DNA from: Brevundimonas mediterranea
GTDB lineage: Bacteria > Pseudomonadota > Alphaproteobacteria > Caulobacterales > Caulobacteraceae
NCBI RefSeq assembly: GCF_011064825.1
Contig: NZ_CP048751.1
Span: 806,001-870,000, forward strand
Reading direction: 5' to 3'
Length of the DNA: 64,000 nt
This document shows, in pieces, positions 1 through 64,000 of the stretch. Below the pieces are notes generated by a model. That model was not told where the DNA came from, made no database searches, and saw only the letters and a list, made by a program, of their open reading frames with translations. Positions within the stretch are counted from its first letter, which is position 1, and the number at the start of each line of letters is the position of its first letter. Both the position numbers and the translations under genes were made by a program.

Positions 1-125
1 CGCGCGCCCAGCCCCTTCATGATGTCGGACAGCAACCGCGCCGACGCCGCGTTCGGTTCGACGATCACGATCCGCCGCACAGCGGGTTCGAGACGGCTCA
101 GGGTTCTGGCGTCGGCGGTGAACAA
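1..125 (-). CDS. Response regulator receiver protein, N-terminus only (partial)
   Basis: Only the first 41 codons lie in the window; the gene runs off the left edge. The reading begins at a TTG at 125, with GGAG about eight bases upstream. An in-frame stop further upstream leaves no ATG or GTG choice. The segment RRIVIVEPNAASARLLSDIM has the beta1-alpha1 pattern of a CheY-like receiver, with a hydrophobic strand, an acidic E-P-N turn and an amphipathic helix. It lies 75 bases downstream of purA on the same strand and may be co-transcribed with it. The phosphoacceptor Asp and any output domain are outside the window, so its role cannot be stated. Confidence 0.7.
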   Translation of the reverse strand, partial: MFTADARTLSRLEPAVRRIVIVEPNAASARLLSDIMKGLGA

Positions 126-199
126 GGCTTCTGCTCCGGTTTCACCCGCAGGCTTACCGGTTGCTGGTTAAGGCCCGTTGAATCGGGGGTCGTTTGCCC

Positions 200-1495
<1,296 letters not shown>

Positions 1496-1616
1496 AGTCC
1501 GTACTCCGCCTTAGCGTTCTCCTCGGAGAACACGTCAAAACCAGCTGGCGCCGCGTCATCGCGACGATCTGAATGCGGGCGCAGCCTATAGCGAGGGAAT
1601 CATCCGATGTCGTCCC

Positions 1617-1641
1617 GAACTGTCGTATTTTACGACAGTTC
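1617..1641. repeat. Perfect 11-bp inverted repeat over the serC stop codon
   Basis: GAACTGTCGTA, a 3-base spacer and TACGACAGTTC form a perfect palindrome. The serC stop codon (TAA, 1630-1632) lies at its centre. As RNA it would fold into a tight hairpin ending serC. No T-run follows on the minus strand, so it is not a classic rho-independent terminator. It could be a 3'-end stabiliser, a weak terminator, or an operator in front of purA. Confidence 0.6.
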
Positions 1642-2787
1642 CCCCACCGCCGTCTCGAACGCCCATTCCAGCCACGGCGTCGCATCGACCACGTCGGCGA
1701 CCTCGACCGTGCAGCCGCACCACAGCCTCAGTCCCGGCGGCGCATTGCGGTGGGGCTCCATGTCGAACACGGCCGCCTCGCCTTCCAGCAAGGCCTTGAA
1801 CCGCACGACGAAGGCCTTCTGCGCCTTGGCGTCCAGGGCCGCGATACGCGGGTCGGTGAATTTCAGACAGACCGAGGTGGTCGAGCGGATCTCGGGTCGT
1901 TCAGGTAGGAAATCGATCCAGTCGGTCCGCGCCACCCATTCGGCCAGGGCGGCGTAGTTGGCGTCCGTCCGCCGGATCAGTTCGCTCAAGCCGCCGATCC
2001 CTTGCGCCCACTCCAGGGCGTCGATCCAGTCCTCGATGGTCAGGATCGAGAAGGTGTTGATCGCCACCCCCTGCCCCAGGGCCCGGTCGAACCCCTTGCC
2101 GTCCGTCAGCCGCAGCAGCTTGGGAATGGCCCGATCCGGCCGGTACGTGTCCAGCCGCGCCACCGCGCGCGGCGACAGGGCCATCACGCCGATGCCCGCC
2201 TCCCCGCCCAGCGCCTTCTGGAAGCTGAAGGTCACCACATCCAGCTTCTCCCACGGCAAGGCCATGGCGAAGGCGGCCGAGGTGGCGTCGCAGATGGCCA
2301 GCCCCTCGCGGTCGTCGGCGATCCAGTCGGCGTCCGGCACGCGCACGCCCGAGGTCGTGCCGTTCCACGGAAACACCACGTCCTTGGACCAGTCGGCCCG
2401 GCTCAGGTCGGGCAGCTCGCCCCAGGGCGCCGTCAGCGCCTCGGGCTCCAGCCCCAGATGATCCTTCACATCCGCCAGCCAGGTCAGGCCGAAATTCTCG
2501 AACGCCACCACCTGCACCGGCCGCGCGCCCAGCATCCCCCACAGGGCCGCCTCGACCGCCCCGGTGTCGGACCCGGGCGTATAGAGCAGCACATGGCTCT
2601 CTGGCACTTCCAGCACCGTCCGCGTCAGCCGCAGGCCATGCGCGAACCGCTCCACCACTTCCGGCGCGCGAATCCCGCGCCCCAGCAGATTCTGCGGCAG
2701 GCCCGCCAGACTATAGCCGGGCCGTTTGGCCGTCGGCCCGGCCGAAAACCACGGCCGCGCCGGCTTCACATCAGGCTTTGCGATCAT
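1630..2787 (-). CDS. serC: Phosphoserine aminotransferase (alphaproteobacterial type)
   Basis: PLP enzyme that transaminates 3-phosphohydroxypyruvate to phosphoserine in serine synthesis, and can act on the matching pyridoxine precursor. At 385 aa it belongs to the longer alphaproteobacterial SerC form. The PLP Schiff-base lysine is Lys191 in FSFQKALGG, and the N-terminal segment FSAGPTAKRPGYS is typical. ATG start with AAGGGA upstream. No serA (phosphoglycerate dehydrogenase) follows: the next gene on this strand is purA. The 45 bases between its start and the dnaJ-like stop are short, so it may be read from the same transcript as the dnaJ-like gene. Confidence 0.93.
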   Translation of the reverse strand: MIAKPDVKPARPWFSAGPTAKRPGYSLAGLPQNLLGRGIRAPEVVERFAHGLRLTRTVLEVPESHVLLYTPGSDTGAVEAALWGMLGARPVQVVAFENFGLTWLADVKDHLGLEPEALTAPWGELPDLSRADWSKDVVFPWNGTTSGVRVPDADWIADDREGLAICDATSAAFAMALPWEKLDVVTFSFQKALGGEAGIGVMALSPRAVARLDTYRPDRAIPKLLRLTDGKGFDRALGQGVAINTFSILTIEDWIDALEWAQGIGGLSELIRRTDANYAALAEWVARTDWIDFLPERPEIRSTTSVCLKFTDPRIAALDAKAQKAFVVRFKALLEGEAAVFDMEPHRNAPPGLRLWCGCTVEVADVVDATPWLEWAFETAVGELS

Positions 2788-2832
2788 GGCTTTTCCCTTG
2801 TGCTGCCGCGCTTGGCGCGGCTTGAGCGCGGC

Positions 2833-3753
2833 TCAACGCCCCGGCGTATACGGCCGCTTGGCGCGCCAGTCTTCGGCGAATTTGACCAGGGCCGCGTCCG
2901 GCTCGTCCGGCAGGGTCACGACCAGCCGCGCCAGCAGATCGCCGCGCCGTCCCTGGGCGAAGGCGCCGCGCCCCTTCAGCCGCAACAGCTTGCCCGAGTT
3001 CGAGCCGGCCGGAATCGTCATCTGCACCGCCCCCTCGGGCGTCGGCACCCGCACCTTGGCGCCCAGCACCGCATCGGGAACCGACACCGGCAGATCCATG
3101 GTCAGGTCCGCCCCGTCGCGCTTGTAGATCGGATGCGGCTCGATCTTCAGTTCGATCAGGGCGTCGCCGTTCTCGGCCCCGCGTCCGGGCGCGCCCTGTC
3201 CGCGCAGCCGGATGGTCTGACCGTCCGCCGCCCCCTTGGGAATGGTCACGTCCAGGGTCCGGCCGTCCGAGAACTGGATTCGCTTGGTCGCCCCGGCGAT
3301 GGCGTCTTCCAGACTGATGTCCAGCGTCGCCTTGACGTCCTGGCCGCGCGCGGTGAAGTCCCGCGCGCCCCGCTGGCGTCCGCCGCCCCCGAACATGCCG
3401 AACAGTTCGTCCAGATCGACGCCTTCGAAATTGGCCCGGCCGCCCGGCCCGCCGCCGAACCCGCCGCCCGCGCCGCCGAACGGGCTCCCGCCCGGCCGCG
3501 CCCCGCCGCTGAAGCCGCGATATTGCTCGTTGCCGTCGTTATCCAGCTGGCCCGCATCGTACTTGGCCCGCTTCTCGGCGTCGCCCAGGATGTCGAAGGC
3601 CGCCGTCACCCGCTTGAACTTGTCCTCGGTGATCTTGTCGCCGGGGTTCTTGTCGGGGTGCAACTCCTTGGCCAGCTTGCGGAACGCCTTCTTGATCTCG
3701 TCCGCGCTCGCGCCCTTCGAAACGCCCAGTTCCTTGTAGGGATCGCCTGCCAC
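2833..3753 (-). CDS. DnaJ/CbpA-type co-chaperone without zinc finger
   Basis: J-domain protein expected to stimulate DnaK ATPase and deliver client proteins. The J domain fills residues 3-70 with HPD at 32-34. A Gly/Phe-rich linker follows (about 75-125), then two DnaJ C-terminal beta domains (VTIPKGAADGQTIRLRG and the repeat near VQMTIPAGSNSGKLLRLKG). There are no CxxCxGxG zinc motifs, so it is class II (CbpA-like), not housekeeping DnaJ. The start is taken as GTG at 3753 because the J domain begins at once and GGAG lies about 11 bases upstream; the open frame further upstream overlaps gp15 and is not coding. It sits 89 bases downstream of GTA gp15 on the same strand, so it could be read with the GTA genes. 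Confidence 0.85.
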   Translation of the reverse strand: MAGDPYKELGVSKGASADEIKKAFRKLAKELHPDKNPGDKITEDKFKRVTAAFDILGDAEKRAKYDAGQLDNDGNEQYRGFSGGARPGGSPFGGAGGGFGGGPGGRANFEGVDLDELFGMFGGGGRQRGARDFTARGQDVKATLDISLEDAIAGATKRIQFSDGRTLDVTIPKGAADGQTIRLRGQGAPGRGAENGDALIELKIEPHPIYKRDGADLTMDLPVSVPDAVLGAKVRVPTPEGAVQMTIPAGSNSGKLLRLKGRGAFAQGRRGDLLARLVVTLPDEPDAALVKFAEDWRAKRPYTPGR

Positions 3754-3842
3754 GTGCGTTGCCGCTCCAACTGAAAACACCAAGAGGCCGTCAGTTAAGC
3801 CATGCTCCCGCCCCCGCAAAGGGCCGGACCCGGCATATTTGC

Positions 3843-6800
3843 TCAGATCAGGCCGATTTCCGCCTCCACGCCCCAGCCGAACCCCTCGCCCCACTGCGCC
3901 ACGCCGATCCGCGCCGTCGGGGTCACGCCCCCAGGAAAGTCCGCCGCCCGCTCGGCGGCGGAATACAGAACCGTCATCCCCTCGACCTCCATCGTCCGTC
4001 GCACCGCCCCGGCGTCCCTCACCTGCACCCGGAACCGCATCGGATCCACCCCCGCAGGCTCCCCGTCCCATCCGTCCCCATACAGGCGCACGCGCGGCGT
4101 CCACCGCACCGTCCATACTTCCGCCCCGGCCTCCACAATCAGCCCCGCCGGCGACCACGGCCGGGCGTACAGGCCCTGCAAGGTGAAGCCGGCCTCGCGG
4201 AACCCCGCCCCGCCCGGCGCCGCCCCCGCCGGTCCGACGCGACAGATCAGCGGCAGTCCCCGTTCATTGCGCCCGATTTCGGCCCGCGCCAGCCGCTCGT
4301 CCAGAAACACCGCCACCGATCCCGCCGCCGCCCCGGCCTGCATCTCGACCTCGGTGCCCTGCTGTCCGCGCAGCAAGCCCGTCAGCCGCCAGGTCTCCGC
4401 CCCGACCAGGGTCGCCGACCGATATTGCACCACCTCCCATCCCGCCGCCGTCTCGACCGCCAGGGCGTTGGCCCCGCCCAGCACCGCCAGCGCCGAGGCG
4501 CTCTGCGGCGCCGCTCCCTCGACCCGAACCGTCAGGGCCTGAATCTCGTCCCAACGATGCCGAACCCCCGGTCCCAGCGGCTGGACCAGAACCCCGACCG
4601 TCGCCGCCGTCTCCAAGTCGCCCCGCGCCGTCAGAGTCTCCGCCCCGGCCCCGGCGTGCAGCCGCATCGGCCGCCACGGCTCAGCCGCCGCCGCCACGAC
4701 CGGCCGCTCGTCGTCCTCGCCCCCCATCAGGGGCGGCAGGTCCATCACCCGCACGAAGGGCGCCCCGACCACGGGCGGCGCCTCGCCGCCGCGCCCGCCG
4801 CCCTGATCCTCAAAGGTCCGCCGGACCCCGACCGGCTCCAGCACCGCCGACGGCGTCTCGTCCGCCGTCGTCCGCGTCACCCGCCAGTCGCCCTCGCGGC
4901 CCTCCAGCCGCACCACATCTCCCGGCTCCAGCCGCAAGGCCTCCAGCGGCCCCAGCGCCAGGGTCGTCGTCTCCGCCCCAGCCCCGTCCAGGGCCCGCTC
5001 CGCCGCCGCCCGCGCCAGACCGCCGCCGCACGCCAGCGGCAGATCCAGATCCACCCCGCCGCCCGTCGCCGCCTCAGGGTCCTCGGCCCGCACGACCACC
5101 GCCCCGGTCTGATAATCGGCCGTCTCGTCGATGAACCGCACCCTCGCCTCGCCGGGTCGCGGCTCCAGCGCCCGCGTCGCCGTCTCCGCCGCCCCCTGAT
5201 CCGGCAGAGCTAGGGCCTCACGCGCCAGATCGGCGCAAACCGCCGTCCGCCCCAGCACCGCCACCCGCCCGTCCCGTTCAGCCGCCACCGCATCGAACGC
5301 CGCCAGCAGCGGCTCCAGCGCATCGCGCGTCCGCATCGGCCGGTCGATCACATAGCCGGCCGCCGCCCCCTCGACGCCCTCAACCGCCCTCTCGTCCGCC
5401 GCCAGACCGCCCCGCGCCAGCACCGCCGCGATCAGGTCGCGCCCGTCCCCCGCCAGCCGTCCGTTCAGCCAGTGCCCGGCCCGCCACGCCCCTGCATCCG
5501 CCCAGACGTCCCCCCGCGCCGGAAAGGCCGGATAGGGACGCGCGTCCCAGCACCAGGCGTCCGCCCCCGCCAGCATCCGCCCGCCATAGACCGCCGACAC
5601 CGGATTGTTCACGGCCGCCGCATAATGACTCAGCACCGCCTCCAGCGCCGCCCGCTGCACCGCGTCGTCGCGCGCGCCGGTCGATCCCGGCGGCAGGCGG
5701 CTCTCGCTGCTCTTGGGATCCTGGAACAGGTTCGGCGCATTGCCGCCCCGGTCCACCGCCGCACAGCCGAACTCCGACAGCCGCACCGGCTTCATCCCCG
5801 AAACCCAGGCCGCCGGCGTCGCCGAGCGCACCCCGCCCGGCCGGTCATGGTGAAGGTTCGACCACCACCCCTTCAGGTCCTTGGGTCGGAACAGCCAGTC
5901 CTCGCCGTGCGCCGTATCGACGATGGGCGTCCTGGCCTGCGCCGCCCGGTCGGTCTCGCCTGCATAGAACCAGTCGAACCCCTCGCCGCCCGCGACGCCC
6001 GCCGCCAGATAGGCCGGGTCCGCCGCCCCATCGAACACCGCAGAATCCACCCCGCCGTCGCCCTCGCGCCAGTCGGTCAACGGCGGATACCAGTCGATCG
6101 ACACATGATCGATATTCGTATCGGCCCACAGCGGGTCCAGGTGAAACACCACCTCCCCGCCCGTCTGCCGTCCAAAATATTCGCTCCAGTCGGCCGCATA
6201 GGACAGTTTCACCCCCGGCCCGACCACCGCCCGGCACTCCGCCGCCAGCGCCCGGAACTGCGCCACCGCCGGAAAGCCCCCGGCCGCATCCCGCGTCCAG
6301 GTCACCCCCCGCATCTCCGACCCGATCAACAGGCCGTCCGCCCCTTCCTCGGCCGCGATCCGGGCATAGTGCAGCGCCATCCGCCGCAGCCCCCAATCGT
6401 CCGCCCCGCCGAACAGGGCCGCGATCTCCGTCGTCGCCCCCGTCCCGTCCACGCCCGCCACCCTTCCGCGCCACGGATAGCCGGGGCAGTCCATGAAGAC
6501 GAACGGATACAGCGTCACCTCCAGCCCCCGCGCCTTCAGCTCGCGGATCGCCTGCCGCACGCTCTCGTCCGACGGCGTCCCGCCATAGGCCGGGGCAGAT
6601 CCTCCCCCGCTGGGGGAGGTGTCGGCGAAGCCGACGGAGGGGGCCCGACTGACCTCGTACGCCTCATGCCTTTCCACTCCCGCCACCGACCAGTCCATCG
6701 GTTCGGTCGGCTTGTCGCGCCGCTCCACCCCCGGCCGCACCCGGCAATGCCCGGCCCGCAGATCATCCCCGAACCATCCCACCACCAGACTGACCCGTTT

Positions 6801-7571
6801 CAGGTTCGGCAGCTGCGCCTGCAGCTGGTCCAGCGACACGACCAGGTCCGCCCGGCCCTCGCCGTTGTGGACATTCTCCGCCGCCGTCCGCGTCAACCCC
6901 TCGCGCCGCATCACCGCCTCGGTCGCCAGGGCGAACTCCCCCGCGCCGGGGATCAGACACACGCCTTCCAGCAAGTCCTCCAGCCGCGCCCGTTCCCCGC
7001 GCGGTCGCCGGAACACCTCGAAACTCAACTGCGGAACCCGGTCCCCGAACGGCCCCAACGGCAGGTCCTCGAACACCACATAGGCCGTGCCCCGATAGGC
7101 AGGCGCCGCCCCTTCGACCGCCTCGATCAGCGGATCGGGCGTCGGGTCCTCGCCCCCGCGATACACCCGCATCGCCACGCCGTTCAGGTCCATCAGCCGT
7201 CCGTCGGCCCAGACCCGCCCTATCCCATCGATCTCCCCCTCGCACAGGGCCACGGCGAAACTCAGCGAATAGACATAGTCGACCGTCTTCGGCCCGCCCT
7301 TGCCCGCCCGTCCCTTGGCCTTGGCTTCCAGAAACCGCGCCGCCCAGATCACCTGACCCGTCACCCGCGCCCGCCCGAACACACAGGCCATCGGCGCCCC
7401 CTCCGCCGTCCCCTGCACCTTCAGGGCCTCCAGCCTAGGCCCGACCTGCCGCGCCGGCGACAGCGATCCGACCACCCGATTGTCGATCGCCCGCCCGATC
7501 GTCGCCCCGATCACCCGCCCGACCGGGCCCCCGACCGACTGCCCCACCGCGCTCAGTACGACTTGCGCCAT
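3843..7571 (-). CDS. GTA gp15: baseplate/host-specificity megatron protein
   Basis: Largest GTA tail protein (1242 aa), forming the baseplate megatron and tail-tip trimer that contacts the recipient. The N-terminal third resembles gp15 segments seen in Rhodobacter (GTVYVVFEDLPLGPFG-like region near 180). The middle has the GTA TIM-barrel domain, with motifs such as PFVFMDCPGYPW and SEFGCAAVDRGGN. The rest matches phage tail protein and C-terminal baseplate domains. The start is ATG with a strong GAGGAGG. Near residues 308-325 the protein reads through a palindromic repeat (APSVGFADTSPSGGGSAPA) that looks inserted just before the TIM barrel. Last gene of the GTA run. Confidence 0.93.
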   Translation of the reverse strand: MAQVVLSAVGQSVGGPVGRVIGATIGRAIDNRVVGSLSPARQVGPRLEALKVQGTAEGAPMACVFGRARVTGQVIWAARFLEAKAKGRAGKGGPKTVDYVYSLSFAVALCEGEIDGIGRVWADGRLMDLNGVAMRVYRGGEDPTPDPLIEAVEGAAPAYRGTAYVVFEDLPLGPFGDRVPQLSFEVFRRPRGERARLEDLLEGVCLIPGAGEFALATEAVMRREGLTRTAAENVHNGEGRADLVVSLDQLQAQLPNLKRVSLVVGWFGDDLRAGHCRVRPGVERRDKPTEPMDWSVAGVERHEAYEVSRAPSVGFADTSPSGGGSAPAYGGTPSDESVRQAIRELKARGLEVTLYPFVFMDCPGYPWRGRVAGVDGTGATTEIAALFGGADDWGLRRMALHYARIAAEEGADGLLIGSEMRGVTWTRDAAGGFPAVAQFRALAAECRAVVGPGVKLSYAADWSEYFGRQTGGEVVFHLDPLWADTNIDHVSIDWYPPLTDWREGDGGVDSAVFDGAADPAYLAAGVAGGEGFDWFYAGETDRAAQARTPIVDTAHGEDWLFRPKDLKGWWSNLHHDRPGGVRSATPAAWVSGMKPVRLSEFGCAAVDRGGNAPNLFQDPKSSESRLPPGSTGARDDAVQRAALEAVLSHYAAAVNNPVSAVYGGRMLAGADAWCWDARPYPAFPARGDVWADAGAWRAGHWLNGRLAGDGRDLIAAVLARGGLAADERAVEGVEGAAAGYVIDRPMRTRDALEPLLAAFDAVAAERDGRVAVLGRTAVCADLAREALALPDQGAAETATRALEPRPGEARVRFIDETADYQTGAVVVRAEDPEAATGGGVDLDLPLACGGGLARAAAERALDGAGAETTTLALGPLEALRLEPGDVVRLEGREGDWRVTRTTADETPSAVLEPVGVRRTFEDQGGGRGGEAPPVVGAPFVRVMDLPPLMGGEDDERPVVAAAAEPWRPMRLHAGAGAETLTARGDLETAATVGVLVQPLGPGVRHRWDEIQALTVRVEGAAPQSASALAVLGGANALAVETAAGWEVVQYRSATLVGAETWRLTGLLRGQQGTEVEMQAGAAAGSVAVFLDERLARAEIGRNERGLPLICRVGPAGAAPGGAGFREAGFTLQGLYARPWSPAGLIVEAGAEVWTVRWTPRVRLYGDGWDGEPAGVDPMRFRVQVRDAGAVRRTMEVEGMTVLYSAAERAADFPGGVTPTARIGVAQWGEGFGWGVEAEIGLI
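6601..6648. repeat. Palindromic repeat read in frame inside GTA gp15
   Basis: CCTCCCCC GCT GGGGGAGG is followed by a second small hairpin (GTCGGC GAA GCCGAC) and GGAGGGGGCC. The modules resemble those of the larger repeats elsewhere in the window, though this is the short two-hairpin form. It is in frame and contributes a Ser/Gly/Pro-rich loop to gp15. Confidence 0.75.
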
Positions 7572-7590
7572 CTACGCCTCCTCAAATCGT

Positions 7591-7736
7591 CTCCCTCCCC
7601 CGCGGGGGAGGGGGGCCGCGCAGCGGCCGGGTGGGGGCGGCCCGGCAAGGCCGCACGGACCGAGCGTGTATCGCCTTGCCCGCCCCACCCGGTCTCGCCT
7701 ACGGCTCGCCCTGCCCTCCCCGGTCGGGGAGGGAGA
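7591..7736. repeat. Composite palindromic repeat between GTA gp15 and gp14
   Basis: Fills nearly all of the gap between the gp14 stop and the gp15 start. Structure: outer hairpin CTCCCTCCCCC GCGG GGGAGG, inner hairpin GGCCGC GCA GCGGCC, a G-rich track (GGGTGGGGGCGG), a variable centre, a C-rich track (GCCCCACCC) and a closing hairpin ending GGGGAGGGAG. It is roughly an inverted repeat of itself. As RNA it would be heavily structured within the GTA transcript. Confidence 0.85.
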
Positions 7737-7739
7737 TAT

Positions 7740-8366
7740 TCAATCCGGAAACCGGAACACCGCCGCCAAACGCCTACGCCACCACATCCCCATCCAGCTC
7801 TCCACCACCGCCCGTCCCCAATAGGCGTGGATCATCCTCGGCTCCGGCCCGCCGGTGTCGCTCAGGATGGCGCAGTGTTTCACCGCCGCCCCCGGCGACA
7901 TGCGAAGTTTCACCGCCGCCCCCGGCGACATGCGAAACAGCAGCACGTCCCCAGTCCGCATCGCCTCGACCGGCACGGGCGTCAGCCACCGCCCTGCCGC
8001 CGCCAGCAGGGTCTCGCGCCCGCCGGTCTCGGCCCAGTCCGGCGAATAGGCGGGCAGACCCTCCGGCTCCGCCCCGACCACCTCGCGCCACACCCCGCGC
8101 ACCAGCCCCAGACAATCCGCCCCCACGCCCTTCATGCTGGCCTGATGCCGATACGGCGTCCCCAGCCAGGCCCGCGCAACAGCCACCGCCGCCGCACGCG
8201 CCTCTCCCTCCCCCTGCGGGGGAGGGGGGTCGAGCCGGAGGCGAGACCGGGTGGGAAGGGCCAGGCGACCCGCGCCCGCTGCCCCTGCCGCCCCCACCCC
8301 GTCATCGCTGCGCGCTGCCCCTCCCCCGCAGGGGGAGGGAGAAATCACCGTCGTCGCTCCCCTCAC
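7740..8366 (-). CDS. GTA gp14: NlpC/P60 cell-wall peptidase, with repeat-derived N-terminal extension
   Basis: Tail-associated peptidoglycan peptidase thought to open the recipient wall. The conserved core starts at AVARAWLGTPYRHQ (about 62). The likely catalytic Cys85 lies in GADCLGL and the likely His164 in KHCAILS. The GTG at 8366 overlaps the gp13 stop as GTGA and has GGGAG six bases upstream, which favours this coupled start. Residues 8-55 are then translated from a palindromic repeat. A GTG at 8186 just before the core is the alternative start. A 30-bp tandem duplication inserts ten residues (LRMSPGAAVK) immediately before His164, which could harm activity. Confidence 0.85.
   Translation of the reverse strand: MRGATTVISPSPCGGGAARSDDGVGAAGAAGAGRLALPTRSRLRLDPPPPQGEGEARAAAVAVARAWLGTPYRHQASMKGVGADCLGLVRGVWREVVGAEPEGLPAYSPDWAETGGRETLLAAAGRWLTPVPVEAMRTGDVLLFRMSPGAAVKLRMSPGAAVKHCAILSDTGGPEPRMIHAYWGRAVVESWMGMWWRRRLAAVFRFPD
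7877..7936. repeat. Perfect 30-bp tandem duplication inside GTA gp14
   Basis: Two head-to-tail copies of a 30-base unit (7877-7906 and 7907-7936) with no mismatch. The unit is ten codons, so the frame is kept and the protein carries MSPGAAVK twice. It lies just before the His of the NlpC/P60 active site. Confidence 0.95.
8203..8343. repeat. Composite palindromic repeat read in frame at the gp14 N-terminus
   Basis: Same architecture as the 7591-7736 copy: CTCCCTCCCCC TGC GGGGGAGG at one end, GGGTGGGAAGGGC and CCCCCACCCC tracks inside, and CCCTCCCCC GCA GGGGGAGGGAG at the other end. It starts about seven codons after the coupled gp14 start, leaves no stop and restores the frame, so it adds about 47 residues. 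Confidence 0.85.
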
Positions 8367-9007
8367 CGCCGGCTCCCGCCGTCGTTCCGCGCGCCTCCCG
8401 CCGGATAGGCCGTCAGGAAGTCATCCCCCGGCACGTCCGCAAAGCCCCGGAAATTCACTCCATTCCCGAACGTCCGGACACAGGTCTCCCACCGCTTGTC
8501 ACAGCGCCGTCCCGCCGCCGCGATCCCGCAGCGTTCATCCCCCAGCCGCGCGTCGCACATCCGGCCATAGGTCCGCCCGACCACCCGCTCCAGCTTCGAC
8601 AGCGGCCCTTCCAGATCGGCCAGGAACCGCCCCTCCTCGCGCCGCATCCGCGCCAGGGTCCCGGCCCACAGCCGAACCTTCAAATCTGGCTCCGACCAGT
8701 CCACCCGCCACAGCTCGACCTTCGCCCCATCGAACCGCCCCGCCGCCACATCCGCCTCGGTGATCGCCGCGTCATCCAGCGCGCCCGCCGCCGAGACCGA
8801 CCCCGCCGCCAGGCCCACGGCGCTCTCGGCCGCCCCGGCCGTCCAGCCGCTCCCGGCCCGACAGACCACCCCGTCCACCACCAAATCCCGGTCGTGATCG
8901 GTGAAGCCCGTCACCGCCCCGTCGGCCCGCTCCAGCCGCCAGACATGACAAAGCCTCGCCGCCCCGCTCTCGATGCGGGCGGCCATTTCGTCCGGTATGT
9001 CTCTCAT
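8363..9007 (-). CDS. GTA gp13: DUF2163 tail hub protein
   Basis: Tail hub component of the GTA, named by synteny and by the DUF2163 pattern. The N-terminus MRDIPDEMAARIESGAARLCHVWRLERADG and the phrase GFTDHDRDL are typical. C-terminal cysteines (MCDARLGDERCGI and CDKRWETC) fit the metal-binding end known in the RcGTA hub; metal binding is not shown here. 214 aa from the ATG at 9007. The longer open frame upstream runs into intergenic short repeats. The stop overlaps the gp14 start by four bases. Confidence 0.9.
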   Translation of the reverse strand: MRDIPDEMAARIESGAARLCHVWRLERADGAVTGFTDHDRDLVVDGVVCRAGSGWTAGAAESAVGLAAGSVSAAGALDDAAITEADVAAGRFDGAKVELWRVDWSEPDLKVRLWAGTLARMRREEGRFLADLEGPLSKLERVVGRTYGRMCDARLGDERCGIAAAGRRCDKRWETCVRTFGNGVNFRGFADVPGDDFLTAYPAGGARNDGGSRR

Positions 9008-9009
9008 CG

Positions 9010-9125
9010 TCACCTCTGTCGTGAGGGCGTGAAATCGTGAGGGCGTGACTCGTGAATCGTGAGCGGCGGCCTCCCGAGCCACGCCGCCCCTCTCCTCGCC
9101 ATCCACCACTCACCATTCACCCGCT
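9010..9125. repeat. Short-repeat patch with mirrored ends between gp13 and gp12
   Basis: On the plus strand, GTGAGGGCGTGAAATC-like units recur (about 9020-9062). The other end (9100-9118) has CACTCACCATTCACC, which is roughly their reverse complement. The whole patch could fold on itself. It resembles the 12061-12172 patch upstream of gp9, but with a different unit. No gene or clear site was seen. Confidence 0.6.
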
Positions 9126-9737
9126 TCAGACCCGCACCTCGATCAGCGGAACGGCCGCCATCCGCCCGGCGTCGAAACTCTCCAGGGTCGTCTCGATCCG
9201 GTCCGTGTCGAACCGCACCGGGGTGTCGAACTGAAAGCCCGCCGTCACCGCAGCGCCCGCCGCCGGCGCGACCGCCAGGCTCACCGCCCCGGTCGCCGCG
9301 TCCACCGCAAAGCCCGAAGTCTCGACGCCCCCGACCGCGACCCTGACCGTCCCCTCGACCGGCTTGACGATCGACCGCTCCACGTCGCCATAGGCCTTGA
9401 TCAGCGGGAACACCGTCCGCACCCCGTCGCCGACGCCCAGCGCCTGATCCCCCGCCGAGACCGTCCCGCTGGGCGCGCACGACTTGAAATCGGCGAAGTC
9501 CTTGAACCGGAACCCGTACAGCCGCCCCCGCCGCGCCTCGAAGAAGGCGATCAGCGCCGCCATGTCGTCCAGCGACCTCAGGTTCGCCCCGATCAGATAC
9601 CGCCGACGCCCCATCGCCCAGGGGCTGGACCGCCGCTCGAATCCGGAGCCCAGGGTGGTGATCTCCGTCCTTCGCTCGACCCCGCCGGTCGAGCCGAAGG
9701 CCAGCCGCGCGGGCAGCCGCACCTCATGGAAGTCCAT
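9126..9737 (-). CDS. GTA gp12: DUF2460 distal tail protein
   Basis: Distal tail protein joining tail tube and hub, with the DUF2460 pattern. The N-terminus MDFHEVRLPARLAFGSTGG and the segment AFFEARRGRLYGFRFKDFADF are hallmarks. 203 aa from ATG, a usual family length. It is the first GTA gene after the opposite-strand DUF805 gene, so its transcription from the main GTA promoter would have to cross that locus. Confidence 0.92.
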   Translation of the reverse strand: MDFHEVRLPARLAFGSTGGVERRTEITTLGSGFERRSSPWAMGRRRYLIGANLRSLDDMAALIAFFEARRGRLYGFRFKDFADFKSCAPSGTVSAGDQALGVGDGVRTVFPLIKAYGDVERSIVKPVEGTVRVAVGGVETSGFAVDAATGAVSLAVAPAAGAAVTAGFQFDTPVRFDTDRIETTLESFDAGRMAAVPLIEVRV

Positions 9738-9834
9738 CCGAACCTGTCCCCTGTTTCACTTGTTCGCAGAGCGCCGCTCGTCCATGCTCGCCCCATCGCG
9801 GCCGCAATGGCCGTATCGAGACGGGAGCGAAGAC

Positions 9835-10536
9835 TTGCGCGGCGAAATCCTCAGCTATGACACCACGGCCGGAACCGGCCTGATCAGCGGCGACGACGGC
9901 GTGCGCTACAGTTTCGTCTCATCCAGCCTTCAGTCCCCGGCCGTGCCCGCCGCCGGCGTCCGGGTCGACTTCGTGCCCGAGGGTGAAGAGGCGACACAGA
10001 TCCTGATCCTGGCCGGCGCCCCCTCGACCGTCGGCGTCGCCGGCGGTCTGTCCGCCTCGACCGACACCACCCTCGCCGGCTTTGACTGGCAGAAGCTGTT
10101 CCTGTCGTTCGAGGGCCGCGTCCGTCGTAGCCATTTCTGGATCGGCTGGCTGGTCCTGCTGGGCGTCAATGTGGTCATCAGCTGGATCCCCGTCATCAAC
10201 CTGCTCGGCTTCGTGCTGATCTGGCCGAACCTCGCCATTTCGGTGAAGCGCCTGCACGACATGGGCAAGACCGGCTGGCTGGTCGCCATCCCCTGGGTCG
10301 CATCGACCGTCTTCCTGATCATCGGCTTCTTCATGGTGATGGGCGCCGCCATCGCCGGCGGCGTGGGCGCCGACTATTACGAGAACAATCCCGCCGCTCT
10401 CTTCGCCATGATGGGACCGGCCGTGGGCGCCTTCGTCCTCGCCGCCCTGGTCCCCCTGGCCTTCCTGCTGTGGATCGGCCTGGTGGAAGGCGATCAGGGC
10501 GACAACCGCTTCGGCCCGAACCCCAAGAGCGAATAG
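9835..10536 (+). CDS. DUF805 membrane protein with cold-shock-like N-terminal domain
   Basis: 233 aa. The N-terminus (RGEILSYDTTAGTGLISGDDGVRYSF, residues 2-27) reads like a divergent cold-shock-type OB strand set. From residue about 86 (FSFEGRVRRSHFW-like) it becomes a DUF805 membrane domain with about four hydrophobic helices and the motif RLHDMGKTGW. The start is TTG at 9835 with GGGAG seven bases upstream; the open frame further upstream overlaps gp12 antisense. It lies on the opposite strand inside the GTA cluster and ends in its own strong terminator. DUF805 function is unknown; nothing here ties it to the particle. Confidence 0.85.
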   Translation: MRGEILSYDTTAGTGLISGDDGVRYSFVSSSLQSPAVPAAGVRVDFVPEGEEATQILILAGAPSTVGVAGGLSASTDTTLAGFDWQKLFLSFEGRVRRSHFWIGWLVLLGVNVVISWIPVINLLGFVLIWPNLAISVKRLHDMGKTGWLVAIPWVASTVFLIIGFFMVMGAAIAGGVGADYYENNPAALFAMMGPAVGAFVLAALVPLAFLLWIGLVEGDQGDNRFGPNPKSE

Positions 10537-10559
10537 CCTCATTGCCTGAGTGACTTCAG

Positions 10560-10590
10560 CGCCGCCCCGTCCTTGACGGGGCGGCGTTTC
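10560..10590 (+). terminator. Rho-independent terminator of the DUF805 gene
   Basis: Perfect 12-bp GC stem CGCCGCCCCGTC / GACGGGGCGGCG with a 3-base loop, followed by TTTCT. It ends 24-50 bases after the DUF805 stop and abuts the gp11 stop codon. On the GTA strand it forms the same hairpin just after gp11, so GTA transcription must pass it. Confidence 0.88.
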
Positions 10591-11120
10591 TACATCCGCC
10601 GCGCCCCCAGGCTGACCGCCCGCGCCAGCATCTGGGCGATCTGGGCCTCGGACCGCAACAGGGCCGGCGCCCCGCCGTCCACCGCCACATTGACCGTCAC
10701 TCCGCCGCCAGAGACGGGGCCGACCTCGCCGCCGGTCGCCGGGCGAAACACCTCCGGCCCGCGCTCCCCGACCAGATAGGCTGCACCGCCCAGCACCGGC
10801 CCCCCGTCGGCCCGCGCCCCGCCGAAACTGCTCATCGCCGCCTGGATCGCCGCGCTCAGTCCGCCGCCCGATCCGCCCGACCCCGCCGCCGCATTCACCG
10901 CATCCAGCACCGCCTTCGCCAGTTCCGACAGCGACACCTCCCCGTCCGCCGCCGCGCGCGCCAGCGACCGGGTCAGACTGTCGCCCGCCCGTCCGAACGC
11001 CGCCTCGATCGCATTGGCCGCATCCTCGGCCGGGCCTTTCAGCGCCTCCAGCGCCGCCCCGGCCTCGGCGGTCTTCAGCGGCAGATCCTCGATCCCGCTG
11101 CGCCCGAATTCATCCGTCAT
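10590..11120 (-). CDS. GTA gp11: tail tape measure protein
   Basis: Short tape-measure protein for the GTA tail (176 aa; gp11 is always short because the GTA tail is short). The N-terminal half is helical and Ala/Leu-rich (EAGAALEALKGPAEDAANAIEAAFGRAGDSL). The C-terminus has the family signature ADGGPVLGGAAYLVGERGPEVFRPATGG. ATG at 11120. Its start overlaps the gp10.1 stop by 11 bases, so translation is coupled. Confidence 0.92.
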   Translation of the reverse strand: MTDEFGRSGIEDLPLKTAEAGAALEALKGPAEDAANAIEAAFGRAGDSLTRSLARAAADGEVSLSELAKAVLDAVNAAAGSGGSGGGLSAAIQAAMSSFGGARADGGPVLGGAAYLVGERGPEVFRPATGGEVGPVSGGGVTVNVAVDGGAPALLRSEAQIAQMLARAVSLGARRM

Positions 11121-11298
11121 CCGGCCAGTCCTCCATCAGCTTCGTCAGCCCCGCCCGACCCATCGGCGCCGTTCCGCGCGGCGCCGCGGTCAGCATCCGC
11201 CACTCCTTCAGCGACAGCCGCCAGAAGGCCTCCGGCGCGATTCCCATCCGCATCGCCGCCCGCAGCATCTCGCCCCACGGGGTCTCCCCCGAGTTCAC
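11110..11298 (-). CDS. GTA gp10.1: tail assembly chaperone-like small protein
   Basis: 62-aa protein in the place of RcGTA gp10.1, between gp10 and the tape measure. The sequence PWGEMLRAAMRMGIAPEAFWRLSLKEWRML matches the phage tail assembly chaperone family, which often ends in such a FW-LS-EW motif. The start GTG (11298) overlaps the gp10 stop as GTGA, and the gene ends inside gp11. Confidence comes mostly from synteny and this motif. Confidence 0.85.
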   Translation of the reverse strand: MNSGETPWGEMLRAAMRMGIAPEAFWRLSLKEWRMLTAAPRGTAPMGRAGLTKLMEDWPDDG

Positions 11299-11633
11299 CG
11301 CGCCGCCGCCTCGAACGCCGCCGCCACCGCCCGCGCCGCCTCGCGCGGCTCGACCCCGGCCACATCCGGCGCCGTCTCCCCGCCCCCGCGCAGCACCGCC
11401 GCCAGCACCACTATCAGATCCCGCGCCGACAGAGCCTTCATCCGCTCCGCCGCCGCCGCCAGCCCCTCGACCGCCAACCCGGTCTCGATCTCCGCCAGCG
11501 CCCCCAGGGTCAGACACACCCGACGCCGCACCCCGCCCAGCACCACCCCCACCTCGCCCCGCGCGCCAATCTCCCCCCCTTGGGGGGAGAGGGCCGCCCC
11601 GCGGCCCGAGGGGGACCAGTCCCCGCCGCTCAT
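11295..11633 (-). CDS. GTA gp10: GTA family protein (tail assembly), with repeat-derived segment
   Basis: 112 aa. The core GGVRRRVCLTLGALAEIETGL...LSARDLIVVLAAVLRGGG matches the gp10 family, probably a tail assembly factor. The start ATG (11633) overlaps the gp9 stop as ATGA. Residues about 7-22 (SPSGRGAALSPQGGEIGA) are encoded by a hairpin repeat, inserted in frame right after the start. Confidence 0.88.
   Translation of the reverse strand: MSGGDWSPSGRGAALSPQGGEIGARGEVGVVLGGVRRRVCLTLGALAEIETGLAVEGLAAAAERMKALSARDLIVVLAAVLRGGGETAPDVAGVEPREAARAVAAAFEAAAR
11569..11616. repeat. Hairpin repeat read in frame inside GTA gp10
   Basis: ATCTCCCCCC TT GGGGGGAGA hairpin followed by GGGCCGC CCC GCGGCCC and AGGGGGA. 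It is shorter than the 140-180-base elements and has a CTCCCCCC/GGGGGGAG core, so it may be a separate family. It is in frame with gp10 and has no stop. Confidence 0.75.
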
Positions 11634-12040
11634 GTCGCCGAAAACCCGATCTCGCCCGCGCTCGCCAGGCTCAGCGCAAAGGTCGCCTCCCCCTCGTGCT
11701 CGCCGGCGTATTCCAGCGCCGCCACCAGGAACGGCCCCTCCAGCACGCCGAAGTCCGGCACCACCAGCCGCCACCGTCTCGCCGCCTGATCGAAGAAGGC
11801 TTCGCGCACCAGGGCGTCCGAAGCCGCATCGCGGAAGATCCCCTGGCCCGACACCGCCGCCGACTTGACTCCCGCCCCCGCCAGCAGTTCGCGCCACCGC
11901 CCGGCGCTGTCGCCGTCGGTCGCATCCACCGTGCGCGCATTCAGCGAAATCGTCCGCGCCCTCAACCCCGCCACCGTCGTGAACACGCCCGGCGCGCCCT
12001 CGATCTTCAGCAGCATGTCCTTGCCCGCCTGTGCGGTCAT
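11630..12040 (-). CDS. GTA gp9: major tail tube protein
   Basis: Major tail protein that stacks into the tail tube (136 aa). N-terminus MTAQAGKDMLLKIEGAPGVFTTVAGLRARTISLNARTVDATDGDS is highly characteristic, as is GRWRELLAGAG. The ATG at 12040 is chosen because it matches this N-terminus; the open frame upstream runs into the short-repeat patch. The stop overlaps the gp10 start. Confidence 0.94.
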   Translation of the reverse strand: MTAQAGKDMLLKIEGAPGVFTTVAGLRARTISLNARTVDATDGDSAGRWRELLAGAGVKSAAVSGQGIFRDAASDALVREAFFDQAARRWRLVVPDFGVLEGPFLVAALEYAGEHEGEATFALSLASAGEIGFSAT

Positions 12041-12060
12041 TTTCGTCCTCGCTTTGCTCT

Positions 12061-12172
12061 TGAGTGGCGAGTGGCGAGTGACGAGTGGCGAGGAAAATCG
12101 TCGCAGCGGGTCCCCCGATGCGTCCGCCTCCCGAACCCAGCTCGCCACTCGCCACTAACCACTCGCCACTTC
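12061..12172. repeat. Short-repeat patch with inverted ends between gp9 and gp8
   Basis: On the plus strand, GAGTGGCGAGTGGCGAGTGACGAGT-type units occupy 12062-12095 and their reverse complement (CTCGCCACTCGCCACTAACC) occupies about 12150-12172, enclosing about 55 bases. It would fold as a long stem in RNA. The gp8 stop codon lies inside the second arm. Confidence 0.75.
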
Positions 12173-12550
12173 CTCCGTCACCGCCCTCAGCCGCACCACC
12201 GCATAGGTCCGCCGCCCGTCCCCCGCCCGGAACACGTCGGCGAAATTCGCCCTCAGCGTCGCCGTCCGCACTCCGTCGGCCTCCAGCACCGCCTCGTGCA
12301 GACACGCCCGCACCGCCGCCGCCACCGCCTTGGCCTCTTCCGATCCGGCGAACCGCGACACCCCGGTCAGGGTCAGCCTCTGCTCCACCCCGCCCCCGTC
12401 CGCCGCCACCGGTCGGCTCTCGCACTGGCCGATCACCAGATGCGGATGCTCCGCCCCCTCCGGCGCCTGATCGAACACCCGTCCGCCCACCAGGGCCGCC
12501 ACCGCCGGATCCGCCTTCAACGCCGCCAACACCCTCATGCCGGCGCTCAC
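12155..12550 (-). CDS. GTA gp8: DUF3168 tail terminator protein
   Basis: Tail terminator that ends tube growth and joins head to tail (131 aa). DUF3168 features: VLAALKADPAVAALVGGRVFDQAPEGAEHPHLVIGQ and the later alternation around HEAVLEADGVR. The coupled start GTG at 12550 overlaps the preceding stop as GTGA; ATG at 12538 (MRVLAALKAD) is the alternative. The last codons fall in the intergenic repeat patch. Confidence 0.9.
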   Translation of the reverse strand: MSAGMRVLAALKADPAVAALVGGRVFDQAPEGAEHPHLVIGQCESRPVAADGGGVEQRLTLTGVSRFAGSEEAKAVAAAVRACLHEAVLEADGVRTATLRANFADVFRAGDGRRTYAVVRLRAVTEEVASG

Positions 12551-12813
12551 AGCCGCACCGCGCGATACGGCGCGACCCAGGCCTCGACCGGCTCCACCTG
12601 AATCTCGGCGTCCCCCCGCTCATAGGCCCGCAGCACCAGCATCAGGATCGCCAGCCGCAACCCCGCCGGCGAGGTGGACGTCAGGCTCAGCCCCACATCC
12701 CCCTCCACCCGCGCCTGGGCCGCCGCGATCAGGGTCTGGATCAGACCATCCTCCGCCTCGTGCTCGACCCGCAAAAACAGCTTCGCCTCCGCCACCGTCA
12801 CCGGCTGCGCCAT
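12547..12813 (-). CDS. GTA gp6-like head-tail adaptor (short)
   Basis: Phage gp6-like head-tail connector, expected to dock on the portal. PVTVAEAKLFLRVEHEAEDGLIQTLIAAAQARVEG is the usual family opening. At 88 aa it is much shorter than the RcGTA adaptor, keeping the N-terminal helical domain. ATG with GGGGAG six bases upstream. No separate gp7 (stopper) gene lies between this gene and gp8: the two overlap by four bases. Confidence 0.88.
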   Translation of the reverse strand: MAQPVTVAEAKLFLRVEHEAEDGLIQTLIAAAQARVEGDVGLSLTSTSPAGLRLAILMLVLRAYERGDAEIQVEPVEAWVAPYRAVRL

Positions 12814-12839
12814 GCAGATCTCCCCTTTCGAATTCAGAA

Positions 12840-12975
12840 CTCTCCCTCCCCCACGGGGGAGGGGCGTCGCGCAGCGACGGGGTGGGGCGGGCCAGGCGAC
12901 CCGGGCTCGGTTTCCCTGCCGCCCCCACCCGGCCGCTCACGCGGCCTGCCCTCCCCCGCAGGGGGAGGGAGAAAC
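12840..12975. repeat. Composite palindromic repeat between GTA gp6 and capsid gene
   Basis: CTCCCTCCCCC ACG GGGGAGG, CGTCGC GCA GCGACG, GGGTGGGGCGGG, variable centre, CCCCACCC, GGCCGC-type hairpin, CCCTCCCCC GCA GGGGGAGGGAG. It fills the gap between capsid stop and gp6 start on the minus strand. Confidence 0.85.
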
Positions 12976-12986
12976 GAGCGTCACGA

Positions 12987-14228
12987 TCACCCCGCGCTGA
13001 ACTTCATCACCTTGATCGCGTCGAAGTTCTGCACCCCGCCGCCGACGCGCTTGGTGGTGTAGAACAGCACATAGGGCTTGGCCGAATAGGGGTCCCTCAG
13101 CACCCGCACCCCCGCCCGATCCACGATCAGATACCCCCGCTGGAAGTCCCCGAAGGCGATGGACAGACTGTTGGCCGCCACATCCGGCATGGTCTCGATC
13201 TCCGTGACCGGATAGCCCAGCAGCGACGCCGTCTCGCCCAGCCGCGTCGCCGGCTGCCAGATGTAGTTGCCGTCAGCGTCCTTGAACTTGCGCACGGCCG
13301 AGACCGTCTTGCGGTTCATCACGAACCGCCCGTTCGGCCGGTACTGGGCCTTGGGCGCATAGACCAGGTCGATCAGCCGGTCCGCCGGACTGGTCGGCGC
13401 AAACCCGCCCGCCGCGCCCGACGCCACAGAACCGATCTGCCCCCAGGCCTGATCCGTGTCCGCCACGGTCGGATAGGTCAGGAAGCCCTTGGGCTTGTTC
13501 ACCCCGTCGCCGCCCACGAAGGCCTGGGTCTCCTGGGCCGCAAAGGCGTCCTCGACCTCGGCCGCCAGCCATTCGTCCAGATCGACCATGGCGTCGTCCA
13601 GCAACGCCTGGGTCGCCGCCGGATTGGCGTACAGATCGGCCGAGGGGAACTCCAGCAGGGCCAGGGTCGCCGGATCCGTCTCGGGCCGCGCGGCCGTCTC
13701 CGCCACCCAGCCGCAGGCCACGCCCGCCGTCGACACCGGCTTTCTGAACACTCCGGCCGCCACCGTCCGCACCGTGGCGATCTCGCGCATCGGCGAGGCC
13801 GCCATCAGCCGCCGCTCGATGGCCCGCTCGGTCTCATACGGCACGACATAGCCGCCCGAGGTCGCCCCGCCCGACAACCCCGCCTTGACCTCCAGGGCGC
13901 CAGATTGGCCCGTCTTCAGATAGCCGTCCCAAGCCGCTTTGGCTTCTGGCGCCGACGCCGGCTCGGCGGGCTCGCCGCCGATAGCCGGACGCCTATTCTG
14001 GCTCATCACCCGATCCAGCCGCGCCTGCGCCGCCGCCACCGCCTGGTCGATCCTCGCCACCTTCTCCTCCAGCAGCACATCGGCCACCGCCTTCTTCTCG
14101 ATCTCGCCCAGCCGGACGTCGTTCGCCCCTTTGAACGCCTCGAACGCCGCCATCATCTCGCGCACGACAGCCTGCGCCCCAGAACCCGCAAGAATGGGCG
14201 AGCCGGAAGCCTGTTTGGTCTCTTTCAT
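12987..14228 (-). CDS. GTA gp5: major capsid protein (HK97 fold)
   Basis: 413-aa HK97-family major capsid protein. The first about 100 residues form a coiled scaffold-like delta region (EFKGANDVRLGEIEKKAVADVLLEEKVARIDQAV) normally removed by the gp4 protease. The mature part holds family phrases such as GGYVVPYETERAIERRL, LYANPAATQALLDDA and FVGGDGVNKPKGFLTYP. ATG start. Its upstream neighbour on the same strand should be gp4, but 1.6 kb of opposite-strand genes lie between them. Confidence 0.95.
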   Translation of the reverse strand: MKETKQASGSPILAGSGAQAVVREMMAAFEAFKGANDVRLGEIEKKAVADVLLEEKVARIDQAVAAAQARLDRVMSQNRRPAIGGEPAEPASAPEAKAAWDGYLKTGQSGALEVKAGLSGGATSGGYVVPYETERAIERRLMAASPMREIATVRTVAAGVFRKPVSTAGVACGWVAETAARPETDPATLALLEFPSADLYANPAATQALLDDAMVDLDEWLAAEVEDAFAAQETQAFVGGDGVNKPKGFLTYPTVADTDQAWGQIGSVASGAAGGFAPTSPADRLIDLVYAPKAQYRPNGRFVMNRKTVSAVRKFKDADGNYIWQPATRLGETASLLGYPVTEIETMPDVAANSLSIAFGDFQRGYLIVDRAGVRVLRDPYSAKPYVLFYTTKRVGGGVQNFDAIKVMKFSAG

Positions 14229-14353
14229 GATGTCTCCGTTGAATGCGCCCGTCGTCGGCGCCTTGTGATCCGGGCTCGCCCGAAACCTGTGATTGACGGC
14301 TGCCGCCCGTCAAAAAGCGTGCTACGCCCCGCTCAGATCGGGGAGTTTCACGC

Positions 14354-14731
14354 ATGTTCAGTCTTGTTCTGGCCTTTTCCGGCGCTCTGGCGTTTCAAAC
14401 CCCGCCTGACGTGTCCACCCTGCCGCCTGAACAGGCCGCGCAGGTCAGCAAGGTCTTCGCCGGCATGACCCGCATGTTCGAAACCCTGGGGACCTGCGAA
14501 CGTCAGTTCCCACCCGGCGTCGCGGATCAGATCCGCGCCTCGATGGCCAACGAGACCGATCCGGCCAAGAAGGCGGCCACGGCCTTCCTCCTGGACGCCT
14601 ACGACAAGGGCAAGGCCTCCCCGCGCGCCGCCACCATCTCATCCGACGAATGCACTGCGGAAATGCAGGCCATCACCGCCGAGATGCAGGCGCTCCAGAC
14701 CGAAATCGAAGCCGCCGCGCCCGAAAGCTGA
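14354..14731 (+). CDS. Small secreted protein of unknown function
   Basis: 125 aa, not recognised. MFSLVLAFSGALAFQTPPD looks like a short signal peptide. The rest is helical and Gln/Glu-rich, with two cysteines (GTCERQ and DECTAEMQ) that could pair in the periplasm and a coiled-coil-like repeat at the end (EMQAITAEMQALQTEIE). ATG with GGGGAG upstream. It lies on the opposite strand between GTA capsid and protease genes, the first of three such genes. Base composition is like its GTA neighbours. Confidence 0.65.
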   Translation: MFSLVLAFSGALAFQTPPDVSTLPPEQAAQVSKVFAGMTRMFETLGTCERQFPPGVADQIRASMANETDPAKKAATAFLLDAYDKGKASPRAATISSDECTAEMQAITAEMQALQTEIEAAAPES

Positions 14732-14795
14732 AGCCGCCGCGTCGCCCCAGGCCGCCGCCCGCCGCGAACGACCGTGACCCTAGCCCCGGACACTC

Positions 14796-14829
14796 GGAAT
14801 GTCTGAGAGGGGTGGGAAGGGGACATTCC
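14796..14829. repeat. GGAATGTC ... GACATTCC inverted repeat
   Basis: Eight-base arms (14796-14803 and 14822-14829) with an 18-base G-rich loop, just upstream of the next small gene. It looks like a small dispersed palindromic element of a kind common between genes in this group; only one copy was seen here. Confidence 0.5.
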
Positions 14830-14846
14830 CGTGTTATCGTCTCCCG

Positions 14847-15266
14847 ATGGCAACGATCATTCAAACGCTCCATTTATTGGCTGCCACGTTGTGCAGCATC
14901 TCACTGTTGGCATGCCAAGCTGCAGTCGCTGATGAGCCGCACAGCTTGACCCATGACAACCGCGCTGAGCTGGTCGAACTTCGCGCGCAGAACAAATTCC
15001 AACCGGACCTGCTGTCTGGCTACACGGGCGCCGATCTGCCTGAGGACGTCGCCCCCCTCAATGCCGCCGTGAATAACCTCATCGACGCGCTTCTTGCTCA
15101 ACCCGATGGTCCGGTAAGTGACGGCGAGGTTCGAGGACTCGTCGCGAAAGCTATCAACGAAGTTGATCTGTTCGCCACAGAAGACCGCGAGAGGGCTTAT
15201 CGCTACATAAGGCAGGTATGGAACACATTGGGGTTTGAAGGTGATCCGTTGATCCAGCCGCGCTAG
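14847..15266 (+). CDS. Predicted lipoprotein (possibly DUF4844-like)
   Basis: 139 aa from ATG 14847. The N-terminus MATIIQTLHLLAATLCSISL leads into LLACQAAV, a lipobox with Cys near 23, so it is probably a lipoprotein. The body has LNAAVNNLIDALL and FATEDRERAYRYIRQVWNTLGFEG, which resembles DUF4844 proteins; this is from memory and not certain. It is visibly AT-richer than the GTA genes around it, suggesting separate acquisition. Confidence 0.65.
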   Translation: MATIIQTLHLLAATLCSISLLACQAAVADEPHSLTHDNRAELVELRAQNKFQPDLLSGYTGADLPEDVAPLNAAVNNLIDALLAQPDGPVSDGEVRGLVAKAINEVDLFATEDRERAYRYIRQVWNTLGFEGDPLIQPR

Positions 15267-15272
15267 AGCGAA

Positions 15273-15288
15273 GTCCGCAACGGGTCGA
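15273..15288 (+). repeat. 16-bp direct repeat, left copy
   Basis: GTCCGCAACGGGTCGA, identical to 15847-15862. The two copies bracket the gene at 15404-15844. They could be target-like ends of an inserted segment, or two copies of a dispersed GTCCGC...GGGTCG element. Confidence 0.6.
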
Positions 15289-15403
15289 TTTCGGCCGTGG
15301 GCCTCGGAGCCGGAAGGAGCCCTTTAACGCGGAGCCGGAAAGCGATCGTCGCCATCGACCGCTAGGGGTGGTTTGCGGAAGTAGCCTGTGCGAAATTCGT
15401 TCG

Positions 15404-15844
15404 ATGCGACGCGACCATCTGCTCTCCATCATTGTCGCCATACCGTTCCTCGTAGCGGTTCCAGGCGTGGCGGACGCTTGTCGCATCGGGCACGATACGG
15501 TCATCTTCGAAGAACGCCCTGTCCCCATAGGTCTTGATGACTTCGAAATTCTCGAAGTTCGCTTTCGAAATCATGGTCCGGAAGTGGAGCAATTTAGACT
15601 TGAACAGCGCTATCTTGTGAATGAAAATTCACAGCTGTTAGGTCAAAGCCTTATTGGCGCAGCATTTCTGCCCGGCGCATCGGAGGCGACACCTGTCTAT
15701 GCGACTGAAACCAGCTGCACAGGTACTTTTGATCGTGAGCCGCTGGACACCGAAGCCTATCTCTTCGGTCGCTGGACCGTGCTTCCTAGTGGACGAAAGG
15801 CTTTTGTGGCAGGCGGAAACTGGAATGGCCGCTGGCATTTCTAA
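15404..15844 (+). CDS. Secreted protein of unknown function, AT-rich
   Basis: 146 aa, not recognised. A signal peptide is clear (MRRDHLLSIIVAIPFLVAV, then PGVADAC). The body is beta-rich (FEILEVRFRNHGPEVEQFRLEQRYLV) and ends FVAGGNWNGRWHF. Three cysteines. ATG at 15404 is chosen because the signal peptide begins there. It is the AT-richest gene inside the GTA cluster and is bracketed by a 16-bp direct repeat, so it is probably an insertion. Confidence 0.65.
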   Translation: MRRDHLLSIIVAIPFLVAVPGVADACRIGHDTVIFEERPVPIGLDDFEILEVRFRNHGPEVEQFRLEQRYLVNENSQLLGQSLIGAAFLPGASEATPVYATETSCTGTFDREPLDTEAYLFGRWTVLPSGRKAFVAGGNWNGRWHF

Positions 15845-15846
15845 AT

Positions 15847-15862
15847 GTCCGCAACGGGTCGA
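15847..15862 (+). repeat. 16-bp direct repeat, right copy
   Basis: GTCCGCAACGGGTCGA, identical to 15273-15288. It starts three bases after the upstream gene's stop and ends just before the gp4 stop codon. Confidence 0.6.
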
Positions 15863-15868
15863 ACCCCG

Positions 15869-16456
15869 TCATGGGCCCACCGCCCTAAACCGCGCGCCCG
15901 GCAGCATCGGGAAGGTCACCAGCGACACCTCCCACAGCTCCACCCCGCTCAGCACCCGCAGCCGGCCCTGACGCCGCGCCCGCGCGGTGCGGTATCCGAT
16001 CGACAGCCCGTCCATCGCCCCCGCCCGGCTCAAGGCGGCGGCGAAGCGGGCTTCGGGCGACCAGTCCGCGATCCGTCCACGCACGAACAGGCCGCGCGCG
16101 TCCTCCATGATCCGGTCCCAGACGCCGACCGGCGCCCGGCCGTCGTGCTGGCTCAGCATCCGCACCCCCTCGACGCCCGTCTTCGCCAGACTGTCCGCAA
16201 ACGCCCCCGCCTGCACCACGTCCCCGTTCAGATCGGCCACGCCCCACAGCGAGGCGTAGCCTTCGATCACCAGCGCCCCGCCGCCTCTCCCTCCCCCTGC
16301 GGGGGAGGGGGGTCGAGCCGCAGGCGAGACCGGGTGGGAAGGGCCAGGCGATGCATTCCCCGTCTGTGCGCCCTTGCCCTGCCGCCCCCACCCGGTCGCT
16401 TCGCGCCCCCCCTCCCCGGAACGGGGAGGGAGAAGATCGTGCGCCAATTTTCTCAT
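15869..16456 (-). CDS. GTA gp4: HK97-family prohead protease, with repeat-derived insert
   Basis: Serine protease that matures the capsid (195 aa). The core begins at ALVIEGYASLWGVADLNGDVV (about 61). His in MLSQHDGR and Ser in DGLSIGYR fit the catalytic pair, followed by LWEVSLVTFPMLPGA. The start ATG (16456) overlaps the gp3.5 stop as ATGA. After eight codons (MRKLAHDL) the frame passes through a palindromic repeat that adds about 50 Gly/Pro/Arg-rich residues before the core. Confidence 0.9.
   Translation of the reverse strand: MRKLAHDLLPPRSGEGGREATGWGRQGKGAQTGNASPGPSHPVSPAARPPSPAGGGRGGGALVIEGYASLWGVADLNGDVVQAGAFADSLAKTGVEGVRMLSQHDGRAPVGVWDRIMEDARGLFVRGRIADWSPEARFAAALSRAGAMDGLSIGYRTARARRQGRLRVLSGVELWEVSLVTFPMLPGARFRAVGP
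16285..16434. repeat. Composite palindromic repeat read in frame at the gp4 N-terminus
   Basis: CTCCCTCCCCC TGC GGGGGAGG, GGGTGGGAAGGGC, variable centre, CCCCCACCC, CGAAGCGACC-type track and CCCTCCCC GGAAC GGGGAGGGAG. Its translation in gp4 uses a different reading frame of the element from that in gp14, so the repeat is open in more than one frame. Confidence 0.85.
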
Positions 16457-16680
16457 CCGCCCTCCAGCCTCCGTTCGATCCGCTCCACCGCCGCCGCCGT
16501 CGCCTCCCCTTGCGTCTCCAGCCGCGCCAGCCGTTCTGCCACCAGCCTCTGCTCCCCGACCCTCTGTTCCAGGGTCGCGATCCGCGCCGCCGCGCCCCCG
16601 GCCCAGACCAGCCCCCCGACCGTCTGAACCGCCAGGGCCGCGATCAGGGCCGCGACGGCCTTCTTCACCGCATCGCTCAT
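16453..16680 (-). CDS. GTA gp3.5-like small membrane/coiled-coil protein
   Basis: 75 aa. A hydrophobic N-terminal segment (AVAALIAALAVQTVGGLVWAGG, about 8-29) is followed by a helical, charged coiled-coil-like region (LEQRVGEQRLVAERLARLETQ). Its position between portal and protease matches RcGTA gp3.5, whose role is unknown. ATG at 16680 overlaps the portal stop as ATGA, and its own stop overlaps gp4. Confidence 0.8.
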   Translation of the reverse strand: MSDAVKKAVAALIAALAVQTVGGLVWAGGAAARIATLEQRVGEQRLVAERLARLETQGEATAAAVERIERRLEGG

Positions 16681-17846
16681 TCGCCCACCCCCGCCATCCG
16701 CCGCCGCTCCTCCTCGGTCAGGAAGCTCGCCGCCTCCAGCCGCGCCCACAGACTGTCGCGTTCGGCCTGAAGGGCCGGCACCGCCTCCAGGTCGGCCCGC
16801 ACCTCGCAACCGGGGAACCGCCCGCCCAGCCAGCCCGTCATCGCCCCCGCCGCCTTGCGCACCAACGGCGTGACCGTCTGCCGCCAGAAGGCGGTGTTGG
16901 CCTCGCGATAGTTGGCGTAGGTCGCGTCCCCCGGTATCCCCAGCAGCTGCGGCGGAACCCCGAAGGCCAGGGCGATCTCGCGCGCCGCCGCATGTTTGCC
17001 GGCGACGAAATCCATCTCGGCCGGCGTCAGGCTCAGCGGTTTCCAGTCCATCCCGCCCTCCAGCAGGATCGGCCGCCCGGCGTTCTCGGTTCCGGAATAG
17101 GCGGACGACAGCTGATCCTTCAGCGCCTCGAACTGCCCGTCCGTCAGCCGCTCGCCCTTCTGCGCCCCATAGACCAGCGCGCCCGACGGCCGCGCCGCAT
17201 TGTCCAGCAGGGCCTTGTTCCAGGCCCCCGCCGCATTGTGCGCGTCCACCCCCTGCGCCGCCGCCTCCAGCGGCGACAGCCCGTACCAGTCGTCCAGCGG
17301 ATGCCACAGCTTCAGCTGCATCACCGGCGCCCAGCCGTCGGCGGCCCGCCCGATCCGCGCCGACCGCCCGTCGACGCAATACTCCCACGCCTCGGGCCAG
17401 CCCGACCGGCCGGGGACCACCTTCACCCGGTCCGACCTCAGCGCCCACAGTTCCTCCGGGACCTCGTCCCCGACCGCCTCGACCCAGGCGTTGCCCGACA
17501 CCTGCAGCGCGCCATAGACCGCCTCCATCAGCTCCGCCCCCGACTGTTCGGGATTGGGCCGGCGGATCAGCCGCGCCAACGGATGGGCCTCGTCCCGCAC
17601 CCCCTCCACAAACACCGCAAAGGGCGCCGAGGCCGCCGCCTCCGCGATCATCCGGATGCAGCGATAGGCCACCGCATTCTTCTGATACCCCTCGCGCGCC
17701 AGACTGGCGTAGTCGTTGGGCGTCCACCGCGCCCGCCCCACGCCCGAAAGCAGCACCGCCGTCCGACTGGCCTTCTCTTCAGGCGCCCCCCGATTTGGCG
17801 CACGCCCGCGCCCGCCCTGGCCGAACGGCCACCGGATCGAAACCAT
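16677..17846 (-). CDS. GTA gp3: portal protein (HK97 family)
   Basis: Portal through which DNA enters and leaves the head (389 aa from ATG 17846). Diagnostic segments: NAVAYRCIRMIAEAAASAPF, GNAWVEAV, YGLSPLEAAAQGVDAHNAAGAWNKALLDNAARPSG and FGVPPQLLGIPGDATYANYREANTAFWRQTVTPLV. The ATG at 17846 is chosen for its GGGAGAG Shine-Dalgarno; another at 17873 adds nine residues. Upstream lies the truncated terminase, whose frame reads over the portal start for 68 bases. Confidence 0.94.
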   Translation of the reverse strand: MVSIRWPFGQGGRGRAPNRGAPEEKASRTAVLLSGVGRARWTPNDYASLAREGYQKNAVAYRCIRMIAEAAASAPFAVFVEGVRDEAHPLARLIRRPNPEQSGAELMEAVYGALQVSGNAWVEAVGDEVPEELWALRSDRVKVVPGRSGWPEAWEYCVDGRSARIGRAADGWAPVMQLKLWHPLDDWYGLSPLEAAAQGVDAHNAAGAWNKALLDNAARPSGALVYGAQKGERLTDGQFEALKDQLSSAYSGTENAGRPILLEGGMDWKPLSLTPAEMDFVAGKHAAAREIALAFGVPPQLLGIPGDATYANYREANTAFWRQTVTPLVRKAAGAMTGWLGGRFPGCEVRADLEAVPALQAERDSLWARLEAASFLTEEERRRMAGVGE

Positions 17847-19047
17847 CACACTCTCCCTGAAAAGCGGCGTCATGCCGACACACGCTGACTCTCCCTCCCT
17901 CTCGGGGGAGGGCCACCGGCTCGGCCCGCGCGGCCTTGGACCGCGAGGCGTGCAGCAGTTCGACCGGCGCCGGACAGTCGGCTTGTCTCAGGACGTTGCG
18001 CACCATCTCCCCGCCCTGGTTGGCCTCGGCCGCCACCTCCTGGGCGTCGAAATCCCGCGCCGCCCGACACACCGCCGCCGCCCAGCCGCCGGGCGACAGT
18101 CCCCGCACCGTCCGGTCGGCCAGGATGAAGGCCCGCCGGTCCTTGCGCCCCGCCACCACGATGCCGCAGGCGTCGCCGTGCGCGCTCGCCGGCGGATCGA
18201 CCGCCACGATCACCCGGTCCAGTTCGGCCGGCCGGCTTCCCCGCGCCCGTTTCAGATCCTCGACCCCGAACAGGGCGCCCTCGCCTTCGACCACCTGTCC
18301 CTCCAGCTCCTGCGCCGCCAGCCGGGTCCCGCCGTACACATCGCTCAGATGGGCCAGAAACCCCGGCGACAGATTCTTGGCGTTCAGGGCCGTGGCCGCC
18401 CGATCCACCCGTGTCCCCGCCTCGGCCATCAGCCGCCGCAGCGCGGGGATCGGCCGGGGCGTCGTCGTCACCGCCAGCCTGGGGGCCGCCCCCAGACGCA
18501 GGCCGAATCTCAGGTTCGACAGCACCGCCTCGGGCTTGCGCCAGACGCAGAATTCGTCGGCCCAGGCGGCGTGGAACTGCGGCCCGCGCAGACTGTCCGG
18601 ATCCTCCGCCGAAAAGGCGTAGGCGGCCGATCCATTCTTCCACAGCAACCGCCGCCGCCCCGCCTCCCAGCGCGGCCGGTCGCCCGGTTCGGCCAGGGCC
18701 TTGATCCCCGACGCGCCCTCGACCATCACCTCGCGCACATCGTGCAGGGCGGGGCCGACCAGGGCCAGATTGACCTTGGACTTGCGCGCCAGGGTGTCGA
18801 TCCAGACCGACCCGGCGAAGGTCTTCCCCGATCCCCGCCCGCCCAGCAAAAGCCAGGTGGACCAGCCGGGCTTAGGCGGTTCGATCTGGTGATCGTTCAC
18901 CAGAGCCTTGCGGGCCTCCCGTCTCAGTATGGCCCCCTCCAGCTTGTCGATCTCGCTTGCTCTCGATGATCGCTTCGATCCGATCGCAGTTAGCGGCCAA
19001 CTCGCGTCGCAGTCGCTCGTCCTCTTCGGGGTCGTAGATCCGTCCAC
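17779..19047 (-). CDS. GTA gp2: large terminase, C-terminally truncated
   Basis: Packaging motor and nuclease. The ATPase is intact: Walker A GGRGSGKT near 69-76, Walker B/DE in AAWADEFCVW, and coupling motif VTTTPRP. The nuclease domain begins with VIVAVDPPASAHGD and continues to LHASRSKAARAEPVAL. There the normal sequence stops. The usual final 50-60 residues, including the D-R-x-D-A-L-V-W-A-L stretch with the last acidic residue, are absent. The frame instead reads a partial hairpin repeat and the portal start region, ending at 17779. The missing part is not present in another frame. The start is uncertain: GTG 19047 (used) or GTG 18900. Confidence 0.88.
   Translation of the reverse strand: MDGSTTPKRTSDCDASWPLTAIGSKRSSRASEIDKLEGAILRREARKALVNDHQIEPPKPGWSTWLLLGGRGSGKTFAGSVWIDTLARKSKVNLALVGPALHDVREVMVEGASGIKALAEPGDRPRWEAGRRRLLWKNGSAAYAFSAEDPDSLRGPQFHAAWADEFCVWRKPEAVLSNLRFGLRLGAAPRLAVTTTPRPIPALRRLMAEAGTRVDRAATALNAKNLSPGFLAHLSDVYGGTRLAAQELEGQVVEGEGALFGVEDLKRARGSRPAELDRVIVAVDPPASAHGDACGIVVAGRKDRRAFILADRTVRGLSPGGWAAAVCRAARDFDAQEVAAEANQGGEMVRNVLRQADCPAPVELLHASRSKAARAEPVALPREGGRVSVCRHDAAFQGECDGFDPVAVRPGRARACAKSGGA
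17889..17918. repeat. Partial hairpin repeat at the terminase break point
   Basis: CTCCCTCCCT CTC GGGGGAGGG matches the end module of the larger repeats. It lies exactly where terminase homology stops and 43 bases before the portal start, which suggests a repeat-associated deletion. Confidence 0.7.
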
Positions 19048-19282
19048 CCATCCCGTCCTCTTCGCTGTCTTCGGCCTCGACGCGCGGGCGGATCGCGTCC
19101 ACCAGCTTGGCGGCGCGCGCGATCACCCCGGCGCGACGCGCCAGCTTTTCCGCCTCGTCCAGGGTCTCGGGTTCCTCGCTGCAGATCATGTCGGTCGCAC
19201 GCTCGACCGCCGTCTTCAGCCGTTCGAACAGGGACGCCAGCCAGCCGCCGCCCGTTCCCGTCTCTTCGCCTTTTCCCGCCAT
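18872..19282 (-). CDS. GTA gp1: small terminase-like protein
   Basis: First gene of the GTA run, 136 aa from ATG 19282. Helical: SLFERLKTAVERATDMICSEEPETLDEAEKLARRAGVIARAAKLVDAI, then an acidic stretch and RLRRELAANCDRIEAIIESKR. This fits the small-terminase-like gp1 of Caulobacterales GTAs by position and composition; the family is poorly conserved. The last 25 residues look low-complexity and overlap the terminase frame by up to 176 bases. Confidence 0.75.
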   Translation of the reverse strand: MAGKGEETGTGGGWLASLFERLKTAVERATDMICSEEPETLDEAEKLARRAGVIARAAKLVDAIRPRVEAEDSEEDGMGGRIYDPEEDERLRRELAANCDRIEAIIESKRDRQAGGGHTETGGPQGSGERSPDRTA

Positions 19283-19450
19283 GCCCAAACCATAACGCAC
19301 CAGCGTCCTCAGGCTGGAAACTCGCCCCGAGAAAAGCATAAGCGTTTGTATTTAAGCGATTTGGACCAGCGTCATTGTAACAGTTGACGCCGGAAGCCTG
19401 ACATAACCGGCCTCAAGCAGCGCGAAGCGCGGTAGGCCAGCAAAAAGCCT
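19283..19450 (-). promoter_or_regulatory. Likely GTA cluster promoter region
   Basis: The gap between the GTA gp1 start and the next gene upstream on the same strand. It is markedly AT-richer than its surroundings at 19337-19385, with a direct repeat (ATAAGCG and TTAAGCG, 18 bases apart). In Caulobacter the matching promoter is bound by GafY and IHF. I see no exact IHF consensus here, so this is a positional call. Confidence 0.4.
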
Positions 19451-19924
19451 CTACCCGCGTTCGACCGCCCACTCCGGCGCCTCGAAATCCAGCGCATCCT
19501 CCGGCTCGGCCAGCGACAGTTCCGAGATCGTCTGCCCCCGCACCGACACCCCGGCCGTATGCACCGTCTCCGGATCGCCCGAGACCAGCGGATGCCAGGC
19601 CGCCAGCGGCCGCCCCTCGTGCAGCCGGCGATAGGCGCAGGACTTGGGCATCCACGCCAGGGCCTGGATATTGTGCGGCGTCAGCTTGATGCAGTCCGGC
19701 ACCTGGGCCTTGCGGTTCGCATAGTCGGCGCAGGTACAGGCGGCGGAATCGAACAGTTTGCAGTGGACCCGCGTCGGGATCACCGCGCCCGAATCCTCGT
19801 CCTCGAACCGGATCACGCAGCACAGGCCGCACCCGTCGCACAGTCCCTCCCACTCGGCCGTGGACATCTCGACCAGGGTCTTGGTTTCCCAATAAGGCTG
19901 AAGCGGGGACGGAACGGGGATCAT
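19451..19924 (-). CDS. YcgN/UPF0260 family cysteine-cluster protein
   Basis: 157 aa. Cysteines Cys29, Cys32, Cys35 and Cys36 (CDGCGLCC) plus Cys55, Cys63, Cys65, Cys78 and the later KSCAYRR give the metal-binding pattern of the UPF0260 family, probably an iron-sulfur or zinc cluster. [21 protein letters not shown] and [14 protein letters not shown] are typical. Biochemical role is unknown. ATG at 19924. Immediately upstream of the GTA cluster on the same strand; transcription could run into it. Confidence 0.9.
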
Positions 19925-20034
19925 GGGACGGCGCGCCTAATCGGTGGATGCGGCGATCAGATGGCGGCCGCGACTTGGACCGGCCCATAGCATCCCTGTT
20001 TCGACAGGTCTCTCCGTTCGCCCACGCCCCCGGC

Positions 20035-20373
20035 TCAGTGACCGACGGTCTTTGAGAACAGGTTGATCACCACCACCCCGCCGATGATCATCGCCAGGCC
20101 CGCGATCGCCGGCCAATCCAGCCTCTGGCGGAACGCGACCACCCCGATCACCGAGATCGCCACCACCCCCAGACCGCTCCAGATCGCATAGGCGATCCCC
20201 ACCGGCATCTGTTTCAGCGCGACCGACAGCAGATAGAAGGCCAGGCCGTAGCAGACCGCCATCCCCGCCGTCGGCCAGACCCGGGTGAACTGCTGGCTCT
20301 GCTGCAACAGGGTCGTGCCCACGACCTCCAGCCCGATGGCCCCCAGCAGGGCGGCCCAGGTTATGGGGCTCAC
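20035..20373 (-). CDS. SMR-family multidrug efflux protein
   Basis: 112-aa small multidrug resistance pump with four hydrophobic helices. The essential Glu is Glu15 in GAIGLEVVGTTLLQQS, and YLLSVALKQMPVGIAYAIWSGLG is the family signature of helices 2-3. It would exchange protons for cationic drugs at the inner membrane. Start GTG at 20373, overlapping the TetR stop as GTGA, so both are translated from one message and the pump is presumably under TetR control. Confidence 0.93.
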   Translation of the reverse strand: MSPITWAALLGAIGLEVVGTTLLQQSQQFTRVWPTAGMAVCYGLAFYLLSVALKQMPVGIAYAIWSGLGVVAISVIGVVAFRQRLDWPAIAGLAMIIGGVVVINLFSKTVGH

Positions 20374-20948
20374 GCCTCGTTGGCCGTGATCAGATGGCCG
20401 GGCGTCAGCAGCGACAGCAGGGCCCGCCGCTGGTCCAGCGACACCGCATGCGTGCCGAAGATGTCCGACATCCACAGTCCGTCCGCGATAAGCCTCAGCA
20501 TCAATGCGTCGTCCGCGCCGACCGGGTCGCTGGGATCGTCGATCTTCACCTTGGCGATCCAGCCGTTCCAGCGTTGCGCCAGTGTGGGTTCGATGGCGCA
20601 GGCGGCCATGACAACCCGTCCGATGCTGATGTCCTGAGGCGTGAAGGGCTCGATCACCGTGGCCCGCAGATAGGCCCGCGCATTCCGGCCATAGGGCTCC
20701 GGGTCCCGGGCCGCCTCGGCCAGGACGCTGTCGGTGTGCATTTCCCCCAGATGGTCGATCATCCCCTCCAGCAAGGCGATCTTGCTGGGGAAATGGTGCA
20801 GCAAGGCCCCCTTGCTGACCGTCGTCCGCGCCGCCACCGCATCCAGGGTGAAGCCCGACGCCCCCAGTTCGGCGGCGACTTCCAGCGCCTTTTCGATGAT
20901 TTCGGCCCGGGTGTCGTCGGGGGCGCGGCGGCGTGTCGTGATGTCCAT
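20370..20948 (-). CDS. TetR/AcrR-family repressor
   Basis: 192 aa. The N-terminal HTH covers about 14-60: TRAEIIEKALEVAAELGASGFTLDAVAARTTVSKGALLHHFPSK is typical. The C-terminal domain should bind a drug-like ligand. It lies upstream of the SMR pump gene with a GTGA overlap and ten bases downstream of a perfect palindrome, so it probably represses its own operon. ATG at 20948. Confidence 0.93.
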   Translation of the reverse strand: MDITTRRRAPDDTRAEIIEKALEVAAELGASGFTLDAVAARTTVSKGALLHHFPSKIALLEGMIDHLGEMHTDSVLAEAARDPEPYGRNARAYLRATVIEPFTPQDISIGRVVMAACAIEPTLAQRWNGWIAKVKIDDPSDPVGADDALMLRLIADGLWMSDIFGTHAVSLDQRRALLSLLTPGHLITANEA

Positions 20949-20957
20949 GACCGCTAC

Positions 20958-20975
20958 ATACCGTCTGGACGGTAT
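20958..20975. promoter_or_regulatory. Probable TetR operator
   Basis: ATACCGTC TG GACGGTAT, a perfect 8+8 palindrome with a two-base centre, ten bases upstream of the TetR start codon. ACCGTCTGGACGGT-type palindromes are known operators of TetR repressors that control SMR/Qac pumps. It also lies 57 bases upstream of the divergent ABC-F gene. Confidence 0.75.
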
Positions 20976-21031
20976 CTGTCAAATCCCAAAGGCCGTGGCG
21001 GATCGAGCGTCCCTCCTCTATATGGCCGCCA

Positions 21032-22845
<1,814 letters not shown>

Positions 22846-22849
<4 letters not shown>

Positions 22850-23025
22850 CCTTCCTTTTCGTCGTCGCCTTCCGCGGGGGTCTTTGATCCCCCGCGGCGG
22901 TTCTGAGCCACGCCCACGGCGATGAAGGCGACGAGGCCGAAGGCGAACCACAGGCCGAAATCCTTGGTCAACAGGCCGATCAGCCCGAAGATCAGAAGCA
23001 CGCCGAACGGAGTGAGCTTTTTCAT
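22846..23025 (-). CDS. Small membrane protein, 59 aa
   Basis: Begins MKKLTPFGVLLIFGLIG, then LLTKDFGLWFAFGLVAFIAVGVAQNRRGG, and ends with an acidic tail (AEGDDEKEG). Two short hydrophobic stretches with a Lys-Asp turn suggest a helical hairpin in the inner membrane with a charged cytoplasmic tail. ATG at 23025; its stop overlaps the convergent ABC-F stop by two or three bases. The sequence around 22872-22897 forms a strong hairpin (CCGCGGGGG / CCCCCGCGG) within the coding region that could also end the ABC-F message. Family not recognised. Confidence 0.7.
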
Positions 23026-23117
23026 GGCGTCGACCTTATGGCGGATTTCAGCGTTTGGCGAGTTGGCCGGCGCCGCCGCCCCTTGAAACCAAACCCGCCG
23101 TCACCCACTCCACTGAC

Positions 23118-24092
23118 ATGACCCTGCGCACCCATGTCGTCGATTTCGCCCCCGCCCAGCAGGCGGCCGTGCGGCGGATCAACGCTGTCCTGGCCCGGGC
23201 GCCGCGCCTGCGCACCGACGCCTGGCGGATCGACGCCGGGCAGCGGCTGTCGCTGTGGCTGGACGCGGCGGCCGGGGCGATCACCGTGCCGCGCCTGCGC
23301 AAGCGCGGCGTCACGGTCGAGATCGTGCAGACGGAAGGCGACCAGCCCGTGCCCTTGCGCATCCTGCGGCCCGAAGGTCCGCCTCGCGCCGTCATCCTGG
23401 ACATCCACGGCGGCGGCTGGGTGCTGGGCAGCGCCGGGCTGAACGACCGGCTGAACGCCCATCTGGCCCGCCACGGCTTCTGCGTCGTCTCGGTGGACTA
23501 TCGCCTGCTGTCCGAGCGGCGCGGAATCTATATCGAGGCCGCCATATCCGACTGTCTGGCCGCCGCCCACTGGACCGTCACCAATGTGGACCGGCTGGGC
23601 GCGGCGACCGTCTTCCTGACCGGCGAATCCGCCGGCGCCCATCTGGCGGCCCTGACCGCCGTGGCCCTGCGCGACCAGGGGCTGATCGATCTGGTCAAGG
23701 GCTGCGTCTTCACCTACGGCGTCTTCGACCTGTCGGGCACGGAAAGCGTCCGCTCGGCCGACCCCGACACCCTGCTGTTCAACGGCCCCACGATGCAGGC
23801 CGACCTGGCCCGCCTGGCGCCCGAGCGCGACGAGGCGGGCCTGCGCCGTTCCGACGTCTCGCCCCTGTACGCCGACCTGACCGGCCTGCCGCCCGCTCTG
23901 TTCCTGGCCGGCGAATACGACCCGCTGTTCGAGGACAGCCTGTTGATGGCGACCCGCTGGGGCGAGGCGTCCGAGGCCGACCTGATCCGCGTGCCGGAAG
24001 TCCCCCACGGCTTCCTGCATTTCGGCGGCCCGGCCGCGCGGGGGGCGCGGGGGGCCGTCCGCGCCTGGCTCAACGGACGCCTGAAGTCATAA
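23118..24092 (+). CDS. Alpha/beta hydrolase (HSL-type esterase)
   Basis: 324 aa. The oxyanion HGGGW is at 97-101, nucleophile Ser171 in GESAGAH, Asp268 in GEYDPLF and His297 in VPHGFLH, giving a complete triad of the hormone-sensitive-lipase group. It should hydrolyse short-chain esters; the true substrate is unknown. No signal peptide, so cytosolic. ATG 23118 is chosen; the open frame upstream has no sensible start signal. Confidence 0.9.
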   Translation: MTLRTHVVDFAPAQQAAVRRINAVLARAPRLRTDAWRIDAGQRLSLWLDAAAGAITVPRLRKRGVTVEIVQTEGDQPVPLRILRPEGPPRAVILDIHGGGWVLGSAGLNDRLNAHLARHGFCVVSVDYRLLSERRGIYIEAAISDCLAAAHWTVTNVDRLGAATVFLTGESAGAHLAALTAVALRDQGLIDLVKGCVFTYGVFDLSGTESVRSADPDTLLFNGPTMQADLARLAPERDEAGLRRSDVSPLYADLTGLPPALFLAGEYDPLFEDSLLMATRWGEASEADLIRVPEVPHGFLHFGGPAARGARGAVRAWLNGRLKS

Positions 24093-24183
24093 GGAAAATT
24101 CCCGATTGTAGGACTGAGGGATTTCACCTACCTCCAGAGACTTGAGCGCCGCGTGATGCGGGCATTGGGGGAGAAGTAAGCCT

Positions 24184-25164
24184 TTGAACCCGGACCTGTT
24201 TCGTCGCCCCCCCTTTGGCTATGGTCTGGCGATCTGCATCTGGCTGACGGCGCTCGGGATCCGCATGGCCCTGGCCGACTGGTTCCCGCCCGGCTTCCCC
24301 TATCTGACCTTCTTCCCGGCCGTGGTGGTCGTGGCCTATTTCGCCGGACTGTGGCCCGCGATCCTGACTGCCGTCCTGTCAGGTCTCAGCGCCTGGTGGT
24401 TCTGGATCGGCGCGCCCGGTTTCGACTGGAGCTTGGCGACGGGGATGGCCCTGGCCTTTTACGTCTTCGTCATCGCCGTCGACATCTTCTTCATCGTCGG
24501 CATGAACTCCGCGACCGACAATCTGCGGCGCGAGGTGGCGCGCAACGCCGCCCTGGCCGAGAGCCGCGACCTGCTGCTGAAAGAGGTCCAGCACCGCGTC
24601 TCCAACAATATCCAGGTGGTCAGCGCACTGCTGCGGCTCGAGGCCGGGATGTCGAAGGATCCCGCCGCCCGTCGCGCCCTCTCCGACGCCTCGGCGCGCA
24701 CAGCCATGATCGCCAATGTGCAGCGCAGCCTGCTCGACGCCGACGGCGCGGCGGCGCCCTTCGACGACCTGGCGCGCCAGCTGGTCCTCGACGCCCTGAA
24801 CGCCGCCGGCCGCACCGACGTGGCCGTCGTGGTCGAGGAAGCCCGGCACGCCCTGACGGCGGACGAGGCCACGCCGGTCGTCCTGATCCTGCTGGAATGC
24901 GTCAACAACGCCCTGGAACACGCCTTCCCCGACCGCCCCGGCCGCATCCACGTCCGCCTGTATGAGCAGGGGGCGGAACGCCGCCTGGAGGTGCGCGACG
25001 ACGGCGCCGGACCGCCGCCGGGCTTCGATCCCGCCAAGGGACGCAGCCTGGGCCTGCGCATCGTCCTCGGCCTGACGGATCAGCTTCACGGCCGCTTCAG
25101 CATCGTCGACGCCGCCCCCGGCGCCCTGTGCGTTCTCAGCTACCCAAAGCCCGCCGCGCACTGA
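24184..25164 (+). CDS. Membrane sensor histidine kinase (HisKA_2/HWE type)
   Basis: 326 aa. Residues about 10-107 hold four hydrophobic helices of the DUF4118 type. A kinase core follows: His137 in LLKEVQHRVSNNIQVVSALLRLEAG, an N-box-like ECVNNALEHAFP, and GLGDG-type RDDGAGPPPG and GRSLGLRIV. This is the HisKA_2 architecture, which often feeds general stress-response PhyR systems; no PhyR or sigma gene is near. TTG start at 24184 with GGGGAGAAG upstream. Confidence 0.88.
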   Translation: MNPDLFRRPPFGYGLAICIWLTALGIRMALADWFPPGFPYLTFFPAVVVVAYFAGLWPAILTAVLSGLSAWWFWIGAPGFDWSLATGMALAFYVFVIAVDIFFIVGMNSATDNLRREVARNAALAESRDLLLKEVQHRVSNNIQVVSALLRLEAGMSKDPAARRALSDASARTAMIANVQRSLLDADGAAAPFDDLARQLVLDALNAAGRTDVAVVVEEARHALTADEATPVVLILLECVNNALEHAFPDRPGRIHVRLYEQGAERRLEVRDDGAGPPPGFDPAKGRSLGLRIVLGLTDQLHGRFSIVDAAPGALCVLSYPKPAAH

Positions 25165-25772
25165 CGTCGCGTTTCTGTGGACAACACAAACCGCTGATAC
25201 GCCACGGCGAATTTGATCCGTCCACCGATGTTCACAGACTTGTCCACCGCCGCCGGGCCAATCGTGCACATCGGGGCGAGTTCGGGCGCTTGCCTCATAC
25301 CGGGTTTCGCGAGAACGTCAACTGGCCGAGGGACACGGCGGCGCGGAAATCGGGGGAGACCCCGGCCTCAAGCGAACCGGCCCGGCTCTCCGACCCGGCG
25401 TGATCGGGCGATCTTCGGATCGTAACGTGCGCCAGGCGGGATCCACGGCCCCGGTCTTCGACGGTCTCAGGATCGACGAAAGGCGGGGAACCGGATCGGG
25501 ATCGACGGACGACGCGGCCGCAAGGCCGTGGAACGCCAGAGACCCGGAGCGCGACAGGATACAGCCGACCGCCCTTTCGGGTTCGCTCGAAACGGCGCTG
25601 ACGCCAGGGTCCGACCCAGCCGGCCAAGTCCAACCCGGACTTGGCGAGGGGACGAAGAGCACGGGTTCCCCCCGAACGCTTCGTCCCCTCGCTCAATTGG
25701 GGCCGAATTCACAGACTTACGCTAGACAGACGCCGCCCCATCTGCACCCATGCCGTGCAGTTGGAGATCGTC
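25165..25772. other. 608-base gap with no convincing gene; one 14-bp hairpin
   Basis: No frame here has both a start signal and recognisable protein. The stretch 25644-25657 (GCGAGGGGACGAAG) pairs perfectly with 25679-25692 across a 21-base loop, about 80 bases before the next start codon. TTCACAGACTT occurs twice (near 25231 and 25709), and TGTGGACAAC near 25178 is only a poor DnaA-box match. It may hold a leader or small RNA. Confidence 0.5.
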
Positions 25773-26960
25773 ATGCGCGCATTACAGACCGCCCTGTGCA
25801 TCCTGGCCGCCGGCGCCGTAACGACGGCCGGTTCGGCGAAGGCCGACCCACGGCTGCAGGACGCGGGGCCGCCCCCTCCGACGCCCTCGCCCATCAGCGT
25901 CAGGCCCGCCGTCCTGATCGGGCCGGCCCCGTCGGTCGAGACCACCATCCTGCAGCTGCCGCAGGCCGAAGCGACGTGCGAAGGCCTCGCGGTTCAGCCC
26001 CTCTACGCCGACGACCTGCCGGCGCAGCAGGCCGCGCGACGGGGGATGTCCGACGCAGAGACGATCCTGGCCTTCTCGGTCGCGTCGGATGGGCGCACGG
26101 TGGATATCCGTCCCGCCGACGCAGCCCCCGCAGCCTTCGACATCCTGCAGGCCGGTCTCGCCGCCTGGCGGTTTCCCGCCCAAGCGCGCAAGGATTGCCG
26201 CTTGACGATCCGCTGGCGCAGCGTTCGACTGGACGAGGCGGAAGTCCCGGACCTGCTGAACTATTTCGCCGTCACCCGGACCACCGGGGCCCTGCGCGAC
26301 GCCGTGGCGAAACGCCTGGGCGGACAGGGCGCCGACTGCGGCGACCGGTTCGGCGGCCGCCGACCGGACACGGTTGTGTTTCCCGACTTTGAAAAAGGGC
26401 GCAAGCCCCCGCCCGGCGGTCGCAGTTGGTCCGTGACCCGCTGGAACATCGACGCCGATGGCCGCGCGACCGACGTCGAGACTCTCGGCTCGTCCGGCGA
26501 CGTAGACCTGGACTCCGAGGCTCGCCGTGCGGCGGCCGAGACCCGGATGCAGCCCGGACCGGCCCGGACCGGCTGTGTCTACAATCTCTATCGCTCGGGC
26601 GGGACCCTCGCGGCTCCGCCGCTGACGCCGGAAGATCAGCGTGAAGACCCGCTGCAGCAATGCCCGCCGGCCGTCGCAGACCGGTTCGCCGTTCGGGCCA
26701 ATCCCGTATTTCCGACCGTCTTCAACGAGCGCTCCATTGAGGGCTGGGCGTTGATCCGCTTCGACATCGCCCCCTGGGGCCAGATCGGCAACGTCTCGGT
26801 GATCGAGGCCCAGCCGGCCGCCGCCTTCGGCGTCGACGCCCTGCGGCTGGTGCAGTCCAGCCAGGCCACGCCGGGGTTCGAGGCCGGCGTCCGGTGCGTT
26901 GTTCCCGTCCGCTACAAGCTGCAGGACGAAACGGCCGCGCCCGACGTGGATCAGAACTGA
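25773..26960 (+). CDS. Secreted protein with three TonB-C-like modules
   Basis: 395 aa; signal peptide MRALQTALCILAAGAVTTAG. Three segments share the TonB C-terminal fold pattern (hydrophobic strand, D-x-D/G turn, strand, helix): about 93-135 (ILAFSVASDGRTVDIR), 219-262 (SVTRWNIDADGRATDVETL) and 318-370 (EGWALIRFDIAPWGQIGNV). Six or more cysteines suggest disulfides. There is no membrane anchor like that of TonB, so it is more likely a periplasmic adaptor than an energy transducer. ATG with GGAG six bases upstream. Confidence 0.65.
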   Translation: MRALQTALCILAAGAVTTAGSAKADPRLQDAGPPPPTPSPISVRPAVLIGPAPSVETTILQLPQAEATCEGLAVQPLYADDLPAQQAARRGMSDAETILAFSVASDGRTVDIRPADAAPAAFDILQAGLAAWRFPAQARKDCRLTIRWRSVRLDEAEVPDLLNYFAVTRTTGALRDAVAKRLGGQGADCGDRFGGRRPDTVVFPDFEKGRKPPPGGRSWSVTRWNIDADGRATDVETLGSSGDVDLDSEARRAAAETRMQPGPARTGCVYNLYRSGGTLAAPPLTPEDQREDPLQQCPPAVADRFAVRANPVFPTVFNERSIEGWALIRFDIAPWGQIGNVSVIEAQPAAAFGVDALRLVQSSQATPGFEAGVRCVVPVRYKLQDETAAPDVDQN

Positions 26961-27004
26961 ACCCCCGCCTTCCCAAGGCCTGCATCCCCTCGTAAAGCAG
27001 GGCC

Positions 27005-28048
27005 ATGATCCAGCTTGGGAATCGCCTGCTGACCCGTCGCCGCGCCCTGCTCGCGGGCGGCGCGGCCGTGGTCGGGGGGGCGGCGCTGGGCCTGCGCGCC
27101 TGCGACCGCTCAGAGGCGCCGGTGGATGAGCAGGGCCGGGTGCGGCTGCGTTTCGCCACCGACTGGCGGGCCCAGGCCGAACAGGGCGGCTTCTATCAGG
27201 CCCTGGCGACCGGCGCCTATGAGAAGCGCGGGCTGAACGTCCAGATCGTTCAGGGCGGGCCGGGCGTGAACGTGCCGCAACTGCTGGCCTCGGGCGCCGT
27301 CGAACTGGGCATGGGGTCCAACAGCTTCATCCCGATGAACCTGGTCGCGGCCGGCGCACCCGTTAAGGCCGTCGCCGCCTTCTTCCAGAAGGACCCCCAG
27401 GTCCTGATCGCCCACCCGGACCCCGCGCTGGAGACCATCGCCGATCTGAAGGGCCGGCCCTTCCTGCTGGCCGACGCCTCGATCAACGCCTTCTGGGTCT
27501 GGCTGAAGGCCAAATACGGCTTCACCGACGACCAGGTGCGCAAATACACCTTCAACCTGGCGCCCTTCCTGGCCGACGAGCGGGCGGTGCAGCAGGGTTA
27601 TCTGACCAGCGAACCCTACACCATCGAACAGGAGGCCGGGTTCGAGCCCAAGATCTTCCTGCTGGCCGACGAAGGCTATCCCTCCTACGCCGCCATGGTC
27701 CTGGCGCCCAACGCCTTCGCGCGGGACAACGCCACGGCCCTGCGCAGCTTCATCGCCGCCTCGGCGGAAGGGTGGCGCGACTATCTGCGCGGCGATGCGG
27801 CGCCGGGCGACGCCCTGATCCGCAAGGACAATCCGGAAATGACCCAGGCCATCCTGGACCAGGCCCGGCAGAAGCTGCGCGACAACGCCATCGTCGACGG
27901 GGGCGACGCCGCCCTGTACGGCCTGGGCGCCATGACGGCCGACCGCTGGCAGGCCTTCTTCGAGGTGGTCAGCCAGGCGGGGGTGTTCGACCCCGGCCTG
28001 AACTGGCGCGAGGCCTTCACCGACAACTATCTGCCGGGCCGTGGCTGA
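27005..28048 (+). CDS. ABC importer substrate-binding protein (NMT1/THI5-like)
   Basis: 347 aa with a Tat-like leader (RRRALLAGG) and a following Ala/Gly helix, so periplasmic. The core ATDWRAQAEQGGFYQALATGAYEKRGLNVQIVQGG and the GSNSFI and PSYAAMVLAPNAFARDN segments match the NMT1/THI5-like family, which binds pyrimidine (thiamin-precursor), sulfonate or nitrate ligands. The ligand cannot be named. First gene of a three-gene importer; its stop overlaps the ATPase start by eight bases. Confidence 0.87.
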   Translation: MIQLGNRLLTRRRALLAGGAAVVGGAALGLRACDRSEAPVDEQGRVRLRFATDWRAQAEQGGFYQALATGAYEKRGLNVQIVQGGPGVNVPQLLASGAVELGMGSNSFIPMNLVAAGAPVKAVAAFFQKDPQVLIAHPDPALETIADLKGRPFLLADASINAFWVWLKAKYGFTDDQVRKYTFNLAPFLADERAVQQGYLTSEPYTIEQEAGFEPKIFLLADEGYPSYAAMVLAPNAFARDNATALRSFIAASAEGWRDYLRGDAAPGDALIRKDNPEMTQAILDQARQKLRDNAIVDGGDAALYGLGAMTADRWQAFFEVVSQAGVFDPGLNWREAFTDNYLPGRG

Positions 28049-28802
28049 TCCCATCGCCGCGCTGCGGGGGGTCGTCGTCGACTGGCCCGGCCGCGCGCCG
28101 CTGGGCCCCATCGACCTGAGCGTGGCGCGGGGCGAGATCGTCGCCCTGGTCGGGGCCTCAGGCGCCGGCAAGTCCACGACATTGCGCCTGCTGGCGGGGC
28201 TTCAGACGCCCAGCCGGGGCGAGGTGGTCCGCGCCCTGAGGGTCGGCCGCACCGGCTTCGTCTTCCAGAGCCCGACCCTGATGCCCTGGGCCGACGCCGT
28301 CGCCAATGTGGCCCTGCCGCTGGAGCTGGCGGGCGTGGCCCGGCCCCAGGCCCGTTCGCGCGCGGCCCAGGCCCTGGGCGCGGTCGGCCTGGGCGACCGG
28401 CCGGACGCCCGGCCGTCGCAGCTGTCGGGCGGCATGGCGATGCGCGCCGCACTGGCCCGCGCCCTGATCACCGCCCCCGACCTGCTGTTGCTGGACGAAC
28501 CCTTCGCCGCCCTGGACAGCGTCACCCGCCGCCGCCTGATCGAGGATCTGCACGCCCTTTGGGCCGCCGCCGAGCCCCGGCCCGCCATGGTCTTCGTCAC
28601 CCATGATGTCGAGGAGGCCGTCTATCTGGCCCAGCGGGTCGTGGTGCTGGACGCCGCCACCGGGCGGCCCGTCGCGGACCTGCCGACGCCCGGCCCCCTG
28701 CCCCGCCCCGCCCGCTGGCGCGCCGATCCCGCCTATCGCCAGATGGTCGAGGCGATCGCAGACGCGCTGGAGGCGGCCATGCGCCCCGAGACGACGACAT
28801 GA
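28041..28802 (+). CDS. ABC importer ATPase (SsuB/TauB/ThiZ type)
   Basis: 253 aa. Walker A GASGAGKS, Q-loop FVFQSPTLMPW, signature LSGGM (LSGGMAMRAALARAL), Walker B LLLLDEPFAALD, H-loop THDVEEAVYLA. The THDxxEA pattern is typical of nitrate/sulfonate/taurine-type importers. GTG start at 28041 inside the binding-protein gene; its stop overlaps the permease start as ATGA. Confidence 0.94.
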   Translation: MADPIAALRGVVVDWPGRAPLGPIDLSVARGEIVALVGASGAGKSTTLRLLAGLQTPSRGEVVRALRVGRTGFVFQSPTLMPWADAVANVALPLELAGVARPQARSRAAQALGAVGLGDRPDARPSQLSGGMAMRAALARALITAPDLLLLDEPFAALDSVTRRRLIEDLHALWAAAEPRPAMVFVTHDVEEAVYLAQRVVVLDAATGRPVADLPTPGPLPRPARWRADPAYRQMVEAIADALEAAMRPETTT

Positions 28803-29554
28803 GGCGCCTGGCGGAACTGGGGCCGCCCCTGCTTCTGGCCATCCTGCTGCTGGCGGTGTGGGAGGCGGCGTGTCGCCTGCTGGACCTGCCCGTCTATTTC
28901 CTGCCGCCGCCCAGCGCGGTGGCCGTGGCCCTGGTCGAGGCGGGGCCGCGTCTGGCCGCCTCGGCCTGGATCACCTTCGGCATGGCGGTTCAGGCCCTGG
29001 TCCTGGCCGGACTGGTCGGCGGGGGGCTGGCCCTGGCGGTGTCGCTGCACCCGGCGGCCGAGCGGGCCGTGCGGCCCCTGGCCGTGGCGCTTCAGGTCAC
29101 GCCGGTCGTGGCCGTCGCCCCCCTGGTGCTGATCTGGGCCGGGCTGGACCACGCCGACCGGGCCGTGGTGGCCCTGGCGGCCGTCGTCGCCTTCTTCCCG
29201 CTGTTCTCGGGAATTCTGACCGGGCTGAAGTCGGCCGATCCCGACCTGGAGCGGCTGTTCGACCTGTATGGCGCCACGCCCCTGCAAAGACTGTGGCGGC
29301 TGCGCCTGCCCTCGGCCCTTCCGTTCGCGCTGGAGGGTCTGCGGGTCGCGGCGGGTCTGGCGGTCATCGGCGCCGTGGTGGCCGAATTCGTCTCGGGCTC
29401 GGGCGCGACCCAGGGTCTGGCCTGGCGGCTGCTGGAGGCGGGCAACCGCCTGCGCACGGCGGAAATGCTGGCCGGGGTCCTGTGCCTGACCCTGCTGGGC
29501 CTGGTGCTGAACGCCGCTGTCGGGGTGATCGGACGATTCCTGTTGCGCCGTTAG
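28799..29554 (+). CDS. ABC importer permease (SsuC/ThiX type)
   Basis: 251 aa with about six hydrophobic helices and the EAA coupling loop (LFDLYGATPLQRLWRLRLPSALPFALEGLRVAAG). Mates with the preceding ATPase and binding protein. ATG with four-base overlap. The stop is followed by 64 bases before the next gene. Confidence 0.94.
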   Translation: MRRLAELGPPLLLAILLLAVWEAACRLLDLPVYFLPPPSAVAVALVEAGPRLAASAWITFGMAVQALVLAGLVGGGLALAVSLHPAAERAVRPLAVALQVTPVVAVAPLVLIWAGLDHADRAVVALAAVVAFFPLFSGILTGLKSADPDLERLFDLYGATPLQRLWRLRLPSALPFALEGLRVAAGLAVIGAVVAEFVSGSGATQGLAWRLLEAGNRLRTAEMLAGVLCLTLLGLVLNAAVGVIGRFLLRR

Positions 29555-29618
29555 CGACGGGTTAAGCGATATCCGCCTAGGCTGGGGGTTGTCTTTTTGT
29601 TCGTGCGAGACCCGCCCC

Positions 29619-30491
29619 TTGCGACACGCCCTGATCCTGTCGACCGCCCTGATCGCCGCCTGCGCGGCGTCGGGCGCCGCCATGGCTCAATCTTCGGCGA
29701 GCGGCGCAGGCGGCCTGCGCTACCTGTCCTGGCCGGGCAAGCCGCCGGTGGCGCAGGGCGCTGCGCCGACGCTGCGCCGCATCCCGCAGCCGACCCCGGT
29801 CGCCGCCGCCGTCGATACGCCCGTCAGCTTCATCCCGCCGGCCCGCCTGTCGGCCCCGGCGCCGGCGTCGAAGCCCACGCCGCATCGTGGCCTGACGCCG
29901 GCCAGCGACTGGATCGCGCCCGTGCCGACGATGGCGACGACGCCCCAGCCCTATGTCGCCGCGCCCGCCCCCGTCGAGGCCACGCCGTCCCCTGTTCACG
30001 CCGAAACCGTCGTCGCAGCCCAGGACCCGGCGCCCGCACAGTCGCCGGTCCAGGCCCAGCCACACACCCAGACTCAGGCCCAGGCCGAAGCCGCGCCTGA
30101 GCCCGCCTTCGATCCGATGGCCCCGCGACGCGACGCGCCGATCTTCCGCCTCCAGCGCCAGACGACCGCCCAGACCGCGCCCGAAACTGCGGCCCAGGCC
30201 CAGGGCGGGACCAAGGGTGAGACCGCCTCCGCCGCGCCGCCCGCCATGCTCCAGGCGGCCCTCGCCCCGGTCCAGGGCGCGCGCTTCTATTCGGTCCATC
30301 GTCAGGCCGGCCATCAGCCGGACCGGATCAACCCGGTCCAGCCCATCTATCTCGACGCCCTGCCGGTGGAGATGACCCAGACCCCGTCGTCCGCCGACCT
30401 GGCGCAACCCGACGGTCCGCCCGCCCTGCAGCGCAACAGCGACGGCTCGGTCCGGGCCATGCCCCAGACCACGGGGGACGACCTGCCATGA
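29619..30491 (+). CDS. Secreted Pro/Ala/Gln-rich protein
   Basis: About 290 aa. A signal peptide is clear from TTG 29619 (LRHALILSTALIAACAASGAAMA); an earlier TTG at 29589 adds ten residues without a signal-like sequence. The body is low-complexity (PAPASKPTPHRGL, PVQAQPHTQTQAQAE) with little predicted structure. The gene overlaps the next by four bases, so the two are translated together; the partner is a DUF2336 protein. Not otherwise recognised. Confidence 0.7.
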   Translation: MRHALILSTALIAACAASGAAMAQSSASGAGGLRYLSWPGKPPVAQGAAPTLRRIPQPTPVAAAVDTPVSFIPPARLSAPAPASKPTPHRGLTPASDWIAPVPTMATTPQPYVAAPAPVEATPSPVHAETVVAAQDPAPAQSPVQAQPHTQTQAQAEAAPEPAFDPMAPRRDAPIFRLQRQTTAQTAPETAAQAQGGTKGETASAAPPAMLQAALAPVQGARFYSVHRQAGHQPDRINPVQPIYLDALPVEMTQTPSSADLAQPDGPPALQRNSDGSVRAMPQTTGDDLP

Positions 30492-31603
30492 CCGAACCCT
30501 CCGCCGAAGAACGGGCCATCATCATGGGCTCGCGCCTGCCCGATCTGATCGCCCTGGCCAACGAGGCCTCCAGCGAGAAGCGCCGGCTGCTGCTGCGCGA
30601 ACTGACCGACCACTTCCTGGGCGGCGTCGAGCACAGCGTGGCCGAGACCGAGCTTTACGGCTCCGTCCTCGAAACCCTGTCGGAGGAGATGGAGACGGCC
30701 GTCCGCGCGGAACTGGCCGCCCGTTTCGCCGAGGCGCCCAACGCCCCGGCCAGCCTGATCCGGCGCCTGGCCGAGGATCAGATCGACGTCGCCGGGCCGG
30801 TCCTGCGCGCCTCGACCGTCCTGACCGACGCGGACCTGATCGACGTGGTCAGCCGCCAGGGCCAGGACCACATGCGCGCCGTCTCCGGCCGTACCGAGGT
30901 GTCCGAGGCCGTGTCCGAGATCATCGTCGAACGCGGCGACGACCACACCCTGGGCGTCCTGCTGCGCAACGACGGCGCCCAGCTGTCGCGCGCCGCGTCG
31001 GAAACTGCGGTCGAACGCGCCAAGAACAACCCCGAGCTTCACGCCCCGGCGGTCGAGCGCAAGAGCCTGCCCGCCGACCTGCTGAACGACATGTATTTCG
31101 TCGTCGAGGCCCGGCTGCGTCACCAGATCCTGGAACAGAACGCCCAGATGGATCCGGACCTGCTGGAAGCCGCCCTGGCCGCCGGTCGCGCCCGTGTCGC
31201 CACCGACGACGGCGCCCTGCCGGCCGACTACGCCGAAAGCCTGGCCTATGTCGACGAGCTGCACGCCGCCAACCAGCTGACCCCGCAGGTGCTGATCCGC
31301 TTCCTGCGCTCCAAGGGCCGCACGGCCTTCCTGGTCGCCCTGTCGCGTCTTTCGGATGTGGATTTCCACACCGCCCGCAACATCGTGGACCGGCGCGACC
31401 TGGACGCCCTGTCGATCATCTGCAAGGCCGCCGACATCGACCGGGCGATCTTCCTGACCTACGCCGTGTCGCTTCTGGGCGGGGATTCCAATCCGATGGG
31501 CCGGGCCGCCGCCTATGGCCGGATGTACAGCGAACTGACCCGCGACGCCGCCCAGCGCACCCTGCGCTTCTGGCGCATGCGCCGCGTCGCCCAGGCGGCC
31601 TAA
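30488..31603 (+). CDS. DUF2336 protein (first of two)
   Basis: 371 aa, all-helical DUF2336 protein with HEAT-like repeats (DLIALANEASSEKRRLLLRELTDHF, APASLIRRLAEDQIDVAGPVLR, RHQILEQNAQMDPDLLEAAL). This family is common and largely confined to Caulobacter and its relatives; function is unknown. ATG overlaps the upstream stop as ATGA. A paralogue lies on the other strand at 32436-33653. Confidence 0.88.
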   Translation: MTEPSAEERAIIMGSRLPDLIALANEASSEKRRLLLRELTDHFLGGVEHSVAETELYGSVLETLSEEMETAVRAELAARFAEAPNAPASLIRRLAEDQIDVAGPVLRASTVLTDADLIDVVSRQGQDHMRAVSGRTEVSEAVSEIIVERGDDHTLGVLLRNDGAQLSRAASETAVERAKNNPELHAPAVERKSLPADLLNDMYFVVEARLRHQILEQNAQMDPDLLEAALAAGRARVATDDGALPADYAESLAYVDELHAANQLTPQVLIRFLRSKGRTAFLVALSRLSDVDFHTARNIVDRRDLDALSIICKAADIDRAIFLTYAVSLLGGDSNPMGRAAAYGRMYSELTRDAAQRTLRFWRMRRVAQAA

Positions 31604-31616
31604 AACGCACGATTTC

Positions 31617-31797
31617 TCCCTCCCCCTGCGGGGGAGGGGCGTCGCGCCAGCGACGGGGCGGGGGCGGCCAGGCAATGCGCGCGCGCCTTATGCGGGCCCC
31701 ACCCGTCCCATTCTGAATCGATCTGTCTCGCGTCGCCCGGCCCGGCCCACCCGGCTTCGCTGCGCTACGCCCCCCTCCCCCGCAGGGGGAGGGAGAT
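31617..31797. repeat. Composite palindromic repeat after the DUF2336 gene
   Basis: About 180 bases: CTCCCTCCCCC TGC GGGGGAGG, CGTCGC GCCA GCGACG, GGCGGGGGCGG, variable centre with ATTCTGAATCG, GCCCACCC, GGCTTCGCTGCGC and CCCTCCCCC GCA GGGGGAGGGAG. It sits in the convergent gap between DUF2336 and mucR. Confidence 0.85.
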
Positions 31798-31803
31798 CAA
31801 ACA

Positions 31804-31838
31804 AAAGCGCCCGCCTCCTTGCGGAAGCGGGCGCTTTC
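31804..31838 (-). terminator. Rho-independent terminator of mucR
   Basis: AGCGCCCGC / GCGGGCGCT, a nine-base stem with a 12-base loop. On the minus strand it is followed by TTTTGTTTG and lies 19 bases after the mucR stop. On the plus strand it is followed by only TTCT, so it acts mainly on mucR. Confidence 0.85.
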
Positions 31839-31856
31839 TACCAGTAAGGACCGGGC

Positions 31857-32303
31857 TTATTTCTTGGCGCGGGCGACGCGGGCCGGCTTGCGGCCGCCCT
31901 GGCCCAGGCCCATCTGCTTGGCCAGTTCCGAACGGGCCTTGGCGTAGTTCGGGGCGACCATGGGATAGTCTTTCGGCAGACCCCATTTGGCGCGGTAATC
32001 TTCGGGGCTCATGTCGTACTTGGTGCGCAGGTGGCGCTTCAGCGACTTGAACTTGCGACCGTCTTCCAGACAGATCAGGAAGTCGGCGTTGATCGACTTG
32101 CGGATCGGCACGGCCGGTTCCTTGGGTTCCGGCGGAACCTCCACGGGACCGTTGGAGACACCCGACAGAGCGGCGTGAATATTGGCGATCAGCGCCGGCA
32201 GGGCTTCCGCCGTCACCGTGTTGTTGCCGACATAGGCCGACACGATGTCAGCGGTCATTTCCAGCAGTTCGGGCTTCTCGTCCATTCGCGGCGTCTCTTT
32301 CAT
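31857..32303 (-). CDS. MucR/Ros-family transcriptional regulator
   Basis: 148 aa. The C-terminal Ros-type finger core is at about 74-115: FLICLEDGRKFKSLKRHLRTKYDMSPEDYRAKWGLPKDYPMVAPNYA. Cys78 and His91 are kept but the second Cys of a classic C2H2 is an Asp, as in some MucR proteins. In Caulobacter, MucR paralogues work with CtrA and SciP in cell-cycle control. Starts at ATG 32303 or ATG 32285 (MDEKPELLEM); the second is common in the family. Its terminator is at 31804-31838. Confidence 0.93.
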   Translation of the reverse strand: MKETPRMDEKPELLEMTADIVSAYVGNNTVTAEALPALIANIHAALSGVSNGPVEVPPEPKEPAVPIRKSINADFLICLEDGRKFKSLKRHLRTKYDMSPEDYRAKWGLPKDYPMVAPNYAKARSELAKQMGLGQGGRKPARVARAKK

Positions 32304-32412
32304 AATCTATTTGCTTCGACTGAAACGCCAGCCGAACCTACCCTTCCGGCTCTTAGGGTTGTTTGAATGCAAAAGCAATCCGGCCGTTATGCGAACGACA
32401 AGGCTCTATATA

Positions 32413-32426
32413 ACCACACTTGTGGT
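32413..32426. promoter_or_regulatory. Palindrome upstream of mucR
   Basis: ACCACA CT TGTGGT, a perfect 6+6 palindrome in an AT-rich stretch about 110 bases upstream of the mucR start. Could be a regulator site; no named family is claimed. Confidence 0.4.
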
Positions 32427-32435
32427 CATGCTGAC

Positions 32436-33653
32436 CTAGCGTTTCAAGTCTTCGGTCAGGACCATCATGGCTGCACGTTCCGGCGCCGAATATTCATCGA
32501 TCACCTCATCCTCGCCCTCACGAATCGCACGCAGGAGACTGGGGGTCAGGGCCGATGACAGAGACCAGTTCCAGTAACGCAATACGGTCTGCGCCCGATC
32601 CACGGCCAACATTTCATAGGTGATCTGCACACGTTCAAGGTCAGGATGCAGGCCGCCGTCGGCCGTCGTCTCCGGCCGACGCATCGAGCGCCACAGATTG
32701 AGCAGGTCCGCACGCGACAGACCCGTCGCCTTGCACAGGATCGCCAGGGGTTCGCCGCCCGGATCCCCCAGGATCTTGGCGCCGGTCAAGGGTTTGACGC
32801 CCGCCAGGAAGGCGATCTCCGACGCCGTCTCGCGCGACAGGCCGTCTTGCGCCGCCACCGACAGGGCGTGTTCCAGCCCGTCAAAGGGGCTCTTGTCGAT
32901 GGCCGCGCGGTTGCGCTGGCGTCGCTCGATGAACTGCAGGGCCTTGCGCGCGACGGGGTCCGACCAGCCCTCGGCCGCGGCCATGGCGAAGACGTCCTCG
33001 GACACCTCCTGCATCACCTCGCGCGACACGGCGAACCGCTGCAGGATGGTGCGCCGGTCGTCCGGGCCGCACCACCAGAACATCACATAGGCCCCGGCCG
33101 GTCTCAGCTCGGGCCGTTTCAGCAGCAGGCCGGACAGTTTCGGATGCGTCCGGCTCAGGCCGACCACGGCCTCGACCCCGACCTGGGACAGGCGGGCGGT
33201 GGGGTTGCGCAGCACCGCCTCCATCACCTCCATCTCGCCGAAGCCGAACAGGGTTTCGGTGACGATCTCGGACAGACCGCGACGCTCGGCCATGATCAGT
33301 CGGTGCTCGGGCCCAGCGTCGCGCGCACACCCGACCAGATCCGCGTCGCTCAGGGACGCGCATTGTTCGATCAGCAGACGGGCGACCTCGGGCTCGTCGC
33401 GCAGCAGCAGGCGCGCGACGCTGCTGGGCAGTTCGGCCAGGGGCGCCAGCCGCGTCGCCACGCGCCGACGCTCCTCCGTCGATCCCAGCCGCAGCATCTC
33501 GACCAGCAGGTCGCCGGTCACGGCCCGTTCGAAGGCGTTGATCCGGCTGGCCGGCAGGGAGACGACGTCGGCCAGCCGCTTCAGCAACGCATGGCGCGCC
33601 TTCAGCGACGGGGGAGCCGCCTCTTCGTCATTCAGGGCCGACGCCTGGGTCAT
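32436..33653 (-). CDS. DUF2336 protein (second of two)
   Basis: 405 aa, helical repeat protein of the same family as the gene at 30488: SSVARLLLRDEPEVARLLIEQCASLSDADLVGCARDAGPEHRLIMAERRGLSEIV and LAILCKATGLSRADLLNLWRSM parallel the first copy's LDALSIICKAADIDRAIFLTY. Function unknown. Upstream of mucR on the same strand. ATG at 33653. Confidence 0.88.
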   Translation of the reverse strand: MTQASALNDEEAAPPSLKARHALLKRLADVVSLPASRINAFERAVTGDLLVEMLRLGSTEERRRVATRLAPLAELPSSVARLLLRDEPEVARLLIEQCASLSDADLVGCARDAGPEHRLIMAERRGLSEIVTETLFGFGEMEVMEAVLRNPTARLSQVGVEAVVGLSRTHPKLSGLLLKRPELRPAGAYVMFWWCGPDDRRTILQRFAVSREVMQEVSEDVFAMAAAEGWSDPVARKALQFIERRQRNRAAIDKSPFDGLEHALSVAAQDGLSRETASEIAFLAGVKPLTGAKILGDPGGEPLAILCKATGLSRADLLNLWRSMRRPETTADGGLHPDLERVQITYEMLAVDRAQTVLRYWNWSLSSALTPSLLRAIREGEDEVIDEYSAPERAAMMVLTEDLKR

Positions 33654-33706
33654 GGCGCCAAGACTAGGGTCTCAGAGTTAACCCGACGTATCAGCGACGC
33701 TCGGCT

Positions 33707-34687
<981 letters not shown>

Positions 34688-35015
34688 GGGGGCTCCGGTA
34701 AGGTCGGGTCGTTCAGGGTGCGTAACAGACAGGCGGGGAGATCGATCCGCAAGGGGGCGACGACGATGATTTCTGTCCGCCAGGATCAGATCCGGCGCCG
34801 CCGACATCCTGGATCTTCGCAAACATCCGCTGCACTGGGCGCCTCCAGCAACCGACGCAACTCACTCCTGGACCTTCACCGATCCGCAGTCGTCTCACTC
34901 GGAGCGGCGCGCCTTTCACGCAAACGTTAAGAGCATTGGAGATTATTGTGGGTTGCATCGCATTCGGGTCAGCTGTCCTCTCCAGGTGGGAGATAGGCTC
35001 CCCTGGAGGTTTACG
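34688..35015. other. Divergent intergenic region, cysK to small secreted gene
   Basis: 328 bases with no gene. It must hold both divergent promoters. An AT-rich stretch at 34918-34952 (CAAACGTTAAGAGCATTGGAGATTATTG) is the likeliest core for the plus-strand gene. No riboswitch motif or strong palindrome was recognised. Confidence 0.5.
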
Positions 35016-35276
35016 ATGAAGCTGAAATCGACCGTCCGTCTCGTCGCCTTGGGAGCCGTTCTCGGGGCTTCCGCATTCGCCGCCGCCGCGACGGCGAAAG
35101 CGCCGGGAATCATGTATTTCCGGACCTTCTACAGTGATGCCACCCTGACCACTCAGGTGGGCTTCTACAGGGACCGGTGTTCGAACGGGAATGTCGTCGC
35201 CTCGCCTGTGAATGGCACGACTTCGCCCTTTTACACCTTGGAAGCCATCGGGTCCTGCCCCGGCGGATACTGGTAA
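35016..35276 (+). CDS. Small secreted protein (DUF6289-like)
   Basis: 86 aa. Signal peptide MKLKSTVRLVALGAVLGASAFAAAATAKA. The mature part (MYFRTFYSDATLTTQVGFYRDRCSNGNVV...SCPGGYW) has two cysteines and the short beta pattern of DUF6289-type exported peptides; the family name is tentative. ATG with GGAGG eight bases upstream, and a strong terminator follows. Confidence 0.72.
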   Translation: MKLKSTVRLVALGAVLGASAFAAAATAKAPGIMYFRTFYSDATLTTQVGFYRDRCSNGNVVASPVNGTTSPFYTLEAIGSCPGGYW

Positions 35277-35290
35277 CCATCATAGAGCTC

Positions 35291-35322
35291 GAACGCCGCC
35301 GACCCCCGATTCGGCGGCGTTC
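35291..35322 (+). terminator. Terminator of the small secreted gene
   Basis: GAACGCCGCCGA / TCGGCGGCGTTC, a perfect 12-base stem with an eight-base loop, 15 bases after the stop codon. The following sequence is only moderately T-rich (GTTCGTTGGGTTTT). Confidence 0.7.
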
Positions 35323-35408
35323 GTTCGTTGGGTTTTGCCATGACAGCGGGGCTCCAGGGCGGATCAGTCGGCCCTCCAGAAGCGCCTCAATCCCGGGATC
35401 GGTTCTTC

Positions 35409-35431
35409 CGCCGGCCTCTGTAAGGCCGGCG
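35409..35431. terminator. Hairpin after the chemoreceptor gene
   Basis: CGCCGGCCT CTGTA AGGCCGGCG, a perfect nine-base stem ten bases beyond the chemoreceptor stop on its strand. No T-run follows, so terminator activity is likely but not certain. Confidence 0.5.
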
Positions 35432-35441
35432 AAGGAGACGC

Positions 35442-37373
35442 CTAGAAGGACTCCCACCCGTCCGCGTCGGGCTCCGACGCCGGCGCCAGGGCCGCGCCGC
35501 CGCGGCCGACGGTCTTCAGGGCGGCCACGGTGCGGGCGGGAGAGGCGGCGGGCCGGGCCGGAGCCGGAGCGGGGGCTGAGGCGGCGGGGCGCGCGCCGAC
35601 ACGGAAACGGGACACGGCGGCAGCCAGACCGTCGGCCTCCTGGGACAGGGAGTGGCTGGCGGCGGTGGACTGTTCGACCATGGCCGCATTCTGCTGCGTC
35701 ATCTGGTCCATCTGATTGACCGCCGTATTGACCTGCTGCAGCCCTGTCGCCTGTTCGGCGGCGGACGAGGAGATCTCCGTCACCAGGCCTTCGATCTGGG
35801 CGACATGGGCCACGATCCGGTCCAGCGCCTGACCGGTCTCAGTCACCAGTTTCACGCCCGACCCGACCTGCACGGTCGATTGGGTGATCAAACCCTTGAT
35901 CTCCTTGGCCGCCTCGGCCGAACGTTCGGCCAGGGCCCGCACTTCCGACGCCACCACGGCGAAGCCCCGGCCGCTTTCGCCCGCCCGCGCCGCCTCGACC
36001 CCGGCGTTCAGGGCCAGCAGATTGGTCTGGAAGGCGATCTCGTCGATGACGCCGATGATCTGGTTGATCTGGGCCGACGAGCGTTCGATCTCTCCCATGG
36101 CGGCGACGGCGTCGCGCACCACCGCGCCGCTCTTGTCGGCGTCGTCGCGCGCCGCCTGGACCGCGCCGGCGGCCTGGATCGCCCCTGCAGCGGTGGCTTT
36201 GACGGTCGCTGTGACCTCGTCCAGGGCGGCGGCGGTCTCTTCCAGACTGGCCGCCTGTTGTTCGGTGCGGCGCGACAGGTCGTCGGCGGCCTTGGCGATC
36301 TCGGCGGCGCCGGCGTTGATCGCGCCCGTATTGGCGGCGATGGTGCCGATGGCCTCCTGCAACCCCTCGACGGCGGCGTTGAAATTAGTCCGCAGCTGTT
36401 CGTAGGCGGGCGGGAAGGCGTCGGTGATGCGCACCGTCAGATCGGCCTGGGCCAGGGAGTCCAGCCCGCGGGTCAGTCCGGTGACGACGATCGCCTGCTC
36501 ACGGGCGGCGGCCTCGCGCGACTGGTCGCCGACCGCGCGGTCCTCTTCCTCCTTCGCCCGGCGCCGGCCGGCCTCGGCCGCCTCGGCCTCGGCGCGGGCG
36601 ACGATCAGGGCCTGGATGTCGACGACGGCGCGGGCGATGTCCCCGATCTCGTCCTTGCGGCGGGCCTCGCCCAGCTTCACCTCGGTCTGGCCCTGGGCCA
36701 TGGCGCGCAGGCCCCCGGTCAGGCGGCGGATCGGCGCCACCAGGCCGCGCGACCCCGCCAGGATCAGGCTGATGCTGATCAGCAGGCTGGCGAGCACGGC
36801 GGCCATCATCACCATCTGTCCCGTCCTGGCCTCAGCCTCGGCGGCGGCGCGGTTCTTCTCGGCCGCGGCTTCGATCCTGTCGGCCGCCGCGCTCATGGCG
36901 GTCTCCAGGGCCGTGAACTGGGTCAGGAAGTCGGTCATGCCGCCCTGGGCCGCGACCGGATCGTTGGCGGCGAGTTCGACCATCCGGGCCGCCGCCGCGA
37001 TATAGGCCTGAAGCGGCGCCTCGACCGCCTTCAGGGCCGCCTGGATCTCCGGGTCCGTCGCCAGGGCGTTGTTTTCCGCAATGGCCTGTTCGAAGATTTC
37101 GCGGTGCTCGGCCAGATCGGCCGTCACTGCATCGATATCGACGCCGTTGGCGGGATCCTTGGCCAGCATGGCCCCGAACACGTCGGAGCGCAGGGCGTCA
37201 TGCATCATGTCGGCCTGCATGTGGTTGCGCAGCACGCTCGACGACACCGAAGCCCGCTCCAGCGCCCCGGCCAGCTTGGCGTTCATCACCAGACCGACGC
37301 CCGCCGTACCCACGGACAGCAGCAGGACGATGATCCCCGTGGCCGTGACCTTCTTGCCTATCGTCCAGATCAT
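35442..37373 (-). CDS. Methyl-accepting chemotaxis protein
   Basis: 643 aa from ATG 37373, which has GGGAG upstream. Transmembrane helix near 8-30, a helical periplasmic four-helix-like domain (about 35-185), second helix near 190-212 ([20 protein letters not shown]), HAMP, then a signalling domain with the hairpin tip [38 protein letters not shown]. The C-terminus ends GWESF, a xWxxF pentapeptide that can tether CheR/CheB. Ligand unknown. Stand-alone gene. Confidence 0.94.
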
Positions 37374-37526
37374 GACCGCTCCCGCCAACCTGACATTCCT
37401 TCGAACGGCGGTATACGAATTCTGGTTAATGCAAGATTTTCGGCCGCCTACGTCGTTTCCTCATGGCTGCTTAAGGACGATTTTCATTCCGCCGGGATTA
37501 CGCCGCTCTCTGAACAGAACGGACGT

Positions 37527-38762
37527 ATGGCCATGCAGAACGCTAAGCCCTCGGTTTTCAAACCCCTCGTCGCGGCGGTCGCCGCTGCCTGCGCAGCAAT
37601 GGGCGCCGCAATGGGCGCCGCCCCGGCCCACGCCCAAGACCAGGCCCAGGACCAGGCCCGCGCGGCGGACCCGGACTGGACCCTGTCGGCGGAATATACG
37701 GCCGATGTTTCGGGCGTGGTGTCAGGCGGCGCGCAACGGGCGGGCCGGTATCTGGACAATCTGAGCGTCGAACTGGACGGCGACCTGGAACAGGCCTGGG
37801 GCTGGCGCGGGGCGCGGCTGCACATGTCGGGCCTGTATAACGGCGGGGGCGAGCCCAACGCCCTGGCCGGAACCCTGCAGGGCGTCGACAATATCGAGGT
37901 GGCGGCCCAGGGCGCCCGCCTGTTCGAGGCCTGGATCGAACAGGATCTGGGCGGATCGGCCACGCTTCTGGCCGGCCTGTACGACCTCAACAGCGAATTC
38001 TACGCCACCGAGGCCTCAGGCCTGCTGATCTCGCCGCCGTTCGGCATCGGCTCCGAACTGGCCTCGACCGGCCCCAACGGCCCGGCCATCTTCCCCTCCT
38101 CGTCCCTGGCGGCGCGGCTACGGGTCGGCGACCCGGACAGGACCTATGTCCAGGCCGCCGTCGTCAACGCCGACGCCCGCACCTTCGGCGATCACGGCGG
38201 GGTGGACACGGACCTGGACCACGGCGTCCTGGCCATCGCCGAGGTCGGCAGCCACGCCCCCTTCCGCTACGCCTTCGGCGTCTGGCGCTACAACCAGCGT
38301 CAGGACGACATCCGCGACCTGACCCCCGACGGCGACCCCGCCCACAGCATCGCCCAGGGCGCCTACGCCCTGGCCGAGGGTCAGATCTGGGGCGCCGCCG
38401 CCCCCGACGGCCCCCAGGTCGACGCCTTCGCCCGCCTGGGCCTGTCCGACGGCGACACCACCGACTTCCAGGGCGGCTGGCAGGCCGGCGTTCTGGTGCG
38501 CCAGGTCTTCGCCGCCCGCCCGGACAGCCAACTGTCCTTCGGCCTCCACCAGGGCTGGCTGTCCTCCAAGGCCCGCGCCAACCTGACCGACACGCCCGCC
38601 GACCCCGCCCGCTACGAAGAGGGTCTGGAGCTGACCTACGCCGACCGCATCGGCCGTTTCACGATCCAGCCCGACATCCAGCTGATCCGCGATCCCGGCG
38701 GCCTGAAGGACGTCGATGACGTGGTGGTGGTGTCGCTGCGCGTGATCACGCCGCTGTTCTGA
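37527..38762 (+). CDS. OprB-type carbohydrate-selective porin
   Basis: 411 aa. Signal peptide runs to about AHA-QDQ (VAAVAAACAAMGAAMGAAPAHA). The body is a beta-barrel with repeated amphipathic strands (LSVELDGDLEQAWGWRGARLHMSGLYNGGG, YRYAFGVWRYNQ-like) and a C-terminal aromatic residue (TPLF), as in outer-membrane barrels. It matches the OprB family, which takes up sugars. ATG 37527 or 37533. Confidence 0.88.
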   Translation: MAMQNAKPSVFKPLVAAVAAACAAMGAAMGAAPAHAQDQAQDQARAADPDWTLSAEYTADVSGVVSGGAQRAGRYLDNLSVELDGDLEQAWGWRGARLHMSGLYNGGGEPNALAGTLQGVDNIEVAAQGARLFEAWIEQDLGGSATLLAGLYDLNSEFYATEASGLLISPPFGIGSELASTGPNGPAIFPSSSLAARLRVGDPDRTYVQAAVVNADARTFGDHGGVDTDLDHGVLAIAEVGSHAPFRYAFGVWRYNQRQDDIRDLTPDGDPAHSIAQGAYALAEGQIWGAAAPDGPQVDAFARLGLSDGDTTDFQGGWQAGVLVRQVFAARPDSQLSFGLHQGWLSSKARANLTDTPADPARYEEGLELTYADRIGRFTIQPDIQLIRDPGGLKDVDDVVVVSLRVITPLF

Positions 38763-38766
38763 GCCT

Positions 38767-39249
38767 CTAGCGTTCCAGCGCCACGCGGGCGGGATCGAAG
38801 CCGACGACTTCGCGGATCACGATCATGCTCTTGAAGCCGCGCACACCCTTTTCGGGGATCAGTTCGCGGATGCCGAAGGCTTCGTAATCCTGCATCGAGC
38901 GCACGGCGACGGTCAGCAGATAGTCGGTTTCGCCCGTCACGTCCCAGGCGCCCTGGACCTCGGGACTGGCCCTCATGGCGTGCTGGAAGGCCTCCATCAC
39001 CTTGCGGTCCTGGGTGTTCATCTCGACCTGGACATGGAGGACGATGCGCGGCTCGACGCGAGCGGGATCAATCACGGCGACGTCGGCGACGATGACGCCC
39101 TCGGCCCGCAGCCGACGCAACCGGCGCAGCACGGCGGATTCCGACAGGCCCACCGCCTCGGCCGTCACCCGCGCCGGCTCAAGATTGTTGCGCCGGACGC
39201 GCGCCAGCAGCCTATGGTCGAAATCGTCAAGGGTGACGAAATTCGTCAT
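38767..39249 (-). CDS. Lrp/AsnC-family regulator
   Basis: 160 aa from ATG 39249 with AAAGG upstream. N-terminal winged HTH (LDDFDHRLLARVRRNNLEPARVTAEAVGLSESAVLRRLRRLRAEGVI) and C-terminal RAM ligand domain (GAWDVTGETDYLLTVAVRSMQDYEAF). It is divergent from an RhtA-like exporter, a common pairing in which Lrp controls amino-acid export. Confidence 0.93.
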   Translation of the reverse strand: MTNFVTLDDFDHRLLARVRRNNLEPARVTAEAVGLSESAVLRRLRRLRAEGVIVADVAVIDPARVEPRIVLHVQVEMNTQDRKVMEAFQHAMRASPEVQGAWDVTGETDYLLTVAVRSMQDYEAFGIRELIPEKGVRGFKSMIVIREVVGFDPARVALER

Positions 39250-39307
39250 TTCATGGCCTTTCATGACGAAATCCGGCGCATGAAAGCCGAAAATCGCCGG
39301 GAAGCGC

Positions 39308-39327
39308 AAGCTGAATTGCAATAGCTT
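39308..39327. promoter_or_regulatory. Imperfect palindrome between lrp-like and exporter genes
   Basis: AAGCT GAATTGCAAT AGCTT: five-base arms around an AT-rich centre, seven bases before the exporter start. Lrp-type sites are often such degenerate palindromes; this is a candidate only. Confidence 0.4.
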
Positions 39328-39333
39328 CAGGCC

Positions 39334-40236
39334 ATGACCTCCGTGGCCCTGAAACAGCACCTGACCTCGCCGCTGGCGATGCGCCTGATCCCCTATCTGG
39401 CGCTGTTCGCGGGCATGGTGACGCTGGCGGGCGGCACCTCCTTCGCCAAGACCCTGTTCCCGCTCATCGGGGCGCAGGGGACATCGGCCTATCGCGTCGG
39501 GATTTCAGCGGTTCTGCTGGTGGCGGTGTTCCGCCCCTGGCGATTCCGGCTGAGCCGCGCGGACCTGGGGGCCATCGCGCTGTACGGCGTCGTGCTGGGG
39601 GCGATGAACCTCAGCTTCTACATGTCGCTGCGGACCATTCCGCTGGGCCTGGCCATCGCCATCGAGTTCATGGGGCCGCTGAGCCTGGCCCTGATCCATT
39701 CGAGAAAGCCGATCCATTTCGTCTGCGTCGGCTTTGCGGTCCTGGGCCTGGGCCTGCTGCTGCCGCTGAAGGCCGGAACGGGTGCGCTGGATCCGGTCGG
39801 TATGGCCCTGGCCGCCTTCGCCGGCCTGTGCTGGGCCCTCTACATCGTGTTCGGCAAGCGGCTGTCGCATATCCATGCGGGCCAGTCCGTGGCCCTGGGC
39901 ATGAGCGTTGCGGCCATGGTCGTCGTGCCTTTCGGCGTGGCCCATGCCGGCGCGGCCCTGCTGAACCCGGCCATCATCCTGGCCGGCGTGGCGGTGGCGA
40001 TCTTCTCCAGCGCCCTGCCCTATTCGCTGGAGATGGTGGCCCTGCGCGGCATCCCCAAACGCACCTTCGGCGTGGTGCTCAGCGCCGAGCCGGCGGTCGG
40101 CGCCCTGGCGGGTCTTATCGTGCTGCACGAACACCTGACCGGCCAGCAGTGGCTCGCCATCGCGGCCATCGTCGTCGCCTCGGTCGGGGCCATCGCGACG
40201 ACGCGGGAGACGCCGGTCGCCGCAGAACCGGTTTAA
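39334..40236 (+). CDS. EamA/RhtA-type amino-acid exporter
   Basis: 300-aa inner-membrane protein with ten hydrophobic helices in two EamA repeats. GTSFAKTLFPLIGAQGTSAYRVGISAVLL and the second-half FSSALPYSLEMVALRGIPKRTFGVVLSAEPAVGALAGL are the RhtA pattern (threonine/homoserine efflux). Divergent from an Lrp-type gene. ATG 39334. Confidence 0.9.
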   Translation: MTSVALKQHLTSPLAMRLIPYLALFAGMVTLAGGTSFAKTLFPLIGAQGTSAYRVGISAVLLVAVFRPWRFRLSRADLGAIALYGVVLGAMNLSFYMSLRTIPLGLAIAIEFMGPLSLALIHSRKPIHFVCVGFAVLGLGLLLPLKAGTGALDPVGMALAAFAGLCWALYIVFGKRLSHIHAGQSVALGMSVAAMVVVPFGVAHAGAALLNPAIILAGVAVAIFSSALPYSLEMVALRGIPKRTFGVVLSAEPAVGALAGLIVLHEHLTGQQWLAIAAIVVASVGAIATTRETPVAAEPV

Positions 40237-40279
40237 CCGCCTTCACCCCCCGTTAACCACGATGGCCCATCTGGTTAAC
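40233..40279 (+). promoter_or_regulatory. Three GTTAACC-type half sites upstream of fliI
   Basis: TTAACC occurs at 40233, 40253 and TTAAC at 40275, about 20 bases apart and 20-65 bases before the fliI start. TTAA is half of the CtrA box, and flagellar class II genes are CtrA-activated in Caulobacter. The canonical TTAA-N7-TTAA spacing is not present, so this is suggestive only. Confidence 0.45.
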
Positions 40280-40299
40280 GCCTGTTCCTGGGGTCCGTC

Positions 40300-41643
40300 T
40301 TGCACACTCTCGTCGCCGCCGTCGAAGCGATCGATCCGCTGGTCGTCACCGGCAAGGTCGCGGGCGTCTCGGGCCTGTTGATCGAGTCGCGCGGGGGCCT
40401 GTCGCGTCTGGCGGTCGGTGCCCGGGCCGAGATCAGCCGGCGCGGGCAGACGGCCCTGCCGGCCGAGGTGGTGGGGTTCCGCGACGCCAAGGCTCTGCTG
40501 ATGCCGTTCGGTCCGGTCGAGGGTGTGGCGCCCGGCGCCGAGATCCGCATCATCGACCAGGCCGCCAGCGTGCGCCCGACCACGGCCTGGCTGGGCCGGA
40601 TCATCGACGCCTTCGGCAATCCCATCGACGGCAAGGGCCCCCTGCCCCAGGGGCCGGTCCCCTATCCGCTGCGCGCCCCCCCGCCCCCGGCCCATTCGCG
40701 CGGCCGGGTGGGCGAGCGGCTGGACCTGGGGGTGCGTGCCATGGACGTCTTCACCACCACCTGCCGGGGCCAGCGTCTGGGCATCTTCGCCGGCTCGGGC
40801 GTGGGCAAGTCGGTGCTGCTGTCCATGCTGGCCAAACAGGCCACCTGCGACGCCGTCGTGGTCGGCCTGATCGGCGAACGGGGCCGCGAGGTGCGCGAGT
40901 TCGTGGAGGAGACCCTGGGCGAAGAGGGGCTGAGACGCGCCGTCGTCGTGGTCGCCACCTCGGACGAGCCGGCGCTGAAACGCCGCCAGTCGGCCTATAT
41001 GACCATGGCCATCGCCGAATATCTGCGCGACCAGGACCTGGAGGTCTTGTGCCTGATGGACAGCGTCACCCGCTTCGCCATGGCCCAGCGGGAGATCGGC
41101 CTGGCGGCGGGCGAACCCCCGACGACCAAGGGCTACACTCCCACTGTCTTCACTGAACTGCCCAAGCTGCTGGAGCGGGCGGGGCCGGGTCCTGTGCGGC
41201 CCGACGGCACCACGGCGGCCCCCATCACCGCCCTGTTCACCGTCCTGGTGGACGGCGGCGACCATGACGAGCCCATCGCCGACGCCGTGCGCGGTATCCT
41301 CGACGGCCATATCGTGATGGACCGCAAGATCGCCGAGCGCGGCCGCTTCCCCGCCATCGACGTGCTGAAATCCGTCAGCCGCACCATGCCCGCCTGCCAG
41401 ACCCCGCCCGAGCGCGAACTGAACAAGCGCGCCCGCCAGTGCCTGTCGGCCTATGCCAATATGGAAGAGCTGATCAAGATCGGCGCCTATCGCACCGGGG
41501 CCGACCCCATCGTGGACCGCGCCATCGCGCTGAACCCCGCGCTGGAAGATTTTTTGAGCCAGGACAAGGACGACGCCACGCGTCTTACCGATTCCTTTAC
41601 CCGGCTCGAGCACATCCTGAACCAAGGCATGATCAGAGAGTGA
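40300..41643 (+). CDS. fliI: Flagellar export ATPase FliI
   Basis: 447 aa. Hexameric ATPase that helps drive export of flagellar rod, hook and filament subunits. Walker A GSGVGKS near 165-171; [12 protein letters not shown]; Walker [40 protein letters not shown] is the signature of FliI/YscN. TTG start at 40300. Followed four bases later by fliJ. Confidence 0.96.
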
Positions 41644-41647
41644 CGAA

Positions 41648-42058
41648 ATGACCGCTTGGGCCCAATCCCTGATCCGCATCTCCAACTACGAAGTCGAGAC
41701 CCTTCAAAAACGCCTTGCCGAGATCACGTCCCGCCGCGCCACCGCCGAGATGCGCCTGGCCGTTCTGGACGCCGAGGTCGAGATCGAACGCGAGCGCGCC
41801 CGCGCGGACGCCGACGCCGGCATGATGCTGGCCGCCTATCTGAACGGCTGGAAGGCCCGCAAGGCCGCCGCCGAGGGCGACCTGACCGTGGTCGAAGCCG
41901 AGGAGGCCGGGGCCCGCGACGCCCTGACCGGCGCTTTCGAAGAGCTGAAGAAGTTCGAACACGTCGCCGAAACCACCCGCCTGAACAAGCTGCTCGCCGT
42001 CGCCAAGCGCGAAACCGCCGCCTTCGACGAGCTGGGCCTGCGGAAACGTGCGGTCTGA
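41648..42058 (+). CDS. fliJ: Flagellar export protein FliJ
   Basis: 136 aa, helical coiled-coil (VETLQKRLAEITSRRATAEMRLAVLDAEVEIERERA; AFEELKKFEHVAETTRLNKLLAVAKRE). FliJ is the FliI stalk and a chaperone-escort factor. Sequence is weakly conserved, but length, coiled-coil and position after fliI support it. ATG 41648. Confidence 0.9.
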   Translation: MTAWAQSLIRISNYEVETLQKRLAEITSRRATAEMRLAVLDAEVEIERERARADADAGMMLAAYLNGWKARKAAAEGDLTVVEAEEAGARDALTGAFEELKKFEHVAETTRLNKLLAVAKRETAAFDELGLRKRAV

Positions 42059-42069
42059 CAACCAACATG

Positions 42070-42236
42070 CTTCTCCCTCCCCCTGCGGGGGAGGGGCGTC
42101 GCGTAGCGACGGGGTGGGGGCGGCAAGGCGCCGTCGCACGGATTTGAGGCAAACCAAGTCTGTGGGGCCTTGCCCGGCCCGGCCCACCCGGCTTCGGCTA
42201 CGCCTTCGCCCCCCTCCCCCGCAGGGGGAGGGAGAA
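42070..42236. repeat. Composite palindromic repeat after fliJ
   Basis: CTCCCTCCCCC TGC GGGGGAGG, CGTCGC GTA GCGACG, GGGTGGGGGCGGC, variable centre, GCCCACCC, CTTCGGCTACGCC, CCCTCCCCC GCA GGGGGAGGGAG. The final GGGAG lies six bases from the following ATG and probably acts as the Shine-Dalgarno of the GH10 gene. Confidence 0.85.
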
Positions 42237-42240
42237 TAGA

Positions 42241-43317
42241 ATGTCGATCTCGCGCCGCACCGTTCTCGCCTCGGGCCTCGCGCTTCCTCTGGCTGCGCCC
42301 CTGGCCGCCTGCGACCGCATCTCGGCCGAACCGACCCCGCCGAACGTCCCCCCGCTGAAATCCGTCGCCCCCTGCCCCTTCGGCGCGGCGATAAAGGCCA
42401 TGCAGATCGACGACCCCGACTGGGTCGCCCTGGCCCGCGCCAATGTCTCCCAGCTCACGCCCGAGTGGGAGATGAAGATGGAATATGTCCTGGCCGACGG
42501 CCTGGATCGGCCGAACTTCGACCGCTCGGACGCGATCGCCGCCTTCGCCCAGGCGAACGGCATGGCCCTGCACGGCCACACCCTGATCTGGTACTCGCAG
42601 GGCAAGGAAGCGTTCGCGGGCCTGTCCGGCGCCGCCTTCGACCGCGCCTTCGACGGCTATATCGCCGCCCTGGCCGGCCGGTATCGCGGCAAGGTCCGCA
42701 GCTGGGACGTGGTCAATGAGCCGATCCTGGACGACGGTTCGGCCCTGCGCGACTGCCACTGGAGCGCCCGCTACGGCCACGACGGCTATATGCTGCGCGC
42801 CTTCGAGAAAGCCCGGATCGCCGACCCCGACGGCGTCCTGTTCCTGAACGAATACAACCAGGAATCCGTCCCGGCCAAGGGCGCCCAGTTCCTGAAACTG
42901 GTCGAACGCCTGCTGAAGGCCGGGTGTCCGCTCCAGGGACTGGGGCTTCAGTCCCACCTGTGGATCGACATCCCCGACGGCGTCATCGCCGCCTATATGC
43001 GCGAGATCGCCCAGTTCGGCCTGCCCATCCATGTGTCCGAGCTGGACTGCACCCTGCGCACGGAAAACCCGCTGGATCTGCGGTCCCAGGCCGACCGGCT
43101 GGCCCGCCAGACCGCCCGCGTCACGGAACTGGCCGAGGCCTTCACCGCCCTGCCCCCGGCGCAGCGGTTCGCCTTCACCGTCTGGGGCCTGCGCGACACC
43201 GACAGCTGGTATCGCCAGGGCGACAAGGACGACGGCCGCGACAAACCGCTCCCCTTCGACAGTTTCGGCCGGCCCAATCCGATGGCGGCGGCCCTGGCGG
43301 AAGCCTTCAGGGCCTAG
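42241..43317 (+). CDS. GH10 endo-1,4-beta-xylanase (lipoprotein)
   Basis: 358 aa. Tat-like start (SRRTVLA) plus lipobox LAAC with Cys24, so probably lipid-anchored. GH10 motifs: GHTLIWYSQ, acid/base Glu160 in SWDVVNEPI, nucleophile Glu267 in IHVSELDC and WGLRDTDSWY. It should cleave xylan backbones. ATG follows the repeat directly, whose last bases supply GGGAG. No other xylan genes are near. Confidence 0.93.
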   Translation: MSISRRTVLASGLALPLAAPLAACDRISAEPTPPNVPPLKSVAPCPFGAAIKAMQIDDPDWVALARANVSQLTPEWEMKMEYVLADGLDRPNFDRSDAIAAFAQANGMALHGHTLIWYSQGKEAFAGLSGAAFDRAFDGYIAALAGRYRGKVRSWDVVNEPILDDGSALRDCHWSARYGHDGYMLRAFEKARIADPDGVLFLNEYNQESVPAKGAQFLKLVERLLKAGCPLQGLGLQSHLWIDIPDGVIAAYMREIAQFGLPIHVSELDCTLRTENPLDLRSQADRLARQTARVTELAEAFTALPPAQRFAFTVWGLRDTDSWYRQGDKDDGRDKPLPFDSFGRPNPMAAALAEAFRA

Positions 43318-43385
43318 ACGCAGCGACGCCCGCCGGCCTGGGGCCGACGGGCGCTGTACGACGGATGTGGGGGCGTGCGTCCGTC

Positions 43386-43610
43386 TTACTTCCTGCCGGG
43401 CTTGGCCGGCTTCACCTTGGCCGGGGTTTCGGCGCGGTGGTGACGGGCGCTGCGGGTCTGGTGCTGCGGACGGGCGCTCGAGGTCGCGGCCGGGCGGGCG
43501 GTCGCGGCGGATGCGGTCGAGGCGGGCACGGTTCCGGCGAAGGCGGCGCCGCTGGTCAGCAGGACGGTGGCGACGGCGCCCAGGATGGCGGGGGTGCGGA
43601 AGGATTTCAT
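43386..43610 (-). CDS. Small secreted basic protein
   Basis: 74 aa. Signal peptide MKSFRTPAILGAVATVLLTSGAAFA. Mature part is Ala/Thr/Arg/Pro-rich with basic ends (ARHHRAETPAKVKPAKPGRK). No family recognised. It lies divergently from the two-component pair, 193 bases away. Confidence 0.6.
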   Translation of the reverse strand: MKSFRTPAILGAVATVLLTSGAAFAGTVPASTASAATARPAATSSARPQHQTRSARHHRAETPAKVKPAKPGRK

Positions 43611-43803
43611 TTCAGGTCTCTCTGGTTGAGAACGTCCGGCCTCGTGTCGGACAGTCACTGTTTCGCGCCGCCCTCGGGCGGGTTCGCGTCCGTTCGGTGT
43701 CGCCGCATGTCGTCGGCGAACAGATTTGTGTCCGACTGTATCCGCCGCGCTTTGGCCACGAGCCGGGACGACAGATCGCCGTCCTTTCCTGCGCCGAACG
43801 CCC

Positions 43804-44520
43804 ATGTCCCAGACCGCCGTCTTTCCCGTCCTGCTGGTCGTCGACGACGACCGCGACATCCGCAATCTGTTGTCGGAACATCTGGAACAGCACGGGTTTC
43901 GCACGGTGAAGGCGGCCGACGGACGGGCGATGCGGGCCGCGCTGGAGGCCGGGCCGGTGGATCTGGTGGTGCTGGACCTGAACCTGCCCGACGAAGACGG
44001 ACTGAGCCTGTGCCGCGCCATCCGCGCCACGTCGCGCACCCCGGTCATCATGCTGACCGCGCGCGGCGATCCCATCGACCGGATCGTCGGGCTGGAGATG
44101 GGCGCCGACGACTATATGGCCAAGCCGTTCGAGCCGCGCGAACTGGTGGCGCGCATCCGCACGGTCCTGCGCCGCGCCGGCCATGACCGGGACAGGATCG
44201 AGGGCCGCCACGCGGACTTCTCAGGGTGGTCGCTGGACATCGCCGCGCGCGCCCTGACGGCGCCCGACGGGCGGCTGGCGCCCCTGTCCAGCGCCGATTT
44301 CGACCTGTTGCACGCCCTGGTGCGCAACGGCGGCCGGCCCCTGTCGCGCGAGCGGATCCGCGCCCTGTCCACCGTGGCCGACGCCGACGACCGCGCCATC
44401 GACCTGAGAGTCAGCCGCCTGCGCCAGAAACTGGGCGACGACGCCCGCAACCCGGCCCTGATCCGCACGGTGCGCAGCCTGGGCTATATGCTGTCGGGAC
44501 CCGTGACATGGCGCGCCTGA
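43804..44520 (+). CDS. OmpR-family response regulator
   Basis: 238 aa. Receiver with phosphoacceptor Asp58 (VLDLNLPDEDG) and acidic pocket VVDDDRD; winged-helix C-terminus from about 135. Pairs with the downstream kinase (13-base overlap). ATG 43804. Target genes unknown; the divergent secreted gene is a candidate. Confidence 0.93.
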   Translation: MSQTAVFPVLLVVDDDRDIRNLLSEHLEQHGFRTVKAADGRAMRAALEAGPVDLVVLDLNLPDEDGLSLCRAIRATSRTPVIMLTARGDPIDRIVGLEMGADDYMAKPFEPRELVARIRTVLRRAGHDRDRIEGRHADFSGWSLDIAARALTAPDGRLAPLSSADFDLLHALVRNGGRPLSRERIRALSTVADADDRAIDLRVSRLRQKLGDDARNPALIRTVRSLGYMLSGPVTWRA

Positions 44521-45830
44521 GACGCGACGTGGGCCGCGCCGCCGATGGATCGACCGTGCGGCTGTTCCTGCTGCTGCTGGTGGGGGCGATGGCGGCGGCG
44601 GCGGTCACCTTCCTGGCGCTTCAGGTCGGCCACCATCGTGGGCTGAAGCGGGCGCACGAGTTCACCACGGCCGAGCGGATCGGCGACCTGGCCCAGTCGG
44701 ACGACGATCCGGCCGCGGGCGTGGCCGCCGGCCTGCCCCCGGCGCGGGGCCAGAGGCTGGGACCGCCCGACGCGGCCCTGACCCAGGCGGTGGCGGCGGC
44801 GTTGGACCGGCGCGGCGTCAGCGGCGTGACCGTGCGGGCCTATGAGGCGGCGGACGCCGTCTGCGGGGCCGATCCGGGCGAGCGGCTGCGCTGCCGCATC
44901 CTGACCCTGACGCCCGACGGCGGCCCGGCCATGGCCCCCGTCGCCGTCAGCCTGCCCGCCGCGCCGCGCCCCTGGAGCCTGGGAGGCGAAAGCGCCGCCC
45001 TGCTGGCGGCCGGTCTGGCGGCGGTGATCGCCACGGCCTGGCTGGCGTCGCACCGCGCCGCCGCTCCTCTGGCGCGGCTGTCGGCCGGCGCCCTGGCCCT
45101 GGGCCGCGACCTGGACCGGCCGCCCCTGGTGGAGGAAGGCGCGCGCGAGGTGCGCCAGGCGGCGGCGGCCCTGAACGTCATGCAGACCCGGCTGCGGGCC
45201 ATGATCGCCGAGCGCACCCGGGTCCTGGCCGCCGTGGCCCATGACCTCCAGACCCCGCTGACCCGGATGCGGCTGAGGGTCGAGAAGATCGGCGACGACG
45301 GCCTGCGCGCCCAGTTGATCGCCGACCTCGCGGCCATGCAGCATCTGGTGCGCGAGGGGCTGGACCTGGCGCGGATCGAGACGGCGCCCGAACCGGTGGT
45401 TCCCGTCGATCTGGACGCCCTGTTGTCGGCCCTGTGCGAGGACGCGGCCGACGCCGGCCAGCCGGTCGTCTTCGCCCAGGGGTGCGGCGCCGTCCTGCCC
45501 ACCCGCCCCCAGGCCCTGCGCCGCTGCCTGACCAATCTGATCGACAATGCGGTGCGCCACGGCGGGGGCGCGACGGTCTCGGCGATGGTCGAGGGGACGA
45601 CGACCCGGCTGGCGGTGCGCGACCACGGGCCGGGCGTGCCCGAGGATCGGCTGGAGGCCCTGTTCGAACCCTTCTACCGGCTGGACCCGTCCCGGTCGCG
45701 CGACAGCGGCGGCACGGGCCTGGGCCTGACCATCGCCCGGCGCATGGCGGAAGTCGCGGGCGGGCGGCTGACCCTGGCCAACGCCGGGGACGGCGGCCTG
45801 GAGGCGGTCGTGGCGTTCGACGCCCCCTGA
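44508..45830 (+). CDS. Sensor histidine kinase (EnvZ-like)
   Basis: 440 aa. N-terminal helix near 17-40, periplasmic segment to about 160, second helix near 163-182, HAMP, His245 in AVAHDLQTPLTRMRLRVEKI, then N-box NLIDNAVRHGGG and G-boxes DHGPGVPEDRL and GGTGLGLTIA. Works with the upstream regulator. ATG 44508. Confidence 0.93.
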   Translation: MARLRRDVGRAADGSTVRLFLLLLVGAMAAAAVTFLALQVGHHRGLKRAHEFTTAERIGDLAQSDDDPAAGVAAGLPPARGQRLGPPDAALTQAVAAALDRRGVSGVTVRAYEAADAVCGADPGERLRCRILTLTPDGGPAMAPVAVSLPAAPRPWSLGGESAALLAAGLAAVIATAWLASHRAAAPLARLSAGALALGRDLDRPPLVEEGAREVRQAAAALNVMQTRLRAMIAERTRVLAAVAHDLQTPLTRMRLRVEKIGDDGLRAQLIADLAAMQHLVREGLDLARIETAPEPVVPVDLDALLSALCEDAADAGQPVVFAQGCGAVLPTRPQALRRCLTNLIDNAVRHGGGATVSAMVEGTTTRLAVRDHGPGVPEDRLEALFEPFYRLDPSRSRDSGGTGLGLTIARRMAEVAGGRLTLANAGDGGLEAVVAFDAP

Positions 45831-45834
45831 CGCA

Positions 45835-45862
45835 AAACGCCCGCCGTTTCCGGCGGGCGTTT
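45835..45862. terminator. Bidirectional terminator between kinase and ctrA
   Basis: AAACGCCCGCCG TTTC CGGCGGGCGTTT: a perfect 12-base stem with a four-base loop, A-rich on one side and T-rich on the other. It serves the plus-strand kinase (stop 45830) and the minus-strand ctrA (stop 45886). Confidence 0.9.
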
Positions 45863-45885
45863 CAGGATCAGGTGTCGGCGGCTTT

Positions 45886-46587
45886 TCAGGCGGCGACGCT
45901 GTTGGCGCCTTCGGCCGGGTCGCGCAGCACATAGCCGCGGCCCCAGACGGTCTCGATATAGTGTTTGCCGTCGGCGGCGGTGGCCAGCTTCTTGCGCAGC
46001 TTGCAGATGAAGACGTCGATGATCTTCAGCTCGGGCTCGTCCATGCCGCCGTACAGGTGGTTCAGGAACATTTCCTTGGTCAGGGTGGTGCCCTTGCGGA
46101 GCGAGAGCAGCTCCAGCATCTGGTATTCCTTGCCCGTCAGGTGGACGCGGTGACCGTTCACCTCGACCGTCTTGGCGTCCAGGTTCACGGCGATCTCGCC
46201 GGTGTGGATGATCGCCTGGGCGTGACCCTTGGAGCGACGGACCACGGCGTGGGTGCGCGCGATCAGCTCGTCCTTGTGGAAGGGCTTGGTCAGATAGTCG
46301 TCGGCGCCGCCGCCGAAGGTCTTGACCTTGGTCTCGATCTCATGGCTGCCCGACAGGATCATGACCGGCGTATTGATCTTGCCGACGCGAAGCTGGCGCA
46401 GGACCTCCAGACCGCTCATGTCGGGCAAGTTCAGGTCAAGCAGAATGAGGTCGTAGTCATAGATCTTACCCAGATCGATGCCTTCTTCACCCAGATCGGT
46501 CGTATAGACATTGAAGCCTTCCGACTTGAGCATCAATTCGATGCTTTGGGCAGTTGCGTGATCGTCTTCAATCAACAGGACGCGCAT
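45886..46587 (-). CDS. ctrA: Cell-cycle master regulator CtrA
   Basis: 233-aa OmpR-type response regulator that in Caulobacter binds the origin to block replication and controls flagellar, pilus and division genes. Asp51 phosphoacceptor ([19 protein letters not shown]) and wHTH from about 125 ([37 protein letters not shown]). The C-terminus ends in Ala-Ala, the known ClpXP degradation signal. ATG 46587 (MRVLLIEDD) is the family start; an upstream ATG is not used. Promoter features at 46588-46965. Confidence 0.97.
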
Positions 46588-46965
46588 TCGTGCCCCTCCA
46601 GGCAAAAGCTTTGCGGTAACCACCCAGCCACACGGTTGGGTAACCTTGTTCGCAGGTTAAGACCCGAAAACCTTAAGAAGGGTTAACGCCGAGCCATTGA
46701 GTCGTTCCTAAGCTGATTTGCGAATCGCCGTCGAGAGTCTGGAGTCAACGATTCGAAATTAATTAACCATGTTTCCCTCCCGCCCCCCGCGCCGGCCCCG
46801 GGTTCGCATTCGCGGCTCCGAGGCCTAGGTCGCCGACCGGGCCGATCACAACCCCAAGGCGGTTCTGGCTTCACGTCCGCTTCTGACGTTGAATAGGATC
46901 ATATTCCTATCACAGGCGCCGCGTCGATCTAGGATGGCGCATCAGGTTTGTGATGGGAGAGAGTG
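46588..46965. promoter_or_regulatory. ctrA / gafYZ divergent control region
   Basis: 378 bases without a gene between ctrA and the plus-strand HTH gene. Five GANTC (CcrM) sites lie in 46699-46754 (GAGTC, GAATC, GAGTC, GAGTC, GATTC). TTAA half sites occur at 46657, 46673, 46683, 46759 and 46763. A palindrome ATAGGA TCATAT TCCTAT (46893-46910) is closer to the plus-strand gene. Methylation-timed ctrA transcription is known in Caulobacter and fits these sites. Confidence 0.7.
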
Positions 46966-47322
46966 ATGCTGGAGGATTACAGGGCGCCGGTCGGCGAGGA
47001 GGACCGGACCAAGGCCGGGCTGGCGGTGCATCTGGTGGCGGCGCGCACCGGCGCCCTGCCCGACCGGATGACGGCGCGCGGACGGCTCGACCCGCTCAGT
47101 TCACGCGCGCGCTGGCTGGCCATGTATCTGTCCCATATCGCTTTCGGCTGGACGCTGGAACGGGTCGGCCATGTGTTCGGCATGAACCGCACGACGGTCA
47201 GTGCGGCCTGCCGCTGGGTGGAGGACGAACGCGACAGCCGCGCCATCGACGACCTGCTGGAACAGCTGGAGGCCTGTATCGCGGGCCTGTACGACGCGCC
47301 GCGCTGGGAGATGCCGCAATGA
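46966..47322 (+). CDS. DnaA-C-terminal-like HTH protein; candidate GTA activator GafY
   Basis: 118 aa. The region about 46-95 (SSRARWLAMYLSHIAFGWTLERVGHVFGMNRTTVSAACRWVEDERD) copies the DnaA box-binding HTH (MNRTTVSAACR for the DnaA DHTTV-type motif) without the ATPase. Start ATG 46966 with GGGAG six bases upstream; GTG 46963 is the alternative. It overlaps the next gene by four bases. In Caulobacter, GafY is a DnaA-like HTH protein encoded next to GafZ and activates GTA genes; Rhodobacter GafA joins both. The identity is inferred from architecture. Confidence 0.6.
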   Translation: MLEDYRAPVGEEDRTKAGLAVHLVAARTGALPDRMTARGRLDPLSSRARWLAMYLSHIAFGWTLERVGHVFGMNRTTVSAACRWVEDERDSRAIDDLLEQLEACIAGLYDAPRWEMPQ

Positions 47323-48029
47323 GCCGCGCCGTCGAACGCGCCCGCGACCTGCTGGTCCGGTCCGGCGCCTGGCTGTCGGCCGAACACGGGGTCTATGCGC
47401 TGCGGCTGGGCGCCGACCGGCGCGGCCGCGTCAGCCTGACCCTGGCCGAGCCCGAGTTCCGCGCCCTGATCGACCGGCCCGGCCTGCGCCGTCGCCCCCA
47501 GGGCGGCTGGGTCGCGCGCCCGTCCGGCTGCGAAGGCCCCTCCGCCCCGCCGGGCCGCCCCGGCGTCATCGACGGCCAGCGCACCCTGATCGACGCAGAG
47601 GGCCGCATGATCCGTCACGCCGCCAACCTGGGCGAAAGCCCCATCGCCTGGCTGGCGCGCCGCCGGGACGCCGCCGGCCGACCCTGGCTGACCCCGGCCG
47701 AGGCCGCCGCCGGCGAACGCCTGCGCACCGAGGTGGAACAGGCCCGCGCCTGCCCGTCCCTGACCATGCGCTGGGACGCCCTGCCCCGCGCCGGGGCCGG
47801 TTCTGCGGCGCGGATCGAGCCCGGCGACCGCGCCCTGTCGGCCGGCCGTCGCGTCGAAGAGGCCCTGACCGCCGTCGGTCCGCGCCTGCGCCCCATGCTG
47901 ACGCGGATCTGCGTTCACGGCGACAGTCTGAAACTGGCCGAAACCGGCCTGGGCCTGCGCCGCCGCCAGGGCAAGACCCTGCTGAAACAGGCGCTACAGG
48001 CCCTGGCGGACCACTATGGGATCGGTTGA
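47319..48029 (+). CDS. DUF6456 protein; candidate GTA activator/anti-terminator GafZ
   Basis: 236 aa. An N-terminal Arg-rich domain is followed by LIDAEGRMIRHAANLGESPIAWLARRRDAAGRPWL (about 91-127), which begins the DUF6456 core, and a C-terminal HTH-like part (LKLAETGLGLRRRQGKTLLKQALQALADHYG). ATG 47319 overlaps the upstream stop. Pairing with a DnaA-like HTH protein suggests GafZ, reported in Caulobacter as an anti-terminator for the GTA cluster. Other HTH/DUF6456 pairs exist, so this is not proof. Confidence 0.6.
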   Translation: MSRAVERARDLLVRSGAWLSAEHGVYALRLGADRRGRVSLTLAEPEFRALIDRPGLRRRPQGGWVARPSGCEGPSAPPGRPGVIDGQRTLIDAEGRMIRHAANLGESPIAWLARRRDAAGRPWLTPAEAAAGERLRTEVEQARACPSLTMRWDALPRAGAGSAARIEPGDRALSAGRRVEEALTAVGPRLRPMLTRICVHGDSLKLAETGLGLRRRQGKTLLKQALQALADHYGIG

Positions 48030-48031
48030 GG

Positions 48032-49231
48032 TCACAGGTATTTCATCCAGGCGTGCGGGCTGCGCCGTTTGACGCCGGCAAACCAGCGGCAGGCGTACCA
48101 GCAGGGCACGGCGACCCCGGCGGCCAACAGCCACAGCCAGGCGACGTTCGGCACGCCGAAGCCGTCGCCCTGATTGGCGCCGAACAGGGCCAGGGCCGAC
48201 AGATAGACCAGGTGCAGCCCGTAGATGTGGATCAGATAGAAGAACAGCGGCGCCCCGCCGAACACGGCCAGAACGCCCGTCAATCGGGACGGCGCCTGTT
48301 CCAGGCCTGCGAGAAACAGGGCGCCGAGGCCCAGCGTCAACAGGATGAAATCGGCCGACGGCGGATATTTGGTCAGGTTCAGCACGCTCATGACGGTGTG
48401 CAGCGGCGTGGCCTGGACGGCCCAGGGCGTCGGGTCGCCGTAGACATTGAGGCCCCGGAGCACGATCAGCAGCGTCAGGGCGGTCAAGCCGGTCAGGACC
48501 AGTCGCCGCAAACGCAGCGACGCATCCCCGACGAACCACGGTCCGATCCCGTACCCCAGGGCCGCCACCCCGATCCAGGGCAGCAGGGGATAGGAGGTCC
48601 GCACCTGACCGCCCCAGGGCAGGTCGATCAGGGTGCGGTCGTGCAGCACCGCCCACAGGACATGACCCGGCTGGCCCGCCGCGATCGTGATGGGATCCAG
48701 CAGATTGTGGCCCAGGACGATGACCAGCCCCACGGCGATCAGGACCGGACGCGGCAGATGCACCAGGGCGGCCAGGGCGATCATCGACAGGCCGATGGCC
48801 CAGATGACCTGGAGATAGATGATCTGGGGCGTGAAGGAGAAGCTCCAGCCGAAGCCGACCAGCGTCAGTTCCAGCACCACCAGAAACAGGCCGCGTTTCA
48901 GCAGGAAGTCGGACGCCGCCCGTGCGCCGACCGCCCCTCCCCCTCGGCCGTTGCCGTAAAGCCAGGCGCCCAGTCCCGTCAGGGCGATGAACACCGGTGC
49001 GCACAGATGGGCCGACAGCCGGGTGAAGAACAGGGCCGGAGACGTCGTCTCCAGGTTCATCGGGTCCGAGACCTGGGCGTGGATGAAGAAGAACTCCCGC
49101 GCGTGGTCCACCAGCATCAGCAGGATGACCAGGCCGCGCAGGGCGTCGATGGAACGGATACGGCCGCCCGAACGGACCTGTTCGGGCGGGGCGACGGAAG
49201 CGGGCGCAAGCGTTGCGGCGGTTGACATCAT
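48032..49231 (-). CDS. Membrane acyltransferase (DUF1624/HGSNAT-like)
   Basis: About 399 aa with about ten hydrophobic helices. The opening GRIRSIDALRGLVILLMLVDHAREFF and the later helices match heparan-alpha-glucosaminide N-acetyltransferase-like (DUF1624) proteins, which acylate sugars across the membrane. ATG 49231 or 49228. Divergent from the TonB receptor, 50 bases away. Confidence 0.8.
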   Translation of the reverse strand: MMSTAATLAPASVAPPEQVRSGGRIRSIDALRGLVILLMLVDHAREFFFIHAQVSDPMNLETTSPALFFTRLSAHLCAPVFIALTGLGAWLYGNGRGGGAVGARAASDFLLKRGLFLVVLELTLVGFGWSFSFTPQIIYLQVIWAIGLSMIALAALVHLPRPVLIAVGLVIVLGHNLLDPITIAAGQPGHVLWAVLHDRTLIDLPWGGQVRTSYPLLPWIGVAALGYGIGPWFVGDASLRLRRLVLTGLTALTLLIVLRGLNVYGDPTPWAVQATPLHTVMSVLNLTKYPPSADFILLTLGLGALFLAGLEQAPSRLTGVLAVFGGAPLFFYLIHIYGLHLVYLSALALFGANQGDGFGVPNVAWLWLLAAGVAVPCWYACRWFAGVKRRSPHAWMKYL

Positions 49232-49281
49232 CAGGCGGAAGCGGATAGCCGATACTTTATAACGTTTCAACGGAGTATCAC

Positions 49282-51500
49282 GTGTCCCTGCTTTCGAGCT
49301 GCGCCAGCCTGTGCCTTCTGGCCGCCGCCAACGCCGAAGCCGCCCCTGTTCTGGAAGCGGCGCCGGAACCCGCAGAAGCCACAACGGTGGGCGAGATCGT
49401 GGTTCTGGGCCGTCGGGCGTCGCCGCATGACCGTACCCTGGGCGTCGGCGCAGTGACCGAGCGGATGTCGCCGTCCAGCCGGTCGATCGAAAGCGACCTG
49501 CTGCACGCCGTCGGCGCCACACGCCTGTCCGACGCCCTGGAGCTGGTCAGCGGCGTCAGCCAGCAGAACAACCGCGGCGGGGTGATGGACAATTTCGCTA
49601 TCCGCGGCTTCCTGGGCACGCCCGACGGCGGGGCCGAATATTATGTCGACGGCTTCCTGGCCAACCGGGGCATGGCCCCGCCGCGCGACCCGGCCACGGC
49701 CGAGCGGATCGAGGTGCTGAAGGGGCCGGCCGGCGCCCTGTTCGGCGACATCGACCCGGCGGGCCGGATCAATATCGTCTCAAAGACCCCGCGTTTCACC
49801 CCCGACGCCGTCTTCACCGGCACGGTCGGCTCCTTCGGCGTGCGGCGAGGCGAACTGGACGTGACCGGCCCCCTGTCGGACAGCCTGGCCGGGCGGCTGG
49901 TGCTGGCGGGCGAGACCAGCAGCGGCTGGCGCGACCATGTCGGGATGGATCGCACCTCGGTCGCCCCGTCCCTGACCTGGCGGCCCAACGACGCCCTCCG
50001 CCTGACCTATGTGGGCGAGTTCACGGTCTTCTCGACCCTGTTCGACCGCGGCATGCCCGCCGTGAACGGCGACGCCCTGGCCCTGCCGGAGTCGAACTAC
50101 TACGGCGAGCCCAGCGACGGCCCGACGCGGTTCCGCAACGAACGGCACCAGATCACCGGCGAGTACCAGATCAGCGACAACTGGAGCCTGAACGGCGGGG
50201 TGGCCTGGCGGGGCGGCTCGCTGAAGGGCCTGTCCAGCGACCATTCGCGCCTGGTCGGCGAGACGCTAACGAACGGCACCAGATCACCGGCGAGTACCAG
50301 ATCAGCGACAACTGGAGCCTGAACGGCGGGGTGGCCTGGCGGGGCGGCTCGCTGAAGGGCCTGTCCAGCGACCATTCGCGCCTGGTCGGCGAGACGCTGT
50401 GGCGCCAGCGCCGGGGTCGCGACTTCACCGTCGAGGACCTGTCGGCCCGGCTGGAGCTGAACGGCGTGGTGGCGACCGGCCTGGGCGTGCACACTCTGGG
50501 CTTCGGGGTGAAGGCCTATCAGCTGACCTATGGCGAGAAGTGGCTGAGGATCAATCCGACGGCGGCCAACCCCTATCCGATCGACCTGTTCAACCCCGTC
50601 TATGGCGCGGTCCCCAGCCCCACGCCCCTGCCCTTCACCGACAATCTGGAAACGCGCGAGGTCGTCACCCTGTACGCCCAGGACCTGTGGGAGGTGAACG
50701 ACCGCCTCAGCCTGGTCGCGGGCCTGCGCTGGGACGACTACAGCCAGACCATCCGCAACAACCGCACCGGCGCCGTGGGCGAGAACAAGGACAGCCCGGT
50801 CGATTATCGCTTCGCCGCCCGCTATCGCCTGACCGACGCCCTGACCGCCCACGCCAGCTATGGCCAGTCCTTCGTGCTGAACTCCGGCACGGGCCGGACC
50901 GGCGCCGGCTTCACGCCCGAAGAAGGCAAGGGCTATGAGATCGGCCTGTCCGGCGCCTGGGAGAGAATCGACCTCGCCGCCACCGTCTTCGACATCGAGA
51001 AGACCAACATCCTGACCAGCGACCCGGTGGACGCTAACTATCTGGCGCCGGTCGGCAAGCTGACCTCGCGCGGGATCGAGCTGGACGGGTCGGTGCGGGT
51101 GGGCGAGGCCTGGCAGGTGGTCGCCAACTACGCCTGGACCGACGCCAAGGCCGACGACAAGGCCTTCGCCACCGACAAGGTCCTGAACGTGCCGGAACAC
51201 TCCGGCTCGCTGTTCGTGGTCGGTCGTTTCGCCACGACCCACGGCACGGACTGGTCGATGACGGCCGGCGCCGCCTATGTCGGCGACCGGGCCGCGACCC
51301 TGACCACCGACGGGGTGCGGCTGCCCGCCTACTGGAAGGCCAAGGCGGCGGTCGAATATGGCCTGACGCCCCAGGTCACGGCGCGGGTCGAGATCGACAA
51401 CCTGTTCGACGAACGCTACGCCGCCAGTTCCTACAGCGCCCTGTGGATCTTCCCCGGCGCCCCCCGCAGCCTGCGCGCCTCGCTGCGGATCGCGCTCTGA
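49282..51500 (+). pseudogene. TonB-dependent (siderophore-type) receptor, frameshifted by tandem duplication
   Basis: GTG start with GGAG six bases upstream. The plug domain is intact: MDNFAIRGFLGTPDGGAEYYVDGF, ERIEVLKGPAGALFGDIDPAGRINIVSK. A barrel follows. A perfect 131-bp tandem duplication (50137-50398) shifts the frame, so the first part stops at 50322 and the rest reads from about 50331 in another frame to 51500. Removing one copy gives one frame of about 695 aa with C-terminus SLRASLRIAL, typical of the family. The gene is inactive as read, but loss of one copy by recombination would restore it. Confidence 0.88.
50137..50398. repeat. Perfect 131-bp tandem duplication in the TonB receptor
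   Basis: Copies 50137-50267 and 50268-50398, identical. 131 is not a multiple of three, hence the frameshift. Each copy ends GAGACGCT. The identity points to a recent event, or an assembly error. Confidence 0.95.
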
Positions 51501-51583
51501 CGGGCGGGGGGCGCGGGTCGGAACGATTGGCAGACGCGCGCCGTCCCGATAACACGGCGGTCTTGGATCGAGGGGAGACGCGC

Positions 51584-52183
51584 GTGGGATTGGGACGCTA
51601 CATCAAGGGCGTGATGTCCAGACTGGCCCCCGGGGCCGCCCCCAATGGGGCGCGCTCCGCCAAGGCGCGGCGGATTCGCGGCCTGCCGGATCGGCGTGTG
51701 ATGGCGGAAAGCTATGTGCCCGCCCTGGCCGCCGACGGCGGACGCATCCTGTGGGTCGGGTGTCGCGAATATACGCTGGACGACTATGCGGCGCTGGAGG
51801 CGAACGGCGGCGAGGTCTGGACCACCGACATCGACCCGTCCGCAGAACGCTGGGGCCGCAAGGGCCGCCACCGCACCGGCGACGTCTGCGAGGCCGACGC
51901 TCTGTTCGGCGACCTGACGTTCGACGCCGTCGTCTGCAACGGGGTGCTGGGCTATGGGGTGGACAGCCCCGAGCAGCAGCGGCGGGCCCTGGCGGCCCTG
52001 GCGGCGGTCTTGCGTCCCGGCGGGCGGCTGTTGCTGGGCTGGAACACCGACAAGATCGACGACCCGGTGGCGGCGGGCCTGACCGCCCCCGCCTTCGCCC
52101 CCGCCCCCCTGGGCGATCGGCCGACGCGGGTGGGGTTCGACGCCGTGACCCACGTCTACGACAGTCTGATCCGCCGCGCCTGA
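51584..52183 (+). CDS. Class I SAM-dependent methyltransferase-like protein
   Basis: 199 aa from GTG 51584 with GGGGAG six bases upstream. Rossmann-type motif I is weak (ILWVGCREYTLDDY), followed by an acidic strand (WTTDIDPSAERWG), FDAVVCNGVLGYGVDSPEQQ and LRPGGRLLLGWNTDKID. This matches methyltransferase type 11. The following sugar-transfer genes suggest a surface-glycan target. Confidence 0.75.
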   Translation: MGLGRYIKGVMSRLAPGAAPNGARSAKARRIRGLPDRRVMAESYVPALAADGGRILWVGCREYTLDDYAALEANGGEVWTTDIDPSAERWGRKGRHRTGDVCEADALFGDLTFDAVVCNGVLGYGVDSPEQQRRALAALAAVLRPGGRLLLGWNTDKIDDPVAAGLTAPAFAPAPLGDRPTRVGFDAVTHVYDSLIRRA

Positions 52184-52190
52184 TCCGGCG

Positions 52191-53351
52191 TCAGGGGAAG
52201 GAACGGCCCCTGCGCGACACGCCCAACCCGGGCAGCGCCGACGGCCAGAACCGCCGCCTCCGGGGCTGGCCGGCGCCGGACCGGTCCGCCAGGGTTTCGC
52301 GCAGCGCGTCCAGTTCCGCCGCACGGGCGGCCGGAGAATGGACCTGTTCGACGAAGGCTTGGCCGCCGCGCGCCAGGGCCAGACGCGCCTGCGGGTCCTC
52401 GATCAGCCGGTTCATGGCGTCGGCCAGGGACCGGGCGTCCTCAACCCCGACATAGACCGCGTGGTCGCCGCTGGCCTCACGCAGGCCGCCGCGTCCCGAC
52501 GAAATCAGGGCCGCCCCGGCCGCGTGCGCCTCGAGCGCGGTCAGCCCCATGGCCTCGCGGACGCGCGACGGCGTGGCGGCGATGGCGGCGCGGCGCGTCA
52601 CGGCCTGCACCTGGACCAGCGACGCCGACTTGTGGATCTCGACCCGATCGCCGAACCGGTCCAGCAGCCGCACATGGGGCTCGGCCCAGTCGCTGTTCCG
52701 GTCCCATTCGCCCAGCACCAGGGCGCCGCGCCAGTCGGGATGACGGTCCAGCGTCTCGGCCAGAGCCTGGCAGAACAGGTCCAGCCCCTTTTCCGGCAGG
52801 GCGCGGCCGCAGAACAGGATCAGTTTCTCGCGCGTCTCTGGATCAGCCCGCCAGGCCTCGACGTCGATGGGATTGGACACGACCGCCACCCGGTCCGCCA
52901 GGCGCGGATAGTCGGCCGCGAACTCCTGACCCGCGGCCTCGCTGACGAAGACCAGACGGTCGAAACGGGCCAGCCGACGGCCGTAGCGCCAGGCGTCTAT
53001 CGGATTGTGCGCGGGTCGGATCCGCGTGTGGCGGTACAGGACATGGGTCGCCTGGGGCAGGCTGCGGGTCATTTCGGACGCCGCCTTGAGCTGCTGGTGG
53101 TATTCGACGACGGCCGGGTTCAGGGTCGTCAGAATCCGCCCCACCGCGGCATTGCGCGCCTTGCGCCCCAGGCCCGCCGGAACGGTCAGGGTGTGCGTAC
53201 CGGCCGGCGTCGGGCCGCCCGCGTCGCAGATCAGGGTCACGGCCGCCTGAAGCCGGCTGTAGCCCGACAGGGTGCGGACCACGGTTTCCATCGAATTGCC
53301 CTTCTCAGGGCAGAAGTCGCAGCCTCGCGGCAGGATGACGGCGATACGCAT
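52191..53351 (-). CDS. GT4-family glycosyltransferase
   Basis: 386 aa, GT-B fold. Start MRIAVILPRGCDFCPEKGNSMETVVRTL. C-terminal nucleotide-sugar domain: LILFCGRALPEKGLDLFCQAL, then AIAATPSRVREAMGLTALEAHAAGAALISSGRGGLRE, which is the E-x7-E pattern of GT4. Soluble, so it acts at the cytosolic membrane face. Pairs with the next gene on the same strand. Confidence 0.9.
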   Translation of the reverse strand: MRIAVILPRGCDFCPEKGNSMETVVRTLSGYSRLQAAVTLICDAGGPTPAGTHTLTVPAGLGRKARNAAVGRILTTLNPAVVEYHQQLKAASEMTRSLPQATHVLYRHTRIRPAHNPIDAWRYGRRLARFDRLVFVSEAAGQEFAADYPRLADRVAVVSNPIDVEAWRADPETREKLILFCGRALPEKGLDLFCQALAETLDRHPDWRGALVLGEWDRNSDWAEPHVRLLDRFGDRVEIHKSASLVQVQAVTRRAAIAATPSRVREAMGLTALEAHAAGAALISSGRGGLREASGDHAVYVGVEDARSLADAMNRLIEDPQARLALARGGQAFVEQVHSPAARAAELDALRETLADRSGAGQPRRRRFWPSALPGLGVSRRGRSFP

Positions 53352-53355
53352 GGCC

Positions 53356-54321
53356 TCAATCTTCCTTCCGACCAGGGGACGCCGTGAACATCTCGGGGTA
53401 GGCGACGGCCCCCGTGGCGCGCCGCCCGCGCGGGCCGTTCACGCCCAACAGACGCCGCAGCTTGAAACTGGCCTTCAGCCAGGGCTCGACGGCGGACCGG
53501 CGCTCGGCCTTGACGTCGATACAGGTGACGCCGCCCAGGCCGGACAGGGTGTGCAGCCCGTCGGAAAAGCCCGGCGACAGATCGCCCGGCTCGAACCGCC
53601 GCACCGTCGAGGCCGCGAACGTCCGGGGCGACAGGGCGTCGATCCGCAGCAGATTGATCGCCACGCCATAGGCGGCGGCGCAATCCTGAACCGGCAGATG
53701 GACGGCGCCGTCCTGCACGAAGGCCGTGCCGCCCGGACGCGAGACGTCCAGGCCGCGCATCACCGGATTGCCGGGATGGGGCGTCCAGGGACCGGTCAGG
53801 GTCTCGGCCCAGGCCGCATGGAGTTCACGCATCGCCCGGTCGTCCGGCCCGGCCAGGGCGTAGAACAGCCACCACCGGCCGTCGTGGCGGACCACGGTCG
53901 GGTCGATGGCCGCCGCCTCACCCAGGCGCGCGACGGCCTGCCACTGATCGGGAAACCGGACGCAGCGATACAGGATCAGGCCGCCGCTCTTGTAGCCCTC
54001 AGGCAGCATATAGAGGGCGTCTCCGTCCTGGATCAGGGTCGGATAGGACAGGTGCCAGGGCTCCGACAGGGCCAGGCCCTGGTCCACCAGACGGTCATCG
54101 GCGTCGTACCGATAGAAGCGGATCCGGCCGCGACGGAGGTGATAGTCGAACGCCTCGACGAAGACGGTCAGCCCGCCGTCCCGCTGGATCGCGAACGGAT
54201 CGGCCAGATAGGCGTAGGGGCCGACATCCGGCAGCCAGACGATCTCGTCCGGGCGGGGCGGGCGATCCACGACATCGGCCAGGGGACGTCGGATGAAACC
54301 GGAACGCCACAGGTCGAACAT
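53356..54321 (-). CDS. Five-bladed propeller protein, glucosaminyl/GIPC transferase-like
   Basis: 321 aa. Repeated beta-strand/turn units and AYLADPFAIQRDGGLTVFVEAFDY, YPTLIQDGDALYMLPEGYKSGGLILYR and IDPTVVRHDGRWWLFYA match the GH43-like propeller region found in glucosamine inositolphosphorylceramide transferase-type proteins. Its role in glycan assembly is inferred from the GT4 neighbour four bases away. ATG 54321. Confidence 0.72.
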   Translation of the reverse strand: MFDLWRSGFIRRPLADVVDRPPRPDEIVWLPDVGPYAYLADPFAIQRDGGLTVFVEAFDYHLRRGRIRFYRYDADDRLVDQGLALSEPWHLSYPTLIQDGDALYMLPEGYKSGGLILYRCVRFPDQWQAVARLGEAAAIDPTVVRHDGRWWLFYALAGPDDRAMRELHAAWAETLTGPWTPHPGNPVMRGLDVSRPGGTAFVQDGAVHLPVQDCAAAYGVAINLLRIDALSPRTFAASTVRRFEPGDLSPGFSDGLHTLSGLGGVTCIDVKAERRSAVEPWLKASFKLRRLLGVNGPRGRRATGAVAYPEMFTASPGRKED

Positions 54322-54486
54322 GACGCGGTCCTCAGCCGGCCTGAGGCGGCGGGGCGACCGACCGGCAGTGTTCTGAAATCACGCGCATCCTGGTTCCGAC
54401 CCGACGTTCTTCGACGCTCTCGATCAAGCTTTACCTTAGGAAGGGCGTCGAGAACGAGGCGTGGGGCGAAATAAATCCGTGCGGCC

Positions 54487-54936
54487 TCACCCCGCCGCCC
54501 CGTTCGCGATCTGGGCCGCCTCTCGAATCCGGCCGACCATGCTGTTCAGGCCGTTGGCGCGCTGGCGCGTCAGGGCCGAGGGCAGGCCCAGACGGTCCAG
54601 TGCGGCCTTGGCGTCGAAGGCCAGGATCTCGGCCGGGGTGCGGCCGGAATAGAGTTTGAGCAGCAGAGCGATATTGCCCTTGGACAGGGCGCTGTCGCTG
54701 TCGGCGGCGAACCACAGGCGGTCGCCCTCGACCTGGGTCGCCAGCCAGACCCGGGCGGCGCATCCGGGCACCTGGTTGGCCTCGATACAGTCGGCCGGGT
54801 CCAGCGGGGCCAGGCCCTTGCCCAGTTCGATCACATATTCGATCCGCTGCTCCCAGTCGCCCAGCAGGTCGAAATCCTCGGCCAGTTCGGCCAGGGTCTG
54901 GTCAAGACTGTCGGTCGGGGGCGTGCGCTGGGTCAT
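54487..54936 (-). CDS. SufE-family sulfur acceptor
   Basis: 149 aa. Acceptor of sulfane sulfur from SufS for Fe-S cluster assembly; active Cys59 in NQVPGCAARVWL. RIEYVIELGKGLAPLD is typical. ATG 54936. No other suf gene is adjacent. Confidence 0.9.
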   Translation of the reverse strand: MTQRTPPTDSLDQTLAELAEDFDLLGDWEQRIEYVIELGKGLAPLDPADCIEANQVPGCAARVWLATQVEGDRLWFAADSDSALSKGNIALLLKLYSGRTPAEILAFDAKAALDRLGLPSALTRQRANGLNSMVGRIREAAQIANGAAG

Positions 54937-55095
54937 GGCCGCCAGATAGGCCGCGCGGCCGTTAACGACAACTGGCTGTTTTGTCCCCCGATATTCATGG
55001 TGAACGCGGGTTCGGATATCGCCTGGAACGGGAGCGGCCTCGCACCGACTCGGCGGCCGGTTTAGGCTCCAGACGAGCAACAACGGCCAGAACGC

Positions 55096-56829
55096 TTGTA
55101 CGTCCACCCGCCACAGTCACGGCAGACCCCCTCCACGACGAACGCCGCGCGTTCGGCGACGGCGGTCCCGTCATCGCTGTTGGCCCTGTGGCACGCCTGC
55201 TGGGCGGTGGCGGCCAGCGTGACCGCCTTTGCGGCCCAGAGCCTCGGCGGACTGCCGGACAATGTGCTGGCCGCCCTGCTGCTGACGGCCCTGCCCGGCA
55301 TCGGCGGGGTGATGCTGATGGTGCGCGATTCCATCGGCCTGAGATTCGTCCTGATGGGAGGCTGGCTGCTGGCGTCGGTGGCGGCGGCCGGCCTGACCGG
55401 CGGGGCGACCGGGGCGGTGCCCGGCCTGCTGGTCATGCCCCTGGCCGCGGGCATCGTGCTGGACCACCCGCGGATCGGCGACGACCGTCTGACCCGGCTG
55501 GGGATCGCCGCCCTGGTCCTGCCGCTGGTTTCGGGCCTGATTTCGTCGCTGCTGAACGGCGCCGAGGCCCAGCCGCCGGTCCTGGCCGCCGTCTCCGGCC
55601 TGCTGGCCGTGGCGGCCACCGCCTCGGCCATCGGCCTGACCTGGAACGAGCGCCGCAAACGCCTGACCCTCGCCGAGGCGAACAGCCGCCGGGTCGAGGC
55701 GGTGCTGAACGCCCAGCCCGGCCTGACCCTGCTGCTCGATCCGGCCGGCCGCGCCGTCGCCGCCTGGGGCGCGCCGCCGCCGTCGGTCTCCATCGACGCC
55801 CTGGTGAACCAGGGCCTGATCGCCGCCGTCCACGCCCCCGACCGCCCCGCCGTCGCCGCCGCGCTTCAGCGGGCCGCCGCCGGCCAGACGGCCGAGATCC
55901 TGTTCAGCCCCCGCCAGGCCCTGGACCGGCGCGTCGTCATGATCCTGCGGCGGTTCGACCACGGCCAGGATTCCGGCGGCGATTCCGGAGGCGACCCGCC
56001 GCGCCTGATCGCCCAGGCCTTCGACGGCACCGCCCAGTTCGCCCGTGAACTGGGCCTGGAGAGCGCCCGCGCCGAGGCCGAGGCCCAGAGCGCCGGCAAG
56101 ACCCGCTTCCTGGCCAATATGAGCCACGAGCTGCGCACCCCGCTGAACGCCGTGATCGGCTTCGCCGACATCATGCGTCAGCGCCTGTTCGGCCCCCTGC
56201 CCGACCGCTACGCCGGCTACGCCGACTCGATCCATCAGGCGGGCGGCCATCTGCTGGACCTGATCAACGACGTGCTGGACCTGTCGAAGATCGAGGCCGA
56301 ACGCTACGAACTGGCCCTGGAGTCCCTGGACGCGCGCGACCCCGTGTCGGCCGCCGTCGCTCTGGTCCGCGTCCAGGCCGACGACAAGGGGGTCGATCTG
56401 GCCCCGGTCCTGCCGTCCATTCCCCTGACGGTCCAGGCGGACGCCCGCGCCCTGAAGCAGATGGCGCTGAACCTGTTGTCGAATGCGGTCAAATTCACCC
56501 CGACCGGCGGGTCCGTCACCCTGACCCTGGACGGGGTCGGCCCCTATCTGGAGCTGGTGGTGTCGGACACCGGCGTCGGCATCGCGCCGGAGGATCTGCG
56601 ACGGGTCGGCCGTCCGTTCGAACAGGCCGGGGGCGCCGACCAGAAGGCCCAGGGCACCGGCCTGGGCCTGTCGCTGGTCCGGTCCCTGACCGAACTGCAC
56701 GGCGGCCGGATGAGCATCGACAGCACCCTGGGCGAAGGCACGGCCGTGATGGTGCGTCTGCCGGTCATCCCCATCGAACCGGTTGAGACGCGGGGCGAGG
56801 CGCCGGTCGAAGACCTCGTCGCGCCCTGA
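55096..56829 (+). CDS. DivJ/PleC-like sensor histidine kinase
   Basis: 577 aa. Six or so hydrophobic helices fill about 30-180. A PAS-like stretch follows, then His344 in FLANMSHELRTPLNAVIGFADIMRQRLFGPLPDRYAGYADSI. HATPase N-box LNLLSNAVKFTPTGG and G-boxes DTGVGI, GTGLGLSLV. The HisKA sequence and six-helix front are close to Caulobacter DivJ, which phosphorylates DivK and PleD, but PleC is possible. TTG start at 55096 is uncertain. Confidence 0.8.
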   Translation: MYVHPPQSRQTPSTTNAARSATAVPSSLLALWHACWAVAASVTAFAAQSLGGLPDNVLAALLLTALPGIGGVMLMVRDSIGLRFVLMGGWLLASVAAAGLTGGATGAVPGLLVMPLAAGIVLDHPRIGDDRLTRLGIAALVLPLVSGLISSLLNGAEAQPPVLAAVSGLLAVAATASAIGLTWNERRKRLTLAEANSRRVEAVLNAQPGLTLLLDPAGRAVAAWGAPPPSVSIDALVNQGLIAAVHAPDRPAVAAALQRAAAGQTAEILFSPRQALDRRVVMILRRFDHGQDSGGDSGGDPPRLIAQAFDGTAQFARELGLESARAEAEAQSAGKTRFLANMSHELRTPLNAVIGFADIMRQRLFGPLPDRYAGYADSIHQAGGHLLDLINDVLDLSKIEAERYELALESLDARDPVSAAVALVRVQADDKGVDLAPVLPSIPLTVQADARALKQMALNLLSNAVKFTPTGGSVTLTLDGVGPYLELVVSDTGVGIAPEDLRRVGRPFEQAGGADQKAQGTGLGLSLVRSLTELHGGRMSIDSTLGEGTAVMVRLPVIPIEPVETRGEAPVEDLVAP

Positions 56830-56833
56830 CCGC

Positions 56834-57706
56834 CTAGGTCTGGCCCATCGACAGGAAGGCGCGGCCGGCGGCGAAGTCGCCGGTCTCGAAGGTCGAGCGG
56901 GCCACGCTGCCGTCGCGGAACAGGAATTCGACGGTGAAGATCTCGCGCGGATCCAGGGCCGACAGGGCATCGGCCTCCGAGGTCGGGAAGACCCACATCT
57001 GGCCCGCCTCTCGCCCCTCGACCAGCAGACCGGCGTCCGCCGCCGAGACGCCCGAGGCCCAGACGGCGCGGCGCTGGGTCTGGGGCGGCAGTTCGCGCGC
57101 CAGCCAGGGCCGCGGCGCCACGGTCGCGTCGCGCATGACGATCCGCACCCCGGTCGGCCGTGACCGGCCCTGCCAGGACACCACGGCCGCCAGCTGATCC
57201 GGCCGGCCCATCCCGCCGACCATGCCGAACCGCACCGGCGAGGCGCCGGTCCGCGTCGCCTGCATCAGCCGCCAGGTGGGCCGGGCGTAGGCGGCGCGAT
57301 CAGCGCTCCAGCCCGCCCGTTCGCCGGGAAAATTCATCCGCGCCATCCGCGACCAGCCGGAGAAGGCGTCGCGCACCCGGCCGCTGACCGTCTTCAGATC
57401 GGGGGAGTCGCACCGGGTCGCCGCCGCCCGCGCCCGCGCCCGCGCCGCCGTCTCGGCCAGGTCTCGGTCATTGCCGCCTGCGCGCAGGGCCGCGCCCCGC
57501 GCCTGCCAGGCGGCGGCGGTCAGGGCGGCGGTCAGCTGGGGCTGGAACAGGCCGCAGCGGGCGTTGGCGGCCAGGACGAAGCTGCGCTCATAGTATCGAT
57601 CCGCCGGCGCCGCGCCCGCCATGCCCGGACCCGCCGCGACCGGGGCGGCGATCAGGGCGGCGGCGATCAGGGCTTGGGTTCGCCGGGTGGAAGAGCCTAT
57701 TCTCAT
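56834..57706 (-). CDS. Secreted protein of unknown function
   Basis: 290 aa. Signal peptide (QALIAAALIAAPVAAGPGMAGA). Body: RYYERSFVLAANARCGLFQPQLTAALTAAAWQARGAALRAGG, two cysteines, and a C-terminal beta part (FTVEFLFRDGSVARSTFETGDFAAGRAFL). Not recognised. ATG 57706. Confidence 0.7.
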   Translation of the reverse strand: MRIGSSTRRTQALIAAALIAAPVAAGPGMAGAAPADRYYERSFVLAANARCGLFQPQLTAALTAAAWQARGAALRAGGNDRDLAETAARARARAAATRCDSPDLKTVSGRVRDAFSGWSRMARMNFPGERAGWSADRAAYARPTWRLMQATRTGASPVRFGMVGGMGRPDQLAAVVSWQGRSRPTGVRIVMRDATVAPRPWLARELPPQTQRRAVWASGVSAADAGLLVEGREAGQMWVFPTSEADALSALDPREIFTVEFLFRDGSVARSTFETGDFAAGRAFLSMGQT

Positions 57707-57762
57707 CCCCTGACCCTGGCACGTCCCGCCTTTGGGTCTGGTTTCCGTACAGGGTTAGCGAA

Positions 57763-58092
57763 TTGCTTCTATCCAGCGACCTGTGGGTCAGCGCCCTGAT
57801 CCGCCGCGCCGAGCTCGAGGGCGCCTACGCCACCGTGGTCAGGAAGGGCGACGACCGCGCCGGCTCGGTCATCGTCAAGGCCTACGACACCGCGACCCGC
57901 ACCGCCAAACTCTACACCGAGGCCTTCGGAAACGACGGTGAACCCCTGTGGATCCAGCCGGTGACCAGCGACAGCGAAGCCGAACTGGACGCCTATATCG
58001 CCCGCCAGCGCGGCTACGACCCCGACCTCTGGGTGGTCGAGATCGAAGACAGACAGGGCCGGCATTTCATCACCGAGAAGGTGCAGGGGTAA
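57763..58092 (+). CDS. DUF1491 protein
   Basis: 109 aa. SSDLWVSALIRRAELEGAYATVVRKGDDRAGSVIVK and LDAYIARQRGYDPDLWVVEIEDRQGRHFI are the DUF1491 signature, a small alphaproteobacterial family of unknown role. TTG start at 57763. Confidence 0.85.
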   Translation: MLLSSDLWVSALIRRAELEGAYATVVRKGDDRAGSVIVKAYDTATRTAKLYTEAFGNDGEPLWIQPVTSDSEAELDAYIARQRGYDPDLWVVEIEDRQGRHFITEKVQG

Positions 58093-58220
58093 GGCGCGAA
58101 ATCACCCGGCCGCTTTCTCCTCAGCGGTCGCGAGGGTCTGGTTCTATGGCGGGCGCCTGTTTCATAAACCGACCCCTTGGCAGACTCAATTTGCATGCGA
58201 TTGCGGTGTAAGGCCTCCGA

Positions 58221-58766
58221 ATGACCAGCGAAACGATCACCCTCGCCGAAGCCGATCCCGCCGAGTTCGCGATCTTCAAGAAAGAGCTGCAGGACGCGTT
58301 CGCAGTGGCGGTCGTCGATGAGTTCGGCGATCTTCCAGACGGGCCGATACCCTCGGACGAGGTGTTGGACGGCGCCGTCGAATCCCCTGGCGCGGTGGCG
58401 CTGCGCATATTGTGCGATGGCCGGAAGGTCGGCGGCGCCGTCGTCACAATCGACCCCGTGACCCACCGCAACTCTCTCGACCTCTTTTTTCTGAAGGTCG
58501 GCGAGGAGGGTCGGGGGCTCGGCCTCAAGGCCTGGCGCGCCATCGAGGACCGTTTTCCCGAGACGATCGCCTGGCAGACGCACACGCCGTATTTCGAGAA
58601 GCGAAACATCCACTTCTACGTCAACAAGTGCGGCTTCAGGATCATCGAGTTCTTCAACAAATATCACTCCGACCCTAACAATCCTGAGGCGCAAGACGAT
58701 CTTCCCGGAGACGGGGATGCTTTTCAGTTCGAAAAGATCATGAGAGCGTCAAGTTCAGAGCTTTGA
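58221..58766 (+). CDS. GNAT-like N-acetyltransferase
   Basis: 181 aa. GNAT pattern: DGRKVGGAVVTID, then LDLFFLKVGEEGRGLGLKAWRAIEDRFP (the R/Q-x-x-G-x-G/A-like acetyl-CoA loop), and FEKRNIHFYVNKCGFRIIEFFNKYH. Substrate unknown. Less GC-biased than its neighbours, which suggests transfer. ATG 58221. Confidence 0.75.
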   Translation: MTSETITLAEADPAEFAIFKKELQDAFAVAVVDEFGDLPDGPIPSDEVLDGAVESPGAVALRILCDGRKVGGAVVTIDPVTHRNSLDLFFLKVGEEGRGLGLKAWRAIEDRFPETIAWQTHTPYFEKRNIHFYVNKCGFRIIEFFNKYHSDPNNPEAQDDLPGDGDAFQFEKIMRASSSEL

Positions 58767-58824
58767 GCGGGTGGGGGTGGACAGCTCCCTCTCGGACCTT
58801 GCGTCGCCCGCTCTGCATCGGCCC

Positions 58825-59235
58825 CTACCCCTTTCGCGCGTCGAACGCCGCCCGCGCCGTCTCGATCCGGTCGATATTCTTCTCCGCCCACGTCCACACC
58901 CCGCAAAACGCCTCGGCCAGGGTGAAGCCCAGGTCGGTCAGCCGGTATTCGACCTTGGGCGGGATCACCGGATGGACCGTGCGCACCACCAGGCCGTCGC
59001 GCTCCATCTGACGCAGGGTCTGGGTCAGCATCTTCTGGCTGATGCCGCCGACCAGCTCGCCCACGCGCGTGAACCGGGTCTCGCCGTGTTCGGCCAGGAC
59101 CTCCAGGATCAGCATGGTCCACTTGTCGGCGACCCGGCCGATCGCCTCGTTGACCAGGGCCTCGACGCGCGGATCGGCGACCTCGCCGGTCTCGGGGTGT
59201 GAAATTCTTGCGGGCGGAACAGCCGTCATGTCCAT
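58825..59235 (-). CDS. HxlR-family regulator
   Basis: 136 aa. Winged HTH: IGRVADKWTMLILEVLAEHGETRFTRVGELVGGISQKMLTQTLRQMERDGLVVRTVHPVIPPKVEYRLTDLG is typical HxlR. Divergent from an SDR gene 104 bases away, its likely target. ATG 59235. Confidence 0.93.
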   Translation of the reverse strand: MDMTAVPPARISHPETGEVADPRVEALVNEAIGRVADKWTMLILEVLAEHGETRFTRVGELVGGISQKMLTQTLRQMERDGLVVRTVHPVIPPKVEYRLTDLGFTLAEAFCGVWTWAEKNIDRIETARAAFDARKG

Positions 59236-59339
59236 TTCTTCCTTCGCGGTAAGTATGGCGGTTTCCGGTGCCTACTTTCCAGTGGAGAGTGAGCGTCATA
59301 ACTGAGTTTCCGCACTGACGCACCCCTGAGGAGAGCCCC

Positions 59340-60086
59340 ATGAATATCCGCGGAAACACCATCCTGATCACCGGCGGCGGCGCCGGCATCGGCCGCGCCC
59401 TGGCCGAGGCCCTGCACGCCCGCGGCAATCAGATCATCATCACCGGCCGTCGCGAAGACGTGCTGAAGGACGTCGCCGCCGCCAACCCCGGCATGGCCTG
59501 GGCGACCCTGGACGTCGCCGACCCCGCCGCCGTCGCCGCCTTCGGCGAACAGGTGGTCAGGGATCACCCGACCCTGAACGCGGTCATCCTGAACGCCGGG
59601 ATCATGAAGGTCGAGGACCTGAAGGCCCGCCCCTTCGACTTCGCCACGGTCGAGGCGACCCTCGCCACCAATCTGCTGGGCCCGATCCGCCTGACCGCCG
59701 CCCTGCTGTCCCACCTCCAGGCCCAGCCCGCCGCGACGATCATGACCGTCACCTCCGGCCTGGCCTTCATCCCCCTGGCGGCGACCCCGACCTACAACGC
59801 CACAAAGGCGGCCATCCACTCCTGGACCGAGTCCCTGCGTCATCAGCTGCGGGACACCGCCGTCGAGGTGCTGGAGCTGGCCCCGCCCGCCGTCGCCACC
59901 GACCTGATGCCGGGCCATGCCGAAAACCCCGCCTCCATGCCCCTGGCCGACTATACGGCCGAGGTCATCGGCCTGATCGAAAGCGGAGACACCCCGCGCG
60001 GCGAAATCCTGGTCGAGCGGGTCAAGCCCCTGCGCTTCGCCGAGGCGAACGGCTACGAAGCCGTGTTCGAGATGCTCAACGGCTGA
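59340..60086 (+). CDS. Short-chain dehydrogenase/reductase (DltE-like)
   Basis: 248 aa. NAD(P) motif TGGGAGIG at 11-18, NAGIM, catalytic Ser in TVTSGLAF, Tyr-x3-Lys in YNATKAAIHSW. It belongs to the DltE-like SDR group often paired with HxlR regulators. Substrate unknown. ATG 59340. Confidence 0.9.
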   Translation: MNIRGNTILITGGGAGIGRALAEALHARGNQIIITGRREDVLKDVAAANPGMAWATLDVADPAAVAAFGEQVVRDHPTLNAVILNAGIMKVEDLKARPFDFATVEATLATNLLGPIRLTAALLSHLQAQPAATIMTVTSGLAFIPLAATPTYNATKAAIHSWTESLRHQLRDTAVEVLELAPPAVATDLMPGHAENPASMPLADYTAEVIGLIESGDTPRGEILVERVKPLRFAEANGYEAVFEMLNG

Positions 60087-60091
60087 CGCAT

Positions 60092-60255
60092 TCTCCCTCT
60101 CCCTCCCCCTGCGGGGGAGGGGGGCGGAGGCGGAGCCGAAGCCGGGTGGGAAGGGCCGGGCGACGCATCACAGCTTGCAAAAACAGGTGCGCCCGCGCCC
60201 TGCCGCCCCCACCCCGTCGCTGGCGCGACGCCCCTCCCCCGCAGGGGGAGGGAAA
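60092..60255. repeat. Composite palindromic repeat between SDR and protease genes
   Basis: CTCCCTCCCCC TGC GGGGGAGG, GGGTGGGAAGGGC, variable centre, CCCCCACCC, CGTCGC TGG GCGACG and CCCTCCCCC GCA GGGGGAGGGA. In a convergent gap. Confidence 0.85.
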
Positions 60256-60262
60256 GTTCAGC

Positions 60263-61210
60263 TCACCGCCCCACCGTAATCTCCATCGGCCGTGACATGA
60301 ACAGCCGCACCCCGCCCAGGTCCAGCGCCAGCCGCCGGTCCTCGAACGCCCCCATGCCGATCAGGGCCTTGGGAAAGCCCGGCACGGGCACGTCGTCATA
60401 GATGGCCACCTCCGCATTGCGGTACAGCTCGTCGGCGAACGTCAGTGTGCGGACCGTCACCGCCTCGGCCCGCACCACCCCGCCCAGCACCAGGCTCTGC
60501 CCCGGCCGCCGCTCACGCCCGTCCAGCAGGCCCGCCGCCTGGGCCGTCTCGCGCGTCACGGCCAGAACGGCCGAGGCGCCGGTGTCGATCACCGCCTCCA
60601 CCGTCGCCCCCTCGACCGTGATCCCCGCCTGCAAGGCCTTGCCCGCCCGGGTCACGGCGACGGCGGCCATGTCCGGGGTCGGCGTCCAGACCTCGTGCTT
60701 CAGGAACCGCATCCGCCGTCGCCCGGTGTCCAGCTCCAGCACCAGTTCGCGCAGCACGTCCTGCCCCAGGATCAGCGGCGCGCCCAGCCCCTGATCGCCC
60801 GCCAGCGGCCCCAGCTCCAGAATCGCCGCCCGCAACCCGTCCAGCCTCAGCCGCCCGACCTCGACGTTCAGGGCCGCGCCCCGTCCCATCTGCGGCTCGC
60901 CCCCGACGCCGTAGGCCACCATCGGAATATTGAAGACATCGGTCAGCCCCAGGGTCTGGACCAGCGACCGGTCGATCACCGAATACTGAGCCCCGGAATC
61001 GACCAGGGCCCGCGCCGGGGTTCCGTTGACGGTCACGGCGACCGTCGGGGTGACGGCGCGGCGTGCGGCGTAATCCAGCCAGCCCGACGCGCCGTCCGCC
61101 GGAAACCCGACGCCCGGCGCCTTCCACAGCACATGGTCGCGCAGCCACCAGGCCCCGCCCACGGCGCCGGCGACCAGGCCCAGCCGGATCAGAAGATCGC
61201 GTCGTCTCAT
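60263..61210 (-). CDS. Retropepsin-like aspartic protease with two active-site halves
   Basis: 315 aa. A membrane or signal segment near 8-23 (IRLGLVAGAVGGAWWL). Two D-S/T-G motifs: Asp71 in ALVDSGAQYSVID and Asp209 in AVIDTGASAVLA. This makes a single chain with both halves of a pepsin-type site, unlike single-motif retropepsins. Probably periplasmic, membrane-anchored. The start is uncertain: ATG 61210 has a close G-run. Confidence 0.8.
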   Translation of the reverse strand: MRRRDLLIRLGLVAGAVGGAWWLRDHVLWKAPGVGFPADGASGWLDYAARRAVTPTVAVTVNGTPARALVDSGAQYSVIDRSLVQTLGLTDVFNIPMVAYGVGGEPQMGRGAALNVEVGRLRLDGLRAAILELGPLAGDQGLGAPLILGQDVLRELVLELDTGRRRMRFLKHEVWTPTPDMAAVAVTRAGKALQAGITVEGATVEAVIDTGASAVLAVTRETAQAAGLLDGRERRPGQSLVLGGVVRAEAVTVRTLTFADELYRNAEVAIYDDVPVPGFPKALIGMGAFEDRRLALDLGGVRLFMSRPMEITVGR

Positions 61211-61398
61211 CCCCCAGACATGGACCGTCCGGCGCTCAGGCGCCAGCGGGGACGATGGTCGCAGGGGCGCGCCCGAGCGCCCAGGCGGCATGAATTTGTC
61301 GCACGGGCGCATCTTCGCCGCCCACCCGACAATTTCCTCCCCCGAACGACCAGAAACCGGGTGACGACGCCGCCCTGGCTGGGTACGACCACACCACC

Positions 61399-62781
61399 AT
61401 GAGCACCTCCAGCGCCCGTTACGTCTCCACCCGCGGTCAGGCCCCCGAGACCGACTTCGCCGACGCCCTGCTGCGCGGCATCGCCCCCGACGGGGGCCTC
61501 TATATGCCGGCCGCCTGGCCGACGTTGTCACCCTCGGCCTGGGATGCGACCGCCGACTACAAGTCCATCGCCCTGGCCGCCGTCGCACCCTTCATCGGCG
61601 ACGCCCTGCCCGCCGGCGCGCTCGACCGCGCCCTGGACCGCCTGGCCGCCGGCTTCGCCCACCCGGCCGTCACCCCCCTGGTCGAGCTGGAGCCCGGCCT
61701 GTTCGTGCTGGAACTGTTCCACGGCCCCACCGCCGCCTTCAAGGACCTGGCGATGCAGCTGGTCGCCGCCCTGACGGACGAGGCCCTGGCCGCCTCGGGC
61801 GAGCGTCTGACCATCCTCACCGCCACCTCGGGCGACACCGGCGCCGCCGCCGTCCGCGCCTTCGCCGGCGCCCAGTCGGTCGATCTGGTCGTGCTCCATC
61901 CGCTGGATCGCGTCTCGCCGGTGCAGCGCAAGCAGATGACGACGGTTCAGGCCGACAATGTGCTGAACCTGGCCGTGCGTGGCGACTTCGACGACTGCCA
62001 GCGCCTGGTGAAGGGCCTGCTGGCCGAGGAGTCCCTGCGCGAACGCGGCCGTCTGTCCTCGGTCAATTCGATCAACTGGGCCCGGCTGGCCGGCCAGATC
62101 CCCTATTATGTCTCGGCCACGGCCCAGCTGGGCGGCCCGGCCACCTTCGTCGTCCCCACCGGCAATTTCGGCGACGCCTTCGCCGGCATCGCCGCCACGA
62201 AAATGGGTCTGCCGTGCAACGGCTTCGTCGCCGCGGTGAACCAGAACGACGCCCTGGCCCGCGCCATCAATGACGGCATTTACTCACGCCGTCCGGCGGT
62301 CGAAAGCGGCAGCGTCTCCATGGACGTCCAGGCCCCGTCAAACTTCGAACGCCTGGTCTATGAGGCCACCGGCCGCGACGGCGACCGCACCCGCGTGGTG
62401 TTCGAAACCTTCGCCCGCGACGGCGCCGTCGCCTTCGATCCCGACCTGCTGGCCGCCCTGCGCGCCGCCGTCTCGGCCGTCTCGGTCGATGAGATGGAAA
62501 CCCGCGCCGAGATCGCTCACGCCTATGAGACCTGGGGCCGCGTCGTCTGCCCGCATACGGCTGTTGCGCTGGCCGCCGCCCGCCGCGTCGATCGCTCGAC
62601 CGGCCCGGTCGTCGCCCTGTCCACCGCCCACCCGTCCAAGTTCGGCGCCTTCGTCTCCGCCGTCCTCGGCTTCGAACCCGAACCCGCGCCCGTCATCGCC
62701 GCCCTGGGCGACCAGGCCGAACGGATGACGATCATCGACGGCACGATGGACGCGGCCCTGGCCGCGGTCCGCGCGCGCTGA
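61399..62781 (+). CDS. thrC: Threonine synthase
   Basis: Converts phosphohomoserine to threonine (460 aa). PLP Lys115 in GPTAAFKDLAMQL; SGDTGAA; VPTGNFGDAFAG. N-terminal YVSTRGQAPETDFADALLRGIAPDGGLYMP is the class. ATG 61399. Confidence 0.95.
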   Translation: MSTSSARYVSTRGQAPETDFADALLRGIAPDGGLYMPAAWPTLSPSAWDATADYKSIALAAVAPFIGDALPAGALDRALDRLAAGFAHPAVTPLVELEPGLFVLELFHGPTAAFKDLAMQLVAALTDEALAASGERLTILTATSGDTGAAAVRAFAGAQSVDLVVLHPLDRVSPVQRKQMTTVQADNVLNLAVRGDFDDCQRLVKGLLAEESLRERGRLSSVNSINWARLAGQIPYYVSATAQLGGPATFVVPTGNFGDAFAGIAATKMGLPCNGFVAAVNQNDALARAINDGIYSRRPAVESGSVSMDVQAPSNFERLVYEATGRDGDRTRVVFETFARDGAVAFDPDLLAALRAAVSAVSVDEMETRAEIAHAYETWGRVVCPHTAVALAAARRVDRSTGPVVALSTAHPSKFGAFVSAVLGFEPEPAPVIAALGDQAERMTIIDGTMDAALAAVRAR

Positions 62782-62788
62782 CCCATAA

Positions 62789-62954
62789 ATCTCCCTCCCC
62801 CGCGGGGGAGGGGCGTCGCGCAGCGACGGGGTGGGGGCGGCAGGGCGACAACGCACCGCCCCAATCTAACAGATATCTGTGGGCCCTTGCCTTGCCCGCC
62901 CCACCCGGCTCCGCGTCGCTTCGCCCCCCTCCCCCGCAGGGGGGAGGGAGAGCG
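62789..62954. repeat. Composite palindromic repeat after thrC
   Basis: CTCCCTCCCCC GCG GGGGAGG, CGTCGC GCA GCGACG, GGGTGGGGGCGGC, variable centre, GCCCCACCC, CCGCGTCGCTTCGC, CCCTCCCCC GCA GGGGGGAGGGAG. In the convergent gap between thrC and the CsbD-like gene. Confidence 0.85.
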
Positions 62955-62963
62955 TTTTATTAC

Positions 62964-63272
62964 CTACCGCCGCCGCGTCAGCATCCCGAGCAGCATCAGG
63001 CCGACGCCCGCCACCGACAGGGTCGTCACCAGCGGCCGCTTGCGCGCTTCGCCGGCCACGGCCCGCGCCTTGTCGCGATAATCGACCGGGGTCTTCTCGA
63101 CCAGCCGATCCACCGCGTCCATCGCCTTGCCGAAGGTGTCCAGCGACCGGCCCTTGGCGTCCTCGAACGCCCCCTCGACCTGCAGCTTCTGGTCGCCGAC
63201 CAGCTTGCCGAAACCCTTTTTAGTCTTACCGGTCGCCTCATACGCGGTGCCCTCGATCCGTTCGTCGGTCAT
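62964..63272 (-). CDS. CsbD-family stress protein with membrane tail
   Basis: 102 aa. The N-terminus (ERIEGTAYEATGKTKKGFGKLVGDQKLQVEGAFEDAKG) is the CsbD motif of general-stress proteins. The C-terminus has a hydrophobic helix (PLVTTLSVAGVGLMLLGML) before TRRR, so it is probably membrane-bound, like DUF883 proteins. ATG 63272. Confidence 0.85.
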   Translation of the reverse strand: MTDERIEGTAYEATGKTKKGFGKLVGDQKLQVEGAFEDAKGRSLDTFGKAMDAVDRLVEKTPVDYRDKARAVAGEARKRPLVTTLSVAGVGLMLLGMLTRRR

Positions 63273-63490
63273 ATTGAAATCTCGTCCTCGGGGAGCGCGA
63301 CCCTCATGGCCGCGTAACCAAGAAAATCCCGGAACCCGCTTCCGTTCCAGCGACAAGGCGGCGCAGGCGCGGCTGTTCGGCTTTTCGATCCGACAGCCGG
63401 TTCCCGCCAGCCTTCGCCAGGCGCTCGGGGCAAAATCCAGCTGACCCGACGACTGCGGGGGGCAGCCTTCATTTGCAAAGAGAATTCTCC

Positions 63491-64000
63491 ATGTATCAGC
63501 TCAAAGACAAAGTCGCCGTCGTGACGGGCGCCAGTTCGGGCATAGGTCACGCCGCCGCCCGACTGTTCGCCGCGCTCGGCGCCAAGCTCGTGGTCTCCGG
63601 CCGTCGTGACGCCGAACTCGCCGACCTGGTCACGATGATCGAGGCCGTAGGCGGCGAAGCGGTCTCGGTCGTCGGCGACGTCCGTGACGAAGCGACGGCC
63701 GTCGCCATGGTCCAGACGGCAAAGAACCGGTTCGGCGGCCTGGACATCGCCTTCAATAACGCGGGGATCCTCTCCGAGATGGCGCCGACGCCGGACCTGT
63801 CCGTCTCCGGCTGGCGCGACGCTCTCGACGTCAACCTGACCGGCGCCTTTCTGTGCGCCAAGCATCAGATTCCCGCCATGCAGGCGCGCGGCGGCGGTTC
63901 GATCATCTTCACCTCGACCTTCGTCGGCCACACCGTCGGATTTCCGGGCATGGCGGCCTATGCCGCCTCCAAGGCCGGACTGATCGGTCTGACCCAGGTC
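63491..64000 (+). CDS. Short-chain dehydrogenase/reductase, partial
   Basis: First 170 codons; the gene runs off the right edge. NAD(P) motif TGASSGIG at 13-20, NNAGIL, catalytic Ser in IFTSTFVG, Tyr-x3-Lys in YAASKAGLIGL. Classical SDR of about 250 aa expected. ATG 63491. Confidence 0.92.
   Translation, partial: MYQLKDKVAVVTGASSGIGHAAARLFAALGAKLVVSGRRDAELADLVTMIEAVGGEAVSVVGDVRDEATAVAMVQTAKNRFGGLDIAFNNAGILSEMAPTPDLSVSGWRDALDVNLTGAFLCAKHQIPAMQARGGGSIIFTSTFVGHTVGFPGMAAYAASKAGLIGLTQV

Follow-up and report, generated by a model that had tools for sequence, protein, structure and literature searches.

Short palindromic elements have entered several GTA genes of this Brevundimonas genome without breaking them, as originally predicted, and by comparison with the many orthologues in the genus that lack them, the in-frame segments are insertions. 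We consider it rather probable that these inserts are non-autonomous derivatives of a nuclease-bearing palindromic element that drives their copying, and that they have survived in frame.

Palindromic elements in the GTA cluster

The window, the whole stretch of 64,000 nucleotides that was analyzed, covers positions 806001 to 870000 of C1, the single contig of a genome of 3,383,373 bases. Its GTA cluster is encoded on the minus strand between about 3.8 and 19 kb, and the closest GTA loci are those of other Brevundimonas, with gp5 showing 98% identity to a Brevundimonas bin and 96% to B. intermedia. The numbering of the GTA genes is presumptive, as are designations like prohead protease and capsid protein; unlike the others, the portal (gp3) name is backed by a match. 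Opposite-strand ORFs resembling foreign genes are also present within the cluster. The genes carrying in-frame segments are as follows.

3843..7571, minus strand, gp15 (ORF list and translation)
7740..8366, minus strand, gp14; the GTG start overlaps the gp13 stop (GTGA)
11295..11633, minus strand, gp10; the ATG start overlaps the gp9 stop (ATGA)
15869..16456, minus strand, gp4; the ATG start overlaps the stop of the preceding gene (ATGA)

The original prediction had placed stop-free repeats in the reading frames of these four genes, had put those of gp14, gp10, and gp4 shortly behind coupled starts, and had noted further elements between genes elsewhere in the window. Each of these observations was confirmed. 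The extra N-terminal residues before the core number 60 in gp4, 57 in gp14, and 22 in gp10, where a maximum of about 50 had been given. The element copies of the window are listed below.

6601..6648, minus strand, half element of 48 nt, in frame within gp15 (residues 310-325, APSVGFADTSPSGGGS)
7590..7737, minus strand, full element in the gp14/gp15 spacer (hairpin pattern)
8203..8343, minus strand, full element in frame near the gp14 start (orthologue comparison, folding)
11569..11616, minus strand, half element in frame near the gp10 start (net +48 nt against locus L043)
12841..12972, minus strand, full element in the gp5/gp6 spacer (hairpin pattern)
16285..16434, minus strand, full element in frame near the gp4 start (orthologue comparison, folding)
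17891..17910, minus strand, half element directly before gp3, the portal gene (hairpin pattern)
31611..31800, unstranded, intergenic full element (hairpin near 31616)
42068..42239, unstranded, intergenic full element (hairpin near 42073)
60094..60255, unstranded, intergenic full element (hairpin near 60099)
62786..62955, unstranded, intergenic full element (hairpin near 62791)

A full element consists of two arms of 50 to 60 nt, each with a terminal CTCCC..GGGAG hairpin, and a half element is one such arm. Within the four genes, the hairpins lie at 6601 (gp15), 8206 and 8319 (gp14), 11571 (gp10), and 16289 and 16410 (gp4). Full copies fold well beyond shuffled sequence (gp4 copy, -96.5 kcal/mol, z -2.8; gp14 copy, -113.1 kcal/mol, z -5.5) and the 48-nt half elements less so (gp10, z -1.8, with 11 of 200 shuffles folding as well; gp15, z -2.2, with 6 of 200). 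A search of Rfam with the gp5/gp6 element gave as its sole result a sub-threshold match to whalefall-1, at 19.6 bits against a threshold of 37 and with partial coverage.

The pattern CTCCCN{5,13}GGGAG starts 205 times in the genome, against 30 for the reversed pattern, and the starts merge into at least 99 elements. Seven of the elements listed fall within the 14.1-kb GTA cluster, where 0.39 are expected, and among the elements listed the cluster is the densest 14-kb stretch. The element list, which is nearly complete, draws on the full spacer range over 1,189,478 of the 3,383,373 bases and on supplementary listings for spacers of 5 to 8 only, which lack 1 and 4 forward places. The second densest stretch, again among the elements listed, lies in or beside a run of genes (L112) that we take from their sequence to be histidine biosynthesis genes. 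Over 28 genomes, our own and those of 27 relatives, the GTA spans hold 123 pattern starts where 12.1 are expected, an approximately tenfold enrichment with genome sizes rounded for 27 of the 28; the reversed pattern starts 3 times. That total includes three genomes with fewer hairpins than the reversed control (those of L046, L064, and L110) and four without a hairpin in the GTA span (L044, L046, L054, and L092). The per-genome Poisson values are too strong because each full element is counted two to three times, and the fold enrichment is to be trusted above the P values because pattern counts nest and come in pairs. In one paper, the GTA cluster is described as far from long repeats, those over 800 bp (PMC9836097); though far from long repeats, it is a hotspot for short elements in Brevundimonas.

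Most other elements of the genome look intergenic from the coding scores of their flanks. Among the 89 judged in this way, those in frame are the GTA copies, two at L129, and perhaps one at position 8520 of L114. The two at L129 are half elements in flexible linkers of a protein that, from its sequence, is presumably a branched-chain E2 acyltransferase.

Gain and loss among orthologues

The window was compared with 80 related GTA loci. An element lies at most 260 nt before the core in 21 of the 76 loci with gp4, 18 of the 62 with gp14, and 8 of the 71 with gp10. The gp15 segment was found in 3 of 60 loci, measuring 48 nt in the window and in L032 and 96 nt, as two units, in L040; another 56 loci with both flanks identified have 9 to 24 nt at this site, and L043 was unreadable there. 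In L043, the sequences flanking the gp10 site, ATGAGCGRCGGGGAC and ATYGGCGCG, adjoin, and in the window they stand 48 nt apart, with no obvious target duplication at this, the one site read closely. The segments are thus not protein sequence conserved across the family, and the insertion reading stands. Half elements also form a linker near residue 90 of gp5 in 25 of 81 loci, with a sub-sequence that varies by species in the nine loci read, and an element occupies the gp5/gp6 spacer in 32 of 78. A tree of six GTA proteins (70 rows, built with FastTree and carrying only local support values) requires at least 14 changes for gp4, 10 for gp14, 6 for gp10, 2 for gp15, 15 for the linker in gp5, and 18 for the spacer between gp5 and gp6. 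Among its labels, those for gp10 include L103, which has its hairpins far upstream, and those for gp14 omit L097. An unrelated second palindrome family (GAGTGGCGAGT..ACTCGCCACTC and the like) occupies the corresponding position of gp4 in some ten further species.

Such recurrence raises the alternative that the elements are useful intra-operon RNA hairpins that tune decay or translation of GTA mRNA, a role proposed for REP elements in other systems, with in-frame reading a by-product. The same junctions are used in many species, also by unrelated palindromes; the occupied gp5/gp6 spacer lies behind the capsid gene; and the next hotspot of the genome is the his gene run. The gp4 element also shows zero synonymous differences from L032 over 50 sites, where the core has a dS of 0.345, which could reflect structural constraint or exchange with other copies. 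Against this, most loci lack any given element and gains and losses are frequent, so that no single hairpin is needed, and half elements and unrelated families serve as well. We regard a hairpin role in GTA mRNA as a fair rival, albeit an unlikely one, that could act together with mobility.

A DUF559 nuclease gene between the arms

Two elements of the genome (L169 and L170) have their arms about 430 nt apart and enclose a gene, which encodes a DUF559 protein (PF04480). The genome has four DUF559 genes, each lying between hairpins, and these hairpins are of three different kinds. DUF559 occurs in 94 of 101 genus genomes. The flank test took in 33 genus loci, our own four and 29 best-scoring matches rather than a random draw, of which 32 were tested, L192 having no left flank. 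Inverted arms of 51 to 155 nt with 74 to 97% identity lie close to the DUF559 gene in 25 of the 32; no arms were found at control positions 800 to 1000 nt away in loci long enough to test. When sites were grouped by shared flanks, with truncated loci lacking flank records counted as sites of their own, arms were present in at least one member at 14 of 18 sites and in every member at 12 of 18. In other genera of Alphaproteobacteria, 14 of 21 DUF559 loci had arms and no control did, and three more loci fell just below the arm threshold. These 21, likewise best-scoring matches, are the 25 loci L200 to L224 less L218, which belongs to the same genus, and three truncated loci, the weak matches L225 to L228 standing outside the test. 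Arms over the threshold were absent from 7 of the 32 genus loci and 7 of the 21 class loci.

Similarity between DUF559 proteins tracks that between their arms, with a Mantel rho of 0.51 at one row per site (14 rows, reached in 1 of 2000 permutations) and 0.72 over 25 rows that include some orthologous copies. Taken together, these sequence comparisons show that arms and DUF559 gene form one unit. The short copies are related to it: 33 of the 39 short full copies of the genome align with the long forms L169 and L170, among them the gp4 and gp14 copies, with arms matching at 79 to 92%, and the left arm of the intergenic element at 31611..31800 aligns with L170 over 75 columns at 85%.

The DUF559 fold resembles that of the homing endonuclease I-Bth0305I and of Vsr. 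Six residues (E15, D44, E55, D57, H61, and D68) are invariant in 15 DUF559 proteins, and we take these acidic and histidine residues to be the catalytic ones of an EDxHD/Vsr active site. Across 80 of the 101 genomes, DUF559 count correlates with hairpins at a rho of 0.43 raw, 0.33 after subtraction of the control, and 0.16 when taken as a ratio, which is not significant; some hairpins also occur in genomes that lack DUF559.

The nuclease might instead be a passenger, or a resident repair nuclease, with another enzyme moving the palindromes. DUF559 occupies the same site in distant species, as would be expected of a resident gene no less than of a mobile one, and has long persisted at some sites. 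A Caulobacter DUF559 protein is described as Vsr-like and linked to a DNA damage response (PMC12907096). However, arms flank DUF559 genes across the class and are absent from the controls, and arms differ along with the protein. As for another mover, a search limited to the Y1 transposase type found none in this genome and one among 61 genus genomes. We therefore think a passenger or resident role improbable and prefer the reading in which the DUF559 nuclease mobilizes the palindromes.

The elements are read as codons

There are 47 element-bearing gp4, gp14, and gp10 loci, of which 44 were scored; the phase of the coupled start was kept in 41 of these and the frame was open in all 44. By gene, phase was kept in 17 of 19 loci for gp4, 17 of 17 for gp14, and 7 of 8 for gp10, with every scored locus open. 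The control was the gp5/gp6 spacer, in which the element precedes the start of gp6; it gave phases of 12:12:8, with 6 of 32 open. Since phase is kept and frames are open, unlike in this control, the elements are read as codons. The scored loci are related and their counts not independent, although the tree indicates several insertions, and the preceding gene was not found in 5 of the 76 gp4 loci. Three loci were left out. L037 is cut by a contig end and is open as far as its sequence goes. In L097, gp13 matches in two frames and overruns its usual stop, and gp14 itself is open. L073, also at a contig end, has a stop inside the element, 27 codons upstream of the gp4 core, and this is evidence against read-through at that locus.

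The original prediction also held that copies are read in different frames of the element and attributed their survival to an element open in several of them. The first part was borne out: hairpins by phase (0/1/2) number 21/4/11 in gp4, 4/20/4 in gp14, and 3/2/5 in gp10 (the last including two far-upstream hairpins of L103), so that all three frames are used among the in-gene copies. The second held in part. Across 37 full copies from intergenic positions, open frames make up 62% of the six, against 52% in mononucleotide shuffles, and the lengths of these copies spread over the three phases as 14:11:12, so openness is mostly a matter of base composition. The most fitting reading of the in-frame state is that selection acted once the copies had inserted.

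Translation could also restart at a GTG behind the element, leaving the element as a leader outside the protein. In the window, the gp4, gp10, and gp14 cores each have an in-frame GTG at their start, the gp4 and gp14 elements end in a purine run, GGGAGGGAGA, and the stop within the L073 element would fit; a paper on REP elements cautions on such cases in its section 15 (PMC3733652). A restart would, however, free both phase and stops, contrary to what the scored loci show, and gp6, which does start behind its element, has no such limit. The gp15 and E2 linker copies are in mid-protein. The objection that internal starts are the ones used thus fails, and we judge restart very unlikely; reading of the elements as codons remains the preferred view.

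Selection on the GTA genes

Core dN/dS against L032 is 0.10 for gp5, 0.11 for gp4, 0.17 for gp15, 0.24 for gp14, and 0.37 for gp10, and ranges from 0.08 to 0.43 over the two nearest pairs compared; by these ratios, the GTA cores are under purifying selection. The element peptide evolves more freely where the ratio is computable (0.36 to 1.03, from few changes). The suggestion that GTA genes here are under weak selection was therefore not upheld, and decay of genes that would tolerate anything, which the tenfold enrichment of elements and the opposite-strand ORFs might have favored, is hardly credible given these ratios and the open frames of all 44 scored element-bearing genes.

Comparison with known repeat systems

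In-frame palindromes in Rickettsia, and REP elements within ORFs of several genera, are already known (PMC3733652, PMC10969869). The Rickettsia palindromic elements are there described as up to about 150 bp long and inserted in frame in unrelated protein genes, to which they add residues. The present elements resemble them in being read in frame in four GTA genes and two L129 E2 linkers, in genes that would remain functional by the frame test and dN/dS. They differ in that most copies are intergenic, with only a handful in ORFs, in that those in frame are concentrated in a single operon of phage origin, and in having a nuclease-bearing long form. For the GTA setting, the genus-wide phase test, and the DUF559 unit, no precedent was found in the literature searched. 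That literature, PMC3943268 included and most of it available without full text, gave no report of palindromes in GTA genes and none of DUF559 genes inside palindromic repeats. The elements thus offer a well-sampled case outside Rickettsia of palindromes turning into protein sequence, with species sampling sufficient to test phase, gain, and loss, and a candidate enzyme for a common intergenic repeat type, which makes the spread of such repeats directly testable.

REP/REPIN systems with RAYT (GTAG and CGTC families) have one dedicated enzyme gene flanked by palindromes. The elements studied here share with them short palindromes in pairs and one flanked enzyme gene, but that gene is DUF559, an unrelated nuclease. 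RAYT was rejected as the mover, the Y1 transposase being missing from this genome and present in only 1 of 61 in the genus. REP elements are described as paired short palindromes that lie mostly close behind genes, with some in ORFs, in several genera (PMC3733652).

A DUF559 gene has been placed in the EDxHD homing family in the section on inteins of PMC9403480. The present proteins share the domain fold and conserved acidic and histidine residues with I-Bth0305I and Vsr. Unlike EDxHD homing endonucleases, their genes lie in a palindromic element at gene junctions rather than within introns or inteins, and the proteins are only the size of the catalytic domain. As with MITEs, short non-autonomous forms share their ends with a longer gene-bearing element, as in the 33 of 39 copies aligning with L169 and L170; unlike in MITEs, the gene-bearing form carries a nuclease rather than a known transposase. 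At gp10, the site read closely for a target duplication, none was obvious. The CIR repeats of Caulobacter, a related genus, are described as CcrM associated and strictly intergenic (PMC10969869). Here, several copies lie in genes, and a link to GANTC, the CcrM site, was rejected because GANTC occurs in only 6 of the 39 full copies of the genome.

A possible route of spread

Comparison of loci shows that a short, apparently mobile palindrome, of two arms or one, has inserted many times in the GTA operon. Copies last where the frame stays open, the ribosome then reading a spacer of 16 to 60 residues at the N terminus or in a loop. The short palindromes appear to be the paired arms of a longer element that encloses a gene for a putative EDxHD/Vsr-type DUF559 endonuclease, and the forms without the gene probably derive from the long form by deletion. 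The nuclease most likely cuts or nicks the palindrome or its target, and repair would copy the element in, in a homing-like manner that may also mobilize the short forms in trans; we infer on these grounds that DUF559 is the mobilizer of the GTA inserts. No clear target duplication was found at the gp10 site, and the sites of the CTCCC elements are also used by other palindromes, for which no nuclease is known.

From the positions of the copies, insertion would prefer junctions of co-directional genes directly behind the stop codon. The GTA junctions have overlapping start codons, so that a new copy would enter the following gene a few codons behind its start, where as a rule only in-frame copies would persist. 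It is quite possible, though we hold it with less assurance than the origin of the GTA inserts, that this is a class-wide mobile element, a palindrome with an EDxHD/DUF559 nuclease in its loop and swarms of short copies that explain the common CTCCC..GGGAG intergenic repeats of Alphaproteobacteria. Such an element would home to junctions without a transposase and add coding segments to GTA structural proteins in Brevundimonas.

The junction of L170 was followed in 30 loci, our own and 29 of the same genus. It holds a DUF559 element in 10, a short CTCCC element in 2, other palindromes in 7, and a bare spacer of about 20 to 45 nt in 11. Both flanking sequences (L122) have coding scores on one strand, an arrangement that the GTA operon shares. 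Near that operon, a DUF559 gene lies at most 1.7 kb before the GTA terminase gene in 4 of the 44 loci with enough upstream sequence.

Silent sites and reading frame of the gp4 element

The element read in frame within gp4 (window 16285-16434) was compared with its counterpart in the related GTA locus L032, and the two showed 0 synonymous differences over 50 sites; dS in the gp4 core was 0.345. The sign of a broken frame was seen in only one of the 47 element-bearing loci, L073, where the gp4 element, situated at the extreme end of the contig (positions 1-95), contains a stop codon.

Palindromes in gp5 and in the GTA spacers

Half palindromes also form a linker that joins the N-terminal region of gp5 to the capsid fold, found in 25 of the 81 loci (80 relatives and the window).

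Near residue 90 of gp5: half-palindrome linker, in L047, L057, L062, L068, L076, L077 and other loci

The sub-sequences of these linker palindromes differ among the nine loci that were read, and the gp5 of the window itself is without a half-palindrome linker near residue 90. Three of the relatives (L076, L086, and L091) come from records titled Pseudanabaena, Porphyrobacter, and Bordetella, respectively. Their GTA genes group with Brevundimonas, and the records probably bear a wrong name or are mixed bins.

Palindromes of a second family, GAGTGGCGAGT..ACTCGCCACTC, are read in frame within gp4 of approximately ten other species. The window has the following features in spacers and elsewhere:

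12045-12165, gp8/gp9 spacer: palindrome of the second family
9010-9115, gp12/gp13 spacer: palindrome resembling that family, spotted by eye only
7877-7936, gp14: perfect 30-nt tandem duplication, in frame, adding ten residues
9484-10536 and 14354-15844, plus strand: opposite-strand ORFs within the GTA cluster, not resembling GTA genes in appearance
50137-50398: perfect 131-nt tandem duplication

DUF559 genes and elements elsewhere in the genome

Genes encoding DUF559, the nuclease proposed as a possible mover of the elements, were found no more than 1.7 kb upstream of the GTA terminase gene in 4 of 44 loci (L042, L065, L097, and L104). Outside the window, the second densest stretch of elements in the genome (L112, 1,034,000-1,047,500) lies within and adjoining a run of histidine biosynthesis genes. 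A branched-chain E2 acyltransferase, encoded on another stretch of the same genome (L129, 155-1861), carries two in-frame half elements in its linkers.
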